From NCBI GenBank assembly GCA_903842345.1, contig CAIMLR010000002.1, positions 62,001-126,000 of the forward strand: DNA of 64,000 nt. The letters are read 5' to 3'. The notes beneath the pieces are model-generated. The model was not told the DNA's origin and searched no databases. It saw only the letters and a program-made list of their open reading frames with translations. Source of the stretch: an uncultured Myxococcales bacterium (GTDB lineage: Bacteria; Myxococcota_A; UBA9042). The first letter of the stretch is position 1. Each line of letters begins with the position of its first letter. Below, in pieces: positions 1 to 64,000 of this stretch. The translations under genes and the position numbers were made by a program.

Positions 1-668
1 CCGAGGCACACGCCGCCCGCCTGGCAGGAGTCGCCGGACGTGCACGCGTTGCCGTCATCGCACTTGGTCGTGTTGCTGGCGGTCGTGATGATCGCGCACG
101 TGCCGTCGGGATTGTTGGCGCACAGGCAGTTCAGGCAGGTGTTGGTCTTGCCGTCCTTGTCCTTGCCGTAGTTGGCATCGGTGCCGGCCTGGCAAGCGCC
201 AGCGGCGTCGCACTTGTCGCCAGCCGAACAGGCTTTGCCGTCGTCGCAAGCCGTGCCGGCCTTGGCGGGCGTGCTGCTGCCGTCGCAGGTGCCGGTCGCG
301 CAGCTCCACACGTGGCAGGGGTCGGGATCACCGAGCTTGTCCTGACAGTCGGCCTTCACGGTCGCGGGCGTGCAAGCCACGGGACCGGTGTCCGTCGTGT
401 CTTTGGAGTCCTTGTCGGTCGTATCGCCGGTCTTGATGTCCGAGGACCCGGTGTCGCCGTCCTCGCTGACGCCGTCGGCTTGATCCGTCGTGTCGGAGCC
501 TTCGATCGTCGCGTCGTCGGTCGCCGTGGTCTTGGTGCCGCATGCACCCAGCGCCAGTGCGAGGGCGAGCGTGAGCAGCCAGGCCGCCGATCGGGAAGAA
601 GTGTGAACCCTCGACTCCTCGCCCGAGACCAGACGACAAGCACTCAAAATCAGTGTGGATTTGCGCAT
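1..668 (-). CDS. Cys-rich lipoprotein, C-terminus beyond window edge
   Basis: The frame is open from an ATG at 668 to the window edge, giving 222 visible residues. The start has a strong ribosome site (GGAGGA, 5 bases upstream). An unusually long n-region of about 30 residues leads into a hydrophobic stretch ending in the lipobox LALGAC, so the mature protein should be a lipid-anchored exported protein. After the Cys comes a linker of about 50 residues rich in Asp, Thr and Gly, then cysteine modules such as CDDGKACSAGDKCDAAGAC and CDDGNACTSGDSC. These resemble the modules in the genes at 905-2737 and 58233-62234. Function unknown; a surface-exposed disulfide-rich protein is the inference. The real C-terminus lies to the left of the window, so total size and any terminal domain are unknown. 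Confidence 0.85.
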   Translation of the reverse strand, partial: MRKSTLILSACRLVSGEESRVHTSSRSAAWLLTLALALALGACGTKTTATDDATIEGSDTTDQADGVSEDGDTGSSDIKTGDTTDKDSKDTTDTGPVACTPATVKADCQDKLGDPDPCHVWSCATGTCDGSSTPAKAGTACDDGKACSAGDKCDAAGACQAGTDANYGKDKDGKTNTCLNCLCANNPDGTCAIITTASNTTKCDDGNACTSGDSCQAGGVCL

Positions 669-757
669 AGGTTCCTCCCCCCGGGGATTCTTCGACGTCA
701 CGAGACCGACGGTCCGCTGGAATTGCGTTGCCCCCAAAGGACAAGCGCATCCATGCT

Positions 758-787
758 ACCTTATCAGAGCCTGCCACAACCGGGCAA
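758..787 (-). promoter_or_regulatory. candidate sigma-70-like promoter for the lipoprotein gene at 1-668
   Basis: Read on the minus strand, TTGCCC (782-787) is followed after 16 to 18 bases by GATAAGGT (758-765). This lies about 90 bases upstream of the ATG at 668. The -35 hexamer is identical to that in front of the other two Cys-module lipoprotein genes. The -10 match is imperfect, so this is a sequence-only prediction. Confidence 0.35.
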
Positions 788-812
788 GTTCTTGGGAATA
801 AACTTCCGAGAT

Positions 813-848
813 GGTGAAGCAGCTTCGGCGCACAGCCGCAGCTTCACC
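813..848 (-). terminator. hairpin downstream of the 905-2737 gene
   Basis: GGTGAAGC (813-820) and GCTTCACC (841-848) form a perfect 8-bp stem around a 20-base GC-rich loop. It begins about 57 bases past the stop codon of the minus-strand gene ending at 905. There is no clean T-run after it on the minus strand, so it may be a weak terminator or an RNA 3' stabiliser. Confidence 0.35.
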
Positions 849-904
849 TTCGGTTGTCACCCGCGCCTGGGGGGATCAAAGGCGCGGCACGGATCTGACC
901 CGCC

Positions 905-2737
905 CTACGGCGTGGACAGCAAGAAGTCCAGACACACGGGCACGACGCAAGTGACGCAAATGCTCTTGCACGTTGCGCCACCACATGAGAATGGCTGCGA
1001 TTTTTGGGTCGGGACGCACTTGCCCGCCGACGTGCACACGCCCGCGATGTTCTGGTCCTGACACAGATCGAGCTTCACCGTCGTCGAGCAGGTCTTGTTC
1101 GGCTGCGGGAAGCACTGGCCACCGGCGCACTGGCCGATCGGGCACTCCGTCGACGTCGAGGTGCACGCGGCGAAGTCGTTGTTTTCATGAACGCAACCGT
1201 CCGCCATGTTGGGATCGCACTTGTCGATCGTGCACGGGTTGCCATCGTCGCAGCTCGGCGTCTTGCCGCTCAAGCACTTGCCGCCCGAGCAGACGTCACC
1301 CACGGTGCACGAATTGCCGTCTTCGCACGGCTTGCTGCTGCTGATGTGCTTGCACACGCCGGCCACGCACACGTCGTCGGTGCACTGCTCGCCGTCGCTC
1401 TGGCAAGGCAAGCTGTCGGTGATGATGTGCTTGCACGCGCCGGTCTTGCACACGTCGAGCGTGCACGCGACGCCGTCATCGGCGCACGGCGTGTCATCGG
1501 ACGATTTGACATGGACGCAGCCGGTGAACGGGTCGCAGCTGTCCGCGGTGCACGGGTCGTTGTCATCGCAGTTCATGTTGTTGCCGCCGACGCACTTGCC
1601 GCTCAGGCACTTGTCGGTCTGCGTGCAGATCGAGCCGTCGTCGCACGCCATGCCGCCCAACTGCACGTGCTGGCACGAGCCGTCGGTGTTGCACGTGTCC
1701 TTGGTGCACGGGTCGCCGTCTTCGCACAGGCCTTCGTCGGTCTTGCCGTCGCAGTTGTCGTCGAGGCCGTTGCAGGCTTCTGGCGCCGCGGGCTTGCCGT
1801 CGCACTTGGCGACGCCGTTGGTGCATTCGGTCAGCTTGCCGTAGCAGTACGTGTTGCCGACGTTGAACTCGTTGAGCGGAATCTTGCACTTGGCGTTGGC
1901 CAACGAGATGTCGTCCGTGATGCCGTTGCAGTCGTCGTCAATGCCGTTGCATTCCTCGGTGTTGGGCACCGCGGCGCTGCATTCCGCCAAACCGTCGACG
2001 CCGCACTGCCGCACGCCGGCGCATTTGCCATACTCGTTGGTGACCGAGCACTTCGTCGACAAACCGAGCTGGATCGCCTTGCTGCTGCACTCGCAGATGC
2101 CCTGGTGCTTGCACTGGCTCATCTTGGCGCCGGTCGCCGGGTTGACGACCGTCTGGCACTGGTAGCCCTGCGGGCAATCGCTGGACGTCGGATCGCACGT
2201 CGCGCCGCAGAAGGCGCCGGTCTCGCCAAAGCTGATGCAGACGTTGTTGGTTTCGCCGGGGTCGTTGCAGTCCTTGTTCTCCGCGCACGGCTCACACAAG
2301 TGTTTGAATTTCGGCACGCACGCGTAGATCTGGTCCTGACCGTTGGACGTCACCTGCTGGCACGAGAAGCCCGGCTCGCAGTCGGCGGTGTCGCACGCGT
2401 GGCTGCAGATCTTGCCGCCGTACGCCTGGACGCACAGGCCGCTGTTGCACACGGTGTCGTCTTTGCACGGCGCGCCGAATTCGCCCGGAAGCACGGCGGT
2501 CGTCGCGTCGGTGCTGACGTCGGCCGCATCGCTCAACCCGCCGAGGTCGGAGACCGCGTCGCCATCCTTGATCTCGGACTTGTTCGTGTCGAACTTGATG
2601 TCGGTGTTCGCGCCGTCGTCGATCGCGCCGGGCGTGCTGGAACAGGCTGCGAACGCCAGACAAAACGCCAGAAAGCCAACGCAGAGCGCGGGCTTATGGC
2701 TTGAAGGCGCGGTCAGTCGGGGGAGAAACTGCGACAT
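905..2737 (-). CDS. Cys-rich lipoprotein with MopE-like repeats
   Basis: A 610-residue protein. I chose the ATG at 2737, not the longer frame, because AAGGAC lies 9 bases upstream and the protein then begins with a normal lipoprotein signal ending in AFAACSS. Residues about 30-75 form an Asp-rich linker. Next come Cys-rich segments and two motifs, ECNGIDDDCNGITDD and ACNGLDDNCDGKTDEG, that match the putative metal-binding repeat of the MopE family. Then follow about seven four-cysteine modules of the [14 protein letters not shown] type. The C-terminus is also Cys-rich (SICVTCVVPVC). A secreted, lipid-anchored, disulfide-stabilised surface protein is the inference; binding of calcium or copper by the MopE-like motifs is possible but unproven. 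It has its own promoter at 2854-2882 and sits in the same orientation as the related gene at 1-668. Confidence 0.88.
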   Translation of the reverse strand: MSQFLPRLTAPSSHKPALCVGFLAFCLAFAACSSTPGAIDDGANTDIKFDTNKSEIKDGDAVSDLGGLSDAADVSTDATTAVLPGEFGAPCKDDTVCNSGLCVQAYGGKICSHACDTADCEPGFSCQQVTSNGQDQIYACVPKFKHLCEPCAENKDCNDPGETNNVCISFGETGAFCGATCDPTSSDCPQGYQCQTVVNPATGAKMSQCKHQGICECSSKAIQLGLSTKCSVTNEYGKCAGVRQCGVDGLAECSAAVPNTEECNGIDDDCNGITDDISLANAKCKIPLNEFNVGNTYCYGKLTECTNGVAKCDGKPAAPEACNGLDDNCDGKTDEGLCEDGDPCTKDTCNTDGSCQHVQLGGMACDDGSICTQTDKCLSGKCVGGNNMNCDDNDPCTADSCDPFTGCVHVKSSDDTPCADDGVACTLDVCKTGACKHIITDSLPCQSDGEQCTDDVCVAGVCKHISSSKPCEDGNSCTVGDVCSGGKCLSGKTPSCDDGNPCTIDKCDPNMADGCVHENNDFAACTSTSTECPIGQCAGGQCFPQPNKTCSTTVKLDLCQDQNIAGVCTSAGKCVPTQKSQPFSCGGATCKSICVTCVVPVCLDFLLSTP

Positions 2738-3084
2738 CGCTGCAAGTCCTTTTTGCGCGGTCAGTCCGCAGATTTCGGCCCATCTGGGCAGAAAACGCCA
2801 AACCAAACGCAAAGTTGCCGGTGAGCCCAGCCTGACGCCAGACATTCTCCCTCAGTATACGGGCCACCGTACACTTGGGCAACAACTCTCGCGGGTGCCG
2901 CCGCGCGGGTCGGTTGCGGGCCCGCGCGTACCGACAAACCCACGGATTCTGGCCGCGGCGGGCATTGGGCACTACACTCGCGGGCGATGCGACGTTCGAC
3001 CGCCCACCGCCAACCACAACAAGCCGCCTCGCGCGCATGCATGCGCACTCGGATGCAAGCGTGTCGCGGACCGCGGGAGCGCGC
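2738..3084. other. intergenic region between divergent lipoprotein and tamB-like genes
   Basis: This 347-base gap separates two divergently transcribed genes. It holds the minus-strand promoter at 2854-2882. For the plus strand I see only a possible -10 (TACACT near 2972) without a convincing -35. A short minus-strand reading frame across it is not credible because it lacks a ribosome site. Confidence 0.5.
2854..2882 (-). promoter_or_regulatory. sigma-70-type promoter for the 905-2737 lipoprotein gene
   Basis: On the minus strand TTGCCC (2877-2882) and TATACT (2854-2859) are spaced by exactly 17 bases. TATACT matches the -10 consensus at five of six positions. Transcription would begin near 2847, giving a leader of about 110 bases before the ATG at 2737. 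This is the best promoter match in the window. Confidence 0.6.
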
Positions 3085-6000
3085 ATGAGCCGTGCCCCGC
3101 GCTTTCGCCGCTTCCTGCGCAGGCTCGGCCGATCGGTCTACCTCGTCATCCTGCAGACCGCCGTGGGACTGGCATCCCTGGTGCTGCTGCTCTACCTCGC
3201 GCTGAATTCCCCCTCGGCGGCGGGGATCGTGGGCGGCATCCTGTCCAAAGCGCTGCCCGGCACTTTTGACGTCGCCGCGCTGCAGTGGGGACCGTCCCCG
3301 GGGCGGATTCGCCTGCGCGGCGTCCACATCGCGGAGCCGTCCGGCCGTCCGGTCATCGCCGTTGGCGCGCTCGACGTGCAGCTCGACTGGCTGAAGCTCG
3401 TCAACACGCTGCTGCGCGGCAGCCGCGAAATCCCGCTGTGGTTCGACCGCGTGAAGCTGACCGACCCGGAAGTCTACATCGAGCAGGATCGCTTTGGGCG
3501 GCTGCTGCTGCCCATGGCGTTCAGCGATCCCAACAAGCCGCCGTCCCCGGAGCCGGGTCCGACCATCCGCGTCGACATCCAGCGGATCAAGCTGGAAGGC
3601 GGCCGCTATCGCATGAACCTGCCGGCGATTGCCCTGCGTGCAGCGGGGATTCGCCTGCGCGGGTCGGTGCAGATCCGCGTGCCGGGGAACGGTCCGGCGC
3701 AAGTGGCCTGGCAGGTGCAGGATCTCGCCGCGACCGAAGTGGACGTGGCGCCGTCGGCGATTGACCGTCTGCCCAAATTTGGCACGGGCGCCGTGCAAGT
3801 GCGCGTGGTCAATGGCGACTTGACGGAAGTACAGGTGCGGAGCGCGTCGGTCCAGATGCCGGGGATGAAGCACTGGTACGACGCGCAACTGCCCGACGCG
3901 ACGGTGGCGGGCCTGGACCTGTCGATCGCGCTCACGCCGGACGTCATCGTCGAGGGCCGGGACGCCGACATTGCGACGTCGACCCGATGGTCGTTCCTCG
4001 GCCAACTGCTCGGCGAGAAGTTCGACTGCGCCGCGCTGGCGCAGGGCCGCTTCCGCGTCGATCCGCAAGCGGGATTCTCGGCGTTTGCGCACACGGTTGG
4101 CTGGGGCAAGATCGCCGGCTTTGACGCCGATCACGTCGCGGCACAGGTCGAGGTGCACGCGTCCCTGCCCGGCCAGGCGATGGTCACCGTCGATGGCCGC
4201 GACCTGTGGATCGGCGCGTATGGCGGCTCGATCCAGTCCGAGCACGTGCGCTACCGGATGCTGACGAGCGCGCCGCCCGAGTGCCTCGGCGAGAACAACG
4301 ACGCGTGCGATCCGCCGGAACAGCTGGGCGAGCCGACCCACGCGGTGGACGGCCATTTCACGATCGCGGGCGTGCGGCCGGGTCCGATCCTGCAGAGCGA
4401 AGCGGTGGCGATGCACGGGACGCTCGTTGAACAGATCTCCGGGCGGCTGTCGGGCGAAGTGGACGCGGGCGTGCGCGTGCGCCTGGATCCGCAATCGGAC
4501 TGCGATCTGCCGATGGTGCTGGACGTGTCACTCGACAGCCATTTGACGATCGCCAATCCGCTGCCCGACGAAGTGACGGAGGCCGCCGAGCACGACCCGC
4601 GCGCTGAACGCGCCGATGAGGCGATGGACGCCGTGCACGTCACCGGTCGGCTGGGCTACGCCACGAACGACGAGTGCGAGCAGCGCGCCAGCCTCGGCAA
4701 TGTGCTGCTCTACGATCGCGGAGGGCCCAATTCGACGCTCAGCGAGATCGAACGCAAGGACGGCGACTGGCTGCGCGCCGACGGCTACATCCACCTGGGC
4801 GATGACGACAGCAACCTGCGGCTCTCTGCGCAGATCGCCAGCCTGCGGCGTTTGCTGGCGCCTCTTGGCATCGACGCGGTGACGGGATCGGTGCGGATTT
4901 TCGACACGGAAGTCGACGGCGGTACGGTCAATCCCGGCCTGCACGGCAAGCTGGCGGCGCGCAACCTCGGCTACCACGGCACGCTGAACCACCGGCCTCT
5001 CGACCTGACGCTCGCGACGCTGAGCGCGGCGGTGCGGCTGGAGCGCGGCGTGCTGTTCCTCGACAACCTCGACACCCGCGGCGATATCCTCGGCACGGTC
5101 GGCGGCGATTTTTCTCTCGATCTGTTCAACGGCGCGGCAGACAAGGCGCTGCGGCAGCGGCGGCTGAGGATCGGCCATTTGCAGATCAAGGATCTGGCGC
5201 TCGGCAAGCTGATGGCGCTCTTTGGGCCCAACACCGCGGCGCTGGGCGGTTCGGTATCGTTGGCCAACGCCGCCGTCGACGTGGACCTGCTGCGGCCGCT
5301 GACCTCGCTGACCGTGCTGGGCGACGCCAGCATCAAGGATTTTACCGTCGCCGCCGAATCGTTTCCGCGCATCAAGGCGCACATCAAGAGCCACGAGGGG
5401 CACCTCCACGTCGCGCCGCTGGAGATCCAGTTGGTGACGCAGGAATGGGCGACGGCGACGGTCGATACCGACTTGCAGTTCAGCAAGTTCGACCTCGCGC
5501 TCAACCTGCCGTCCACGCCATTTGGCAAGCTTTCGCACGCGCTGACCGACTTGCCGCTGGGCGGATCCGTCGGCGGCGACTTGCGGCTGTGGGGCACGCA
5601 GCAGAAATTCGCGATCCAGTCTGCGCTCCAAGTCGTTGGCCTGACCTACGACACCATCCACTTGCAGGACGCGGAGCTGCGGATCGACAAGCAGCCGCAG
5701 GGTCCCGCCATCTTCTCCAGCGCCCGGTTCTTTCCCGGTTTTCGCCTGTTGGACGGGTCGGAGATGCGCTTTGACGGCCTCAAGCCGGTTGAGATCGATG
5801 TGCACATCGACATCCCGGACCTGGTCGACGTTTTTGCGCTCATCGGGATGCCGCCGCCCACGGGGATGCAGGCGCACGTGTCCGCCGATGCGCTCGCCCA
5901 CGTGGACCTGCGGCCGGGCGCGACGCTGTACACGGTGCGCGCCACGCTGCCGCCGCGCGGTCTGGCGCTGGATTTTGGCGCCGGGGCGCCGGGGCTGACC

Positions 6001-7704
6001 AATACGTCGCCGGGCGTGGTCACGGTGACGCCAGGTCGGGTCGCGCTGGATTCCGTGTATTTTGACCTCGGTCGGGAGCCGCTGGAGCTGTGCGGCGTCC
6101 TGACGCTGCCGGCCAACAAGGATCCGCCGTCGCTCAAAGCCTATTTGGCGGGGACGATCGACGTGCCGCGCGTCGGCGGTCTCAGCGATTCGATGGCGTC
6201 GATGGACCTGATGCTGGACATCCTGCCGTGGGAGCACGCGTTGGACGACGAATCCGCGGCGTGTCTGGAAACGACGCAGGCTGGCCGCGGCTATCTGCGG
6301 CTGGAAGGCGCGTTTGACGCGCTCGCGATGGAGGGCCGGCTGCGCACGCGCGCGGGTCAGGTCACGCCGCGGCACTTTGGCCACGACGTCATCATCGACG
6401 AAGGTGGCGAACTGGCCATCCGGCCGGCGCGGGACAACAACGGCGACGTCATCAAAGGCCAAATGGTCGTCACGATTCCGGCCAATCCCGATCTCCGGCT
6501 GTCCGGCACGATCGACGACGGCCAATTTGACGCGTTTGGTTCGGTGACGCTCGACCACCTCGCGCCGCACGACGTCGATTTCACGCTGAACGGCACGAGC
6601 ATTCCGTTCGCGGTGCCCAAGGAGTATTCCCTTTCGCTGTCGCCGCAATTGCGGTTTGTTGGCACGGATCTGGACCGGCCAACGCGCCGCAAGATGACGC
6701 TCTCAGGCCGCGTCGACCTGCCCGATGGCGCGTACTACCGCAATTTTGACCGCATCTCCGGCGTTGTCAGCGGCGTCACGGATCGGCAGGTCGACCAGTT
6801 CTCCAAGCCCATCACGGAGACGATGCCGTGGATCAACGAGATCAACTTTGACCTGCGCATCAACGCCCAGAACATCGACGTTTCCAGCCGGATCCCGTTT
6901 GCGCGCGTGGACGCGGTCGTCGAGACCGAAGGCCTGAAGGTCACGGGCACAATCCCCAAGATGAACATCGTCGGCCGCGCGCGCATTGCCGCGACGAGCG
7001 ACAGCAAGATCACGTACGACATCAACCGGCTGGTTTTTGACGTCGACCACCTCTGGCTCGACTTCCAGGGCGATCCGACGCGGCCCTACATCGACGCCGA
7101 CATCCGCGCCGCGATCACCAAGAGCGGCCAGAGCGCCAGCTCCGCCACTTCTGGCATCGGCGCGGATCTGAACACCGACAACCAGGGCTTCACGGACATC
7201 GTGCTCGTGTCCGTCGGCTACTCCGGCATCCTGACCGGCGACGCCAGAGCCGAGGATCTGCGTTTCTCCGACAACAAAGGCGACTCGCCGGCCGACGTGC
7301 AATGCCTCATCCTGACCAACCGCAAGTGCGCCGACACCGGCAGCTCCGGCGCACCGCCCATTTCGTCGGCCGCCCTGCTCGGCGACCTTGGGCCGTCGCT
7401 CCTCAAGCCGTTCCAGAAATTGCTGGGCATCGACTCGGTCTTTGACCAGTTCAACTTCTACTTCGACGCCGCGGGCAACGTCGGCGCCAGCGGCTCCAAA
7501 AAGCTCGGCAACCAGATCAGCGTGACGACGAGCGTGCGCACGGGCGGCCTGGACCGGCTCTACAACGTCAATTTCAACTTCCGCGCGACGGATCGCCTGA
7601 GCGCCGATGGCCTGTGGCGCAAGGCGCAGCAATTCAGTCAAGGCGCGACGATTCCGACCGAAGTCTACGAGTTCAAAATCAAGTACAAGCAGCCGCTGGA
7701 GTGA
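3085..7704 (+). CDS. TamB-like translocation/assembly protein (AsmA/DUF490 superfamily)
   Basis: A 1539-residue protein with one N-terminal membrane anchor (about residues 18-40) followed by about 1500 residues of repetitive beta-rich sequence. It begins as AsmA/TamB-type proteins do and ends with a segment (residues about 1290-1360) of the DUF490 type, where 'GRARIAATSDSKITYD' and 'FQGDPTRPYID' are typical. The start at 3085 is preferred because GGGAG lies 6 bases upstream and the membrane segment then follows at the right distance. Family members span the periplasm as long lipid-binding grooves between inner membrane and an Omp85 partner. That partner is encoded 10 bases downstream, which strongly supports the call. 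It could be another AsmA-family lipid-transport protein; sequence alone cannot separate export-assembly from phospholipid-transfer roles. Confidence 0.85.
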   Translation: MSRAPRFRRFLRRLGRSVYLVILQTAVGLASLVLLLYLALNSPSAAGIVGGILSKALPGTFDVAALQWGPSPGRIRLRGVHIAEPSGRPVIAVGALDVQLDWLKLVNTLLRGSREIPLWFDRVKLTDPEVYIEQDRFGRLLLPMAFSDPNKPPSPEPGPTIRVDIQRIKLEGGRYRMNLPAIALRAAGIRLRGSVQIRVPGNGPAQVAWQVQDLAATEVDVAPSAIDRLPKFGTGAVQVRVVNGDLTEVQVRSASVQMPGMKHWYDAQLPDATVAGLDLSIALTPDVIVEGRDADIATSTRWSFLGQLLGEKFDCAALAQGRFRVDPQAGFSAFAHTVGWGKIAGFDADHVAAQVEVHASLPGQAMVTVDGRDLWIGAYGGSIQSEHVRYRMLTSAPPECLGENNDACDPPEQLGEPTHAVDGHFTIAGVRPGPILQSEAVAMHGTLVEQISGRLSGEVDAGVRVRLDPQSDCDLPMVLDVSLDSHLTIANPLPDEVTEAAEHDPRAERADEAMDAVHVTGRLGYATNDECEQRASLGNVLLYDRGGPNSTLSEIERKDGDWLRADGYIHLGDDDSNLRLSAQIASLRRLLAPLGIDAVTGSVRIFDTEVDGGTVNPGLHGKLAARNLGYHGTLNHRPLDLTLATLSAAVRLERGVLFLDNLDTRGDILGTVGGDFSLDLFNGAADKALRQRRLRIGHLQIKDLALGKLMALFGPNTAALGGSVSLANAAVDVDLLRPLTSLTVLGDASIKDFTVAAESFPRIKAHIKSHEGHLHVAPLEIQLVTQEWATATVDTDLQFSKFDLALNLPSTPFGKLSHALTDLPLGGSVGGDLRLWGTQQKFAIQSALQVVGLTYDTIHLQDAELRIDKQPQGPAIFSSARFFPGFRLLDGSEMRFDGLKPVEIDVHIDIPDLVDVFALIGMPPPTGMQAHVSADALAHVDLRPGATLYTVRATLPPRGLALDFGAGAPGLTNTSPGVVTVTPGRVALDSVYFDLGREPLELCGVLTLPANKDPPSLKAYLAGTIDVPRVGGLSDSMASMDLMLDILPWEHALDDESAACLETTQAGRGYLRLEGAFDALAMEGRLRTRAGQVTPRHFGHDVIIDEGGELAIRPARDNNGDVIKGQMVVTIPANPDLRLSGTIDDGQFDAFGSVTLDHLAPHDVDFTLNGTSIPFAVPKEYSLSLSPQLRFVGTDLDRPTRRKMTLSGRVDLPDGAYYRNFDRISGVVSGVTDRQVDQFSKPITETMPWINEINFDLRINAQNIDVSSRIPFARVDAVVETEGLKVTGTIPKMNIVGRARIAATSDSKITYDINRLVFDVDHLWLDFQGDPTRPYIDADIRAAITKSGQSASSATSGIGADLNTDNQGFTDIVLVSVGYSGILTGDARAEDLRFSDNKGDSPADVQCLILTNRKCADTGSSGAPPISSAALLGDLGPSLLKPFQKLLGIDSVFDQFNFYFDAAGNVGASGSKKLGNQISVTTSVRTGGLDRLYNVNFNFRATDRLSADGLWRKAQQFSQGATIPTEVYEFKIKYKQPLE

Positions 7705-7714
7705 CGTGACTGGA

Positions 7715-10700
7715 ATGGCCGACCACAACCTGCAGCCGACGCCGCGCGCGCACCTCGTCCTTTGGGCGATCGCGCTGGCTGCGCTGTGGCCGCATGCCGC
7801 GGCGGCAGCGAATCCGCCGATGCCGGGCGCGTCTTCGCCAGCGACCTTGCCGCGAACGGCGACGGAAACCGAGCTTCCACACGATCCAAGCGCGGCGGCG
7901 GAAACGGCCCAGCATGCGGCGGCGGTCAGCCAAAGCGGCGCCGCGGAAAGCGAACAGCGCTGCCTGAAACGGCCGATCGGCGGCGTGCAATGGCAAGGCT
8001 GCGCCGGCACGCGCTGTGAAGAGGAGGACGACCGCAAGCAAATCGAGTCGCTGATGGATCTGCGCCTGGGCGGCATCGTCAGCCGCGGCGTGCTGAGCCG
8101 GGCGGCGTCGCGGGTCATGCAGCTCGGCTTTTTTGCCACAGTGCAGGTCGATTGCCGGGTCGACGGCTACGATCACGCGCAGATCCGCTGGACGGTGCAG
8201 GGCAACCACTTCGTCCGCCGCGTCGAGTTTGCCGGCAACGCGGCGGTGTTCGAGGACGAGCTGCGCGCCAAGCTTGTGATCCGCCCCGGCGACATCCTCA
8301 ATCCGGAGACGCTGGACGGGAGCCACGCGCTCACGCTCCAGCGCACGGCGATCGAAGGCCTCTATCAGCGCTACGGATTTGATGCCGCCAAGGTCGAGAT
8401 CGCCGCAGTGCCGTTCGTGGGCGGGCGGCCCGATGAGCTGCGCCTGATCCTGGCGATCGACGAAGGCATCAAGCAGCGCGTGGCGGCGACGCGTTTTCGT
8501 CTGGAGCCGCTGGCGCCGCCGAGCGACGCGGAGGAGCACGCCGGCCTCGTGTGTCCAAAAGTCAGCGAGCGGGCGATCCGCGACGTCTCGGAACTGCAGA
8601 ACGTGGAAGTGTTCACGCGCCGCGCGGCCAACAAGGCCAAGAACAACATCCGGACGTACTTGCGGCGGCTCGGTTTTGGCAATCCGAACGTGGGGATTCC
8701 GGAGCCCAAGGACAATATCGTCGACATCACGGTGCGGCCGGGACGGTGCCACCTGCTGCGGGTCTACGTGCGGGAAGAGCCGGGCCAGTACGACAAGTCC
8801 GGTTTTCACCTCGTGACGCAGGACGACGATCAGGCGCTGTACGACGCGCTGCCGTTTGGCGAGTCTGGCCTGTTTGAGTTTGAAGAAGCGGACCGCGGCC
8901 GCACGGCGCTGGCGGGCGTGCTGGAGAACCGCGGCTACCTTTTTGCCGACGTGCGCCTCGACCTGCGGCCCGTGCCGCCGCCGCTGGATCATCAGGTCGA
9001 GTCGGCGATCACGTACTACGTCACCACGGGCTTTGTCTCGCAGATTCGCGGCATCCAGTTTCCCGGCGGGGAGGGCCTGGACATTGACCAGATGAAGTCC
9101 GTGATGGCGACGAAGGCCTACGACCTGCTGAACACCGGCGGTTTCCTGCAGATCAACCAACTGCTCGCCGATCTGGACGCGCTGCGGCAATCGTACATGG
9201 CGGCGGGCTATTTCACCTTTGGCTACGACCTGCATTTGCCAGAGGGCGTGACGACGACCACCGGCTATCAGCGGCTGGTGACTGTGACGCCGCAGGGCGA
9301 ACGCTACGACTATCTGTACAAAGACAAAGGCTTTCGCATCCGGCGGCCGGCGGGCGAGGATTTTGTCTACATCGAAGTGCCGGTGCGCCCGGGCCTGCGC
9401 ACGCACCTGGGCGCCCTGTCGGTCGATGGCACGCACGAGCTGGCGGAACGCGAAGTGCGGCGCGCGCTGGCCCTGGAGGCCGGCCAGGTCGTCAGCATCG
9501 ACCTGCTCAACCAGGCCGTGTCTCTGGTGGATCAGCAGTACAAGAACACGGGCTTCTTTCGCGCGCGGATTTCGGCGTTCTGCACGGCGCACAGCCCGGA
9601 CCGTCCGGAGACCGCGTGCACATTTGAGGCGATGCGCGCGGAGACCGTGGACGTGCGCCTGCACGTGGAGGAGGGCGAGCGCGTCGAGATCGGCGAGGTG
9701 TTCGTGCGCGGCAACTTCGAGACCCACCTCGACGTGATCCTGCGCGATATGCCGAAGTCCGGCCAGGCGTTCTCGGCGGCGACGCTCTTTGAGTCCCAAC
9801 GGCGGCTGCGCAACCTCGGGCTGTTTGGCCAGGTGACGTTCGACTACATCGGCGACGACGAGACGCCGCCGCGCCAGCGCCTTGGCGTCGTGGTGCAGGT
9901 GGCTGAGAACTCGTTCCGCTGGATGGAGTACGCCGTCGGCGTGCAGACGATCAACGCCTCGCACTCGGCCACGGAGCGGACAGTCGCCCCGCTGTTGGAC
10001 TCCGTCGGCCAGGCGACCGCGGCGGGCGACCGCGCGGCCAGCGCCTACAACCAGGGCATGACGCTCAACCTGCCCAACCTGCTGCTCACCGGCGAGGCGG
10101 CGTGGGTCAACCGCAACTTCTTCGGCCTCGGCAAGCAGATGCGCATTCCGCTCAAGGTCGGCTTTGCGCGCTCGCCCACGTGCGGAGAAGGCATCATCGC
10201 GTGCGACCAACAGACGGTGCTGGACACCATCCGCCTGCTCTCGTTCACGCCGACGTACTCCGACTCGCGCCTTTTCGGTTCAGACGTGACGCTCAACCTC
10301 ACCGCGCCGTATTTCATCCACGACTACGCCAGCGGCGTTGTGGATCTGGACCGCACCGGCGCGCTCGTGCAATTGGCGCGGCGCTTTGGCAAGGTCGCGC
10401 TGGCGGTGGCTTTCGACGCCGGCTTCATCCGCACCCGGCTGCCCAGCGTGACGACGCCGGACAATGGCTTTCGCCTGGAGCCGCAGTTCCAAATCAGCCC
10501 GACGCTGACGTGGGACCGCACGGACAGCCCGCTCAACCCGACGCGCGGCTTCTACTTGAGCAGCTCGCTGCAGTACATCAACGCCTACAAACAGGTTGTC
10601 AGCAGCCCGAATCCCAACCTCATCGGCCTGTACGAGCACGGCAACTACCTGAAATACGAGGCTTCTGCCAAGGGCTTCATCCCGTTTGGGCAGATGGCCG

Positions 10701-11230
10701 TCCTGGCGCTGCTTGTGCACGCCGGCGGATCGACCCAACTCGGCTCGGAGACCGCCGACCTGCCGGACTGGGCGCGCTTCCAGCTCGGCGGCATCCAGGG
10801 CCTGCGCGGGTACGCCGATCTCGCGGTCAAGGAGTACCTGGCCGACGGCACGACCAAGTCGCTCGACAAGTCCGGCCTGCCGGTCTCGTCCAACGGCGAC
10901 GCGTACCACACCAAGCAGGGCGGCAACTTCATCGTCAACGGCTCCACGGAGCTGCGCTTCCCGATCCTGCGCGACAGCGGCGTATGGGGCGCCGGCTTCT
11001 GGGATTGGGGCGCGATCGCCGACACGGGCTCCGAATTCTACCCCACGAGCATCCGCCACGGCGTGGGCGTCGGCTTGCGCTGGCTGCTGTCCGGGCAAAT
11101 TCCCATCCGCATCGACTACGGCTTCGCGATCGGTCGCCGCGTGCGGGACATCCAGAATACCGGGCTGGTCAAGACGCAGACGCTGGATGATTTTGGCGCA
11201 CTGAGCTTTAGCGTGCTGTACAGCTTCTAG
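7715..11230 (+). CDS. large Omp85-family outer-membrane protein (TamA/BamA-like)
   Basis: A 1171-residue protein starting at the ATG 10 bases after the tamB-like stop. It has a signal peptide (hydrophobic stretch ending in WPHAAAAA), a long periplasmic part of several POTRA-like modules to about residue 740, and a C-terminal barrel. The barrel carries the GLRGY motif at residues 1029-1033, the L6 loop signature of Omp85 proteins, and ends in Phe. Typical TamA is about 580 residues and BamA about 800, so this protein has an extended POTRA region (roughly five or six units by eye). Because of the tight pairing with the tamB-like gene I read it as the outer-membrane half of a TAM-type machine. 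It could instead be a BamA paralogue; a second BamA elsewhere in the genome would settle this. Confidence 0.88.
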   Translation: MADHNLQPTPRAHLVLWAIALAALWPHAAAAANPPMPGASSPATLPRTATETELPHDPSAAAETAQHAAAVSQSGAAESEQRCLKRPIGGVQWQGCAGTRCEEEDDRKQIESLMDLRLGGIVSRGVLSRAASRVMQLGFFATVQVDCRVDGYDHAQIRWTVQGNHFVRRVEFAGNAAVFEDELRAKLVIRPGDILNPETLDGSHALTLQRTAIEGLYQRYGFDAAKVEIAAVPFVGGRPDELRLILAIDEGIKQRVAATRFRLEPLAPPSDAEEHAGLVCPKVSERAIRDVSELQNVEVFTRRAANKAKNNIRTYLRRLGFGNPNVGIPEPKDNIVDITVRPGRCHLLRVYVREEPGQYDKSGFHLVTQDDDQALYDALPFGESGLFEFEEADRGRTALAGVLENRGYLFADVRLDLRPVPPPLDHQVESAITYYVTTGFVSQIRGIQFPGGEGLDIDQMKSVMATKAYDLLNTGGFLQINQLLADLDALRQSYMAAGYFTFGYDLHLPEGVTTTTGYQRLVTVTPQGERYDYLYKDKGFRIRRPAGEDFVYIEVPVRPGLRTHLGALSVDGTHELAEREVRRALALEAGQVVSIDLLNQAVSLVDQQYKNTGFFRARISAFCTAHSPDRPETACTFEAMRAETVDVRLHVEEGERVEIGEVFVRGNFETHLDVILRDMPKSGQAFSAATLFESQRRLRNLGLFGQVTFDYIGDDETPPRQRLGVVVQVAENSFRWMEYAVGVQTINASHSATERTVAPLLDSVGQATAAGDRAASAYNQGMTLNLPNLLLTGEAAWVNRNFFGLGKQMRIPLKVGFARSPTCGEGIIACDQQTVLDTIRLLSFTPTYSDSRLFGSDVTLNLTAPYFIHDYASGVVDLDRTGALVQLARRFGKVALAVAFDAGFIRTRLPSVTTPDNGFRLEPQFQISPTLTWDRTDSPLNPTRGFYLSSSLQYINAYKQVVSSPNPNLIGLYEHGNYLKYEASAKGFIPFGQMAVLALLVHAGGSTQLGSETADLPDWARFQLGGIQGLRGYADLAVKEYLADGTTKSLDKSGLPVSSNGDAYHTKQGGNFIVNGSTELRFPILRDSGVWGAGFWDWGAIADTGSEFYPTSIRHGVGVGLRWLLSGQIPIRIDYGFAIGRRVRDIQNTGLVKTQTLDDFGALSFSVLYSF

Positions 11231-11286
11231 CCATCCGGAACGAGCGGGAAGCCGAAGGTTTGGCGTCCGCGCGGCTGCGCCTTCCG

Positions 11287-13683
11287 TCAGTTCACCAGCG
11301 CCGCGCTTGCGCCCGGCTTGGCGAGAAACGGCCCCAGCGAGCTCGGCAACTTCGCCGGCCGCGACAGCAAGTCGCGCTGGATTTCCTGCCACTCCGGATA
11401 CAGCCACGCGTACGTCTGCGCGGTCGCGGTCACCTGCATCACGTACGCGCGCGTGGCCGGATACGGAATCGCCTCGACGAACACGTCCGTCGGCTGCGTC
11501 CCCGCCTTCTTGACCCACGCCTGGACAGCGTAGGGCCCGGCGTTGTACGCGGCCGCGGCGAGCGCCTGATTGTTGCGGTAGAAACCCAGCAGCTGCGTCA
11601 GGTACAGCGCGCCGATGTGCAGATTGGTCTGCGGCTGCTTCAACCCGCCCACGCCCGGTGCCGGCAGGTCGTAGACGCCCGCGATCATCCGCGCCGCCGA
11701 CGGCAGCAGTTGCACGAGGCCATACGCGCCCGCTTTGGACACGGCGGTCGGCACAAACGCGCTCTCGTGGCGCATGATGGCGTACAGGAAGCTCTTGGAA
11801 ATGTCAGCGGTCTTCGCCGCGCTCTCCGCTTCCGGATAGAACGCCCGCGGAAAACTCTGCCGCCACATGCCCGCGGTCGAATCGTCCGGCCGCGCCGCGC
11901 GCCGGGTGTGCCGCTCCATGACCGCATACGCCGCCTTCTTGTGGCCTTCGAGATCGTAGAGCGTCGCGAGCAATTGCACGCCATCGCGCGGCAGCCCGCG
12001 GGACAGCCCATCGCGCAGCAGCGTCTTGGCCTCGGTGTGCAAGCCCATGCGCACCAGCAGCGCCGCTTCATCCAGCGCTTGATGCCGCGCCACGCGCAGC
12101 CGATCCAGCGACAGCGCCTGCACCGCCGACCCATCGGCCGGCCCCGGCGGCGGCCCCTGCACCCGCGTCGCGCGATCCGGCCGCATTTCCCGCATCCGGT
12201 CCAGCGCGATCACGCCGTAGTACGTCTGGGCATACGTCTGCGCGACGGTCGTCCACGCGTCCAGCGCCGCGTCCTTCTGGCCCATCTGCGCCAGCGTGCG
12301 GCCTTGCCAGTAGAGCGCCTTGGCGCGCCAGGACTGCCACGAGCCGGTCCAGAGGTGGCCAAAATCCTTGTCGAGTTGCACAAAATGCTGCAGCGCCTCC
12401 GGCCACCGCTTGGCGCGGAACTCCGTGAAGCCGAGGTTCCACAGCACCAGCTCGCGTTCGTCCGCCGCCGGGTGCTGCGCGAGCACATTCTGCAGGGCTT
12501 CCGCCGCCAGCTTGGGTTCGTCCACGTTGGCGTAGAGCTTGTGCAGCCGCTGGAGCGCGCGCGCCTGCGTCTCGTCGCCTGCCGGCAGCTGCGCGATGCG
12601 TTCCAGGATCGCGATTGCCGCGCGGTCGCCGCCTGCCTTGCCCACCGCGTCGCCGAGCACGAGCAGGGCGCGTGCCTGCTGCACCGGATCGCCCAGCTTC
12701 TCGACCGCCTGCTTCAGGAGCGCAATCGCCTGCGGCCGGGTGTTCTTCTCGCGGGCCTTGAGCGCGCCCGTCACGTACAGCCGGAGGCCATCGCCATCCT
12801 CCGTCACGCTCTCCGCTTCGCGCAGCCACGCCCGCAGCTCGGTCTCCTTGCTCGACTGCCGCCGCAGGATCCGTTCGATTTGGTCGGCCGCGCTGGGCAC
12901 GGCATCCAGCGCCTTGAGCGCCGAAAAAGCCTCGTGGGCCGTCGGTTCGATGTCCAGCTGCCACGCCTCGCGCAGCCGCTGCGTCGCCAACTCCGTCTTG
13001 CCCGCACGCTGCGCGACCTGGCCTTCCAGGAGCGACCACCATGCGCGCAACGGCTTGGCCAACGCGTCGGGTTTGATCCGGTCCAAGGCGTCCCGCGCCG
13101 GTCCCGTCTGGCCCCGCGCCAACTCCAGCGCCGCCATCTCCAGCGTCGCTGCGTCGCGATCGACATGCCACGGCGCGATCGCCGCCAACTGCGCCAGCGC
13201 CTCGTCCTCATCCTTGCGCTTCAACGCCAGCTCCGCGAGGTGCCGCCGCGCCCGCTGCGCCATCGGTCCGGACTGCGCCAGCCGTTGCCAGGCCGCCTGC
13301 GCGCCGTGCCAGTCCTTCTGCGCCTCCAGCGCCATCGCCTGCAGCGTCACGACCGCCGTTTGCATCGGATTGCGCAGCGGCGATCGCAGGATGTCGTGGC
13401 TCAGCGTCACCGCCTGACCGTACTGCCGCTTGCGAAACGCTTCGAACAGCGCCGCATAGCGCGGATCCTCGCCGTTCAAGGTCTTGAAATCATAAAGGCC
13501 TTCAGTCGAGACTGGCACCGGAGGCGCGGCTTCAGCGGGCTCGTCCGCGTCAAGCGTGACGGCTTCGTCGTCATCGCCAAAGTCTGCGGCAAGGGCCGGC
13601 GCCGCAAAGCTCACGACAAGGCAAAACGCCAGCACTTTCAAGGGCTTGACTGGCAAAAAGCGCTGGTCAGCGAGAACGCGCAT
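11287..13683 (-). CDS. soluble lytic murein transglycosylase (SLT family)
   Basis: A 798-residue exported protein. Residues 1-32 form a signal peptide ending APALA. Residues about 60-590 are helical with TPR-like repeats, as in the superhelical ring of Slt70-type enzymes. The C-terminal SLT domain holds the catalytic Glu in RHESAF (E640), followed by GAYGLVQLLPSAA and AAYNAGPYAVQAW, all diagnostic of lytic transglycosylases of this family. These enzymes cleave the MurNAc-GlcNAc bond of peptidoglycan to form 1,6-anhydro ends. I prefer the ATG at 13683 because it gives a normal signal peptide; an ATG at 13752 would add 23 residues before it. The gene lies convergent to the Omp85 gene and downstream of a zinc-ribbon membrane protein gene. 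Confidence 0.9.
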   Translation of the reverse strand: MRVLADQRFLPVKPLKVLAFCLVVSFAAPALAADFGDDDEAVTLDADEPAEAAPPVPVSTEGLYDFKTLNGEDPRYAALFEAFRKRQYGQAVTLSHDILRSPLRNPMQTAVVTLQAMALEAQKDWHGAQAAWQRLAQSGPMAQRARRHLAELALKRKDEDEALAQLAAIAPWHVDRDAATLEMAALELARGQTGPARDALDRIKPDALAKPLRAWWSLLEGQVAQRAGKTELATQRLREAWQLDIEPTAHEAFSALKALDAVPSAADQIERILRRQSSKETELRAWLREAESVTEDGDGLRLYVTGALKAREKNTRPQAIALLKQAVEKLGDPVQQARALLVLGDAVGKAGGDRAAIAILERIAQLPAGDETQARALQRLHKLYANVDEPKLAAEALQNVLAQHPAADERELVLWNLGFTEFRAKRWPEALQHFVQLDKDFGHLWTGSWQSWRAKALYWQGRTLAQMGQKDAALDAWTTVAQTYAQTYYGVIALDRMREMRPDRATRVQGPPPGPADGSAVQALSLDRLRVARHQALDEAALLVRMGLHTEAKTLLRDGLSRGLPRDGVQLLATLYDLEGHKKAAYAVMERHTRRAARPDDSTAGMWRQSFPRAFYPEAESAAKTADISKSFLYAIMRHESAFVPTAVSKAGAYGLVQLLPSAARMIAGVYDLPAPGVGGLKQPQTNLHIGALYLTQLLGFYRNNQALAAAAYNAGPYAVQAWVKKAGTQPTDVFVEAIPYPATRAYVMQVTATAQTYAWLYPEWQEIQRDLLSRPAKLPSSLGPFLAKPGASAALVN

Positions 13684-13765
13684 CGCTCGACGGTACGCCC
13701 AAGCGCCGGGTTCGGCAAGAATCACGTGCCGAACGCTGGCGGCGAGGCTCATGCCCCAGCGGCGA

Positions 13766-15367
13766 TCAATTCGCCTTCGGGCACTTGTAGTCTTTCATGA
13801 TCAGGTCGCGCCACGCCTTGAACTCCGGATCGTCTTCCAGCTTCAGCGCGATCTCGCGTTTTTCCTTCGTGAACATCAGCTGTTCCCACAGCAGGTCGTC
13901 GGAATCTTTCTTGCCCTGATCCGGCTTGCCCTTCCACTCCGGCGCTTCTTTCATGCACTTGGACTGCTGCGTGTACTGCATGTAGCGGTTGGCCAGCACG
14001 CGCGGCGTCGGCGTCAGGTCAAAAGCGGCGTTGTCGATCAAGTACTTGCCGTCCGGCGTGCGTTTGAACTTGCGCGTCGTCCAGCCCTCTTTCTCCAGCT
14101 TCTTGATGTCCAGGTCCGGCGGCGACGGATCGTCGTAGAACAGCACTTTGCGCGGCAGGTAGCCCGGCGCGGTCAACTCGATTTCATACACCCAGGTCGA
14201 AACCGCCACCGTCTTGACCGACGTCGCCGGATCCTTGACGACGTTGCCCTCGGCATCCTTCTTGGGCGTGTTCTTCATCTCTTCGATCTTCTTGATGTCT
14301 TCCCAGGTCAGGCGCTTCTTGTTGCCGTCTTCCTGCTCTTTTTCAAGCAGCGGCAGCGTCGCGAGCGACATCGGCATCTGCAGTTCCTTGTTGGGCTTGG
14401 GCTCCCACGTGATCGGCCCCACGTGCGGCGGGCTCGGCGGCACGGCCGGCGGCGGCGGCGGTTCATCGGCCTTGGGCGGCGCGGGCGGCGGCGGCGGCGT
14501 GGGCGCCGGATCGTTCGCGTGCTTCTCTTTCCACGCGTCTTCCGTCATGAAGGAAATCACGCCCTTGGACGTGCCGTCTTCCGCCTTCGGCATCTGCTTG
14601 AAATCGCCGACCTTCTTGGTCTTCAGCACGCGGTTGTCGCCCGCTGAGCCGGCCTTCACGATGCACTTCTTGTTGCCCTCGGCGCCGGTGCACTCGTAGT
14701 TGGCCGGGCAATCCGCCTGCGCCTTGCACGGCACGCTGCCGCTGACGCGGGCGATAAACGACGAACGATCTTCCTCATAGCGCTTCTGCACGATGAGCAC
14801 CGACGTGTCCTTCGGCGGGTCGAAATTCAGGTCAAACTGGCCGTAACGCGCGGTCATCAGGTTGATTTCTTCTTCCTTCTCCTTGCACTCGATCTCCGCC
14901 TGGCGGTCTTCATCGGTGATGCACTTGTCCGCTTTGCCCAGCAGATTGCATTGGATGCGCGAGGAAAGCTCGTCGTCCGTGGAGATCTTGACCACGATGC
15001 CCAACACCAGCGCGCCCAGCGCCAGCAGCGCGATCAGGGCGATCGGCGGCGCCTTCTTGACCGGCAGTGCGTCGGCTTCCGGCATCTCCAGGCGATCCTC
15101 GCGGTCGAGCTGGTCCTTGGAGTGGTCGTCCTCGTCGTCCTTGTCCAACAGGTGCGCCAACGGATCCTCGAACTTGCCACCCGCGTGCTTGGCCTTGTGC
15201 GCGTGGTGGTCGGTCGGATCCGGCTCGTCGAGCACGTCTGCCTTGGGCACCGGCGTCTCTGAAATCTTGGCGTTGGCCGCAACGGAAGTACCGCAGCCGG
15301 CGCAAAACTTGGCGCCTTCATTGAGAGGTGCACCGCACTCGGGGCAGAACTTGGGCGTGGTCGACAT
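13766..15367 (-). CDS. zinc-ribbon, single-pass membrane protein with Pro-rich periplasmic part
   Basis: A 533-residue protein of unknown function. It opens with a zinc ribbon made of two knuckles, FCPECG and FCAGCG (residues 8-26), then an acidic linker. One membrane helix follows (about residues 107-127), then a large C-terminal part with four scattered Cys near residues 140-230 and a run of PPPPP-type prolines around residues 305-340. The ribbon would be cytoplasmic and the rest periplasmic. An ATG at 15367 with AAGGA 9 bases upstream fixes the start. The segment 'WVYEIELTAPGYLPRKV' near residue 400 looks like a PEGA-type beta domain, but I am not sure. Its downstream neighbour is a lytic transglycosylase 83 bases away, hinting at a wall-related role without proving it. 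Confidence 0.75.
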   Translation of the reverse strand: MSTTPKFCPECGAPLNEGAKFCAGCGTSVAANAKISETPVPKADVLDEPDPTDHHAHKAKHAGGKFEDPLAHLLDKDDEDDHSKDQLDREDRLEMPEADALPVKKAPPIALIALLALGALVLGIVVKISTDDELSSRIQCNLLGKADKCITDEDRQAEIECKEKEEEINLMTARYGQFDLNFDPPKDTSVLIVQKRYEEDRSSFIARVSGSVPCKAQADCPANYECTGAEGNKKCIVKAGSAGDNRVLKTKKVGDFKQMPKAEDGTSKGVISFMTEDAWKEKHANDPAPTPPPPPAPPKADEPPPPPAVPPSPPHVGPITWEPKPNKELQMPMSLATLPLLEKEQEDGNKKRLTWEDIKKIEEMKNTPKKDAEGNVVKDPATSVKTVAVSTWVYEIELTAPGYLPRKVLFYDDPSPPDLDIKKLEKEGWTTRKFKRTPDGKYLIDNAAFDLTPTPRVLANRYMQYTQQSKCMKEAPEWKGKPDQGKKDSDDLLWEQLMFTKEKREIALKLEDDPEFKAWRDLIMKDYKCPKAN

Positions 15368-15444
15368 GGCTCAATTCCTTTCTGGCAACGCGGTGCAAAG
15401 TACACCGCCCGGGGCGCGAATGCTGGCAAGCATGCGCTGCAACG

Positions 15445-16446
15445 TCAAGCCAGTCCCGTCAGGTAACTCCACGCGATTCGCGCCGCCAATCGCGCCGTCG
15501 CGCCATCGACGTCAAACCGCGGATTCAGTTCGTAAATGCCCAGTTGCGTGACGCACGGCAGGGCGCCAAGACGCGCCGCGGCGCGCAGTACGGCTCCAGG
15601 CGCCACGCCAACGACGCCCGGCGCACTCACACCCGGTGCGCAACTTTGTGGAAACGCGTCCAGATCGACCGAAAGCGACAAGCCGGCATGGCTGGCCGCG
15701 AGCGCCGCGAGGAGATCCGTCAGGGCCAGTCCCGCCGCGCGATCGCCGTCCGGCAATTCGTCCCAGAACACCGTGCGCGCGCCCTGGCCGTCGAGGAACT
15801 GCAGGTGGGCGACCGCGTTGGCGGCGCGCTGCAGGCCCCATTGCACCAAGCTCGCGCCATCCAACCGCGCCACCGGATCCAGCAGCAGGCGGCGAAACGG
15901 CGTCCCGGAATGCGGTTCACCGGTATGCGGCCGCACATCCGCGTGGGCGTCGACGTTCACCACCGCCACGCGGGCGTCCGCCTGCCCGTCCGCGAGCCAG
16001 CGCGCGAGGCCCAGCACTTCGCCGTACGCGTGATCGTGACCACCGCCGATGACGACAAGCCGCGCCAGCGGAAAGCGGTTGCGCAACACACCGACGATCT
16101 CCGCAAGGCGGGCATGGGTCTCGCCCGTGTTCTCCGCGCCCATCAGGTCGCCCGCGGACAGCACGGAGTCCGGGCCAAATTGCGGCGGCGCGGGCAGGCG
16201 GGAGAAATAGTCGCGAAATTTCGCCGGGCCATCCGACGCGCCGTGGCGACCGCCGTTCAGCTTGACGCCGCGATCGTCCGCCACGCCCAGCAGGATCGCC
16301 CGCACGAGGTTGGGATTGGGCGCCGCGTCCAAGCCAATCGTCCGGCTTGCCATGCGCGGATCGTCCCGCCGCACCTTGCCGTGGGGCTTGTGCCCGCCCG
16401 GTTGCATCAGGGAATCCGTGCGGATAAAGCGCAATGTGTCCGACAT
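15445..16446 (-). CDS. hutG: formimidoylglutamase (arginase/ureohydrolase family)
   Basis: A 333-residue cytoplasmic metalloenzyme. The binuclear manganese ligands of the ureohydrolase fold are all present: GGGHDH, NVDAHADVRP and SVDLDAF. The 'HADVRP' and 'HSGTPFR' sequences favour formimidoylglutamase over arginase or agmatinase. The reaction is N-formimino-L-glutamate plus water to glutamate and formamide, the last step of histidine degradation. The substrate would be made by the pathway that includes the hutI product at 41352-42635, 25 kb away on the opposite strand. GAGG lies 5 bases before the ATG. The gene begins 6 bases after the stop of the TPR lipoprotein gene, so the two are probably co-transcribed. 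Confidence 0.85.
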   Translation of the reverse strand: MSDTLRFIRTDSLMQPGGHKPHGKVRRDDPRMASRTIGLDAAPNPNLVRAILLGVADDRGVKLNGGRHGASDGPAKFRDYFSRLPAPPQFGPDSVLSAGDLMGAENTGETHARLAEIVGVLRNRFPLARLVVIGGGHDHAYGEVLGLARWLADGQADARVAVVNVDAHADVRPHTGEPHSGTPFRRLLLDPVARLDGASLVQWGLQRAANAVAHLQFLDGQGARTVFWDELPDGDRAAGLALTDLLAALAASHAGLSLSVDLDAFPQSCAPGVSAPGVVGVAPGAVLRAAARLGALPCVTQLGIYELNPRFDVDGATARLAARIAWSYLTGLA

Positions 16447-16452
16447 GCTGCC

Positions 16453-17640
16453 TCAGGGCGCCGGTGCCGGCGGCTCGTCTTTCTTGGGCTGCGGCTGGAT
16501 CGCGCCGACCTGCAACAAGCGCGCCCGCCGCGCCTGGTTGCGCTCAATCGTCTCCATCATGCGCGACAGGCCGTTCTCCGACTTGCTCACCCAATCCGAT
16601 TCCGACGCGCCCAGCGTCTTGCCCAGCTCGATGTTCTTGCGGTAGATGATGACCGCGCGTTTCGCCAGCTTTTCCGTGTGGTTCCACAGCTCGTCGCGGT
16701 ACACGTCGGCCAACTGCTCGCCGATCTCCGGCGGCACTTCGGCGTTGTCGATGTCGTCGATCAACCGCGTGTACAGCCCGCCGATGTTGTGCCCCGCCGC
16801 CAGCGACCATTGTTTGTGGTGCAGCCGCACGCAGTGGTAGTAGGAATTCTCGGCTTTCAGGAACAGGTTGGCCTTGTCTTCCAGATCGCGTTTCATGCGA
16901 TCGACCGGCAACTTGAAGCGGATCGAGGCAAAAAGCTCGCGGTACAGTTCGCCGCGCTCATACGCCGCGCGCGCCACCCACTCCGATTCGCCCACGACCT
17001 GCACGTCGCGGTGATCGTTGTACAGCCTCTCGACCCGCCGGTACGCGTCGTCCGCCTGCTTGATCTCGCCCGCCGCCCGCCAGCACAGCCCCATGCGCGC
17101 CGCCGCTTCCAGCGCGTCCAGGATGCCCAGCTCGCCGCCGATCTGCATCTGCGTCGCCGGATCGTCCAGCGCGTCCCGGTACAGCACAGCCGCCGCCGTC
17201 GGGTCCTGCGCCAGCTCCAGGCTCTCCGCCTGCAGGAACAGCGCATCGCGGGCATGGCGCGTCCCGGTATTTTGCAGGCGCGCCGTGGCAAATCGCCCCG
17301 CCGCTTCTTTGTGCAGTCCCATCGCTTGCAGCGCCAGTCCGCAATTGTGCGCGATCGCGCCCAGCCCCGGCGTGTTGGGATACTCGCGCAGCAAGATGTC
17401 GAAGAGCCGGACAGCGTCCGCCCAATGCTCGGCGTGGAACTCGGCCATCGCTTGATCGACAAGCGCGTCGTGGTCCCGCACGTACGTCAGCGGTTTGCCG
17501 GTGCTGCGGTCGGTGCGGATCTCGATCGGGTCCAGCTCCACCACGTTGCGCTGAAGCGTCCCGTCGGCAGCGCGATTCTGCTGCGCCGCGCCGCAAGCGG
17601 ACGTCAGAAGCAGCAGACAAAGCCAAAGTCGCGCACTCAT
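16453..17640 (-). CDS. TPR-containing lipoprotein
   Basis: A 395-residue protein with a short lipoprotein signal (MSARLWLCLLLLTSAC). The mature part is helical and contains several tetratricopeptide-like pairs, for example around 'DAVRLFDILLREYP' and 'AIAHNCGLALQAMGLHKEAA'. It ends with a Pro/Ala-rich tail. Such proteins usually act as periplasmic scaffolds; no specific role can be read here. Two starts are possible: the ATG at 17640 used here, and one 12 codons earlier at 17676 just past the stop of the glutathione S-transferase gene. Neither has a strong ribosome site, which suggests translational coupling. The next gene, hutG, follows after 6 bases. Confidence 0.75.
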   Translation of the reverse strand: MSARLWLCLLLLTSACGAAQQNRAADGTLQRNVVELDPIEIRTDRSTGKPLTYVRDHDALVDQAMAEFHAEHWADAVRLFDILLREYPNTPGLGAIAHNCGLALQAMGLHKEAAGRFATARLQNTGTRHARDALFLQAESLELAQDPTAAAVLYRDALDDPATQMQIGGELGILDALEAAARMGLCWRAAGEIKQADDAYRRVERLYNDHRDVQVVGESEWVARAAYERGELYRELFASIRFKLPVDRMKRDLEDKANLFLKAENSYYHCVRLHHKQWSLAAGHNIGGLYTRLIDDIDNAEVPPEIGEQLADVYRDELWNHTEKLAKRAVIIYRKNIELGKTLGASESDWVSKSENGLSRMMETIERNQARRARLLQVGAIQPQPKKDEPPAPAP

Positions 17641-17680
17641 GCGGTGAGTGTGACGCAGCGCGCGCACCGCGTCCATGCGG

Positions 17681-18328
17681 TCAGTCCGTTTCGTATTTGC
17701 CAATGCGGTACGGTTCGGCGATGGCATCACGGGCGAGATCCTGCAGCGCCGGCGTGGCCAGCATCGTTGCCATGTAGACGCCCGCGGCGCCAGAAAGTTG
17801 CACGCCCCAGGTCTGGAAACGAAAGCACACGGGCGCGTACATGGCATCGGCGATTGAGAACGCGCCAAAGAGGTAGGGGCCGTCCTGACCAAAACGCGCG
17901 CGGCAATCGGTCCAGAGCGCGACGATGCGGTTGATGTCCGCCTGCACTTCCGGCGTCGGCGCCCGCGGCGTACGGCGACGGATGTTGCACTGGAAGTTCG
18001 TGCGCAGCGCCAGGAAGCCGGAATGCATCTCCGCGCTGACGGATCGCGCGATCGCGCGCGCCGCCGGATCCTGCGGCCACAGGCCGGAATGACGCTCCGC
18101 CAGATACTCGCAAATCGCCAGCGAATCCCAGACGTGCAAGTCACCGTCGACGAGCAGCGGCACCTTGCCGGACGGCGAAACCGCGCGGATTGCCGCGTCG
18201 TAGCCCGGCTCAAAGAGCGGAATCAGCTGTTCTGAAAAGGCAATTCCAAAATGGCGCAGCACCAGCCACGGCCGCATGCTCCACGACGAGTAGTTCTTGT
18301 TGCCAATGATGAGCGTGTAATGCGTCAT
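17681..18328 (-). CDS. glutathione S-transferase family protein
   Basis: A 215-residue soluble protein. The N-terminal thioredoxin-like domain starts 'LIIGNKNYSSWSMRPWLVL' and contains GKVPLLVDGDLHVWDSLAICE, the region where GSTs bind the gamma-glutamyl part of glutathione. The C-terminal half is helical with 'DGPYLFGAFSIADAMYAP', the typical GST helix-6 capping box (S/T-x-x-D). The NYSSWSxRPW start is characteristic of a widespread bacterial GST subgroup of undefined substrate. It would conjugate glutathione to, or reduce, electrophiles in the cytoplasm. It is the first gene of a minus-strand run that continues into the TPR lipoprotein and hutG genes; the upstream gap is the low-GC region at 18329-18654. 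Confidence 0.85.
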   Translation of the reverse strand: MTHYTLIIGNKNYSSWSMRPWLVLRHFGIAFSEQLIPLFEPGYDAAIRAVSPSGKVPLLVDGDLHVWDSLAICEYLAERHSGLWPQDPAARAIARSVSAEMHSGFLALRTNFQCNIRRRTPRAPTPEVQADINRIVALWTDCRARFGQDGPYLFGAFSIADAMYAPVCFRFQTWGVQLSGAAGVYMATMLATPALQDLARDAIAEPYRIGKYETD

Positions 18329-18394
18329 GGTCGGGACCTCGTTTTGCCGGTGACAGCCGAGAAGCTAAGTCAACATCGGCAAAAAACTAGCCCA

Positions 18395-18443
18395 AAAATC
18401 CCAAACCCTCCGCTTCTTCCCCTGGCGGGGTTTCAGCGGAGGG
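18395..18443 (-). terminator. Rho-independent terminator-like hairpin
   Basis: CCCTCCGCT (18406-18414) pairs with AGCGGAGGG (18435-18443), and CCCC/GGGG forms an inner stem around TGGC. On the minus strand the stem is followed by TTTGGGATTTTTGG, a good though interrupted T-tract. It is about 210 bases past the hisS stop, far for a hisS terminator, so it may end a separate short transcript. Confidence 0.5.
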
Positions 18444-18572
18444 CTTGAGATGATCCCCCGCTCTCTTCTTATTCACGGTCTGTGCCAAGTGCTGCTGGAA
18501 TCCATCAAGTCATTGATTCGTATGCTGTTATCTGTATTTTGACGGTCGCCAACTCGCTTTACCACCGCTGAT

Positions 18573-18591
18573 CCCCGCAAGTTTTGCGGGG
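18573..18591. terminator. perfect 8-bp hairpin beyond hisS
   Basis: CCCCGCAA (18573-18580), loop GTT, TTGCGGGG (18584-18591): a perfect inverted repeat 64 bases past the hisS stop codon. On the minus strand no T-run follows, while on the plus strand three Ts follow. It may act as a Rho-dependent or 3'-end-stabilising element for hisS. Confidence 0.45.
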
Positions 18592-18654
18592 TTTCGGTGA
18601 CAAAAAACGGCATTTGTGACAGCCCGCGTCACGACGCGGTGCGTCAGGCGCGCG

Positions 18655-19992
18655 TCAAACAGCCAGAAGCGCACCGGCAGTACTGGCCAAATCCGCTTGT
18701 GAGACGGTCTGTTGCGCGCCATCGCGCAGGTCCTTGAGCACCGCCGTGCCCGCCGTCGCCTCATCCGGCCCCACCATCACCGCCAGCCGCGCGCCGCGCT
18801 TGCTCGCGCGTTCCAACTGCTTGCCGAGCTTGCCGCCCGCCAGATCCAACTCCGCGCGCAGCCCCGCTTGGCGCAGGAGCCCCGCCAACTGGATCGCGGT
18901 CACCGCCTGCGCTTCGCTGAACACCGTGACGTAAACCTGCACCGCGTGGCTGTCCTTGCTGACAAGCTCCAGCTCCTGCATCGCCGCCAGCAGGCGATCG
19001 AGGCCCAGGCTGATGCCGACCGCGGGGATCGCTTCCTTTGTGAACAGGCCGATGAGGCCGTCGTAACGGCCGCCGGACATGACGGCGCCGATGCCTTTGA
19101 CGCGCGGATCGGTGAGCCGTGTTTCGTAGATGATGCCGGTGTAGTAGTCGAGGCCGCGGGCGATCGTCGGGTCAAAGCGGATGCGCTCGCTCAAGCCCGC
19201 CGCACGGACGAGCGCGAGCACTTCGCGCAGTCGGTCCAGACCCGCCGTGTCGACGCTGGCCGCGCTCAACCGGTCGGCCACGCTCTCGATCGTCATCGCG
19301 CCGTGGAGGAATTGCCCCACGACCCGTTCCGCTGTTTCCGCATCGATGCCCGCGGTCTCGATCTCCGTCTGCACCGCCGCCGCCGGGATCTTGTCCAGCT
19401 TGTCGATCGCCCGAATGCAGGCGATCTGCTGGGCTTTCTCCGTCACGCCCGCCGCCGCGATCAGGCCAAACAGCACATCCCGGTGGTTCAAATGCAGCAC
19501 CGCGCCGTCAATGCCCAGCGTCTGCAGCACGGAGAGACCGGTAATCAGCGTCTCGGCATCGGCGATCGCGGAATTGACGCCGACGATGTCCGCGTCGCAC
19601 TGGAAGAACTCGCGGAAACGGCCGCGCTGCGGCTTGTCAGCCCGCCACACGGGCGCGACCTGATAGCGGCGAAACGGCAGCTGGATCTCGTTGCGGTGCT
19701 CGGCCACCACGCGCGCCAGCGGCACCGTCAGGTCGTAGCGCAGCGCGACGTGGCGCTCGCCGTGGTCCTGAAAGCGATACAACAGCTTGTCGCCTTCCTC
19801 ACCGTACTTGCCCGCCAGCGTCTCCAGGTACTCCAAGGCAGGCGTCTGCAGCGGCTGAAAACCGTGGCGCTCAAACGTCGCTTCGATCAAGCGAATCATC
19901 GCCTGGCGCGGCGCCATGAGTTCCGGCATGTAGTCGCGAAAGCCCTTCAAGGTCTGGGCTTTGAACAGTTTTTGCGGTTGATCGGTGGCCAT
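18655..19992 (-). CDS. hisS: histidine--tRNA ligase
   Basis: A 445-residue class II aminoacyl-tRNA synthetase that charges tRNA-His with histidine in the cytoplasm. Diagnostic sequences are present in order: GFRDYMPE near the N-terminus, LRYDLTVPLARVV (motif 2 side), the HisRS-specific RGLDYYTGIIYE, and GGRYDGLIG. A C-terminal anticodon-binding domain starts at about residue 345 and includes 'GKLGKQLERASKRGA'. The ATG at 19992 gives the usual length (about 420-450); longer upstream sequence belongs to the ABC transporter in another frame. The spacing from the upstream ABC transporter gene is 65 bases, so they may share a transcript. No unusual features. Confidence 0.95.
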   Translation of the reverse strand: MATDQPQKLFKAQTLKGFRDYMPELMAPRQAMIRLIEATFERHGFQPLQTPALEYLETLAGKYGEEGDKLLYRFQDHGERHVALRYDLTVPLARVVAEHRNEIQLPFRRYQVAPVWRADKPQRGRFREFFQCDADIVGVNSAIADAETLITGLSVLQTLGIDGAVLHLNHRDVLFGLIAAAGVTEKAQQIACIRAIDKLDKIPAAAVQTEIETAGIDAETAERVVGQFLHGAMTIESVADRLSAASVDTAGLDRLREVLALVRAAGLSERIRFDPTIARGLDYYTGIIYETRLTDPRVKGIGAVMSGGRYDGLIGLFTKEAIPAVGISLGLDRLLAAMQELELVSKDSHAVQVYVTVFSEAQAVTAIQLAGLLRQAGLRAELDLAGGKLGKQLERASKRGARLAVMVGPDEATAGTAVLKDLRDGAQQTVSQADLASTAGALLAV

Positions 19993-20057
19993 CGTGTTCT
20001 CGTGCGCAGGGATGCGCGGGGGCGGAGTGTCGCGGACCGGGCGATCGACCGCAAGCG

Positions 20058-21845
20058 TCAGCCGAGGAGGCGCTGCGATTCTTGCGCGGACTCCACAAGG
20101 TGCGCGTACAGGCCGGCCTGCGCCATCAGCGCCTCGTGCGTGCCGGACTCCGCGATCCGCCCGCGTTCCATGACGACGATGCGGTTGGCCTTGCGGATCG
20201 TCGAGAGGCGGTGCGCCACGACGATCGCCGTGCGGCCCTGGAACACCCGCTCCAGCGCGCGCTGCACGGCCTGCTCGGTCTCGGTGTCGATCGACGCCGT
20301 CGCTTCGTCCAACACGACGATGGGCGGATTGGCCGCGAGAATCCGCGCGATCGACAGCAGTTGCCGCTCGCCCGAGGACAGGTTGCCGCCATTTTCGCTC
20401 AGCACGGTGTCCAGCCCGCCCAGGCGCGCGACCTTGGGCGCAAGCTGCGCGTCCTCCACCGCCTGCTCGATCGCCGCGCGCGTGATGCCGGCGCGGCCGA
20501 GAGAAACGTTGTCGGCAAAGGTGCCTGAAAACAGCATGACGTCCTGCTGCACCACGCCGATCGCCCGCCGCAGCGCCTGGAGTTGCCAATCTTCCACAGC
20601 GACGCCATCGACGAAGATCGACCGCGGCGGCGCGTCGTACATCCGCGCGATCAGCTTGACCAGCGTCGACTTGCCCGATCCGGTCTGGCCGACAAGCGCG
20701 ACGACCTGACCCGGTTCGACCGTCAGCGACACGTCCGCGCACGCCTGCACCTCCGGCCCATAGCCAAAGTTCAGGTGGTCGATCTGCACGCGGCCCGCGA
20801 TCTGCGCCGGGATCTGGTCGCCGGACGGCAGCGGCACAGCTTCATCCAACAGGCCGAAGATCCGCTCCAGCGCCGCCTGCGCGCGTTCAATCGTCGCGAC
20901 CTTGCCGGAGAGTTCGCGGACCGGCACGAAGACGCGCTGGATGTACTGGATGAACGCGATCAGGAGGCCAGGCGTGCCCAAACCGCTGACGACGCGGCCC
21001 GCGCCGTAGCCGAGCAGGATGGCGATGCAGAGGCCCGCGACGCCGTCCATGACCGCGTAGAGCGAGGCGTCGTACCAGTTGGAGATGCGGTAGGCGTCGA
21101 GGTAGCGGAAGTTGAAGCTGCGGTACTCGTCGAGCGTCGCCTCTTCCCGACCGTGCAATTGCACGATGCGTGCGCCGGCCAGCGCTTCCTGAAAGTGCCC
21201 GGACGCAGCCGACATGGAGCGGCGGATCTCCGTCGAGTAGAAGCGCAGGCGGCGGCGAAACAGGTTGACGAGCAGCACGATGAACGGCGCGACGAGCAGG
21301 CTCATCGCGGTCAGCCGCACGTCAAACCACAGCATTGCGGCGAGGATGAACAGGATGTCAAAAACGTCGCCGACGATGCCGACGATGCCAAAAGTCAGGA
21401 CCTCGCCGATGGCCTCGACGTCGGTTGTCGTGCGCGAGAGCAGGTTGCCTGAGGCGCGCGTGTCAAAGAACGCCGAACCCTGCTGCAGCACGTGGGCGAA
21501 CACGCCGCGGCGCAAACGCTGCAGCGCGCGGTAGCCGGCGCGTTGCAGGGCCCACAGCTGCAGGCCGCGCAGCATGTACTCAGCCAGCACCGCGGCGAGG
21601 AAGGTCACCGCCACGCTCGTCAGCGTCCAGCCCTGGCTGGGCCGGTGCTGCAACGCGTCCGTCATGGGCCCATCGACCGCGATCTTCAGCAGCCAAGGCT
21701 GCGCGACGCCCGCGAGGCTCATCAGCGGCACGGCGAAGAGGCCCAGCGCGACCCACACGGCGTCGGGTTTCACAAACGGCCAGAACCGCTTCAGCAGCGC
21801 CAGGTCATTGAGTTTTGTGCGCTTCTTGGCCGCCGAATCGCTCAC
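20058..21845 (-). CDS. ABC transporter, fused membrane and ATP-binding domains
   Basis: A 595-residue half-transporter of the MsbA/LmrA exporter type. About six membrane helices lie in residues 1-340, followed by an ATPase domain with Walker A GQTGSGKST (about residue 390), signature LSSGERQLL (about 494), Walker B IVVLDEATAS and the switch His in HRLSTIR. It should work as a dimer in the inner membrane, using ATP to export lipid, drug or peptide; substrate not predictable. I chose the GTG at 21845 because AAGGAC sits 8 bases upstream; the longer frame overlaps the preceding gene. The GTG is only 4 bases beyond that gene's stop, indicating co-transcription with the two upstream exported-protein genes. 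Confidence 0.92.
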   Translation of the reverse strand: MSDSAAKKRTKLNDLALLKRFWPFVKPDAVWVALGLFAVPLMSLAGVAQPWLLKIAVDGPMTDALQHRPSQGWTLTSVAVTFLAAVLAEYMLRGLQLWALQRAGYRALQRLRRGVFAHVLQQGSAFFDTRASGNLLSRTTTDVEAIGEVLTFGIVGIVGDVFDILFILAAMLWFDVRLTAMSLLVAPFIVLLVNLFRRRLRFYSTEIRRSMSAASGHFQEALAGARIVQLHGREEATLDEYRSFNFRYLDAYRISNWYDASLYAVMDGVAGLCIAILLGYGAGRVVSGLGTPGLLIAFIQYIQRVFVPVRELSGKVATIERAQAALERIFGLLDEAVPLPSGDQIPAQIAGRVQIDHLNFGYGPEVQACADVSLTVEPGQVVALVGQTGSGKSTLVKLIARMYDAPPRSIFVDGVAVEDWQLQALRRAIGVVQQDVMLFSGTFADNVSLGRAGITRAAIEQAVEDAQLAPKVARLGGLDTVLSENGGNLSSGERQLLSIARILAANPPIVVLDEATASIDTETEQAVQRALERVFQGRTAIVVAHRLSTIRKANRIVVMERGRIAESGTHEALMAQAGLYAHLVESAQESQRLLG

Positions 21846-21849
21846 GCTG

Positions 21850-22500
21850 TCAGTCCTTCTTCGCGTCTGCGTCGGCGGGCTTGGCTTCTTTGGGCGGCTC
21901 CGGCTCGACCCAGCGAATATCCGCCACATGGAACGCCAGCGCATGTGCTTCGTCCACTTCCGTCAGCAATCCTTCGGCTTTCAGCTTCTGCGTGACGATC
22001 GCCACCAGCCACTTGCGATCCGTCGTCCAGTACAGCGTCTTCAGCGCGACCTTGGCCCACACATCCGCGCCATCGTCATGCCGCACCGGCACGTCCGCGA
22101 TCTTGCCCAGTTTCTGCCGATCGGTCACCGCGAGCACAAAACGCTCGCGCGTCGCCATGAGGCCAAAGAAACTCAGCGTCTTCTCCGCGTCGTTCGCGTC
22201 CAGCGGATAGAGCGTGTCTTCCACGCCGGGATCGACGATTTTGAATTTCTTGCGCGTTTCCTTGATGACCTTCTGCGACTCGCCGCGCTGGAACGGAATC
22301 AGCGCGCTCTTCTTGGCCGGCTGGCCGGTCGCCACGTCGTAGAGCCGCAGGTTGGTGCCGACGTTGTCGTCTTCCAACTGCACCAGCATCTGCTTGGCGT
22401 CCGCAGTGAAGCCGAGCACCGCGAGCGTGACCTTGGTCTCCTGCGCCAGCGCGGGCAGCGACCACAGCAGGCCGAGCACCGCAATCGCCAGAGCGCGCAC
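21850..22500 (-). CDS. small exported protein of unknown function
   Basis: A 216-residue protein starting with GTG at 22500, five bases past the stop of the GYF-domain gene. It has a clear signal peptide (hydrophobic stretch ending LPALAQ). The mature part alternates beta-like and charged segments and has no cysteine or known catalytic motif. It ends with a Lys/Asp/Ala-rich tail. No family recognised. The start lacks a strong ribosome site and is probably translated by coupling to the upstream gene. Its position between a zinc-finger/GYF membrane protein and an ABC exporter suggests a periplasmic accessory of that set, which is inference only. Confidence 0.7.
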   Translation of the reverse strand: MRALAIAVLGLLWSLPALAQETKVTLAVLGFTADAKQMLVQLEDDNVGTNLRLYDVATGQPAKKSALIPFQRGESQKVIKETRKKFKIVDPGVEDTLYPLDANDAEKTLSFFGLMATRERFVLAVTDRQKLGKIADVPVRHDDGADVWAKVALKTLYWTTDRKWLVAIVTQKLKAEGLLTEVDEAHALAFHVADIRWVEPEPPKEAKPADADAKKD

Positions 22501-22505
22501 CCTGG

Positions 22506-24014
22506 TCAGTCGATTGTGCAAGAGAACGATTCCGCCGACGCGCCGGCCAGATGGACTTTGCGCAGCTTGCTTTCGCAGCAATTGCCAAGGCCGGCGTCTT
22601 CCTTGCCGTCCGCGCTGGCCTTGACGTCCTGGACCTTGCCGCCGGCGCCGACGGTGAAGCGGATCTTGAAGTCGGCGACGCCCGCGGATTGGCCGCAGGC
22701 GCGCAGGCTGGGCTTTTGCGCCTCGCACATCTTGCGGATGTCGCTGGAGGTGACGCCTTCGCCGATCGTCGCGCCGCGCACGCCGGGGCCGCCGCTGTCG
22801 AGCAACGCCATCAGGCGCTTCTTCTCTTCTTCGCTGACCGTCGGGCCCACGGGCGCCTTCGCCGTCGCCGCCTTCCGCGCCTTGACGACCGTGCGCATCT
22901 TGGCCGCGAGGTCGGACAACTGCACTTCCTGCTTGGGCTCCTTGGCCTTGGCGGGCTTGGTCGGCTCGCCGGGCTTGGCTTCCGGCTCCGGCTCGTTGCC
23001 AATCTCGATCGTCACGCTTGTCTGGTACGGCAGGTTGAACATGCCGAGGATGTTGTTGGCATCCGCGAGCAGTTGCGCCTTTTTCATGCCCTGGTAGCGC
23101 ATGACGAGGCCAAAACCGATGGCGCCGAGCACCAGCGACGCGACAATCACCGTGATCAGGATCTTCTGCCGTTTGGAGCGCTTGTCCAACCGGAACATCA
23201 CGCTGAATTCCTGCAGCAGGTTCTGGTATTCCTCTTTGGTCGGCTTGTGCTTGTCCGCTTCCGGCATCGCCAAGGCAACGTGATCGAGGTCGTGGTGCGA
23301 CGCGAAGAAGCTGTCGCTCTGGTTTTCCGTCTGCAAGTTGTGCAGGTCGGATTCCGTGGCGCGCAGCGGTGCGACAGGCGCAGGAGTCGGCGCGGGAGCA
23401 GGAGCGGGTGCGACAGGCGCGGGCGCGGTTGGCGCGGTCGACGCGGCGGTTGGCATCGGAACAGGGGCAGGCGCGGGCGTCGGGGCGCGGACGGGCGCGA
23501 CGACGGGTGCCGGAGCTGCGACGGGTGCGGGTGCAGCGACGGGTGCCGGGGCCTGGGATGCGCTTTCGGGCCGCGGCATCATCGGCGGCGGACCACCGGC
23601 GACGTGCACGCCGCTGCCGGTCCGCAAAAGCGGGCGCAGCTCGAGCACATCGACCATCGGAACCCAGTTGGGCAAGCCTTTTTGCCAGACCAGCGACTGA
23701 CCGGAAATCGTGCTGATATCCATCAGCTCCGAGAGCTGCAGCGGCGTGAACGGACCTTTGCGGTCGCGACCCACGGCGACGAACCACGTCGGCTCCGCTG
23801 GCACAATCGCTGACTGCGGCCGGACGTCGGTCACGAGCACGGGACCTGAGACCTCGGTCGTGGCAAGACGGGCGTCAAGCAAGTCGCCGCCCAAATCGCG
23901 AACGATAATCGAAGCCTTGCAGTTGGGGCAACTGATCTGGGCGCGCTGATAGCCGGCCATGCGATCAGGCGGCAACCGGTACATCTTGCTGCAACTTGGA
24001 CAGGAAAAGCGCAC
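22506..24014 (-). CDS. zinc-finger, GYF-domain membrane protein (AgmX/PglI-like)
   Basis: A 502-residue protein. I chose the GTG at 24014 because GGAGGAC lies 9 bases before it and the protein then opens at once with an MJ0042-type zinc finger (FSCPSCSK ... ISCPNCKA, residues 3-33). A GYF domain follows at about residues 77-120 (WFVAVGRDRKGPFTPLQLSE), then a Pro/Ala repeat linker (150-218), one membrane helix (about 284-306) and a C-terminal exported domain with a Cys pair near its end. This architecture is known from myxobacterial AgmX/PglI-type proteins, the former tied to adventurous gliding. The C-terminal domain resembles the AgmX/PglI tail (conserved 'LRACGQ ... KIRFTVGAGGKV'). A motility role here is not shown; no other gliding gene is nearby. 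Confidence 0.75.
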   Translation of the reverse strand: MRFSCPSCSKMYRLPPDRMAGYQRAQISCPNCKASIIVRDLGGDLLDARLATTEVSGPVLVTDVRPQSAIVPAEPTWFVAVGRDRKGPFTPLQLSELMDISTISGQSLVWQKGLPNWVPMVDVLELRPLLRTGSGVHVAGGPPPMMPRPESASQAPAPVAAPAPVAAPAPVVAPVRAPTPAPAPVPMPTAASTAPTAPAPVAPAPAPAPTPAPVAPLRATESDLHNLQTENQSDSFFASHHDLDHVALAMPEADKHKPTKEEYQNLLQEFSVMFRLDKRSKRQKILITVIVASLVLGAIGFGLVMRYQGMKKAQLLADANNILGMFNLPYQTSVTIEIGNEPEPEAKPGEPTKPAKAKEPKQEVQLSDLAAKMRTVVKARKAATAKAPVGPTVSEEEKKRLMALLDSGGPGVRGATIGEGVTSSDIRKMCEAQKPSLRACGQSAGVADFKIRFTVGAGGKVQDVKASADGKEDAGLGNCCESKLRKVHLAGASAESFSCTID

Positions 24015-24209
24015 GGAGCGGTCCTCCAGAGATGCCTGGGGCAAAAAAGGGGCACGGCGCTGTGCCGCAGATCCCCATGGTCTACCCGATCGTGCATCGC
24101 AAGTCTACCCAGCGTCGCTTTTTCCGCCCCGGGCCTCGGCGGATTGCCAACCCAACCGCAGGCGATTCACGATTCTTCACACTGGCTGCAGAAACGGTCG
24201 CCCGGGCGC

Positions 24210-24238
24210 TTGCCGCCCTCGGGGACGTGGGGTAGGTT
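24210..24238 (+). promoter_or_regulatory. candidate promoter for the barrel-metzincin operon
   Basis: TTGCCG (24210-24215) and TAGGTT (24233-24238) are spaced by 17 bases and lie 44 bases before the ATG at 24282. The -35 resembles TTGCCC found at the Cys-rich lipoprotein genes. The -10 is weak (three of six). Confidence 0.35.
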
Positions 24239-24281
24239 GGCGCCGCATCTGCACCGACCGGTTCCTTGGGGGCTGCTCACG

Positions 24282-25370
24282 ATGAAACCTCACGTTGTCC
24301 ATGGCTTCTGCGTGCTGCTCAGCGCGTTGGCAGGCATGGGCGCGCAACCGGCGTGGGCGCAGACCGTTGCGGGAGCGCGCGTCGATCTGGCGTCCGAGCA
24401 GGACGAGGACGAGGCCAAACGTCCGGTGCGACCCTCGGACGCGTTTCCCTTGAACGGCGACGTGCGGCTGGACAACACGGTGGGCCTCGGGACTTTTGTG
24501 CCGGGTGAAGCGCGGCGGACAAGCTATGACCTGGGCCTGTTCCTGCGCGCCGGCGTCGTGCTGGGTCACGGCCTGAACATCGGCGCGCTGCAGACGGTCA
24601 GCAAGAATCTGGCGAGCAACGCCGATGCCGGCGCCGCGCGGCCGTACGATACGGTCGTGGGCGACACGCTGCTGACGGTGAACTGGTCGCCCACGCACGG
24701 CGCCGACGCCGGCAAGCCCAAGCCACTGCTGCTGCCCGGCGGCATCAAGGTCGGCGCGTCCCTGGTGGCGGCGCTGCCGACTTCGCGCGCCTCGCGCTTC
24801 CAGACGCGTATCCTGGCGCTGACGCCGGGCCTCTCGCTCCTCAAGCCCGACCTGTTCGGCGGTCGCTTGGCGATTCTCTACGCGTTTGGTTTCACCAAGA
24901 ACTTCAATCGCTTGACCACAAGCGCCGTCGACGCCGTGAACTTTCCGAGCCTCGCGCGCCCCGATGGCCCCGAGCTGATGTCCGGCCAGAGCGACATCGC
25001 CACCGGTCTGCTGAACACCGCGTTTTCGATCCGCAACACGCTGTCGGTGACGTGGTTGCCCGCACCGCGCGTCGCGGTTGGCTTGACGTACGTGCTCTAC
25101 AACAACTTCAAATACACCAGCTTTGCCAACGACGCCTTCACCAGCGCCAACGCCAAGCCCGGGCGCGGGCGCAGCGATTTGCAGTGGGGCCTCGTGTCGG
25201 TCGGCTACACGTTTGACCCGGACCAGCGCTGGACGCTGAGCGCGCTGGCCGTGACCGCGTCGCCCCCCTGGAGCGCCGACAACACCACGCTGCGATTCCC
25301 GTTTTTCGATTTCCGTTCCACCGCGGACAACTACACAAGTCTCAGCCTGTCCGTGAACCGGGCGTTCTGA
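24282..25370 (+). CDS. outer-membrane beta-barrel protein
   Basis: A 362-residue exported protein. The ATG at 24282 has a G-rich ribosome site (GGGGG) 8-12 bases upstream, and the signal peptide ends AQPAWAQ. The mature sequence shows alternating hydrophobic strands with aromatic girdles ('VGLTYVLYNNFKYTSF', 'SLSLSVNRAF') and ends in Phe, the usual signal for BAM-dependent insertion. Residues about 40-65 form an acidic plug-like segment. No family recognised, so whether it is a porin, transporter or adhesin base is unknown. It is the first gene of an operon with two giant metzincin-like lipoproteins, 18 bases ahead of the first; a role as their outer-membrane partner is a tempting but untested inference. 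Confidence 0.75.
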   Translation: MKPHVVHGFCVLLSALAGMGAQPAWAQTVAGARVDLASEQDEDEAKRPVRPSDAFPLNGDVRLDNTVGLGTFVPGEARRTSYDLGLFLRAGVVLGHGLNIGALQTVSKNLASNADAGAARPYDTVVGDTLLTVNWSPTHGADAGKPKPLLLPGGIKVGASLVAALPTSRASRFQTRILALTPGLSLLKPDLFGGRLAILYAFGFTKNFNRLTTSAVDAVNFPSLARPDGPELMSGQSDIATGLLNTAFSIRNTLSVTWLPAPRVAVGLTYVLYNNFKYTSFANDAFTSANAKPGRGRSDLQWGLVSVGYTFDPDQRWTLSALAVTASPPWSADNTTLRFPFFDFRSTADNYTSLSLSVNRAF

Positions 25371-25388
25371 CCGCATGCGAGAGAGACC

Positions 25389-28300
25389 ATGAAATTTCTG
25401 CATTTTGTGATCTGCGCCGCGACCCTCGCGCTGGCGGCTTGCGCGGCGGATCCGGGCCTGATCGACCGCACGCAGGTCAATCGCACGCAGAAGGCCGACC
25501 TCGCCGGCGTCTGGTACGAATTTCAGGTCGTCAGCGCGATGCCGTCCACGGCGGCATTTGGCTTCGTGGGGCAGACCGATTTTGGCGGCAAGCAGGGCAA
25601 AGTCATCTTTGACATCCAGGAGAACGCGCTTGTCGTCTATCCGTACGCCGAGGCGGTGGTGGGCGGCGACGCGCAGTGGAACAAGCGCAAGATTCGCAAA
25701 TACTGGGACGAATCGGTGCGCAACCGCGCCAGCCGGGACGTGCAGGAGTCCGATTTCGTCGAGGTCGTCGTCGGCAATCCCATTGAAATGTATCCAATCA
25801 TCAGCCACTTCGACGTCAAGCGCGACTACGCGGCGGCGACCGGTGCCCAGACCAACGTCCTGATCGAAAATACGACCGATCGGCCGTGGTGGCAGCGCGA
25901 CTACGTCCGCGTCGATTGGATGGGCAACACGCTGGCCAACTTCGCGTTTCCGCAGGGTTCGGTGACGATGTCGCCCGTTGACTACTACGTGCAGGGCGAC
26001 GATCTGGAGAATCCCAATCATTTTTATCAGGATCCGGACGGCGGCTACTTCCATTTCACGCGGCACCTGTTCGGCCAGCCGATGTCCACAGGCGCGTGCA
26101 GCCCGTACGCGCTGGCGCCCGGCGATTGTGCCGGTGCGGCGTTTGAAATCCGCGTCAGCTACAAGCGGGCGGACGCACGCCATCTGAATGACTACGAAAT
26201 CCGCCCGTACCACAACTCCGGTCCGGCGCAGAAGTTCGGCTATTTCCTGGCCGATCGCTACACGTTCAGCGAGGACTACGGCCTGACCTCGAGCGGCCAC
26301 GACTACAAGGCCGCGCGCTGGAACATCTGGCAGCAATCCAAGACGTTCGCGCTGCCCAAGGACGCCGCCGGCGCGGAGGTGCACACCGCGTGTGTGACAA
26401 ACGACGACTGCGCCAAGCCGCTGGTCTGCGATCAGCCCGACTGGTTCGTCCCCGGCGCGTGCAAGATTGGCCAACGACTGGATTATGGCGCGCGCAGCAT
26501 CCGGCCCATCCTCTATCACCTGAGCGCGGACACGCCGGCGGACCACACGCCAGCGGAGTATGCGACGGCAGACGGCTGGAACGACGTCTTCCAGGACACC
26601 GTGGCGTGGCTGCTGTTCTGGGAGGACAAATGGCGCGCAGATGGCGCGAAGGACGCCGCGGGAATGCCGACCGGCCAGGTGGGATTCACCGATCCGCAGT
26701 CCAAATTCGGCCAGCGGTTCTGCCAGACCAACGCCGATTGCGCGCAACACGCGGTGGCAACGACGGACCTCAACATCAGCGCGGACAAGTTCAACGGCGT
26801 GGTGATCGCCGCGGGAATGCCGGGCAAGATGCCGCAGGTCGTGGTTGTGGACGATACGCTCTCGGCGCGACCGCAAGTCACCGCCAGCGGTGCGTGGCTG
26901 AGCTTTGTCAACGCGACGCCGGACAGTGCACCGGCGACGCTGACCGTGGGAACGACCCAAGTGCCAGACGTGGCGTTCGTCCCGGGGACGCTGGCCGCCG
27001 CCAAGCAGGGCGCGGTGCTGATCGGCGCCGATTTGCAGGCGACGGAAGCGGTGGTCACTGCGGGATCGGCGACGGCCAAGCTGCCCAACCTCGGACTGAA
27101 GGCGGGCGAGTCCTACACGTTCGTGTACGTGGGCGGCGACGCGCTCGTGCTGGTGCGCGGCGGCCTGAACATTGCCCAGCTGCGGGCGGTCAACGGCATC
27201 GCGCTGAGCGCAACCGCCGCCAAGCCGAGCGCCGGCGAAGACCTGAGCGTCGGCATCGCTGGCGTGCAGAGCGTCGATCGCCTGCCCTACGCCACAGCCA
27301 GCGACGGGCTTTTCTACAGCGGCCAGAACCCGCAGGTCGCGTTCATCCGCCCAGGCAGCCGCACGGACGTCACCTGCATGAGCGACAGCGGCGTCGGCGT
27401 CTGCGTCGGCTGGAAGCAGGAATTGAGCCAGGCGGACGCCGACAAACGCGCGCAGTTCAAGGCCAGCCTGCCGCCGATTTTTGTGCTGTGCGAAAACGTC
27501 TTCACGGCGCAGCGGGATGTCTGCGACGCGCGCGGTGAAACCGGCAAGGCGGGCGCGATGAACGACTGCCGCTACTGGCGGCAGGAAACCAGCGGGTGGC
27601 GCAATCCGTGCGCGGACCGGAACGACGGCGGCTGGGTGCGGCACGCGGCGGAGCCCAAGCTCGTCGGCGATACGCGCTACAATTTTCTGTATTGGGTCAC
27701 CAACATGGAGCCGACGTCGCCCTTGGGCTACGGTCCAGCGGCCGCCGATCCCGACACGGGCGAGATCCAGTGGGCATGCGCCAACGTGTACGGCGCGGCG
27801 CTGGTGACGTATGCGCAGTACGCCAAGGATCTTGTCGATCTGCTGAACGGCGATCTGAGCGATGCGGATCTGCAAACTGGCAAGTACATCAAGGCGTATC
27901 TGGCCACGCAGGCGCGCTCGGCGCTGAACAAGTCGACTTTCATGGGCGCGGCGGCACCGGACGCGGGTCTGACGCCGACCGAGTCGCTGGTGCAGGCGCA
28001 AGCGCGCGCGACGCTGAAGATGAGCGACAAGCTGCCTGGCTTCGTCGCGACGGAACCGCCGACGCCTGAGCAGGAGCAGATGCTGCGCGACATCGCCAAG
28101 CCCGCGGGGCTCGCCAAGGTGCTGGACGCCCAGGGGCTGACGTTTGACCCGCAGCTCGCGCTCAACCACTTGCGGCAGATCCAGGGCACGCCGGTGGAGC
28201 GCGCGATGATCAACGACGAGGTCGCGCTGACGCTATCCGATGGCGGCGTGCAGCCGGGCGACGCGATCGCGCCGGAGCAGATCGCCGCGCTGAGTCCGAC

Positions 28301-30848
28301 CGGTTGGGCGACGCCGCAGCGCGCCATGGACGAGCACAAACGGATGCTGATGTTGGGTATGAACACGATTGAGCCCGCGGAATTCTACGATCCGGCGATC
28401 GTCGGGCTGGCGCAGCGGCTGGCATGCAAGGACGGCCAGGATCCCAACGCGGCGGTGACCGATCCCAAGCAGGTGGACGCGCCGGGCAACTTTCCCAAGC
28501 AGTGCTACAAAGGCGACGCGCTGCGGACCGCGCTTTCCGTGGCGATCTTCCGGGCGACGCTGGAACACGAAGTCGGCCACACCTTGGGCCTGCGGCACAA
28601 CTTCCAGGGCTCGTCTGACCTGCTGAACTATTTTGACCAGTACTTTGACCCCGAGACGGGTCGGCAAAAAGAAGCCGTCGCGTGCGCCGACCTGACCACG
28701 CCAGCGGGCACCGTCGCGGCCAACCAGTTCTGCGGCCGCGATTTGTATGGCCGCAACCTGCTCGGTGAAACCTGCGTCTTCAGCCCGTGCCTGAGCGACG
28801 ACGACTGCCCCAACGGCGCGGCGTGCGCCAAGTCGACCAAACAATGCGTCGACGCCGACGGCGTGAAGACCGGCATGTGCAACGCCACGACGGCGGAGAC
28901 GCTCGCCTGCACCGACGACGCGGCTTGCGGCGACGAAGGCGTGTGCCGCAAAGGCGTCTGCAACGCCAGGATCAAGTGCACGGACCCGGCGAAATGCGGC
29001 ACCGGCAACACGTGCGACGGCGGCTATTGCGTTGACGCCCGCACCGGCGCGCCGCAGAGCATCCCGATGGTGCAATCGGCCACGGGCGTCGCCTACAAGT
29101 ACGTGCCGCGCGCGCAGATGACGCAGGCGGAAATCGACAACCGGCGGATGGAGTACCAATACTCGACGGTGATGGACTACGGCCAGAAGATCCACAGCGA
29201 TATTCACGGCCTGGGCAAATACGACTACGCGGCGATCCGCTACGGCTACGGCGAATTGGTCGACGTGTACGCGGACACCAGCTTCCTGCGGCAGCGCGTG
29301 CTGGACGTGGCCAAGCGCGAGAACGCCAACAAACCGGACATCGCGAAGTGGTCCGTGCAGATGGAGACGACCGGCTGGCAATACGACGTCATCACGCCGC
29401 AGCTCAGCATCGTCAGCGATTGGATGCCGCCGGCGTACAACCGCAAGCGCGACGCGGTGCCGGAATTTCTCGTCAATCTGGAGGCGAACAGCGCGTTCAA
29501 GTACGGCCGCAACGACATGGACCGCACGTACCTGGAGGTGCCGTACAAGTACTGCTCCGATGAATTCGTCGGCATTTTGGGCTGCAATCGCTTTGACACC
29601 GGCGCGACGGCCGAAGAAATCGTCTATCACGCGGGCGAAGCGGTGGAGGAGTACTACCTGTTTGACGCGTTCAAGCGCGAGCGGCAGTGGTTCGCGGCGG
29701 GCGGCAATCCGCTGGGCTATATGGCGCGCATCACCGATCGCTGGCTGACGCCGCTTGCCACGGCGGGGCGCTACTACGCGCTGTACAACAACATCCTGCG
29801 CTTCTATCCGTGGTTTCCGGCGTTTGACCGGCAGGAATCGGGCTTTGCCCAGATGCGGCGCGCGTCGCAGGCGGCGTTCAGCAAGCTGGCGGCGATGATC
29901 GGCTCGCCGGCACCAGGCGCGTATGTCTATGACAAGAAACAGAACCTCTACGTCAACACGTCCTACGCCGAGACCGCGCCGGGGGAGGCGCACGTCACGC
30001 TCGGACCGGGCAAGTACCCGTGGACCACGTTCGCCCACGACAAGGGCTACTACTACGCCGATCACCCGCTGTGGATCGGCGCCTATTGGGACAAAGTCGC
30101 GGCGATCCAGGTCATGACCAACGCGACGGTGTCGCTGCTGACCGAGTCCGCGGGCGAGCAGTTGCCGCTGTTTCGCGGGACGGCCATCGGCTTCAACACG
30201 ATCTACCCGCGCGAGCTGATGAAGGTGCTGGGCGGGCTCGTCGCGGGGGACGCCAACATGATCGGAGGCGTCTTTGTCGCCGATCCGCAGAACCCCGGGG
30301 AAAAAGTCTACAAACCCGCCGATCCGTTCCGCACGTACACAGCGTCGACACCGCGCGTGCAGCCGTCCATCACCAACCTGACGCTGCGTTTGCAGGCGGC
30401 ATGGCAGGCGGTGGCCAACCTGCCGGCGGGATTTGACCCGAGCTACACCGATTCCATGGCCGTGTGGCTCAAGGGCAACGGCTTGCAGTACACCGTTGGG
30501 ACCGGGCAGATCGGCGGGCATGACGCCAAGGTCCAGGTCGTGGAGTTTGAGGATCCGTTTGGCAAGAAGACGTACGTGGCGCCCAAGCCGAACTACGACG
30601 CCGACCGGTACTCGCCGACCTACCGGATGCTGCAGCGCCTGAACAGCTGGAAGACCGGCTGCAGCGATGGGGTCCCGTGCAGCGCCGGCGTGTGCGCAGA
30701 TGGCAGCGCGTGCGCGGCAGAATCGCTTGTCGCGACGACGGGCGCCGTCCAGGACGCGGTCGCAGTGAAGATGAAGGCAGAAATCGAGATTGTCGACGCG
30801 ATGCGACAGCTCTACGCGATCTACGGCGCGATCGGGGCGGGCAACTGA
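25389..30848 (+). CDS. giant metzincin-type zinc metalloprotease lipoprotein, copy 1
   Basis: An 1819-residue lipoprotein (signal ending LALAAC). The metzincin zinc site HEVGHTLGLRH is at residues 1060-1070, with E1061 as catalytic base and H1060, H1064 and H1070 as zinc ligands. A Met-turn-like VMDY lies about 200 residues later (M1262). Between them sits a Cys-rich insertion at about residues 1128-1220 with spacing like SDDDCPNGAACA. The motif resembles the bacterial zinc-dependent metalloprotease group with DUF5117/DUF4953, but the protein is far longer. It starts at ATG 25389 after GAGAGAG. The stop overlaps nothing: the second copy starts on the next base. Substrate unknown; it should act at the cell surface or in the periplasm. 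High confidence in protease class, low in role. Confidence 0.85.
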   Translation: MKFLHFVICAATLALAACAADPGLIDRTQVNRTQKADLAGVWYEFQVVSAMPSTAAFGFVGQTDFGGKQGKVIFDIQENALVVYPYAEAVVGGDAQWNKRKIRKYWDESVRNRASRDVQESDFVEVVVGNPIEMYPIISHFDVKRDYAAATGAQTNVLIENTTDRPWWQRDYVRVDWMGNTLANFAFPQGSVTMSPVDYYVQGDDLENPNHFYQDPDGGYFHFTRHLFGQPMSTGACSPYALAPGDCAGAAFEIRVSYKRADARHLNDYEIRPYHNSGPAQKFGYFLADRYTFSEDYGLTSSGHDYKAARWNIWQQSKTFALPKDAAGAEVHTACVTNDDCAKPLVCDQPDWFVPGACKIGQRLDYGARSIRPILYHLSADTPADHTPAEYATADGWNDVFQDTVAWLLFWEDKWRADGAKDAAGMPTGQVGFTDPQSKFGQRFCQTNADCAQHAVATTDLNISADKFNGVVIAAGMPGKMPQVVVVDDTLSARPQVTASGAWLSFVNATPDSAPATLTVGTTQVPDVAFVPGTLAAAKQGAVLIGADLQATEAVVTAGSATAKLPNLGLKAGESYTFVYVGGDALVLVRGGLNIAQLRAVNGIALSATAAKPSAGEDLSVGIAGVQSVDRLPYATASDGLFYSGQNPQVAFIRPGSRTDVTCMSDSGVGVCVGWKQELSQADADKRAQFKASLPPIFVLCENVFTAQRDVCDARGETGKAGAMNDCRYWRQETSGWRNPCADRNDGGWVRHAAEPKLVGDTRYNFLYWVTNMEPTSPLGYGPAAADPDTGEIQWACANVYGAALVTYAQYAKDLVDLLNGDLSDADLQTGKYIKAYLATQARSALNKSTFMGAAAPDAGLTPTESLVQAQARATLKMSDKLPGFVATEPPTPEQEQMLRDIAKPAGLAKVLDAQGLTFDPQLALNHLRQIQGTPVERAMINDEVALTLSDGGVQPGDAIAPEQIAALSPTGWATPQRAMDEHKRMLMLGMNTIEPAEFYDPAIVGLAQRLACKDGQDPNAAVTDPKQVDAPGNFPKQCYKGDALRTALSVAIFRATLEHEVGHTLGLRHNFQGSSDLLNYFDQYFDPETGRQKEAVACADLTTPAGTVAANQFCGRDLYGRNLLGETCVFSPCLSDDDCPNGAACAKSTKQCVDADGVKTGMCNATTAETLACTDDAACGDEGVCRKGVCNARIKCTDPAKCGTGNTCDGGYCVDARTGAPQSIPMVQSATGVAYKYVPRAQMTQAEIDNRRMEYQYSTVMDYGQKIHSDIHGLGKYDYAAIRYGYGELVDVYADTSFLRQRVLDVAKRENANKPDIAKWSVQMETTGWQYDVITPQLSIVSDWMPPAYNRKRDAVPEFLVNLEANSAFKYGRNDMDRTYLEVPYKYCSDEFVGILGCNRFDTGATAEEIVYHAGEAVEEYYLFDAFKRERQWFAAGGNPLGYMARITDRWLTPLATAGRYYALYNNILRFYPWFPAFDRQESGFAQMRRASQAAFSKLAAMIGSPAPGAYVYDKKQNLYVNTSYAETAPGEAHVTLGPGKYPWTTFAHDKGYYYADHPLWIGAYWDKVAAIQVMTNATVSLLTESAGEQLPLFRGTAIGFNTIYPRELMKVLGGLVAGDANMIGGVFVADPQNPGEKVYKPADPFRTYTASTPRVQPSITNLTLRLQAAWQAVANLPAGFDPSYTDSMAVWLKGNGLQYTVGTGQIGGHDAKVQVVEFEDPFGKKTYVAPKPNYDADRYSPTYRMLQRLNSWKTGCSDGVPCSAGVCADGSACAAESLVATTGAVQDAVAVKMKAEIEIVDAMRQLYAIYGAIGAGN

Positions 30849-33800
30849 ATGAAAACGCTAAATTACATCCACACGCTGTGTGTCGCCGCGCTGCTGAGCG
30901 CGTGTGCCCAGGACCGACCGGTCGTGGACACCGTCCAGCCGAACTACACCGCCAAGCGCGATCTGCTCGGCCGCGAGTGGTACATGCGCACGACCGTTGT
31001 CGACACCAAGTTCACCAACGCCCAGTCGTTTCCCGGCGCGATGGGCGGCCTCGCGCGCGGCGTCTTTGAGGTGCAGGAAAAGGCGCTGTTCTTCTACCGG
31101 ACCTATGAGTTCCTCGCCGGTTCAGAGGCGTACGCGCAGAAGTCCGACACCGATACGCCGCTCAAGGACGCCGCTGGCCAGCCGGTGACGCACGCCGTGC
31201 CGCAGGATTACCAGAAGATCGCGTGCACCGCCGACACCCAATGCCACGCCGGCGCACGGTGCGCAGACGGCAAGCGCAGCGACGCCTGGAAGGACGAGGG
31301 CGACTGGCAGGGCTTCTGCGTCCACAACGCCCAGGCCTACGTCTACCGCGGCAGCCCGCTGCTGGCCTTTCCCATCACCAGCCACTTTGACATCAGCTAC
31401 ACGTACAGCACGGCGACCGGTGAAAAGACCAACAAGCGCTATGAAAACACCAGCGACCGCAAGTGGTACGACCGGGAATTCATGCGCGTCCAGTGGGGCT
31501 TGAACCAGCTCCTCAACGACGACGCGGACGTGCTCGCCAGCGCCGGCGCCAGCGTCGTTTATGCCGGCGACAGCGCGCCCGACGGCGAAGGCTTCCAGGC
31601 CGGCGTTGACCGGAAATGCCCCGACAACGCCAGCGACTGCAGCACGCCCATCAGCAGCCAGCAATTCTTCACCTACACGCACCGGCAGATCCTGACCGCG
31701 TCGACGATCAAGATGAGCGACGGCACCGCGATTCCCGCCTGCTATTTCTACCCGTACTACGTCGGCGGCGTGTACGACTGCGCGTCGGAGGAATACACCG
31801 TCCGCACGTTCTTTCTGGAAGTGCCGCGGTACGCTGACCCGCAGCGGCAGTACGTGGCGCGCGAGATGGACGACGTGGAGCTGCAGAAGTTCGGCTTCTT
31901 CCGCGCCGAGCGGCAGGTCTACGACGTCCAGTACGGCAACATTTTCAGCAACGAAGTGCGCCGTGCGGTGCGCCATCGGATTTGGGACAAGTACGTCAAG
32001 AAGCCGGACGCCGATGGCGTGTGGCGCGGCGATTTTGACTATGCGCAGATGACGCCGCAACCGATTGTGTACTACCTGAACGCGGACCATCCACGCGCGC
32101 TGGCGGCGCAGTCGATCGAGATCGCCAAGATGTGGGCGGAGCCGTTTGCCGCGGTGGTGGCGTTCCAGAAGCCGGGGTTCAATCTGGACTTTCCGATGTT
32201 CGTGCTGTGCGAGAACAGCGACGCGCTGGCGCAAGCGGCGCTGGCGGCGGGCGAAAAGCAGGACGATGGCCAGTGGCAACCCGGCCCGGACGGTCAGCCG
32301 GCGCCGATCGCCAACGGGACGGTCGCGCAGTGGTCGGGCACAGCGCTGGGCAAGCGGTTCTGCCGCAACATGGACCAAGCGCACGCGTTTGGCGATTTGC
32401 GCTACTCGTTCCTGCACGTGGTCAACCAGCCGCTGCAGAACGGGCTGCTGGGCTACGGTCCGGCGGCGAATGACCCGCTGACGGGGGAGATTGTTGCGGC
32501 GAGCGCGCACAGCTACGCGTCGGCGATGAAGACGAGCGCAGAGAGCGCGCTGCAGGCGATGGAGCTGGCCGCGGGCATTCTGGACTTCAACGACGTGAAG
32601 CGCGCCAGCCAGAACCGCTACGTGACGGCGACACGTGTGGCGCAGCAGTACGACCTGAAGGGTCCCAAGAGCCTGGAAGAGGTGCGCAACCACGTGGCGG
32701 CGATGCTGGACCCGGACGTGCGCGGCCAGTTGACCGACCTGGGCCTGGAACCGATCGACGACGCGGGCACATGGGCGCAGAGCCGCATGGCGCACGTGCA
32801 GCAGAACGCCCAGCTGGACGCGATGCTGATCGGCGACGACGACGGCCACACGGTGCAGGCGATGTTCAAGCAGTGGCACATTCCGGTGGGCCAGAGCGCG
32901 GTGGTGACCGACGACGACCGCAAGCAGCTGAGTCTGGCCAACTGGGCGCACAAGGCGGGTTACCTCAAGCAGCAGGCGGTCTACGACAAGCTGGCGGTGA
33001 GCACGCTGCACTTTGCCGATCTGGCCGATGGCGCGATCCTCGGCCTCGCGCAGCAGTACGGCGCGCAGTACGACGAGAAGCTGTGCCAGGCGTATCAGGC
33101 GGCCAAGGTCAAGACGGTGATTGCGTGGACGCCTGAGAGTACGCCTCCCGAGGCTTGCCCGACGGCGGGCGCGTTCGCGTCGCTGGGGCTGGGCAAGGGC
33201 CACGTGTGCGTGGACATGGGCCAAGGGCCGCAGTGGGCGCGCTGTTCAACGGGGACGCTGGCGGCGCAGCTGCGGGTGGCGCTGAACGACGTCAACAACA
33301 ACCAGAATCCGGCGGTCGACCAGCAGCATGTGCTGCCGGGACCGTTCTACTCGGACACGACCGATCCAGTTGTGATCGCGACGCAGCAAATTGGCCGCGC
33401 CGTGCTGGCGCCGCTGCGCGCGACAATCAAGCTGGCGCTGTGGCAGCAGATCTACCGCGGCACGGCGACCCATGAGGTCGGCCACACCCTGGGCCTGCGG
33501 CACAACTTTGAGGCGTCGACGGACGCGCTGAACTACCATCCGCACTTCTGGGACCTGAAGCTGGACGGCAACGGAGAAGTGGCGAACCCGTTTGCCGCGG
33601 AGACGGCGGCGCAGAGCCAGGGCAACCTGCGGATGCACATGCTGGCGTCCGTGATGGACTACACCGCGAAGTTCAACGGCAGGTTCCTGGGCGTGGGCCT
33701 GTACGACAAGGCGGCGCTGAAATTTGGCTACGGCGACATGGTGGAGGCTTTTGACCACCCGCCAGTGCTCGACAAGTCGCCGGGCGGATACCTGGCGCCG

Positions 33801-35363
33801 CTGGCGCAGTACCTGCTGACGCCGCAGGACAGCGATCCGGGGACGCTGCTTGTGCAGGACCTCGGCGTGACGGACCTGAACCGGATCAACCGCCGCATCC
33901 ACTACACGACGCTGCCCAAATACTACGGCGGCGTGGCCAACATGTACGCGCGCCACGACGTGTCCTGGCGCGACATCAAGGGCGCGCCGTGCACGCAGGA
34001 CTCGGACTGCGGCGGCGACAAAGTCTGCGCCAAGCTCGGGGAGGACAAGTTCTGCGCGGTCAAGGCGACGCGCGCCAGCGAAGTGCCGTTCCGCTTCTGC
34101 AGCGACGAGCAGAACGGCCAGACGCCGAGCTGCGCGACCCACGACGAAGGCGCGGATCCGTACGAAATCACCCGCAACGCCTTGGAGGACTATGAAAACT
34201 ACTGGTATTTCTGGGGCTACATGCGGGACAACGAGATGTTCAACCCGAACAATTACGCCAACCGCGTGCTGCGCCAGTTCCTGACGGCGAACCGGCAGAT
34301 GCAGTTCTGGGCGATCGATTTTGCCACGTACCAGAAAAACGGCTGGTGGAAGAGCCACTACGGCCAGGACTTTGATCAGGACGTGAACGGCGGCCTGTCG
34401 GGCGCGCTGGCCTCGCTGCTGGGCTTCAACACGATGGCGCAGACGCTGGGGCGGCCAAGTCCCGGCTACTATGACATGAACGCGCTGCGTGGCCGGTTTG
34501 AGCCGTACAACAACATCGACGCGCAGACATCCGAGCTGCACTGGCTGGATGAGCTGGACGGCGCGCGGCCGGTTTACGCGGCGTGGGGCGGCGGCTACCT
34601 GTACCGCCCGGTGACGGCGGGGCAGATCTACGACCGGCTGGCGGCGTTCCAGATGCTGTCCGATCCGACGCTGCCGCGGTTTGTCGGCATCAACGAGAGC
34701 GAGGACACGCGGCGGTATCTCGTCAGCTACTTCACGCTGTTTCCGCGGCAGCTGATCAACCTCTTTGGCGGCATCAGCTACGAGGGCATCGACGCGTACG
34801 GCTGGATGCTCGTGCAGGGCGACAAGCCCGACGGTTCGGCGGACACGCTGCTTCGGCCGCTTTTTGCCGGCGCCAACGCCAACGCGCCCAAGGCGTGCAA
34901 GGACTTTGCCCCGGACGCGCCGCTGAGCGCCAAGGTCGGCTGCCTGAAGTACCGCGTGTACCCGGACCCGCGGCCGACTTTCCCGTCAACGCGGTTCCGC
35001 ATGCCGCTGCTGGCTTCTGTCTACGGCATGTCGTTCCTGACCAGGAGCTACGACCGGACGTACCTGGACCTGGCGCGGGTGTTCGTGGCCGGCAATCAGG
35101 CGCAAATCACGCTGCCGGACGACGTCACGGCGACCGACATCGCCCAATTCACGGACCCGCTGTCCGGCCGTCAGTACGTGGCGGCGAAGATCAGCGACAA
35201 GACGCTGAACCCGGGCTACGAGGCCGTGCTGGCGGCGCAGAAGGAACTGGCGAAGTACGTGACGCTGGACAAGCTGCAGGCGGATTATTTGTTCAGCGAG
35301 TTTCAGTTTCGGGTGAGTCTTTTGGATCTGGTGCGCACGATGCACGAGGTTTATGAGTATTAG
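30849..35363 (+). CDS. giant metzincin-type zinc metalloprotease lipoprotein, copy 2
   Basis: A 1504-residue paralogue of the preceding gene; its ATG begins on the base after that gene's stop. The lipoprotein signal ends LLSAC. The zinc site HEVGHTLGLRH lies at residues 875-885 (E876 catalytic), followed by the Met-turn SVMDY (M936). A short Cys-rich insertion (CTQDSDCGGDKVC, about residue 1048) falls where copy 1 has its own different Cys cluster. The two share the N-terminal pattern 'Y/N-x-T-x-K-x-DL-x-G-x-W/E-WY' after the Cys, matching internal blocks such as TSHFDI/ISHFDV and LLGYGPAA/PLGYGPAA, and the C-terminal layout. So it is a tandem duplication that has diverged strongly. The two copies may have different targets or act together. 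Confidence 0.85.
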   Translation: MKTLNYIHTLCVAALLSACAQDRPVVDTVQPNYTAKRDLLGREWYMRTTVVDTKFTNAQSFPGAMGGLARGVFEVQEKALFFYRTYEFLAGSEAYAQKSDTDTPLKDAAGQPVTHAVPQDYQKIACTADTQCHAGARCADGKRSDAWKDEGDWQGFCVHNAQAYVYRGSPLLAFPITSHFDISYTYSTATGEKTNKRYENTSDRKWYDREFMRVQWGLNQLLNDDADVLASAGASVVYAGDSAPDGEGFQAGVDRKCPDNASDCSTPISSQQFFTYTHRQILTASTIKMSDGTAIPACYFYPYYVGGVYDCASEEYTVRTFFLEVPRYADPQRQYVAREMDDVELQKFGFFRAERQVYDVQYGNIFSNEVRRAVRHRIWDKYVKKPDADGVWRGDFDYAQMTPQPIVYYLNADHPRALAAQSIEIAKMWAEPFAAVVAFQKPGFNLDFPMFVLCENSDALAQAALAAGEKQDDGQWQPGPDGQPAPIANGTVAQWSGTALGKRFCRNMDQAHAFGDLRYSFLHVVNQPLQNGLLGYGPAANDPLTGEIVAASAHSYASAMKTSAESALQAMELAAGILDFNDVKRASQNRYVTATRVAQQYDLKGPKSLEEVRNHVAAMLDPDVRGQLTDLGLEPIDDAGTWAQSRMAHVQQNAQLDAMLIGDDDGHTVQAMFKQWHIPVGQSAVVTDDDRKQLSLANWAHKAGYLKQQAVYDKLAVSTLHFADLADGAILGLAQQYGAQYDEKLCQAYQAAKVKTVIAWTPESTPPEACPTAGAFASLGLGKGHVCVDMGQGPQWARCSTGTLAAQLRVALNDVNNNQNPAVDQQHVLPGPFYSDTTDPVVIATQQIGRAVLAPLRATIKLALWQQIYRGTATHEVGHTLGLRHNFEASTDALNYHPHFWDLKLDGNGEVANPFAAETAAQSQGNLRMHMLASVMDYTAKFNGRFLGVGLYDKAALKFGYGDMVEAFDHPPVLDKSPGGYLAPLAQYLLTPQDSDPGTLLVQDLGVTDLNRINRRIHYTTLPKYYGGVANMYARHDVSWRDIKGAPCTQDSDCGGDKVCAKLGEDKFCAVKATRASEVPFRFCSDEQNGQTPSCATHDEGADPYEITRNALEDYENYWYFWGYMRDNEMFNPNNYANRVLRQFLTANRQMQFWAIDFATYQKNGWWKSHYGQDFDQDVNGGLSGALASLLGFNTMAQTLGRPSPGYYDMNALRGRFEPYNNIDAQTSELHWLDELDGARPVYAAWGGGYLYRPVTAGQIYDRLAAFQMLSDPTLPRFVGINESEDTRRYLVSYFTLFPRQLINLFGGISYEGIDAYGWMLVQGDKPDGSADTLLRPLFAGANANAPKACKDFAPDAPLSAKVGCLKYRVYPDPRPTFPSTRFRMPLLASVYGMSFLTRSYDRTYLDLARVFVAGNQAQITLPDDVTATDIAQFTDPLSGRQYVAAKISDKTLNPGYEAVLAAQKELAKYVTLDKLQADYLFSEFQFRVSLLDLVRTMHEVYEY

Positions 35364-35391
35364 GGCGGGCGGCCGCCGCAGGCGCGGCCGT

Positions 35392-35423
35392 GCGAGGGGA
35401 GAAACCGAGGTTTCTCCCCTCGC
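35392..35423. terminator. strong hairpin, probable bidirectional terminator
   Basis: GCGAGGGGAGAAACC and GGTTTCTCCCCTCGC form a perfect 15-base inverted repeat with only GA between them, starting 28 bases after the stop of the metzincin operon. It sits between convergent genes, so it can serve the plus-strand operon; the T-run is only TTT in the stem. Probably a terminator or mRNA 3' stabiliser. Confidence 0.55.
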
Positions 35424-35580
35424 GCTCCCCGCTTCCTTGGGACTCGCTGCGCAGGTCGGCTGCGCCTCCCCGTGCTCGCTCGACGCGTTGTGGGGAGGTT
35501 GGGCGATCGGGAGGTGAGCAGGCTCGGGTCGGCTGCGCAGGTCGGCCTGCGGCCTCCCCGTGCTCGCCTTGGATGGGCGG

Positions 35581-35720
35581 CTTGCGCTGCGCGCTCGCTG
35601 GAAAGACACGCTTGCGCCGCGCGCTCGCTCGGAAGGCACGCTTGCGCTGCGCGCTCGCTCGGAAGGCACGCTTGCGCTGCGCGCTCGCTGGGAAAGCACG
35701 CTTGCGCTGTGCGCACGCCC
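35581..35720. repeat. 30-bp direct tandem repeat, 4.7 copies
   Basis: Units start at 35581, 35611, 35641, 35671 and 35701 (partial, 20 bases). Each begins CTTGCGCTGC and contains GCGCTCGCT. Units 2 and 3 differ at one base. The array ends exactly at the mutase stop codon. No spacer/repeat alternation, so it is not CRISPR. Confidence 0.9.
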
Positions 35721-37346
35721 TCAAATCACCAAGACCTCGCGATGCTTCCCAAACACCTCGCGCAGCACGCCGGAAATCTCCCCGGTTGTCGCCCAGGCCC
35801 GCACGCAATCCACGATCTTCGGCATCACGTTGGCGCCCGACTCTGCCGCGTCTTTCAGCGCCCGCATCGCCTGCGCGTGCGCGTCCGCATCCCGCCGCTC
35901 GCGCAGCGCGCGCACCCGCGCCACCTGCTCGCCTTCGATGCGCGCGTCGATCTTCTGGATCGGCATCGGCACTTCCTGCTGCGACTGGAACTGGTTCACG
36001 CCGACGATGACTTGCTCGCCTTTTTCCACCGCCCTCTGGTAGCGATACGCGCTGTCCTGGATTTCCCGCTGCGGGTAGCCGTGCTCGATCGCCGCGACCA
36101 TGCCACCCAGCTCGTCGATGCGCGCGAGGTATTGCTCGGCTTTGGCCTGCAGCTCGTCGGTCCACTGCTCAATCAGGTAGCTGCCCGCCAGCGGGTCAAT
36201 CGTGTCCGCCACGCCCGACTCGTAGGCAATGATCTGCTGCGTCCGCAGCGCAATTTCCACCGCCGCTTCCGTTGGCAAGCCCAGCGCCTCGTCGCGGGAA
36301 TTCGTGTGCAGCGACTGCGTCCCGCCCATCACCGCGGCCAGCGCTTGCAGCGTCACGCGCACGATGTTGTTGTCCGGCTGCTGGGCCGTCAGCGTCGATC
36401 CGCCGGTCTGCGTGTGGAAGCGCAGCTTGCACGATTCGTCGCGCTTGGCGCCAAACCGCTCGCGCATGATCTTGGCCCACAGGCGCCGCGCCGCGCGGAA
36501 TTTCGCGACTTCTTCCAGGAAGTTGTTGTGGCCGTTGAAGAAGAACGCCAGGCGGTTGGCAAAATCGTCCACGGTCAGGCCGGCCTGGATCGCTGCTTCC
36601 ACGTACGCGATGCCGTCGCCGAGCGTAAACGCCAACTCCTGCGCCGCGTCGCAGCCCGCCTCGCGGACGTGGTAACCGGAAATGGAGATCGTGTTCCACT
36701 TGGGCACGTCGCTCGCGCACCAAGCGAAGAGATCGGTGATCAGCCGCATGGACGGCCGCGGTGGATAAATGTAGGTGCCGCGCGCCATGTATTCTTTGAG
36801 GATGTCGTTCTGGACGGTGCCTTGCAGCAGCTTGGGATCGATGCCCTGGCGCTCCGCCGCGACGTACAGGAAGCCAAGCAGCGTTGTCGCCGTCGCGTTG
36901 ATGGTCATCGACACGCTGACGTCTGCCAGCGGAATCTGCGCCATCAGCGTTTCCATGTCCTCCAGCGACGCGATCGACACGCCGACGCGGCCGACCTCGC
37001 CCAGCGCCTGCTCGTGATCGGGATCCAGGCCCATTTGCGTGGGCAGATCGAACGCCACGGACAGGCCCGTCTGGCCGCGCGCCAGCAGATAGCGGTAGCG
37101 CTCGTTGGACTCGGCGGCGCTGGCAAAACCCGCGTACTGGCGCATGGTCCACAGGCGGCCGCGGTACATGGTCGCCTGGACGCCGCGGGTGAACGGGAAT
37201 TGCCCGGGGAATTCCGCGCTGCCGTCGCCGGTGTAGAGAGGCGGGACTTCCTCGCCAGTCGAGCGGCGAAACGTCGCCTGGCGCAGGGCTTTCTTGGTGG
37301 CGGGCTGGTAGACGCGCTCCAGCCAGGACGTGTGCGAGTCGGTCAT
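35721..37346 (-). CDS. methylmalonyl-CoA mutase large (catalytic) subunit, without B12 domain
   Basis: A 541-residue catalytic TIM-barrel subunit. It carries the mutase signatures [47 protein letters not shown] and [12 protein letters not shown]. The Tyr in TMY and Arg in PSMR are the residues that, in methylmalonyl-CoA mutase, read the substrate carboxylate; isobutyryl-CoA mutases carry other residues there. It interconverts succinyl-CoA and methylmalonyl-CoA. The frame ends after residue 541, about 150-190 residues before the C-terminal cobalamin-binding (DxHxxG) domain of fused enzymes, so a separate small subunit is needed; none is in the window. GAGGAG lies 9 bases before the ATG, and the start is 4 bases past the stop of the RluA-type gene. 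Propionate/branched-chain or odd-chain catabolism is the likely use. Confidence 0.93.
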
Positions 37347-37350
37347 GACC

Positions 37351-38340
37351 TCACTCCTCAAGCTGCGGTTCACTGGGCAGCTTCGGTTCCTTCGGCGGCT
37401 TGGGGCCGTCGTACGGCCTGGGATCCATCATGGCCCAGTCCGCCGGCAGCTGCAGCGGCGCGCCGCCCGTCAGCGCCCAGAAATCCGGCGGCGGCGGCAG
37501 CGTCCATGTGCATTGCTGGCCATCTTCCGGGTGGCGCAGGCGCAGCAGCGCGGCGTGCAGGCCAATGCGCGGCAGGCTCAGCGTGTCGCCGTACTGGCGA
37601 TCGCCCAGCAGCGCCCCCGCCGCCCATGCCAAATGCAGGCGAATCTGGTGGCTGCGTCCCGTCTCCAGCGCCAGCAGCACGAGCGCCATGCGCTCCGCGG
37701 CGGCAAAATCCAGCGGCATCACGTGGGTCTTCGCCGGCATGCCCGCCGGGTGCAGGCCCATGCGCCCGGGCGTGATCTCGCGGATCGGCTCGCTGATCGT
37801 CTGCTGCGGCACGGGAATCGCCGTGTGCACAAGCCCCAGGTAGCGCCGCGTCGCGCGGTGGTAGCGCAACTGCTCCGCGAGGTTGGCCGTGCCATCGGGG
37901 CGCAGGCCGTACATCACCAGCCCTGACACGTCGCGATCCAGCCGGTGCAATTCGCCCAGATACGCCCGCGGATCCAGCGTCGCGCGCACGCGGATCGAGA
38001 GCGCGTCGCCCCCGCGCGGCGGCGGCTGCGTCGGCAGTCCCGCCGGTTTGTCGACAATCATCAGCCAGTCGTCGCGGTACACGACGCGCAGTTGGCCCTC
38101 GTCGATCTGCGTGCGATCGGGATTGGTGGGCAGCAGCCGCAGCGGTTCGCCAAAGGGCACGGACGTCGCCGCGAGCTGGCATCGGCTGCCGGAAAGGTAC
38201 ACCGCGCCCTGCTCAATGGAGCGCCGCGCCTCGTTGCGGGTCAGCCCCGACAGCGTGGCGAGGACGAGATCGAGGCGCTTGCCGGCCAGTTCAACGGGAA
38301 CGGCAAAGTCGCGGGCTTGGGCATCAAAGGGGGCTGTCAT
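37351..38340 (-). CDS. RluA-type RNA pseudouridine synthase
   Basis: A 329-residue enzyme that isomerises uridine to pseudouridine in RNA. The ATG at 38340 has GGAGG 8 bases upstream. An S4-like N-terminal part (residues about 20-80) precedes the catalytic domain with the motif [10 protein letters not shown], in which the Asp after HRL is the nucleophile. Other matching pieces are [11 protein letters not shown] and [11 protein letters not shown]. Its C-terminus carries a Pro/Lys-rich tail ([12 protein letters not shown]) not usual for the family. The exact target (23S rRNA or tRNA) cannot be told from this sequence. It lies directly upstream of the mutase gene and 140 bases from a divergent gene of unknown function. 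Confidence 0.88.
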
Positions 38341-38480
38341 GGCGTGATCCTCCTGCGGATCGGCGCGCAGGGTAGGCTGTTGGAGGTACAAACGACAAGT
38401 GGTTCCGGCGGCGACTTGCAGGGTCGCCAACTTCCCGGCACGATAGAGCAGCGCAGGCGTGTCGCGCTGAGTGGTTTGAT

Positions 38481-39401
38481 TTGTCCCAGACTTCCGCCAT
38501 CGAGCCCTCGCTCTACGCGCTGGAACCGGAACCGCCCCGCGATCCGCTTGCTGCGGCAACGAGCGCGGAGGACGCGGTCGCGCGTCACCTGGCCGTGCTC
38601 GGCCTGCCCATCGATGAACGCGGCCAGCGGCTCATGCGCGCGCTCACGTCGCTGGATGCGGTCGTGCTGGAGAACGCCGGACGTGCCGACGCCGCAGCGC
38701 TGTCTGCCACTTTGGTGGAAGAAACCGCGCTGTCTGAATCCTCCGGTTTTGCTGCCGAACCGGTCGCCGAACAGCTGCCCGCGCATTTTGCTGAAACGGA
38801 ACGGCTGTCCACGATCACGGAAGCGCAAGTCGTCACCGCCACCGCAGCGACGTCCGGCCAGCCCGTGGCGTCCAATGGCGACGTCGCTGAGCAATTCGTG
38901 CGCGCCGGCGGCCGCGATCGCCATCAATTCGCCGCGGCGGAGACGATCGTCCTGTCCGGTCCGGACATCAAGCGCAAGATTCGCCACAAACAGTCGATCA
39001 TGCCGTCCCACATCAGCCAGGTGCTGTACGAGGACATCGGCGCGCTGTTTGAAATCGGCGATCGCGAAGGCGCGCTGGTCTCGCTGGAGCGGCTGCTGAC
39101 CGTGTCGCCGATTTCTCCGCAGATCGAAACGTTCCTCGCCCATAACGAGGCGCGGCTGCTGGAGTACTACGAGAGCGTGCTGGGGCCGTGGACGCGCGTG
39201 GTCAAGCTGCGCGCCGGCGAGCTGGGGATGCCGCCGGCCTACTTCAACTTCGACAAGATGATGCGCGTCGTTTCGCTGCTGGACGGCCAACGGCCGCTCT
39301 CGCGGGTGCTGTCAGAAGCGGGCCTGCGCCACATCGAGACGTGCGCGGTGCTGTCGCAGCTGGCCCGGTCGGCGAGCCTGGACCTGAGTCCCAAGAGCTG
39401 A
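38481..39401 (+). CDS. protein of unknown function
   Basis: A 306-residue soluble protein with no signal peptide or membrane helix. The first half is Ala/Glu/Ser-rich and acidic, likely disordered. The second half (about 160-306) is helical with a compact, conserved-looking core: 'SHISQVLYEDIGALFEIGD', 'GALVSLERLL' and 'HIETCAVLSQLARSA'. The tail recalls the two-helix end of some PATAN/DUF4388-type regulators, but I cannot support that assignment. The start is a TTG at 38481 with only a weak GAG upstream; a downstream start cannot be excluded. The gene is divergent from the RluA-type gene and convergent with a VWA lipoprotein gene. Confidence 0.7.
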   Translation: MSQTSAIEPSLYALEPEPPRDPLAAATSAEDAVARHLAVLGLPIDERGQRLMRALTSLDAVVLENAGRADAAALSATLVEETALSESSGFAAEPVAEQLPAHFAETERLSTITEAQVVTATAATSGQPVASNGDVAEQFVRAGGRDRHQFAAAETIVLSGPDIKRKIRHKQSIMPSHISQVLYEDIGALFEIGDREGALVSLERLLTVSPISPQIETFLAHNEARLLEYYESVLGPWTRVVKLRAGELGMPPAYFNFDKMMRVVSLLDGQRPLSRVLSEAGLRHIETCAVLSQLARSASLDLSPKS

Positions 39402-39425
39402 CCGACCGGGTCGTTGCCGCTGGCG

Positions 39426-41192
39426 CTACTTGCCGATCTGCGCCTCCAACGCCACCATCAACGCCTTGGCGTCCGCCAAATCCGGCGCGCTGGCGTCGTA
39501 AACCGGCAGATCCGCCTGCATGACCGCCACCTGTTCATCGTGCCGCTTGACCGCGCCGTCCAGCAGCGTCTTGGCAGCGTCCGGCGTCCCCGTGGCGGCG
39601 ATCTGCACAGCGGCCTGCAGGGACAAACCATCCATCATGATCAGCCACGCGCGCCGCACGCCCGCGTTGGCAAAGTACGCGAGGCCGCCATCTGGAATCT
39701 GCACGAGCCCCGGCACGCTGACCGGCACGGTGTACTGCGCGGCGGTCTGATCCTTGCTGCTCGTGTAGCCGTAGCTCATCGAGGCCAGCGTCAGGTTCAT
39801 GACCTGCAGCGGATCCGTGCTGGCGGGACCGGTCAGCCGCGCGAGCACCAAGCCGTTGCGGGAACTGGCGAAAAGCGTCGGCATCGCGACCGGCGGCGCG
39901 TTCGGATCGGTCGTCACCGGCGGGTCGACGGGATCGCCCGGCTGCGCGGCCGGCTTCTTGGTGCCGGTGATCTGCACGACGCCGTCTTTTTCCACCCATT
40001 CAAAGCCATAGATTTCAAGGACCTTCCAGCCCGCCGCCGGCTTGAATTGCAGCCACAGCTTCTGGGCCACTGCCACAAGCATCGTCTCCAGGTCCTGGAC
40101 AAACACGTTCTTGGCGGCCTCGGCGTCCTGCAGGAACCACGCGGTGCCGTCGCCCTTTTGGGCGATGCCGGTCATGAGCGCGGGCGAGAAATCCAGGCCG
40201 ACGCCGACCGTCGAGATGCTGCAGCCCGTCTTGGCCGCCGGTCCGGCGAGCGCAATGATGTCGTTGATGGACGTGTTGCCCACCGTCGGTTCGCCGTCTG
40301 ACAGCAGCATCACGCGCTTCTGCACAAAGTCGCTGCTGGCCGACTGGCAATCGGCGATGCCCGCGCTCAGGCCGTCAAAAAGGTTGGTGCCATTTGTCGC
40401 CTGCACCGCGTCGATCGCCGCGTGCAGCACCGGCAGGTCTTCCGCCATCACGACTTTGCCCGGAAACACGAGCACGGCGCTCTCGCTGAACGTGTAGACC
40501 GTCAGGCGCGTGCCCTTGGGCAGCTTGTCGGCCAGCACGTGCAAGCCCGCCTTGACGTACGCCAGCTTGGCGCCGGACATCGAACCGGAGTTGTCGATCA
40601 CAAGCGTGAGCGACAGCGAGGTCTGGACGTCCTTGAGCGACATCGCCGAGTTCAAACCGAGCTGCAACAGCCCCTCGGCCGGCTGACCCGCCGGCTGCAC
40701 GACCGCCGCCATCGCGTGCAGCGTCACGAGCCGATCCTTGAGCGCCGCGGGCAGGACCGTGTCGTGCTCGTTCAGCCAGCCTTCCATCGACATGTCGCCG
40801 GGCTTGGGGAGCTGGCCGTTCTTCAGCAGCGAACGGAAGTAGCCGATGTCCTGCGCGCCGCCCGGTTTCAGCCCGATCCCCTGATCGCCGCCACCCGCGC
40901 TGGGTCCGGCTGTGACGGACGCGTCGCTGGCATCCGCGGAGCCATAGCTGCCGCCCGCATCGACGCCGGGATTGGCCCAGCCGCCGCCGGAGGCATCGGC
41001 CGCGCTGGAGTCCTTGGCGTACGTGTTCTTTTGGCCGGCAGTCTGCGCGTCGTCCGCGCTCAGGGTCGCCGTGCTTGCGCCGTCCGTACTGGCGGTGCTG
41101 CCGCAGCCGACGAAAAAGGCGGCGAGCGCGAGGACTCGCCAGAAGCCGGCAATTCGGGTGACACTGTTGGGGATCGTTCGGGGTGCGTTCAT
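39426..41192 (-). CDS. VWA-domain lipoprotein
   Basis: A 588-residue lipoprotein (signal ending FFVGCGS). AGGAGGAA lies 3-10 bases before the ATG at 41192. Residues about 20-130 form an Asp/Ser/Ala/Gly-rich linker. A von Willebrand factor A domain starts near residue 190 with the metal-ion-dependent adhesion site DNSGSMSG (D200), a matching Thr in TNLFDGLS and Asp in LLSDGEP, so the metal site looks intact. The C-terminal part (about 380-588) is beta-rich with a Pro-rich stretch and ends in a helical segment. It should present an adhesion or scaffold domain on the outer membrane. A sigma-54 promoter precedes it, so its expression may depend on a specialised activator. Confidence 0.88.
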   Translation of the reverse strand: MNAPRTIPNSVTRIAGFWRVLALAAFFVGCGSTASTDGASTATLSADDAQTAGQKNTYAKDSSAADASGGGWANPGVDAGGSYGSADASDASVTAGPSAGGGDQGIGLKPGGAQDIGYFRSLLKNGQLPKPGDMSMEGWLNEHDTVLPAALKDRLVTLHAMAAVVQPAGQPAEGLLQLGLNSAMSLKDVQTSLSLTLVIDNSGSMSGAKLAYVKAGLHVLADKLPKGTRLTVYTFSESAVLVFPGKVVMAEDLPVLHAAIDAVQATNGTNLFDGLSAGIADCQSASSDFVQKRVMLLSDGEPTVGNTSINDIIALAGPAAKTGCSISTVGVGLDFSPALMTGIAQKGDGTAWFLQDAEAAKNVFVQDLETMLVAVAQKLWLQFKPAAGWKVLEIYGFEWVEKDGVVQITGTKKPAAQPGDPVDPPVTTDPNAPPVAMPTLFASSRNGLVLARLTGPASTDPLQVMNLTLASMSYGYTSSKDQTAAQYTVPVSVPGLVQIPDGGLAYFANAGVRRAWLIMMDGLSLQAAVQIAATGTPDAAKTLLDGAVKRHDEQVAVMQADLPVYDASAPDLADAKALMVALEAQIGK

Positions 41193-41244
41193 GGGTTCCT
41201 CCTGGCAAGTGCCGCGGTTTTCGCTGGGCGACCCACCGTGTCGA

Positions 41245-41261
41245 TGCAAGAGCCATGCCAG
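41245..41261 (-). promoter_or_regulatory. sigma-54 promoter for the VWA lipoprotein gene
   Basis: On the minus strand the sequence is CTGGCATGGCTCTTGCA. It has GG and GC separated by exactly 10 bases and matches the consensus TGGCAyr-N4-TTGCa. Transcription should start near 41235, about 43 bases before the ATG. No enhancer-binding protein gene is in the window, so the activator is encoded elsewhere. Confidence 0.65.
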
Positions 41262-41351
41262 CCCGAGCAAATGCACAAGCGTTTGGAATGCAAAGCGAAT
41301 GCGTCGCGATCCCGGCAGATTTCATTCACCGCGAGTGTAGGATTTTCCAAC

Positions 41352-42635
41352 ATGCAGCATAACGCAACACAACACCGCATCCTGCTCCGCAACGGCCACT
41401 TCATCACCGCGGCGGGCCCGGATCGCGGGCCCCTGCGGACGTGGGACGCGCTCGGCTGGCGCGCACACGGCGAGGCGATTGTCGCGTACGACGGCGCGCA
41501 GTGGCGCACGCAGTGGCTGGGGCAAGCGGGCGACGCCGCGCGGCCTGGCTATGACGACGCGCTGGATCTGGAGGGGCGACTTGTGACGCCGGGCTGGATC
41601 GACTGTCACACCCACGCGGTTTTTGCCGGCAATCGCAGCCATGAATTTGGCCAGCGGCTGGCGGGCGGAACGTACGCGGAGATCGCCGCGGCGGGCGGAG
41701 GAATTGTCCACACGGTCGCGGCGACGCGCGCGGCTTCCCCGGCGGAGCTGATGGCGCTGGCGGCGGCGCGGCTGACGGAAATGGCGGCGTGGGGCGTGCG
41801 CGTGGTCGAGATCAAGACGGGCTACGGCCTTGATCTCGCAACTGAACTAAAGACGCTGGCGGTGATCGGTGCGCTGCAGCAGCAATTCGTCGGCCGGTTG
41901 ACGCTTGTCGCCACGGCGATGCCGGCGCACGCGATTCCGCTGGAGTGGCGCAAGGACCCGGACGGCTACGTGGCGCTGGTGTGCGACGAAATCCTGCCGG
42001 CGCTGGCGCGGACTGAGGTGCCGGTGCACTTTTGCGACGTCTTCGTCGAGCAAGGCTACTTCAGCGTGGCGCAGGCGGATCGCGTCTGGCTGGCCGCCAA
42101 GGCGCTGGGGTTGCGGCTGAAGGCGCACGTCGATGAGTTGTCGGCCACGGGCGGCTTGCCGTGGGCGGTGGCGAGCGGCGCGGTGAGCGTGGAACACCTG
42201 CTGTGCACGGACGCCGCGGGTGTGGCGCAATTGGCGGCAGCGGATACCGTCGCGGTTTGCCTGCCCTTGACGTCGGTCTTCCTGCGCGAACCGCTGGCGC
42301 CGCTGCGCGCGCTGGTCGATGCGGGTGCGCGCGTTGCGCTGGCCACGGACTGCAATCCTGGGTCGTCGATGACGACAAACCTGCCGCTGGCGATGCAGAT
42401 GGCGGTGCTGCTGGGGCGCCTGACGCCGCCGGAGGCCTTGCGGGCGGTGACCCGCAACGCCGCGCTGGCGCTGGGCGAGATCGCCGGGCTGACTGGCCGC
42501 ATCGCGGTGGGCGAGCGCTTTGATGCGACGCTGCTGGACGTCGATCACCCCGACGCGCTGTTCTACGAATTTGCCGCGCCTCCGCGGGCGAATTCCCGGC
42601 TGGCCGCTGCGCTGGACGGCCAAAAACTGCCATGA
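41352..42635 (+). CDS. hutI: imidazolonepropionase
   Basis: A 427-residue amidohydrolase-fold enzyme that hydrolyses 4-imidazolone-5-propanoate to N-formimino-L-glutamate in histidine degradation. It shows the family metal motif CHTHAVFAGNR, with GYGLDLATELK and 'VALATDCNPGSS' that bears the late Asp, and HVDELS. Length fits the family (about 400-430). Start at ATG 41352, with AGGA about 10 bases upstream. The gene stands alone: histidase and urocanase are not in the window, and hutG is 25 kb away on the other strand, so the pathway is scattered. Gene order next to a divergent VWA lipoprotein gene says nothing about function. Confidence 0.93.
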   Translation: MQHNATQHRILLRNGHFITAAGPDRGPLRTWDALGWRAHGEAIVAYDGAQWRTQWLGQAGDAARPGYDDALDLEGRLVTPGWIDCHTHAVFAGNRSHEFGQRLAGGTYAEIAAAGGGIVHTVAATRAASPAELMALAAARLTEMAAWGVRVVEIKTGYGLDLATELKTLAVIGALQQQFVGRLTLVATAMPAHAIPLEWRKDPDGYVALVCDEILPALARTEVPVHFCDVFVEQGYFSVAQADRVWLAAKALGLRLKAHVDELSATGGLPWAVASGAVSVEHLLCTDAAGVAQLAAADTVAVCLPLTSVFLREPLAPLRALVDAGARVALATDCNPGSSMTTNLPLAMQMAVLLGRLTPPEALRAVTRNAALALGEIAGLTGRIAVGERFDATLLDVDHPDALFYEFAAPPRANSRLAAALDGQKLP

Positions 42636-42730
42636 ATGCGACAAGCCGACGGGACGTTGTTATGCTGCCCGCAACCGCAACGACATGCGTCGTCGCACCG
42701 CCATCTGGATGTTCTTCAGCGGAGCTCGCC

Positions 42731-43504
42731 ATGCCCCCCAACCTGCTGGGTCACGTACAACGAAGCCGCACAGCGCTCGCCCGAGGCGCCCTGACCGTGC
42801 TCCTCCTGCTGGCGCTCACGCCCGCGCGCACGTGGGCGGACGAGCCCGCCGCCGAGCCGACCACGCCGCCCGGCGCTGGGTTGACGCCGCCGCCTGCCGT
42901 TGATCCCCCGGCGACGCCGCCCGCGTCCCTGCCGCCGACGCAGCCCGAGCCGCCGCAGCCGCCCGCAGAAGTCCCGTCTGCGGTCATGGAAAACAACGTC
43001 CACAGCGTGGGCGTGACGCTCAGCTTCTCGACCGGCGCGGGCTTTGCGTATCGCCGGCAGTGGGGTGCGACTTCGCTGCAGCTCGCAGCTTTTGGCGTGG
43101 TTACGGACCGCGGCAACTCGACGCTCGTCTCGGGCGGTGCGCAAGTCGCCCAACGCCTGCACGTGTGGCATGGCCCGACCCGCGGCCTCCTGCCCGCCAC
43201 GTCGGCGCTCCGCGTCCTCGCCGGCCTCAGCTACTTCCTCAACCGCAGCGTCACCAACGATTCCGTGCCGCTCGGCGGCGTCCTGAACAACACGGTTTGC
43301 ACCGCCCAGAACGGCTGCGTCGCGACCGTCACAACCAACAGCTCGTACTTCAACGGCGGCGCGGGACTCGGCTTCGAATTCGGCGCCATCGACCGCCCCG
43401 GCGTATCCATGACTTTGGACGTCGTGCTCACCGCGGCGCTGAAAGACGGCAGTTTTTCATTCCTTTTGCCACTGCCGCAGCTGGCCGTGCTCTACAACTG
43501 GTAG
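42731..43504 (+). CDS. exported small barrel protein with Pro-rich linker
   Basis: A 257-residue protein. GGAG lies 7 bases before the ATG at 42731; longer frames lack a ribosome site. A signal peptide ends about ARTWADE. It is followed by a linker of about 50 residues with many PP and P-E-P repeats. Then comes a beta-strand-rich domain of about 140 residues, ending LPLPQLAVLYNW. The last strand and aromatic terminus suggest an outer-membrane barrel. It resembles the next gene in its barrel part (shared 'LFPATSALR/LLPATSALR', 'GLGxEFGAI', 'FSA/SM..DVxxT') and end motif, so the pair arose by duplication. Function unknown. Confidence 0.7.
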   Translation: MPPNLLGHVQRSRTALARGALTVLLLLALTPARTWADEPAAEPTTPPGAGLTPPPAVDPPATPPASLPPTQPEPPQPPAEVPSAVMENNVHSVGVTLSFSTGAGFAYRRQWGATSLQLAAFGVVTDRGNSTLVSGGAQVAQRLHVWHGPTRGLLPATSALRVLAGLSYFLNRSVTNDSVPLGGVLNNTVCTAQNGCVATVTTNSSYFNGGAGLGFEFGAIDRPGVSMTLDVVLTAALKDGSFSFLLPLPQLAVLYNW

Positions 43505-43513
43505 GAGGTCGCC

Positions 43514-44149
43514 ATGCCGATTCTGCTTCGCCACGCGCGCACCCTGACCATCGCTTTGCTCCTGATGATGGGCGGCGGCCTGACTGCGCGCCCCGCCGCC
43601 GCTGCCGATACCCTCGCCAAGGGCTATGAAGAAGCCATCAGCCAGAACCACCACGGCCTCGGCATCTCCTTTGGCGTTGGCGGCTTGAACGGCATCGCGT
43701 ACCGCCACTACTTCGGCAACTTCGCGGTGCAGGCGGACGTCTTTCCGCTGATCGCTGACAGCGGCAACTACGTCGCCGTTTTTGGCGGCCTCACGTTCAT
43801 CGACTACCTCCTGATGTGGAACAAAGCTGCGCGCAGCACGCTCTTTCCGGCCACGTCCGCGCTGCGTTTCGTCGGCAGCACCGGCGTTTGGGTCAGCCGC
43901 TCCCAGAGCAACAACATCAGCGTCGCGCAGGCCAATTGCCTCACCGCGGACTGTCAGGCCATCGTCAACCAGAAGGCGGCGGTCGATTATTTCGCGCACG
44001 TCGGCCTGGGCCTTGGCGTCGAGTTTGGCGCGATCGCGCGGCCCGGCTTTTCCGCGGCGGTCGACGTGCAAATGACCGTGATGTGGGATCAGGCGGGCTT
44101 CTACGGCGCCTATCCGCTGCCGTCGGCGACGCTGATGTACAGCTGGTAG
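43514..44149 (+). CDS. exported small barrel protein, paralogue of preceding gene
   Basis: A 211-residue protein. AGGAGG sits 5 bases before the ATG, which is 9 bases past the preceding stop, so the two are co-transcribed. The signal peptide ends ARPAAAAD. The mature domain repeats the pattern of the preceding protein without its Pro-rich linker and finishes YPLPSATLMYSW. Shared blocks are PATSALR and GLGVEFGAI. The shared cysteine pair (CLTADCQ versus CTAQNGC) lies in the same loop, suggesting a conserved disulfide. Likely a small outer-membrane barrel of unknown substrate. It is convergent with aroE, 4 bases away. Confidence 0.72.
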   Translation: MPILLRHARTLTIALLLMMGGGLTARPAAAADTLAKGYEEAISQNHHGLGISFGVGGLNGIAYRHYFGNFAVQADVFPLIADSGNYVAVFGGLTFIDYLLMWNKAARSTLFPATSALRFVGSTGVWVSRSQSNNISVAQANCLTADCQAIVNQKAAVDYFAHVGLGLGVEFGAIARPGFSAAVDVQMTVMWDQAGFYGAYPLPSATLMYSW

Positions 44150-44153
44150 AAGC

Positions 44154-45113
44154 TCAGCGCGGCAGGATCGCCGCGAGCATCCGCAGCGCATCGACCCGCT
44201 GGCCGGTCCACAGCTGAAACGCCCGCGCAGCCTGATGCGCGAGCATCGCCTGACCAAAATACTGCAGGATCCCTTTGGGTTCGCGCCGCTCCGGGTGAAT
44301 CCGCGCCTCTTCGATCGGCGCCTCGCCCAGCCGCGCGTCCACCGGCACGCCGCGCGCCTGCGCGAGCGCCTGCAGCGGCGTCAGATCGGCGGCGTAGAGC
44401 AGATCGACCAGCAGCGGGGGACGCGCCGCCCAAGCGTCCCACGGCAACCAGCCGAGCTGCACGGCGAGATCGGCAAGGACGTCGGACGTCGGCGTCTGGC
44501 CGTGGCCGAGCAAGGTCGCGTGCACAATCACATCCACGCCCGCGAGCCCGTGCGGCTCGCCCCACGCGTGCGCAACGGCGGTCCGCGGCCAGACGGTATT
44601 CAGGCGATCGACGAGCGCCACCGCAGCGTCGGGCGTGCGATTGGCCACGCGCAGTTGGGCGGCGCCCAAGGCCAGGAGCTCGGCCGCCACCGCCTGCGCC
44701 GCGCCGCCCGCACCCAGCAGCAGCACGCGCTTGCCCACCAAATCAACCTGCGCACCCAGGAGCGCCGCCACGAGGCCATGGCCATCCGTCGACGCCGCAA
44801 CCAGCCGGTCATCCTGCATAAACAGCGTATTGGCTGGCTGGGTGAACACGCCTGCCTTGTGCCGCGCCGTCCGCAGCCACGCGTCAGCGGACTGCAGCGC
44901 CAGCGTCTTGAACGGCGTCGTCACGTTCACGCCGTCGAGCTCACCCCGCCGCAGCCGGGCGAACACAGCTTGCGCCGCGCTGGCGTCCGCGCAATCCAGC
45001 AGCGCGTAGCTGCCCGGCAACTCCGCCAAAACCAGCGCCTCGGCGTGGAGTCGCGGCGAAAGCGAATGTTGGATGCCGGTGCCGATCAAGCCAAGCCGCA
45101 GCCGTTCCGTCAT
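44154..45113 (-). CDS. aroE: shikimate dehydrogenase
   Basis: A 319-residue enzyme that reduces 3-dehydroshikimate to shikimate with NADPH. Motifs present: SLSPRLH for substrate binding, NVTTPFK with the catalytic Lys, STDGHGL for the partner Asp, and the Rossmann loop GAGGAAQAV. It is longer than the usual 270-280 residues; the extra length lies mainly in the central and C-terminal parts. The ATG overlaps the ribF stop as ATGA, so translation is coupled. aroA, which acts two steps later in the same pathway, lies about 2.8 kb away on the same strand, with the PHP-like gene between them on the opposite strand. Confidence 0.9.
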   Translation of the reverse strand: MTERLRLGLIGTGIQHSLSPRLHAEALVLAELPGSYALLDCADASAAQAVFARLRRGELDGVNVTTPFKTLALQSADAWLRTARHKAGVFTQPANTLFMQDDRLVAASTDGHGLVAALLGAQVDLVGKRVLLLGAGGAAQAVAAELLALGAAQLRVANRTPDAAVALVDRLNTVWPRTAVAHAWGEPHGLAGVDVIVHATLLGHGQTPTSDVLADLAVQLGWLPWDAWAARPPLLVDLLYAADLTPLQALAQARGVPVDARLGEAPIEEARIHPERREPKGILQYFGQAMLAHQAARAFQLWTGQRVDALRMLAAILPR

Positions 45114-46054
45114 GGCTGCAGCCCGCGCGCGCGGCGATCGGTCAGGATCCGCCGCGTGTCGACCACGTCCTTGTCGATCTGCGCGATCAGCGACGGCAAA
45201 TCGGCGAATTTCCACTCGTCCCGCAGCCGCGCGACGATGTGCAGGTCCATGGGCTTGTCGTAGATGTCGCCAGAGAAATCCAACAAATACGCCTCTGTGC
45301 GCGTCTCTTCGCCGGCGAACGTCGGCCGCGTGCCAATGCTGATCGCCGCGTCGTGAAACGCGCCGTTGACGCCCGCGACGCCCGCGTAGATCCCGTTCCT
45401 GGGCAGCACTTGGCCGGGCGCTTCCAGGTTGGCGGTGGGAAACCCAATCGTGCGGCCGCGCGCATCGCCGTGGACAACGTTCCCGCGCAGGCAAAAAGGC
45501 CGCGCCAGCAGGTGTTCCGCGAGCTCGACTTCACCGTCCCGGATCGCGTGGCGAATCCGCGACGACGACACGCGCGCGCCATCCCAGAGGACACCGCCAA
45601 AAACTTCAACGTGGCCGGCAGTTTCTTCCGCGATCGCGCGCAGCAGTCCGACGTCGCCGTGGCGCAGGTGGCCAAAATGCATCTCCGGTCCGACCGCGAA
45701 GGCCCGGCCATGCAGCAGACCGCACAGCCAGTCGCGGGCAAAAACGCCGGCCGGCACCTCCGCCAGAGCGGCGTCAAAATGCAGCATGAACACGTGATCA
45801 ACGCCGAGAAGCGCCAGATACGCCAGCCGGCCATCGAGCGTATCGATCGCCGCGGGCGCCCGCTCCGGCTTCAAGATGCGCAGCGGATGTGGCTCAAACG
45901 TCACGACAACCAGTGGCCCATGCAGGCGATCTGCCTCCGCGCGCAGATGCGCCAAAAGGGCACGGTGACCGATGTGGAGGCCGTCGAAATTGCCAAACGC
46001 GACCGCGGACGGCTGCGTGAGGGGCTGAGAAGGAAGCGCGTGACTGACCAGCAC
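45110..46054 (-). CDS. ribF: bifunctional riboflavin kinase/FAD synthetase
   Basis: A 314-residue enzyme making FMN from riboflavin and FAD from FMN. The N-terminal adenylyltransferase shows AVAFGNFDGLHIGHRALL; the C-terminal kinase shows GRTIGFPTANLEAP. I start it at the GTG at 46054, not the longer ATG frame (46225), for three reasons: family proteins begin 12-15 residues before the FGNFDG motif; the intervening codons have low third-position GC unlike the gene; and a promoter-like pair lies at 46088-46116. Its stop overlaps the aroE start (ATGA). No FMN riboswitch was seen upstream. Confidence 0.9.
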   Translation of the reverse strand: MLVSHALPSQPLTQPSAVAFGNFDGLHIGHRALLAHLRAEADRLHGPLVVVTFEPHPLRILKPERAPAAIDTLDGRLAYLALLGVDHVFMLHFDAALAEVPAGVFARDWLCGLLHGRAFAVGPEMHFGHLRHGDVGLLRAIAEETAGHVEVFGGVLWDGARVSSSRIRHAIRDGEVELAEHLLARPFCLRGNVVHGDARGRTIGFPTANLEAPGQVLPRNGIYAGVAGVNGAFHDAAISIGTRPTFAGEETRTEAYLLDFSGDIYDKPMDLHIVARLRDEWKFADLPSLIAQIDKDVVDTRRILTDRRARGLQP

Positions 46055-46087
46055 TGCAACACCTGATCCCGCGTGGGCGGGCTGCGG

Positions 46088-46116
46088 ATCGGAACCTGAA
46101 GAGGTTCGTACGTCAA
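46088..46116 (-). promoter_or_regulatory. candidate ribF-aroE promoter with palindrome in spacer
   Basis: On the minus strand TTGACG (46111-46116) and TCCGAT (46088-46093) are spaced by 17 bases, giving a start near 46080, 26 bases before the GTG at 46054. A palindrome GAACCT-GAAG-AGGTTC (46092-46107) lies mostly in the spacer and could be an operator. Confidence 0.45.
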
Positions 46117-46131
46117 GTGCAGAAGGGGACT

Positions 46132-46159
46132 TTTGCGCAACCGATGGCTCTGTTACACT
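46132..46159 (+). promoter_or_regulatory. candidate promoter for the 46601 gene
   Basis: TTTGCG/TTGCGC (46132-46138) and TACACT (46154-46159) with 15 or 16 bases between. The spacing is short and the -35 weak. If real, it produces a leader of about 430 bases before the gene. Confidence 0.3.
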
Positions 46160-46298
46160 GTGGCTCGTGACGGGCGCTGCGCCAGGATTGGGCGGCGCAA
46201 ATTGGGGAAAGCGCAAGTCGGTCATCTGACCGCGCTGAAGAAGCCCCGACCGCCTGGATACGAACGGACCGCCTGAACAATCTGGCCCGCTGCCGAGA

Positions 46299-46338
46299 CC
46301 GCAACAGTGCGGGACCCCAAAGAACCGCAACACTGCGG
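46299..46338 (+). repeat. twin direct-repeat hairpins in leader
   Basis: CCGCAACAGTGCGG (46299-46312) and CCGCAACACTGCGG (46325-46338) each form a 5-bp stem (CCGCA/TGCGG) with a 4-base loop and are 26 bases apart. They differ at one base. They could be RNA hairpins or a direct-repeat operator. Confidence 0.55.
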
Positions 46339-46402
46339 GGCTTACGGGGGTGGCGAAGACCAGCAGACGGCAACCGCAAGGCGCTTGGACGGACGGCACG
46401 CA

Positions 46403-46447
46403 CTTCAACAGTTGGCGCTTGGGATTCGTCCTGAGCCGTTGTTGAAG
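46403..46447 (+). ncRNA. UUCG-capped stem-loop in 5' leader
   Basis: Outer stem CTTCAACA (46403-46410) with TGTTGAAG (46440-46447), inner stem CTTGGGA (46418-46424) with TCCTGAG (46429-46435), tetraloop TTCG (46425-46428). Two wobble pairs in the inner stem fit RNA on the plus strand. Probably a leader element of the downstream gene; I cannot say whether it is a separate small RNA. Confidence 0.45.
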
Positions 46448-46600
46448 ATCGCCCACAGTCAGGCCAGGACGCCCGCAGGAACGCGAGCGCCCGCAAGAAA
46501 GCCGCCGCGGCGACTGGGCCAAAAAAGCGCAAAGCCCCCCAAACAGATCATCGCCAACGCGCCTGCCGATTCCGCCCGTTTGCCCTCTGAGGAGATTTCA

Positions 46601-47920
46601 GTGACCCCAGCCCTTATCGACCTGCACGTTCGCCCAGTGCTCAATGAAGCCGGCCAGCAAGATGCAGAATTGCTTGCGGTGCAAGCCCGCGACCACGGCC
46701 TCGACGGCCTCGCGGTGATCGCCCTGGACGAGCCCGTGACGTTGGGCGACACCGCCGACGTCAGCCGCGCAACCGGCGTACTGCTGTTTGCCGGCGTGGA
46801 ATTGGCGACCGACGCCGGTCGTCTGGTGTGCTTTCCGCGCGCGATCGACGACTGGTACCGCGGCGCGGGTTGGCGGGCCTTGCCGCGCGCCAGCGGATCT
46901 GACGCCTACGCCGCCGATGCGGTGGTACGCGCGTTTGCCGAGCGCGGTGGCGCCACTGTCGCCATTGCCAGCGCATTTGAAGGCGATGCCCCGGCGCGCC
47001 CGGCTGGCCTTGCCGCGCTGGACGTGACGGCCATGGAAGCAGCGCGCCCTGACGCGCATGGCCAGGACGAAGAAGAAGCGGCCGACGACGACATTCTCGC
47101 CGGCGGATTGGACGATGCCGCACTGCAATCCGCGTACGCGGGTCGATTGCCGTGCGTCGCGGGTTCGCGTGCGGCGCCGGGCGAGGCGCGGTTTGGCACT
47201 GTTGCGACGGTTTTTGCCTCGCCGCCGACGAGCCAGGAGTCGCTTGTTGAAGGCTTGCGCTCCGGCCGCGTGTGGCCGGTCGAGATCGGCGCGCCGTGGG
47301 CCGACAACGCGCTTCAGCCGCGCCGCGCCGCGCCCATCGCGCAGCCCGTCGCGAACCAAGCGAACCAGCCGATGCACACGCCGGTGCCGCAGTCCCAGCC
47401 GGCTGCCCAGCACAGTGAGCGCCCGCAGCGTCAGGGCCAGGCCCAGCGCAAGAACGGCCGGTACTCCGATCCGCTGGAGCGCCCCGGCGACGCGCGTGGC
47501 AATCGCCTGAACCGGGAAGCCCTGCGGCGACGCATCGCGCCCGCGTCGGACGAAGGCAACCAGCCGGCGTTTGATCCCGTGGCGGCGATGTACGGCCTGG
47601 ACGGCCGCAAGTTCCTGCGTTTCTCCGGCAAGAGCGACATCGAGCTGGATCGCATCAACGGCAACCGTTCCAAGGGCCCCGACTCGAACGTCATGGTGCT
47701 GCCGGCGTTTGATGAATTGCGTCAGGAGCGCCAGCACATCAACCTGCTGTTTTGCCAGACGGAAGAGGAAGACGACGAGGAGGATAGCCTCTCGCTCGCG
47801 TGGGCGCTCAGCTACTTCCACGACGAAGATGGCCAGCCCAACCGCGATTTCTCGCAGATTCCGTCGGGCAACCAAGGCCGCGGTCAGCAGCAGCAACAGC
47901 GCCGCCGCCGTCGTCGCTAG
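46601..47920 (+). CDS. PHP-like protein with degenerate metal motif and Arg-rich tail
   Basis: A 439-residue cytoplasmic protein. GTG at 46601 has GAGGAG 7 bases upstream, a much better start than the longer frame. Residues 1-230 look like a PHP phosphoesterase fold: IDLHVRP replaces the usual HxH, GVELATD is kept, but several metal ligands are missing or changed. An acidic stretch (EEEAADDD) and a Gln/Pro/Ala-rich linker follow (about 250-305), then a second conserved part (about 320-420) of no known family, and a QQQQQRRRRRR end. Nucleic-acid binding via the tail is an inference. It may be an inactive or altered PHP relative. Its stop overlaps the aroA stop by 3 bases (convergent). Confidence 0.7.
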   Translation: MTPALIDLHVRPVLNEAGQQDAELLAVQARDHGLDGLAVIALDEPVTLGDTADVSRATGVLLFAGVELATDAGRLVCFPRAIDDWYRGAGWRALPRASGSDAYAADAVVRAFAERGGATVAIASAFEGDAPARPAGLAALDVTAMEAARPDAHGQDEEEAADDDILAGGLDDAALQSAYAGRLPCVAGSRAAPGEARFGTVATVFASPPTSQESLVEGLRSGRVWPVEIGAPWADNALQPRRAAPIAQPVANQANQPMHTPVPQSQPAAQHSERPQRQGQAQRKNGRYSDPLERPGDARGNRLNREALRRRIAPASDEGNQPAFDPVAAMYGLDGRKFLRFSGKSDIELDRINGNRSKGPDSNVMVLPAFDELRQERQHINLLFCQTEEEDDEEDSLSLAWALSYFHDEDGQPNRDFSQIPSGNQGRGQQQQQRRRRRR

Positions 47921-49221
47921 GGGCTTGAGAGCCGCGCCATGGCCGCGTTGAAGCCGGGCCATGAGCTGCCGATGGCTTCCGCGAAACCGCCAATCGCCAC
48001 GCGGCTGGGACTACACAAGTTGGCGATCGCGGCGGTCATGGCCATCCGGTGATCGAGACCGGGATGGAAGGACGCCGGCGTCGCGGCAAAATTGCCCGCG
48101 CTGCCCTTGCCGACGATCGTCAGCCAATCCGCACCGCTCTGCGTAGCAACGCCCAGCATCGTCAAGAGTTCCACGATGGCCGCGAGGCGATCGGATTCCT
48201 TGACGCGCAATTCCGCGAGGCCGCGAAACTGACTCGTGCCGTGCGCGGCCGCCGCCGCCAGCGCGAGGATCGGCAGTTCGTCAATGAGCGACGGCACTTC
48301 ATCGGGCGCAATGTCGGTCGCCTGCAACACAGCGCTTTGGGCGAGGACATCGCCGACCGGTTCGCCGGCAACGGTCGCGGGATGGGCCGTCGCCACATGC
48401 GCACCCATGCGCGCCAGCACGCGCAGGAAACCGACGCGGGTCGGGTTGTGCGAGAAACCGCGCACGGTGATCGCGGCGTTGGGGTGCAGGACCGCGGCTA
48501 CGACGGCGAACGCCGCAGACGACGGGTCGCCAGGCACGGCAAAATCGCCAAGCGCGGGAAGCTGGGCATCCGGACCGCGACCGGCAATCGCGTGCCGCGT
48601 CCCCGCGCTGCGCAGCTGCACGCCCAGCCCTGCGAGCATCCGCTCCGTGTGATCGCGCGACGGCAGCGGCTCCTGGACGATCGTTTCACCGACCGCGAAC
48701 AGCCCCGCCAACAGCAGCGCACTCTTGACCTGCGCCGATGCCACCGGCAGGACGTGGGTCGCCCCGTGCAGCGTCTGGCCCACGACGCGCAGCGGCGGCC
48801 GACCAAGGTCCGCGGCGATCTGCGCGCCCATCGCCGTCAGCGGCTCGACGACGCGCGCCATGGGCCGTTTGCGCAGGGACGCGTCGCCATCCAGTTGCGC
48901 CGTCAGCCGCGGGTGGGCCGCCAGCAGGCCGATCAGCAGCCGCATCGTTGTCCCGGAATTGCCGCAATCCAGCGGGTGCGCCGGCGTCAGCCAGCCGCTG
49001 AAACCCGGCGAATGGACGTGCGCCACATCGTCGGCAATCGCGATCGCGACGCCGAGCTGCCGCAGACAGTGCGCGGTGCCCAGGACATCGGCGCCCGTGC
49101 CCAAGCCGGTCAGCACGCTGCGCCCCGTACCCAAGGCGGCGAAGAGCAGCGCGCGGTGCGAAATCGACTTGTCGCCCGGGAGCGTCAAGCTGCCGCGCAA
49201 GTGCTGGGCGTGGTTCAGCAT
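47917..49221 (-). CDS. aroA: 3-phosphoshikimate 1-carboxyvinyltransferase (EPSP synthase)
   Basis: A 434-residue enzyme joining shikimate-3-phosphate and phosphoenolpyruvate in aromatic amino-acid synthesis. The ATG at 49221 is preceded by GGGGGAGG, and longer frames run into rnpB. Signature sequences: LPGDKSISHRALL (PEP/shikimate site), DCGNSGTTMRLLIGLL, DGDASLRKRPMARV, and 'RVKESDR'. Length and order match the family. It lies 32 bases past the 3' end of rnpB on the same strand and has no visible separate terminator between them. Its 3' end is convergent with the PHP-like gene. Confidence 0.95.
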   Translation of the reverse strand: MLNHAQHLRGSLTLPGDKSISHRALLFAALGTGRSVLTGLGTGADVLGTAHCLRQLGVAIAIADDVAHVHSPGFSGWLTPAHPLDCGNSGTTMRLLIGLLAAHPRLTAQLDGDASLRKRPMARVVEPLTAMGAQIAADLGRPPLRVVGQTLHGATHVLPVASAQVKSALLLAGLFAVGETIVQEPLPSRDHTERMLAGLGVQLRSAGTRHAIAGRGPDAQLPALGDFAVPGDPSSAAFAVVAAVLHPNAAITVRGFSHNPTRVGFLRVLARMGAHVATAHPATVAGEPVGDVLAQSAVLQATDIAPDEVPSLIDELPILALAAAAAHGTSQFRGLAELRVKESDRLAAIVELLTMLGVATQSGADWLTIVGKGSAGNFAATPASFHPGLDHRMAMTAAIANLCSPSRVAIGGFAEAIGSSWPGFNAAMARLSSP

Positions 49222-49253
49222 GGCCTCCCCCAAAGTGGACGTCAGCGTCAAGT

Positions 49254-49683
49254 GCGAGCAGCAGCCAGCCGTAAGCCGGGTTCTGTCCCGACAGCCCGTT
49301 GCCAGGCTGCCAGTGGTGACCATTCGTCTGCGGACATCGTTGCCGATGCCGTCAAGCGGTCTACCCGCAAGCTCGGGCGAGCCGCCCTCCGGTTCAGGCT
49401 TGCGCCCAAACTTTCGCTTGCGATGGGTCCAAAGACCCTGACCTTGCTCCAGATGGGGTTTGCCGTGAGCGATGTCACCATCGCAAACCGTGCGCTCTTA
49501 CCGCACGCTTTCACCCTTACGCCGCGGATTTCTTGCGAAATCAGGGACGCGGTTTGCTTTCTGTGGCACTGTTCCCTGGGATCGCTCCCGCTGGCCGTTA
49601 GCCAGCATCCTGCCCTGCGGAGCCCGGACTTTCCTCTGTCTGTTCTAGCCAGCCAGCGGCCACCTGGCTGCCTGCTGCTCGCC
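49254..49683 (-). ncRNA. rnpB: RNase P RNA (bacterial class A)
   Basis: The RNA component that cleaves the 5' leader from tRNA precursors. On the minus strand it contains, in order, the invariant pieces GAGGAAAGTCCGGGCT (49621-49636), GCTAACGGCCAGC, ACAGTGCCACAGAAA, GTAAGGGTGAAA, GGTAAGAGCGCACG, GGCAAACCCCATCTGGAGCAAG (49443-49464) and ACAGAACCCGGCTTA (49272-49286). The two ends pair as helix P1 (GAGCAGCAG... with ...CTGCTGCTC), which sets the ends to about 49683 and 49254 within a few bases. No reading frame here is real. aroA begins 32 bases downstream. Confidence 0.97.
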
Positions 49684-49727
49684 GGTCGACTCTAGCATGT
49701 TTCGCGCGGGAAACCGACCGCGCCGCA

Positions 49728-51197
49728 TCACTGCGAGCAGACGCTCAACTCGTACGCGCAATATTGCGTCACGCACGCGGAGCAGTTGCCGCCGGGGCAG
49801 AAATTGCCGCATTTGAGGTCGCGGCAATCGAGGAAGGCGTTGACGTCAGCCTGCGCCTGCGCCGTGCCCTGGAGGGTGCAGGCCTTGGCGCACAGGAGGT
49901 CGCCGCCGCATTTGCCCTGGCAGTTGGCGATGTCCAGGCACGTCAAGAGTGTCTGGCCAGCGCCGATCGGTGAGAAGCAGCTGACAAAGCTGGTGGTGCA
50001 CTGCGTCTTGGCGCAATTGACAAGGCCGTCGCCGGTCAAGCCCGCGCAGTTCGCGTCCATGCAGCCCTGCAGCGTGTAGTAGCCCAGTCCGCCGACTTTG
50101 CTGGCGTTCTTGTTGCAGCCATCGACGCACGCCGCTGCGCCGTTGCAGCCGCCCATGCAGGTGTTGGTCTGGTTGCACCCGGCGTTGCCGGCGCCGACGC
50201 ACGCGGCTTGGACGTCAAAGCAGTTGTTGAAGATGCACGCCATCGCGTCGTTGATCTTGCCGGCGACGACGTACGGCTTGCAGATCGCGCTGATGCAGCC
50301 CTTGTAGCTTGTGAACTGGCTCTGCGCGCCGCCGCTGCCTTGGGCGAGGCAGCCGTCACTGCACGTCGTGTCGCCGGCGGCGCAGTTGCCGTTGCACGCG
50401 ACGACCTGACCGCACGTGAGGGTGCCGCCGGTGCTGTTGGCCACGCACGCCGTGCCTTGGCAGGTGTAGCCGCTGCCGCACGGCGGATTGCAGCCGGCAA
50501 CGACGCCCGTCTTGCATTGCCCGCTCTGGCAGATTTCGCCCGGCTTGCACGCGATCGGCACGCCCCACGAGAGGCATTTGTCCGGGTTCATCTGGCACGT
50601 CTTGATCGCGGGGACGTCCGTCAGGCATTCCACAAGGCCCAGCGCTTGGCACGGATCCGGGCAGCCGCACGCGCCGTCGTGGCATTCCTGCGTCGTCGGG
50701 CAGGTGAGGTTGCTGCCCCACACGCCGTTGCTGCACGTCTGGAGCGTGGCCTTGTCCTTGCACTGCTTGGCGCCGGATGGACAAGGCCCGGCGTCGGCTG
50801 GAGCGGTGTCGGCTGGAGCGGTGTCGGCTGGCGCCGTGTCGGGAACGTCGAGGGCGGCGTCCTTGCTGACGTCAGGCGTCGCATCCACGAGCACATCCTG
50901 CGCGCTGTCCCCGGTCGCCGAATCGCTCGTGTCGGCGTCCGACTTGCCAAACGTCACGTCGCCGCTGACGCACGCAACGAGGGTGCCCTTGAGCGGATCG
51001 ACGCAAGCGCTGACGCCCGGGCAGGCGATGAACTGGCCGGTTTTGGGATCGGTGCAGACAGTTTGGCCGCTGTCGATCCTGGTGCTGCAGCCCAACATCG
51101 CCAACGCGAAGATGGCAGTCAGTATCCGCAGCGGGAGCAGGCCTTGCAGCACGTGACGTCCAAAGCCCAAACGAGGCCGGATGACGATACCCGACAC
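49728..51197 (-). CDS. Cys-rich lipoprotein with helical cysteine repeats
   Basis: A 489-residue lipoprotein with the lipobox LAMLGC. The start is unsure: GTG at 51197 (used), TTG at 51212, or GTG at 51152 with a GGAC ribosome-like site. An Asp/Thr/Ala-rich linker follows, including a three-fold repeat of about 5 residues (TAPAD). Then come Cys-rich segments: CPTTQECHDGACGCPDPC and similar to about residue 270. From there the C-terminal half shows repeated C-x3-C and C-x8-12-C patterns on helical sequence (CIFNNCFDVQAAC, CAKTQC, CVTQYC), unlike the CDDGN modules elsewhere in the window. It follows the DsbD-like gene after 20 bases, suggesting joint transcription. Confidence 0.78.
   Translation of the reverse strand: MSGIVIRPRLGFGRHVLQGLLPLRILTAIFALAMLGCSTRIDSGQTVCTDPKTGQFIACPGVSACVDPLKGTLVACVSGDVTFGKSDADTSDSATGDSAQDVLVDATPDVSKDAALDVPDTAPADTAPADTAPADAGPCPSGAKQCKDKATLQTCSNGVWGSNLTCPTTQECHDGACGCPDPCQALGLVECLTDVPAIKTCQMNPDKCLSWGVPIACKPGEICQSGQCKTGVVAGCNPPCGSGYTCQGTACVANSTGGTLTCGQVVACNGNCAAGDTTCSDGCLAQGSGGAQSQFTSYKGCISAICKPYVVAGKINDAMACIFNNCFDVQAACVGAGNAGCNQTNTCMGGCNGAAACVDGCNKNASKVGGLGYYTLQGCMDANCAGLTGDGLVNCAKTQCTTSFVSCFSPIGAGQTLLTCLDIANCQGKCGGDLLCAKACTLQGTAQAQADVNAFLDCRDLKCGNFCPGGNCSACVTQYCAYELSVCSQ
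50793..50837. repeat. 15-bp coding tandem repeat
   Basis: Three head-to-tail 15-bp units (50793, 50808, 50823), the first two identical, inside the lipoprotein linker. They encode TAPAD repeats on the minus strand. Such identical units are prone to slippage, so linker length could vary between strains. Confidence 0.8.
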
Positions 51198-51216
51198 GCC
51201 GTTTGGCGGCAATGAA

Positions 51217-51627
51217 CTACTTGACCGCAACCTGGAGGGTCAGCTTCTCGCCGCGCAGCATGTAGCACTGCTCCGCGCTGCAGACGCTGAAGTTGCCGGT
51301 CACGGTGATCGGCCCGGCGCCCGCGACGAGAGCCTGCAGCGGAATGGTCACGACGCCGTCATTGCCGGTCACCTTGACGTCGCCGGCCTTGGCGGTCAGC
51401 GCGTCCTTGGACGATTTGGCGAACGCCGTCGCCTCGACCGTGAACTTGGCCGGGAATTCCTTGTTGAAATGCATGCCGGCGATCGGCTTGATGGTCAGCG
51501 CAGCGGAACCTTGACCGCCAGCCTTCAGGTTCACGGCCGGCGCGTGCACGGTGTACTGCTTGTCCGCGGCGAGGGCGGGGGCAGCGGCGATCAGGCTCAG
51601 GCAGAAAGTCAGCAGAATCTTGCGCAT
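51217..51627 (-). CDS. small exported DsbD-alpha-like protein
   Basis: A 136-residue exported protein. The signal peptide ends AAPALAAD and AGGA lies 4-5 bases before the ATG at 51627. The rest is all-beta with two Cys near the end in the pattern CSAEQC-YMLRGE. This recalls the N-terminal domain of DsbD-type thiol reductases, whose disulfide relays electrons in the periplasm, but the sequence is short and only this part matches. Without a membrane partner it could be a receiver domain. It lies 20 bases ahead of a Cys-rich lipoprotein gene. A disulfide-related task is plausible; I am not certain. Confidence 0.65.
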   Translation of the reverse strand: MRKILLTFCLSLIAAAPALAADKQYTVHAPAVNLKAGGQGSAALTIKPIAGMHFNKEFPAKFTVEATAFAKSSKDALTAKAGDVKVTGNDGVVTIPLQALVAGAGPITVTGNFSVCSAEQCYMLRGEKLTLQVAVK

Positions 51628-51682
51628 AATTCCTCTCGTCAGGTTTGCAGTCGGGCCGGACGGCTGGGCCGCCGACCGGCGC

Positions 51683-51710
51683 ATTGTCTGTGTGCCGCAG
51701 CCGCTGTCAA
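51683..51710 (-). promoter_or_regulatory. promoter for the DsbD-like/Cys-rich lipoprotein pair
   Basis: On the minus strand TTGACA (51705-51710, full consensus) and GACAAT (51683-51688, four of six) are spaced by 16 bases. Transcription would start near 51675, about 50 bases before the ATG at 51627. Confidence 0.5.
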
Positions 51711-51801
51711 CGGCAGCCGGTCTCTTGAACGCCCAGGGCCAGTGTTTCATTCACGGATGGCGCGACTTGACGCCGTCCAGCGCTCCGGCCAGCATCGCAG
51801 C

Positions 51802-52704
51802 ATGACGGCTGTACCGCACAAGTCGCGCCTTGCTCATCCGCTGCCGCAGTTGGCTGCGCTGCTGTGCGTCTGTGCGGCGGTCCTTGCCGTGCATCCGGCG
51901 CCCGCGCGGGCTGCGGACACGCGCACGGCAGAGACGGAACGCGCGGAAGCCAAGGTCATTGAGGCCAAGGCCTTCTTCAAAGCCGCGCTCTATCCGCAGG
52001 CCGCGGCCAGCTATTTGCAGGCCTATGCCATCAGCCGCAAGCCGGCCACGCTGTTCAACGCCGCGCGCGCCTATGAAGAGGCCAAGCTCTACGCCGAGGC
52101 GATCGCGCTTTTTGACCAATACGCCCAGCTGGCCGACACGCCCGCCGACGGCCGCCAGGAAGCCACCGCGCGCATCGCCCATGATCGCGCGCAACTGACG
52201 GCTGCTTCTGCCCACGCGGATGCGGTCGCCGTCAAACACCCGGAGCCAGCCGCGGCGGATGCCAAGGCACCGGAGACGCCCGTGGCAACATCCGAGGCCG
52301 AGACGCCGCCGGCTGCGGAGAAACCCATCGCGGTCGATGCGCCGGCGCCGCCGCAGCCCAAGAAGTCCAACTGGGTGGACTGGGCGCTGTTTGCCGGTGG
52401 CGATACGCTGGCGGCGCTGGGCCTGCTTGGCTATCTGGGCGCGATCAACTCCGTGAACCAAGCCAACGCCATGGACTTCTCCGCGCTGAACGCCGAGGCG
52501 AACTACAAGTCCCAGGTCGCCCAGGCGCGGTCGGCGCGCACGACTTCAGTCGTCGTCGGCGTCGTTGGCGTTGGCCTCGCGGGCTGGGGCGCGTGGCGGT
52601 TGTGGGGGCCTGCTGCGGCAACTGCACCCGCCAAGTCGACAGGCTGGTTGATGCCAACCGTCGCGCCCGATGCCGCCGGCCTGGCTTGGGGAGGACGCTT
52701 CTGA
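51802..52704 (+). CDS. TPR protein with two C-terminal membrane helices
   Basis: A 300-residue exported or membrane protein. An N-terminal hydrophobic stretch (about residues 15-37, ending ARAAD) is a signal. Residues about 45-120 carry a TPR-like unit ('YPQAAASYLQAYAISRKPA', 'AARAYEEAKLYAEAIALFDQY'). A Pro/Ala/Glu-rich linker follows, then two membrane helices near residues 195-215 and 250-270. The C-terminus is Gly-rich. Function unknown; similar layouts are common in myxobacterial periplasmic proteins. ATG 51802 lacks a good ribosome site; an ATG at 51757 would add 15 residues. It is divergent from the DsbD-like gene, and its stop overlaps the start of the next gene (TGATG). Confidence 0.7.
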   Translation: MTAVPHKSRLAHPLPQLAALLCVCAAVLAVHPAPARAADTRTAETERAEAKVIEAKAFFKAALYPQAAASYLQAYAISRKPATLFNAARAYEEAKLYAEAIALFDQYAQLADTPADGRQEATARIAHDRAQLTAASAHADAVAVKHPEPAAADAKAPETPVATSEAETPPAAEKPIAVDAPAPPQPKKSNWVDWALFAGGDTLAALGLLGYLGAINSVNQANAMDFSALNAEANYKSQVAQARSARTTSVVVGVVGVGLAGWGAWRLWGPAAATAPAKSTGWLMPTVAPDAAGLAWGGRF

Positions 52705-53702
52705 TGGCCCAACGCCTCGCACTCGTGCTGTTGTTGGCCCTCCCGGCCTGCTTGCCCAACACGCTCTCGGACGACGCACTGCGCGCCAAGGTGGCCGACG
52801 CCACCGAAGGCAAGGGCGGACCGCTCTGTGGCAACCAGACCGTCGATCAGGCCGAAGGCGAGTCCTGCGACGACGGCAACACGGACAGCTGCGACGCGTG
52901 CGACAAATGCCAGGTGCGCACGGCGCTGGACGTCAACGATGCGAAGTCGTTGGCCGGGCTGACAACGCTCGGCGCGGTGCAGTTCGACGGCAAAGAGAAC
53001 TGGTCCATCGAGGCGTGGTTCTTCGTCCGCACCGCGCCCAAGACGCTGCCGATGCCGTTCCTCGTCGTCGGCGTGCCCGGCACCAAGGCGACAAACGCGC
53101 TGGCGTTCACGATGGGCGTCGCGCCGGTGGGCGGCAACGCGGTGGCCTACTGCGGGCTGGAGAAGCTGGCCAAATCAACCTCAATCAGCCCGACAATCGC
53201 GCCCAACAGCTGGCACCACCTGCGCTGCGTCTGGAACGCCAAGGATGGCGACATGCGCGCGGCGCTGGACGGCGGCGCGCTCGCCAAGGCGGACAACAAG
53301 CTGGCGCTCAAGCCAGTGCCGGGTTTCGATGGCAGCTCCTGGCTGCTGCTTGGGCAATTGCCCACCGCGGCGGCGGGTGGCCTGCAAATCGAGCCGTTTG
53401 ACGGGCTGTTGGATGAAGTGCGCGCGGCCGTCGGCCCCAACGTCGCCGCCACGCAGCTGTCCCGCCGCTACAGCGCAGAGACGCCGGAGACCGTCGCGCT
53501 TTACCACATGGATCCGGCAACGCCCGGGCGTTTTCTCAACGATGCGACGGCCAATCACCTCGACGCCGACCAGATCACGCTGCAGAACACGACGCCCATC
53601 AAACGCGACGCCGTGCTGAGTTTTGCCGCGGAAGGTTGCTACGGCTACAGCGCGCTGAACGCCCAATGCCTCGCCAATCCCAAGCCGCCGTGGTGTCCGT
53701 AG
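52704..53702 (+). CDS. lipoprotein with Cys-rich repeat and LamG-like domain
   Basis: A 332-residue lipoprotein (lipobox LPAC). The ATG overlaps the previous stop as TGATG and has GGAGGA about 7 bases upstream. A Cys-rich repeat of the DUF4215 type (CGNQTVDQAEGESCDDGNTD) follows, then a concanavalin/laminin-G-like jelly-roll at about residues 90-290: 'WSIEAWFFVR' and 'WHHLRCVWN' are the two hallmark strands. These domains bind carbohydrate or protein. It ends in a short Cys-containing tail. Surface adhesion or binding is the likely role; ligand unknown. It is convergent with a parvulin gene 3 bases away. Confidence 0.75.
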   Translation: MAQRLALVLLLALPACLPNTLSDDALRAKVADATEGKGGPLCGNQTVDQAEGESCDDGNTDSCDACDKCQVRTALDVNDAKSLAGLTTLGAVQFDGKENWSIEAWFFVRTAPKTLPMPFLVVGVPGTKATNALAFTMGVAPVGGNAVAYCGLEKLAKSTSISPTIAPNSWHHLRCVWNAKDGDMRAALDGGALAKADNKLALKPVPGFDGSSWLLLGQLPTAAAGGLQIEPFDGLLDEVRAAVGPNVAATQLSRRYSAETPETVALYHMDPATPGRFLNDATANHLDADQITLQNTTPIKRDAVLSFAAEGCYGYSALNAQCLANPKPPWCP

Positions 53703-53705
53703 CCG

Positions 53706-54812
53706 TCAGGGCGAATCGAACGGCGTGAGGTAGACCTGCACGTCGCTCGCTTTGGCGAGGTCGCTGATCAGCTTCTGCACCTTCTGGTCACGCAGCGCCG
53801 GCACCAGATTCTTCTTCAGGTCGGCCAGGATCGCCGGATCCTCCAGGCCCTTGTGGGACGCCGGCACGTACGTGTCCAGCCGAATCACGTGCCACCCGAA
53901 CGGCGAGCGCACGGGCTCGCGGGTGATCTCGCCCGGCTTGAGCTTGAGCGTCGCCTGCGTGAACGACTCCACCATCAGCGTGTAGCCCTTTTGCTCGGCG
54001 TAGGACTTGGTCGGCTCCCAAAAGAACGACACTTCCACGACCGCCGCCTTGGCAAAGCGCGGATCTGCGCCCACGCGGCCGTGCATCTCCTGCACCGTCT
54101 GCGGCGGGTTCTCGTTCAGGTAAGCGGCCAGCGCCCGCGCCGTCGGCTCCATCTCATTGACGCACTTGACGGCCGATTCCGCCTCGCTGCATTGGCGAAA
54201 ATCGCCGGTGCAGCAGATGAGCTGGGCGTCCGTCACAGTGTAGATCTCAGGCCGATCGTAGCTGTGGCGCACCTGTTTGACCGCCCACGCGGCCTTGACG
54301 TCGTCGGGCGAAATCTGGTCGGGTCCCAGCTTCGCTTCCATCTGGTCCTGCAGCAGGCGGCCCACGAGCAGGCGCCGCAGCGGCTCCTGCAGCCAATCGC
54401 CCCAGAGCGTCTTGGCGGCCGCGTGCGCGAGGATCTCCTCGTCGACGAGCGCCTGCACGATCGCGCGGGGCGGCGTGCCGGCCGGATAGCTTGGCTGGAC
54501 GGCGTCAAAACGGCTGCGCGCAATGGCCACGCCGTCGACGCACGCGAGCACATCGGCCTCGCGCTGACCCGGCTTGCACGCGCGCGGGGCCCACGGATGG
54601 CCCGGCACCACGCCGACCGGCAGCTTGACGTCGCCGACGTAGGACGTCACCGCGGACATCGACTTGTCCTGCAAAGTTGTAGGCTTGCCCGTACAGGCCA
54701 GCAAGCCCAGGACAACGACCAGCGACAGGCTTTGACGCAGCAACAGCAAGGATCGCTCCGGGCGCGCCGGCAAAGGCCGACAGATGCGCCATAGTGCCAG
54801 CTTTTTGGCCAT
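53706..54812 (-). CDS. parvulin-type peptidyl-prolyl isomerase lipoprotein
   Basis: A 368-residue lipoprotein (lipobox LLACTG). The C-terminal domain (about 215-345) is of the PpiC/parvulin family, with KPGEITREPVRSPFGWHVIRLD as its hallmark end. An inserted Cys-rich loop (CCTGDFRQC and VKC, near residues 200-220) is unusual for parvulins. The N-terminal half is helical, like the chaperone part of SurA/PrsA. It should catalyse prolyl isomerisation and aid folding of exported proteins at the inner face of the outer membrane. GGAG lies about 9 bases before the ATG at 54812. A small membrane-protein gene lies 21 bases upstream. Confidence 0.8.
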   Translation of the reverse strand: MAKKLALWRICRPLPARPERSLLLLRQSLSLVVVLGLLACTGKPTTLQDKSMSAVTSYVGDVKLPVGVVPGHPWAPRACKPGQREADVLACVDGVAIARSRFDAVQPSYPAGTPPRAIVQALVDEEILAHAAAKTLWGDWLQEPLRRLLVGRLLQDQMEAKLGPDQISPDDVKAAWAVKQVRHSYDRPEIYTVTDAQLICCTGDFRQCSEAESAVKCVNEMEPTARALAAYLNENPPQTVQEMHGRVGADPRFAKAAVVEVSFFWEPTKSYAEQKGYTLMVESFTQATLKLKPGEITREPVRSPFGWHVIRLDTYVPASHKGLEDPAILADLKKNLVPALRDQKVQKLISDLAKASDVQVYLTPFDSP

Positions 54813-54833
54813 CGCGGCAATCTCCGGGCGCGA

Positions 54834-55010
54834 TCAGCGCGGCAGGCCGGCCAACTCCACACCCGTGCGCGCCAGCACCCACGTCAGGCCAAGCAACAGC
54901 CCGCCACCCAGGTAGTCGCGCAGCGCGATGGCGTCCAGCGCGCGGGCAAGCGGCCAGATCGCCAAAAGCGCCAACGCGATGCCGAGCCATGGAATCAACT
55001 GCTTGCCCAT
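54834..55010 (-). CDS. 58-residue membrane protein
   Basis: A short reading frame between two membrane-related genes. The ATG at 55010 has GGAG 8 bases upstream, a strong match. The peptide begins MGKQLIPWLG and is very hydrophobic with two predicted helices (about residues 6-24 and 32-50), ending GLPR. No homologue recognised. It is likely real because of the ribosome site, membrane-like composition and tight spacing (23 bases to the next start, 15 to the upstream gene's stop). Function unknown. Confidence 0.55.
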   Translation of the reverse strand: MGKQLIPWLGIALALLAIWPLARALDAIALRDYLGGGLLLGLTWVLARTGVELAGLPR

Positions 55011-55025
55011 CGGCGGGTCTCCAAG

Positions 55026-55763
55026 CTAACCGGGGCGGTGCCAGAGCCACCACAATCCGCCGAACAGCGCCAGCCACGATAGCCGTCGCCCCAGCCACAA
55101 CGGCCAACGATCGCCCAACGGACCGCTGCCGTCCAGTCCCGGCAACGCGCCGCGCATCGGGACCAGCCGCACCGCCACCCAGCAGAGCGCCGCGCCCGCC
55201 AGACGCGCCGCGCGCGCGGATTCCACCTGATCCGCCGCGACCTCGCCGACGCGCCACGCCAGCGCCAGCCACACCGGCGCGAGCAACAGCACGAGGCGAT
55301 CGGCCAGCGCCAGCTTGCCGCCTTGCCAGACGCGCGTGAGCCGACGGAGGTCCGCCTCATTCTGGCCCAGGCTATCGTGATTCCACACCGCCCGCAGCAA
55401 GCCGAGCAGCAGGATCGCCAGCCACAGCCCCTGCACCGGCCCGGAAGTGCGCGGCCCATGCAGCGCCGGACACGCCACCAGGATGGGCACCAAGCCGCCC
55501 AGCGCCGCGCCGAGCAACATCGTCGCCTCGCCGGACGGCACCGCGGCCAGCACCCCCACGGGCGACAGCAGCGCCAGCGCCATGCAGATGCGCCGATCCA
55601 GGCCTTCCTCCGGGTACAGGAACGCGAACGGCACCGCGACAACCGTCAGCCACAGCCCCGCGCTCCAGGCGAGCACCGCGCGCAGGGAAACCAGCCGCTG
55701 CCACCAAATGTGCAGAAACCAGACATGCAGAGACTTGAGGGTCTTGGCGTAGAAGCGCACCAT
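55026..55763 (-). CDS. multi-pass membrane protein of unknown function
   Basis: A 245-residue protein with about six membrane helices and few polar stretches. The N-terminus is cytoplasmic with positive charge (MVRFYAKTLKS). Aromatic residues cluster at helix ends. No conserved catalytic motif or family recognised. The ATG at 55763 has no clear ribosome site. It is followed by the 58-residue membrane protein gene and the parvulin gene, and is divergent from a small barrel gene only 45 bases away. Confidence 0.65.
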   Translation of the reverse strand: MVRFYAKTLKSLHVWFLHIWWQRLVSLRAVLAWSAGLWLTVVAVPFAFLYPEEGLDRRICMALALLSPVGVLAAVPSGEATMLLGAALGGLVPILVACPALHGPRTSGPVQGLWLAILLLGLLRAVWNHDSLGQNEADLRRLTRVWQGGKLALADRLVLLLAPVWLALAWRVGEVAADQVESARAARLAGAALCWVAVRLVPMRGALPGLDGSGPLGDRWPLWLGRRLSWLALFGGLWWLWHRPG

Positions 55764-55808
55764 CAGCGCGCGATGATAGCGAAGCCACAGCGCCACGCCA
55801 AAGTCTCG

Positions 55809-56405
55809 ATGCTGCTGCCCAGCCGGTTGCTGGTGCTGGCGGTGCTGTTTTTTGCCGCGATTCCAGCCCAAGCCCGCGACATGACGGGGAAAGGCGGCGT
55901 TGGCCTGCTGATTACGACCGAAGGCATGCCGATGGCGGTTTTCCGCTACTGGCGCACGAATCTCGCGCTGGAAGGCCTCTTTGGCTACGTTTCCACGACG
56001 CCGGTGCCCGCGCGCGTCACCCGCCCGGACTTGACGCAACTTCGCTTTTCGCTTGGCATTTTGTACCGCATCGCCGACGCGCCCAAGGCCAGCCTCGCCA
56101 TCGGGATCCGACCCTGGCTGCAGTACACGCTCGCGAGCTACGCCGTGTTCTATCGGCCCGATGTGCCGACCCCGGTGGACGACGGAAGTTGGCGTTTTGG
56201 CGCTGAAATTCCGTTGCACGGCGAGCTGTTCCTGAACGATCACTTCAGCCTGATCGGCCACGTCGGCCTGACGATCGACCTCGGCCAGCCGCTTGGCCGT
56301 TCAGACGGCGCGACGACGGCGCTCGATCAGGCCAAGGACACAAGCGTGTTGATCGGCGTCCGCGGCGGCTTTGCTGGCGGGGCCGGCTTTACCTACTACT
56401 TCTGA
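55809..56405 (+). CDS. small exported barrel-like protein
   Basis: A 198-residue exported protein. The signal peptide ends AIPAQAR. The mature part is beta-strand-rich and ends AGFTYYF with a C-terminal Phe, as outer-membrane barrels do. No family recognised. The ATG at 55809 has no clear ribosome site; an ATG 12 codons upstream at 55773 would give a longer n-region. trmL starts 9 bases after its stop. Confidence 0.65.
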   Translation: MLLPSRLLVLAVLFFAAIPAQARDMTGKGGVGLLITTEGMPMAVFRYWRTNLALEGLFGYVSTTPVPARVTRPDLTQLRFSLGILYRIADAPKASLAIGIRPWLQYTLASYAVFYRPDVPTPVDDGSWRFGAEIPLHGELFLNDHFSLIGHVGLTIDLGQPLGRSDGATTALDQAKDTSVLIGVRGGFAGGAGFTYYF

Positions 56406-56414
56406 AGCAGTTTC

Positions 56415-56870
56415 ATGCACATCGCACTCATTGAGCCGGAGATTCCCGGCAACACCGGCAGCATCGGTCGCGTCTGCGTCGGCACGGCCACGCCGCTGCA
56501 CCTTGTCGGCAAGCTCGGCTTCGCGATTGATGAAGCCGCGGTGCGGCGCGCCGGCCTGGACTACTGGCACAAAGTGCAGTTGCACCAGCACGGTGATCTG
56601 GACGCGCTGATCGCCGCGCTTCCCAACCAGCGGCTGTGGTTTTTCAGCGCCCACGGCAAGACGCGCTACGACCAGGTGCAGTACCGGTCCGACGACGTGC
56701 TGGTGTTTGGCCGCGAGAGCCGCGGGCTGCCCAAGGACGTGCTGGACCGCTACGCCGAGCACGGTGTGTTTGTGCCCACGAACGGCGAGATCCGCAGCCT
56801 CAATCTGGCCAATTGCGTGACCGCCGTGCTGTACGAGGCGCTGCGGCAACAGGATTTTGCCGGGCTCTGA
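56415..56870 (+). CDS. trmL: tRNA (cytidine(34)-2'-O)-methyltransferase
   Basis: A 151-residue SPOUT-family enzyme that 2'-O-methylates the wobble base of some tRNAs. The trefoil-knot motifs are present: EPEIPGNTGSIGR at the N-terminus, VFGRESRGLP in the middle and IRSLNLANCVTAVLYE at the C-terminus. Length matches the family. It is in tandem with the small barrel gene (9 bases apart) and convergent with the FAD-oxidase gene. Confidence 0.92.
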   Translation: MHIALIEPEIPGNTGSIGRVCVGTATPLHLVGKLGFAIDEAAVRRAGLDYWHKVQLHQHGDLDALIAALPNQRLWFFSAHGKTRYDQVQYRSDDVLVFGRESRGLPKDVLDRYAEHGVFVPTNGEIRSLNLANCVTAVLYEALRQQDFAGL

Positions 56871-56888
56871 CAACCGCGCCGCTCAGCG

Positions 56889-58202
56889 CTACGGCAGTCC
56901 CGACTTGGGCGAGACGAGCGAATCGGGGTCAAAAGCCCGGTACAGCGACGTCAGCACCACCTTGGCCGCCGGGCTCATCCGCTCGCGCACAGCCTGCCGC
57001 CACCGCGAACCGCCGGCAATCGGCAATGCGCCCGCGTCCAGCAGATGGCCCGCGTCGGCCTGGAACGGATGCGGTCCCGGCCCCACCGCCTGCAGCCGCA
57101 GCCGCACGGCGTCCGCACCCACCGCCCACGCGCGCTGAACCGGCACGTCGGTGCGCGCCGCGAGCGCGTCCGCCACATCGAGCAGCGCCGGAATGTCGGG
57201 CCAGGCCAGCTGCAGCTCCAGCACCGCGCCGTCCGGCCGCGATTCCGGCCAACCCGGCGCTTGCTGCCCCAACCGCACGCGGCGCTCCTCTTCGGCAAAC
57301 GCCGTCAGCGCCACGCCGAGCGCCGCCAACCGCGCCGTCGTCTCGCGGATCAGCACCGCCAAATCGCCTTCGTCGCGCAGGCTGGAAACCCGCACCGCCA
57401 GCGTCGCTGCGCCGCCGCTCTCCTGCAGCCGCAGCGTGTCGATCTGCCGCGCCGCCAGCAAGGCCCGGGCTGCCGACAGCACCGCCAACACCGCCGGGCG
57501 CGTCGCCGGGAATGTGCCTTGCGCCCAAGCCGACCACGGCGCGCGGTGCAGCCGGACGGTCAGCTCGCAGACCACCAGCCCGCGACCTTCATGCCCATCC
57601 AGCAAACTGAGCGGCGAGGGCAACCCGCGCGCCGCGCTGGCGGTCAGGCCAAACAGCTCCGTCGCCCCCAGCTGCAGCGTGCGACCCGCGCCCGTCACAA
57701 CGCGCGCCCCGATGATGTCCTGCAGCAGCGTCGCCTCGCCAAGGCCAATCTCACCGCAGTCGCCGCCGGCCAGCATCTGGCCCAGCGTCTCGTCCGGCCA
57801 CAGCGGCAAACCGCGCACGCACAGCCGCGCCTGGCGCGCCGCCCGATCCAGCGCCTGCACTTCCATGCCCGCGCCCACGGTCGCCAGGCGCCGGCCAATG
57901 TCGATTTCCAGCGGCCGCTGCAGCGCGGACACGTCGAGCACAATCGCGTCGGTCAGGTCCTCATCGAGCGGCTGGGGCAGGCGATGCCGCACTTCCAGCG
58001 CCACATGCCGACGCCGCGCCACCTGCACCGCGTGTTCCACGTCGAGGCTCGAAAGCGGGAGCACCAGCGCCAGCACGTCCCGGCCACAGCGCAGCCGCGC
58101 GCTCTCGCCCACGCGGACGCGCTCACGGCCAAGCTTGTCGATCAGGTCCGCTTGGACCGCCACCACTGCCATCTGGCCTATGCCACCGCGCGGTTCCAGC
58201 AT
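56889..58202 (-). CDS. FAD-linked oxidase (PCMH-type) family protein
   Basis: A 437-residue flavoprotein. The FAD-binding part is at about residues 35-200, with VLDVSALQRPLEID, RRLATVGAGMEV and LGQMLAGGDCGEIG, typical of the PCMH fold found in glycolate oxidase subunits and related enzymes. The C-terminal part is a divergent cap domain. Substrate unknown; a GlcE-like or D-lactate-type dehydrogenase is possible. Start unsure: ATG 58202 used, or the ATG at residue 11 (58172). It is 30 bases past the stop of the giant lipoprotein gene, so read-through transcription is likely. Confidence 0.75.
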   Translation of the reverse strand: MLEPRGGIGQMAVVAVQADLIDKLGRERVRVGESARLRCGRDVLALVLPLSSLDVEHAVQVARRRHVALEVRHRLPQPLDEDLTDAIVLDVSALQRPLEIDIGRRLATVGAGMEVQALDRAARQARLCVRGLPLWPDETLGQMLAGGDCGEIGLGEATLLQDIIGARVVTGAGRTLQLGATELFGLTASAARGLPSPLSLLDGHEGRGLVVCELTVRLHRAPWSAWAQGTFPATRPAVLAVLSAARALLAARQIDTLRLQESGGAATLAVRVSSLRDEGDLAVLIRETTARLAALGVALTAFAEEERRVRLGQQAPGWPESRPDGAVLELQLAWPDIPALLDVADALAARTDVPVQRAWAVGADAVRLRLQAVGPGPHPFQADAGHLLDAGALPIAGGSRWRQAVRERMSPAAKVVLTSLYRAFDPDSLVSPKSGLP

Positions 58203-58232
58203 GTCCGGCAGCGTAGTCCGACGCCGCGACTT

Positions 58233-61200
58233 TTACCAGCCAAACAGGTTGGCGTCGTCGATGAACACGCCAGCGTGGTTGTTGTTCTGGCCGTCAACCG
58301 AGTTGAAGCGGAAGCGCAGGGTGAACGTCTTGCCGGCAAAGGCGCTCAAGTCGATGGTCTGCTGAATCCACGTCTTCTGCGGCGTCTTGGTCAGGCTGAA
58401 GATCGTCGTGCCGGTGTACGGATTGAGCGGCTGCGGGCACAAGTTGGCGCCCTGGAGGAACTGGCAATTGAAGTTGTCCGTCGAGACTTCCAGCGTGGGC
58501 AAATCGACGGTCGCACCCTGGCCGGCAACGTCCTCCACGTCCGTGTAGCTCCAGAACTGCAGGGAAAGTCCCGCCGTCTGCGCCGCCGCGTTGTACGCCG
58601 TGGCGAGCGTCGCAGTGCCGTTGGCTGCCGCTTGATTGGCGCCGCAGTTGGCCGTCGTGCAGTAGTTGGTGCCGTTGTTGAAATTCAACGTGCACGAACC
58701 GGTGACGGGCGCCGGCGTCACGGGCGTCGCATCAATGGCCCATGCCACGCCGTTGCCCTGCGCCGCGCTGAACGCCCACGTCTTGTCGCTGCAATCCATG
58801 TTCCAGCTGATGACCGGCTTCAGGCAGAACGGGCTGTGCAAGCAGTCGCTGTCGGCGCAGTCGATCGCGTCGTCCTTGTCATTGTCGATGCCGTCGTTGC
58901 AGATCTCGATCAAGCACGCCGGATCAGCGGCGCACGTCAGGTCCGCGCAATCGGTCGCGCCGTTGGCGTCGTTGTCGATGCCGTCGTTGCAGACTTCCGG
59001 CGCGGTCACTTCCGCGACGTTGACGTTGTCCACGTACCAGCCCTTGCCGGTGTTGCCCTGGCCAAACGCGGTGCCGAGGTTGAACACGGCGTAGAACTTG
59101 TGGCCGCTCACCGCCGGAATCGCCACGGCGACCTTGCGCCACAGCCGCTGATTGGCGTTGGTGGTGCTCAGCTGGAATTGCGCCAACTGCGCGTTGGACG
59201 TCGCGTCGTAGAGCGTCACGGTCGGGATGTCCTGGCCGTTGCCGTCCACGTCTTCCCACGTGTCGAACTGCAGCGTCAGCACGCCAAAAGCCGTCGTGGC
59301 GTCAATGACCGGCGAGGTCGCGTTGCCGCTGGGCGTCTGGCAGCCCGGGAAGCCGCCGATGACGTCGCAGTAGTTGGTGCCGTTGTTGAAGTTGAGCGTG
59401 CACTCGTGCGACGTCTGTTCCGTCGCGGTGCCGATGACGGCGGTCTGATCGACGTTCCACACAACCGCCTTGCCCGCCGGCTTGTCCAGCGTCCAGCCCG
59501 CGCCGGCCTTCGCGCAGGTCAGCGCGTCGGAGAACACGCTGCAAGTCGATGCCGTCACGGCGCATTTGCCCACTTGGCAGCTGTTTGTCGTGCACGCCAG
59601 CGTGTCATCGCACGCCGAGCCGTTGGCCACTGCCGTGAACGTGCATTTGCCGGTCGTGGCATCGCAGGCGTCAGTCGTGCAGACGTTGTTGTCGTTGCAG
59701 ACCTGGCTGGCGCCCTTGACGCAGACGGTCGCCGCGCAGGCGTCGCCGTACGTGCACTTGTCGCCCGTATTGCACGGCAGCGTGTTGGCGACAAAGGCGC
59801 AGGCGCCGGTCGCGCTGTCGCAGGAGTCGGTCGTGCACGCGTTGGCGTCATTGCACGCCTTGGGCGTTGAGACGCTGCACGTCCCCGCGGCGCACGTATC
59901 GCCGACTGTGCAGGGATTGCCGTCGTCACACGTCGCGGTGTTGTTGGTGTGGCCGCACGCGCCGCTCTTGGCATCGCATGCGTCCGTGGTGCAAGGGTTG
60001 CTGTCATCGCACGACTTGGCCGCGCCGCCCACGCACTTGGTCAGCACGCACGCGTCGCCGGCGGTGCACGCGCTGCCGTCGTCGCACGCTGCGTTGTTGG
60101 CGGTCCAGAAGCACGTGCCGTCGCTGGTGTTGCACTGGTCGTTGGTGCACGGATTGGCGTCGTCGCAGTTGAGCGCCGCGCCTGCGCAGGTGCCGCCGCC
60201 GCACACGTCGCCGGTTGTGCACTTGCTGCCGTCGTCGCACGCGATCGCGTTGTTGGCGTGCACGCAGCCCTTGAGCGGGTCGCAGCTGTCGTCGGTGCAG
60301 AGGTTGCTGTCGTCACAGGCGACCTTGGGGTCGATCGCCACGCCAGCCTTGCACGCGCCGTTCTTGCAGACATCGCCCGCAGTGCACGCGTTGTTGTCGC
60401 TGCACGGATCGGTGTTGGCGCCCCAGAAGCAGCCCTTGACCGGATCGCAGCCGTCGGTCGTGCACGGGTTGGCGTCGCTGCAGTCCGTGGCGCTGCCTTT
60501 CTGGCAGGTGCCGGCGAGGCAGGTCGCGGCGGCTTCACAAGCCGTGGCGGAGCCGCAGGTGGTTGCATCGGCGATGGGCGTGAAGACGCAGCCCGTGCCG
60601 GGGACGCAGGAATCCTTGGTGCACGGATTGCCGTCATCGCAGCCGACATTGCCGGTGGTCTGGCACGTGCCGCCGCTGCACGTCCCGAGCTCACACGAGT
60701 TGCCCGGCGCGCAACTCACGGCGTTGTTGGTCGCGACGCAGCCAGTGGCCGGAGCGCAGGTGTCGTCCGTGCAGACGTTGTTGTCGTTGCAGACCTTCGC
60801 GGTGCCCGGCACGCAGGCGCCAGCGGCGCAGGTGTCGTTGAGCGTGCAGGCGCTGCCGTCTTCACAAGCGCCGGCCACGGGCGCGGTCAAGCAGTTGGCG
60901 TTCGCGGGATCGCAGCTGTCGGTGGTGCACACGTTGCCGTCGTCGCAGAGCTTGGCGATGCCCGCGGTGCAGACGCCCGACTTGCAGACGTCGCCCGTGG
61001 TGCACGCGCTGCCGTCTTCGCAATCGACGGCGATGTTGGCGTGTCCGCACGCGCCGGTCTTGGGATCGCACAGGTCCGCGGTGCAGACGTTGTTGTCGTC
61101 GCAGCCGTTGACGGCGCCCGCGCACTTGCTGTTGGCGCACGCGTCGTTGAGCGTGCAGAGGTCGCCGTCATCGCACGTTGCGGCGTTGGCGAGCGCCACG

Positions 61201-62234
61201 CAGCCTGATGCCGCTTCGCACGCATCGTCCGTGCACGGGTTGGCGTCGTCGCAGACCACGAGCGCCCCGGGCGTGCACGTGCCGGCCGCGCAGACGTCGC
61301 CGGAAGTGCAGGCATTGTTGTCCTGACAAGCGCCGCTGTTGGCGGTGTTGCTGCAGGTGCCATCGGCGATGCTGCACAGGTCGTCCGTGCACAGGTTGGC
61401 GTCGTCACACGTCTTCAGCGCGCCGGACTTGCAGGTCGAATCGGCGCACACGTCGCCTTCCGTGCACGCGTTGCTGTCATCGCAGGTCACGGTGTTGGCG
61501 GCGTGCTGGCACTTCTTGCTGCCGTCGCACGTGTCGTCCGTGCAGATGTTGCCGTCGTTGCAGTCGCCGTCCACTTGGCAGTCGCAGACGTTGCCGCCGC
61601 CCACGCAAACGCCCGCGGCGCACGTGTCGCTGCCGGTGCAGGTGTTGCCGTCCTCACACGCGCTGCCATCGGCCGCGGGCGCGAGCGCGCACTGGCCCTC
61701 CACGCATTGCCAGGCCTGGCACGTCGTCACATCGCCGGCGCAATCGAGCGCGGTCGTGCAGCCCACCGGACCCACATCAGCGGTCGTCGTCGCATCGTCA
61801 GCCGGCGGCACATCTTCGCCACCCGCGGCATCCGTGTCCGCCATCGCGTCATCGCCGGGCGTCGTGTCCGCCGTGTCGCCCGTCGCGGTCGCATCGCCGG
61901 GCGCAGTGACATCGGTCCCCGCGTCGGGCAGGAGTGCATCGGGCTCGACTGTGTCGGCATCCGGACCCGGCGGCACATCGGCGTCAGTCGTGGCGTCGGC
62001 AGCATCTGAACCGATCGCGTCCGGAACGTCCTTGTCGATCGAATCGGGCTTGATCGGCGCGTCCTGATCCGTCGCGGCGTCCGCAGCAATGACCGCGTCC
62101 TGATCGGTGCCTGCGGCATCCTGGCTTTCAAGACCGAGCACCGCGACGTCGTCGCCGCAACCGGCAAGACCGAGCATCGCCGTCAGCGCAACGGAAAAAG
62201 ACACGATGGAAGACCAGCGACGACGAATAATCAT
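58233..62234 (-). CDS. giant lipoprotein with 27 alternating four-cysteine modules
   Basis: A 1333-residue lipoprotein (lipobox LAGC). AAGGA lies 6 bases before the ATG at 62234. Parts in order: an Asp/Ala/Thr-rich linker (about residues 27-150); 27 modules of about 25 residues (about 191-900) that alternate between a CDDxNxCTxDxCDP type and a CxDGxxCTxGDxCxxGxC type; then two copies of a beta-rich domain, each carrying [12 protein letters not shown], separated by two CNDGIDND repeats (possible Ca-binding). It ends in a Phe-Gly-Trp tail. It should be a long disulfide-braced stalk presenting two binding domains at the surface; function unknown. The related but shorter arrays are in the genes at 1-668 and 905-2737. 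Confidence 0.9.
59535..61660. repeat. 27-module Cys array (coding)
   Basis: Inside the preceding gene, about 75-bp units encode modules with four Cys each. Two module types alternate strictly over nearly the whole array. The pairs (about 50 residues) show the array grew by duplication of a two-module unit. This DNA repeat is not CRISPR because it is in frame and continuous. Confidence 0.85.
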
Positions 62235-62253
62235 TTGATTTCCTTAGTAAACC

Positions 62254-62281
62254 GCACTATTTCCCGAACCCGCACGGGCAA
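62254..62281 (-). promoter_or_regulatory. candidate promoter for the giant lipoprotein gene
   Basis: On the minus strand TTGCCC (62276-62281) and TAGTGC (62254-62259) are 16 bases apart, 20 bases before the ATG. The -10 is weak, but the -35 is the same as in front of the two other Cys-module genes. Confidence 0.35.
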
Positions 62282-62350
62282 CCGCAAATACCGGAATAAT
62301 CGTTGATTCTGGCGTGATTTGGCCCGCGACGCAAGGGAATGGGGCAAGGG

Positions 62351-63355
62351 TCAAGGCGCGTAGAGCAACAGCAGCGCGGTCTGGCAGACATTGGCCAGGG
62401 CGTGATGCGCGGCGGGGGCAAAAACCCCACGACTGCGCTCGGCCAGCCAGGCAAAAAGCAGGCCGGGGAAGAAGACGAGGAGCCGCTGCGGCGCGGGCAC
62501 GAGCACCAAATGGATCAGCGCAAACAGCGCCGCGGAGAGAATGTGGGGCCAGCCAAACGGCACGCCGAGCAGGCGGCGGCGCACGGGAAAGCACGCGCGG
62601 AGGCGGCCGAGCACGTAGCCGCGAAAGAACATCTCCTCGGGCAGCGCAACGACGATCAGTTGGCTGAACAGCCACGGCAGCAGCCAGCCGAGCCCCGGCG
62701 CCGCGTGGATGGGATTGTCGAGCGCCTCGCCTGTCGCGGCGGCCATCACCGCGCCGTCCGGCAGCGGCTGACCGCGCGCGTCGCGCACCTGCAAGTCGCG
62801 CGCGGCGATCGGCGCAAGCAGGAGGCGGCCTCCCGGCGGCAGCGTGCGCGGCGCACACAGCGGCTGTTCGCTGCACGCGGGCTGCACGAGCACGGCCAGG
62901 CGCATGTGGTTTTCCACAGCCAGACCGCGGCGATCGTCCAGCAGCACGATGTGATCGGCGGCGGACGCACCGCGGCCCTGAAAGGCAATGCCCGCGCTTT
63001 CAAGCGCCGCGACGCCCAGCCGGCGATGGTGCAGGACGCGAACCTGCAGGACGTCCAGCGCGAGGGCGAAGAGCGGCAAGACGACGAGGCTCACGAGCAC
63101 GCCCTGGGCCAAACCGCGCCACAGCGGCGCGCGGTCGATGCCCAGTGGATCGGCCAGCGCCGGCAAGCCGCGGCGGACGCCTGAGCGCAGCACCAGGAGC
63201 GGCACCGCGACGAACGTCACCGCAGACAACAGCCCGGCGAGCGGCGCCAGCCACGCAACCGCCAGGGCGGCGCGATCAATCAGCCACAGCGCCGCCGCGG
63301 CGAGCAGCATCGCCACGGCGATTTCCGCCAAAACTGTGCGTGGGTGTGGATTCAC
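62351..63355 (-). CDS. CPBP-family intramembrane metalloprotease
   Basis: A 334-residue membrane protein with about eight helices. The active-site motifs of the CPBP (CAAX-protease/bacteriocin-processing) family are at the C-terminal side: PEEMFFRGYV, ALFALIHLV and HHALANVCQTAL. Residues about 120-220 form a long hydrophilic insertion with Cys residues (CSEQPLC) between helices; this is unusual. Members cleave peptides within the membrane; target unknown. Start GTG at 63355 overlaps the stop of the preceding gene (GTGA). It lies upstream of the giant lipoprotein gene with 116 bases between. Confidence 0.8.
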   Translation of the reverse strand: MNPHPRTVLAEIAVAMLLAAAALWLIDRAALAVAWLAPLAGLLSAVTFVAVPLLVLRSGVRRGLPALADPLGIDRAPLWRGLAQGVLVSLVVLPLFALALDVLQVRVLHHRRLGVAALESAGIAFQGRGASAADHIVLLDDRRGLAVENHMRLAVLVQPACSEQPLCAPRTLPPGGRLLLAPIAARDLQVRDARGQPLPDGAVMAAATGEALDNPIHAAPGLGWLLPWLFSQLIVVALPEEMFFRGYVLGRLRACFPVRRRLLGVPFGWPHILSAALFALIHLVLVPAPQRLLVFFPGLLFAWLAERSRGVFAPAAHHALANVCQTALLLLYAP

Positions 63356-64000
63356 GGGCCTTGGAGCGCCTGCAGGAATGCGCGGAATGCGCCTTTGTGA
63401 CGCCCCTCGTCGGCCCGCTCAATGTGCATCACAAAGCGCTTGCCCGTCGGCGTGTCCGTTGTGACCTGCAGCAGCTTCCCGGTCAGTTGCACGGTCCGCC
63501 AGGCGTTCTCGACGCGCACGGGCAGATGGATGACGATCACTTCATCGAGGTCCGGCGCGTCGCCCTGGGTGACGACGCATGCGAGCTGTTCCGCGATGCC
63601 GATCAACTGCCCCGGAATCAGCTGATTCTGACGCAGGAAGGTAATGGGCACGTCAGCGGCAACCAGCATCCGGGCGCCTTCTGGCTTGCGCGGCCGGATC
63701 GGCAGGGGGTCGGCCGGATCGGTGCGGTCGGCCGACGGGTCAAACGGCTGGCTGGACGGCAGGCCGTGCGGAGCGACCATCGGGTGGTTGTTGCCAATCG
63801 CCGGCGGGCGGACAAAACGGCCACCCAGGGTGTCCTGGGCCACAACGCCTGACGCGTGATGAGCGGTCGGCGCCAGAACGGGGCGCTGCAGGACGTGCGC
63901 CGCGGAAGCGCGCGGATCGGTGACCAACCGCCGTTCTCCCGGTGCCAGCGCGTAGACGGGCCACGAGTGCGAGGAATCATCGCGCGTGCCGGAAGACGGA
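63352..64000 (-). CDS. PilZ-like protein, N-terminus beyond window edge
   Basis: The frame is open to the window edge, so the start is outside; 215 residues are visible. A Pro/Ala/Arg-rich N-terminal part leads to a C-terminal beta-rich domain of about 110 residues whose strand pattern suggests PilZ (LIPGQLIGIAEQLACVV, VIVIHLPVRVE). The c-di-GMP-binding RxxxR and DxSxxG motifs are not evident, so a nucleotide-binding role is doubtful. Its stop overlaps the protease start (GTGA), so both are translated together. Confidence 0.5.
   Translation of the reverse strand, partial: PSSGTRDDSSHSWPVYALAPGERRLVTDPRASAAHVLQRPVLAPTAHHASGVVAQDTLGGRFVRPPAIGNNHPMVAPHGLPSSQPFDPSADRTDPADPLPIRPRKPEGARMLVAADVPITFLRQNQLIPGQLIGIAEQLACVVTQGDAPDLDEVIVIHLPVRVENAWRTVQLTGKLLQVTTDTPTGKRFVMHIERADEGRHKGAFRAFLQALQGP

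Follow-up and report, generated by a model that had tools for sequence, protein, structure and literature searches.

The locus described here lies in a 64,000-nucleotide stretch of DNA from an uncultured Myxococcales bacterium (the whole of this stretch is called the window), and it raises the question of why a gene for a beta-barrel protein should be followed by two genes for giant metzincin proteases. The original prediction had placed a barrel gene and two proteases of 1819 and 1504 residues at 24282-35363, with no bases between the proteases and with HEVGHTLGLRH and a later VMDY in each, and had proposed a surface protease system with the barrel as partner or substrate channel. The open reading frames and motifs were recovered as described, and the features are as follows:

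24282..25370, + strand: beta-barrel gene R, 362 aa, with signal peptide, C-terminal Phe and LPTS at residues 165-168
25389..30848, + strand: predicted metzincin lipoprotein A, 1819 aa, PF16313 at 42.4 bits, orthologues at 30/30 loci
25431..25442, + strand: lipobox LAAC of A (Cys18), read from the sequence, at the same position in orthologues
28566..28598, + strand: zinc motif HEVGHTLGLRH of A, residues 1060-1070, read from the sequence
28683..29030, + strand: Cys-rich insert of A, residues 1099-1214, with 16 Cys, located after the zinc motif and before the Met-turn
29169..29180, + strand: Met-turn VMDY of A, residue 1261, read from the sequence
30849..35363, + strand: predicted metzincin lipoprotein B, 1504 aa, PF16313 at 44.2 bits, with an alignment of 18 orthologues and a structure model
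30894..30905, + strand: lipobox LSAC of B (Cys19), with Cys19 and Ala20 invariant in 18/18 orthologues
32574..33101, + strand: helical insertion of B, approximately residues 576-751, from the B model and tblastn gaps
33471..33503, + strand: zinc motif HEVGHTLGLRH of B, residues 875-885, read from the sequence
33651..33662, + strand: Met-turn VMDY of B, residue 935, read from the sequence
33990..34133, + strand: Cys-rich patch of B, residues 1048-1095, outside the interval between zinc motif and Met-turn

The R gene starts with the ATG at 24282, with an open frame reaching back to a TTG at 24144, and is separated from A by 18 bases, while the TGA of A (30846-30848) directly abuts the ATG of B (30849), a spacing of 0 bases. 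The ORF upstream (22506-24044) encodes a GYF domain and has a weak zinc-ribbon match, and the ORF downstream (35721-37373) encodes a methylmalonyl-CoA mutase; since both are on the opposite strand, R, A and B form a separate unit, and the operon contains R and the two metzincins and nothing further. The GC3 of the A and B ORFs (0.86-0.89) is like that of coding genes of the same genome.

Both proteases start with a signal peptide and a lipobox, ending in LAAC in A and in LSAC in B. They are homologous, being 27% identical across the first ~440 aa and alignable in three other blocks, and hence the shared N-terminal layout noted originally was confirmed and found to continue around the active site and in the C-terminal half. 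Different Cys-rich insertions near the active site had also been proposed, and this was borne out for A but not for B. In A the insert lies inside the interval between zinc motif and Met-turn, which measures 200 residues in A versus 59 in B, and the number of Cys in this interval is 8, 12, 16, 18 or 22, and always even, in the A orthologues (30/30). No such insert was found in this interval in any of the 31 B orthologues, and the two small Cys-rich patches of B lie elsewhere, at residues 1048-1095, which give a weak match to TIGR04201 (Myxo_Cys_RPT) below its cut-off, and at residues 126-157, likewise outside the interval. Judged by sequence, the insert is a clean and old difference that separates A from B.

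Both proteins pass the gathering cut-off (24.2 bits) of PF16313 (DUF4953, Met-zincin), with a best-scoring stretch that spans only ~30 of the 316 positions, and the match recurs in all 18 B orthologues searched (E up to 0.01). PF16313 proteins of Bacteroidetes and other bacteria share with A and B the HEXXHXXGXXH motif, the Met-turn and the GDLRY...DP.TGEI strands before the zinc helix, whereas the canonical-type proteins found are mostly 785-1130 aa long, making A and B 1.5-2x longer. The canonical proteins also lack the helical insertion that follows the GDLRY...TGEI strands in B and comes before the zinc helix in both B and A, and A differs further by its Cys-rich insert within the active-site interval. 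The companion N-terminal domains of canonical members, DUF5117 and DUF5118, gave no Pfam match in A or B (E up to 1). A metzincin motif on a lipoprotein is likewise seen in the TIGR03952 zinc-dependent metalloproteinase lipoproteins (BF0631) and in the M66 family, but the TIGR03952 score, 14 bits against a cut-off of 208, falls far below.

In the structure model of B (residues 22-1200, pLDDT 82.5, pTM 0.84) a beta-rich N-terminal part is predicted to precede a catalytic part that is split by the helical insertion and contains the zinc helix. A Foldseek search with this whole 1179-residue multidomain model gave no significant match (top matches with TM <0.07), a search of PDB sequences with B alone found no relative, and a PDB search with a sequence profile gave serralysin at E 0.06 only. 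Far from being dead copies throughout the family, all 142 distinct homologous sequences of at least 1000 aa retain the zinc ligands HEXXHxxxxxH. A candidate for a dead protease, L127, has an irregular motif, but as this reads HEMGHTLNLRH the zinc ligands are intact.

We searched 53 relatives for homologues, of which 51 were positive. The operon order recurs in other genomes: at each of the 30 A-B loci retrieved B comes after A, and because the tandem is intact in every one of these relatives its arrangement is not a matter of chance. A and B fall into separate clades when 120 homologues are placed in a tree, with A beside the metzincins designated C-type and B beside those designated E-type, so that the tandem is older than the class to which the window belongs. 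Tandem metzincin pairs have also arisen independently in other Myxococcota (L126/L131/L135, L120/L127, L134 and L136).

The barrel, far from being absent everywhere, is present in 48/52 genomes of the class, and in most families R is directly upstream of A. A search profile built from 14 aligned A-linked barrels gave 36 matches in 27 genomes, of which 26 have a metzincin as immediate neighbour (A-B for 14, other types for 12); among the latter is a C-type locus on contig 39 of the genome to which the window belongs. Nine of the ten unlinked matches belong to a single orphan clade (families f5 and f12), and the tenth is marginal (G040:C63, E 9e-5). The tree of barrels sorts by locus type (12 changes, versus a shuffled mean of 43), and the C and D barrels together, like the orphan barrels, form a supported clade. 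The orphan clade is close to the A-B barrels, which suggests that the orphans were relocated. The f5 and f12 families, which form one clade, and genome G021 of family f1 keep A-B and have a barrel elsewhere in the genome, and no barrel was found in three f5 genomes (G033, G042 and G047); these clades weaken the case for strict dependence of the proteases on a linked barrel. One genome of the class (G024) has neither barrel nor metzincin. The E-type metzincins have a barrel neighbour in 0/9 cases, and a hidden barrel beside them was ruled out, the neighbours being kinases or low-complexity proteins.

We also scanned the genome collection for loci beyond the class. In other Myxococcota a barrel is followed by one metzincin (L124) or by two (L126, L127, L131 and L135), and in Bdellovibrionota, Vibrio, Aliivibrio, Aeromonas, Ferrimonas and Motilimonas a barrel is adjacent at all 23 large-metzincin loci with a visible flank. 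Of these barrels 20 are directly upstream on the same strand, one is upstream on the opposite strand and two are downstream, and the spacing of the pairs is usually below 60 bases. The first-round profile identified 15 (E 6e-11 to 3e-4), and the remaining eight were identified by a second-round profile which they had not been used to build (E 3e-16 to 2e-54). At the shorter canonical (Bacteroidetes-type) DUF4953 loci there was a barrel beside 0/23. A barrel-like protein also lies upstream at L142 (phylum UBP6), unrecognised by the profile, and a search of the plasmid collection gave two Vibrio records only. With its occurrence in Bdellovibrionota and in Vibrio- and Aeromonas-type bacteria, the pairing is much wider than the window's class, and with barrels next to metzincins of several types and phyla, genetic coupling of barrel and metzincin is strongly supported by the genomes compared.

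The nature of R itself was approached through its predicted structure. The AlphaFold model, of moderate confidence (pLDDT 71), has 12 long strands behind 50 disordered N-terminal residues (below 50), and its best Foldseek matches are FapF, followed by the COG4313 channel 4rl8 (E 2e-9 to 1e-8 for the best matches, TM 0.5-0.6 by target length; E 1.3e-8 and TM 0.58 for 4rl8, Pput2725), with general porins also among the matches. The model thus agrees with the predicted beta-barrel and likens it to outer-membrane channels. No named family was found for R in Pfam or NCBIfam, and none of the 14 aligned barrels passes the Pfam cut-off of PF13557 (Phenol_MetA_deg), the paralogous barrel L009 scoring 20.0 bits against a cut-off of 22, so R is likened to the FapF/COG4313 class in predicted fold and probable working, with scores below those of PF13557 members. 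The barrel profile had no match among PDB sequences, FapF included, at E <1. In the 14-member alignment Asp128 is invariant and the PTS at 166-168 nearly so; PTS is kept in most Myxococcota barrels and missing in many of the Bdellovibrionota and Gammaproteobacteria members.

FapF has been shown experimentally to export amyloid polypeptides in the Fap system of Pseudomonas (PDB 5o65, 5o67 and 5o68), it carries P-T-G motifs, and it needs the dedicated protease FapD, the catalytic residue of which is required for secretion (PMC5557850). R resembles it in its predicted 12-stranded barrel, in a protease partner encoded in the operon and in a P-T-[G/S] motif, but the Fap system handles amyloid subunits and has the C39 protease FapD where the R unit has giant metzincin lipoproteins, and no counterpart of the fapA-E genes, whether for an amyloid subunit or for a C39 protease, was found in the operon of the window. 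Work to date on COG4313 channels implicates them in the import of hydrophobic molecules, and a lateral gate has been proposed for them at a cluster of conserved residues that includes Asp92 and Pro119-Thr120-Gly121 (PMC4493636). The fold match to Pput2725 (COG4313/PF13557, PDB 4rl8) is accompanied by Asp128 and PT[S] in R, which echo the conserved Asp and Pro-Thr-Gly, but COG4313 genes are tied to hydrophobic uptake rather than to proteases and the R family to metzincins. As the COG4313 channels are implicated in import, the fold leaves the direction of transport through R unfixed. The Slam translocon (PMC9090332) offers a parallel in the idea of a dedicated outer-membrane barrel that moves particular lipoproteins to the surface; Slam is a different barrel family, no Pfam match to its DUF560 or TPR features was found in R or the aligned family members, and the lipoprotein partners of R are predicted proteases.

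Taken with the adjacency to metzincins, a predicted fold like that of outer-membrane transporters favours the proposed role of the barrel as partner or channel of the proteases. We put a probability of roughly 0.45 on a barrel-coupled envelope protease module, in which R would be the dedicated conduit or partner for surface-exposed A and B. Following their signal peptides and lipoboxes, A and B would leave the cytoplasm through Sec, receive a lipid on their N-terminal Cys and be routed to the outer membrane, where R, as a channel of predicted 12-stranded FapF/COG4313 fold, would be in contact with them as their dedicated partner. The most likely task of R would then be to bring the lipoproteins to the cell surface, or to hold them there, with zinc domains that would cleave external or envelope polypeptides. 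A role in export or display is preferred to one in import because the closest fold is that of a polypeptide exporter, and because the barrel goes with several metzincin types and has no peptide uptake genes attached. A more specific form of this reading, in which a laterally gated FapF/COG4313-type barrel carries giant protease lipoproteins together with their lipid anchor to the surface by an undescribed route common to Myxococcota, Bdellovibrionota and relatives of Vibrio and Aeromonas, with a heteromeric A and B pair on one barrel in the class, is rather doubtful.

The serious rival to export is that R is an uptake channel for the products released by surface proteases, importing peptides or hydrophobic ligands as in SusC/SusD-type or chitoporin arrangements, in which case the genes would travel together because their functions are successive, and the protease would owe its export to something other than the barrel. 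The link of COG4313 channels to hydrophobics import (PMC4493636), the general porins among the fold matches and the presence of two proteases per channel in the window are in keeping with such a foraging pair, but the nearest match by fold is to an exporter, passage of hydrophilic molecules through Pput2725 was considered improbable (PMC4493636), which would make peptides an atypical cargo, and no inner-membrane peptide transporter was found beside the unit in the window; we regard this explanation as unlikely. It is improbable that A and B face the periplasm and maintain the envelope, with the barrel merely co-regulated: such an arrangement would suit the clades which keep A-B without a linked barrel, but the very large size, the Cys-rich repeats typical of exported myxobacterial proteins, the barrel adjacency in several phyla and the repeated lineage-specific tandem duplication fit an outward role better. 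Only a low probability is also given to the barrel being a substrate of the protease, or being gated or matured by it, along the lines of the proposed cleavage of FapF by FapD (PMC5557850). The requirement of FapF for its protease and the co-conservation of barrel and protease genes would be expected from this, but two enzymes of 1504-1819 aa with large accessory domains are much for one barrel, barrels pair with several metzincin types, and the locus has no further recurrent gene for a secreted cargo. Inheritance of the neighbourhood without a functional link, for which the close kinship of the relatives could account, is very improbable, as the linkage recurs at paralogous loci of one genome (C2 and C39, and C14 with the barrel downstream), holds for 26/36 barrels and spans phyla in which the remaining neighbourhood differs.

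Each part is of a known kind, be it protease family, lipoprotein signal or barrel fold. In the literature searched (open-licence papers) we found no description of the coupled barrel-metzincin module or of the A-B pair, and searches on DUF4953/DUF5117/met-zincin, PF16313 and Myxococcota barrel-metalloprotease lipoproteins gave nothing on a barrel-metzincin system. The recurring pairing of putative channel and protease points to an unnamed cell-surface protease system. Outside a few model systems, few bacteria offer a settled answer to how lipoproteins and giant proteases come to lie on the external side of the outer membrane. As the pair of one barrel and one or two protease genes is kept over several phyla, including culturable relatives of Vibrio, Aeromonas and Ferrimonas (among the non-pathogenic carriers are Ferrimonas kyonanensis and Aliivibrio sp. 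EL58), the question is accessible to gene deletion. The pairing also gives a first functional context to hypothetical barrels and to proteins whose annotation goes no further than DUF4953 or 'M66 family metalloprotease'; one Vibrio homologue carries the M66 annotation in RefSeq, and the M66 cut-off is reached only in an Aeromonas relative.

The D-type metzincins at three loci outside the window (L093, L097 and L108), with the zinc motif HEVGHSLGLMH, fall in another metzincin clade than the C-type enzymes, whereas the barrels encoded at these same loci nest among the C-type barrels, and this mismatch between the clades points to a possible exchange of protease partners on one barrel. The genome of the window itself contains a third metzincin locus (positions 2975-10651 of L010, from contig 14), in which the gene order is a 1019-aa lipoprotein-like gene without any Pfam match, the metzincin and then the barrel, placing the barrel downstream of the protease rather than upstream.

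In a Vibrio parahaemolyticus plasmid record (L189), the barrel frame at 4015-4883, upstream of a metzincin annotated as 'M66 family metalloprotease', is broken into two overlapping ORFs, while some intact barrel copies are present in other Vibrio; the record lists no gene at this position. A barrel-metzincin module is also present on a contig titled as a Klebsiella pneumoniae MAG (CAMDBH010000034.1, L109), which matches the bacterial family of the window, and its title is probably a misassignment.

Within the window, a TAM-type assembly pair, in which a TamB-like gene precedes one for an Omp85/POTRA barrel, occupies 2875-11230, approximately 13 kb upstream of the barrel-metzincin unit. The tRNA-Glu predicted by ARAGORN at 33732-33825 sits entirely inside the metzincin B coding frame and is most likely spurious; the other ARAGORN call (57047-57135, anticodon undefined) lies inside the ORF at 56889-58202. 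Finally, eight stretches of a large Cys-rich protein (58233-62234, minus strand) match the slime-mould Dicty_CTDC repeat, and a second large Cys-rich protein (3271-9819 of the outside locus L012, minus strand) resembles it by eye.
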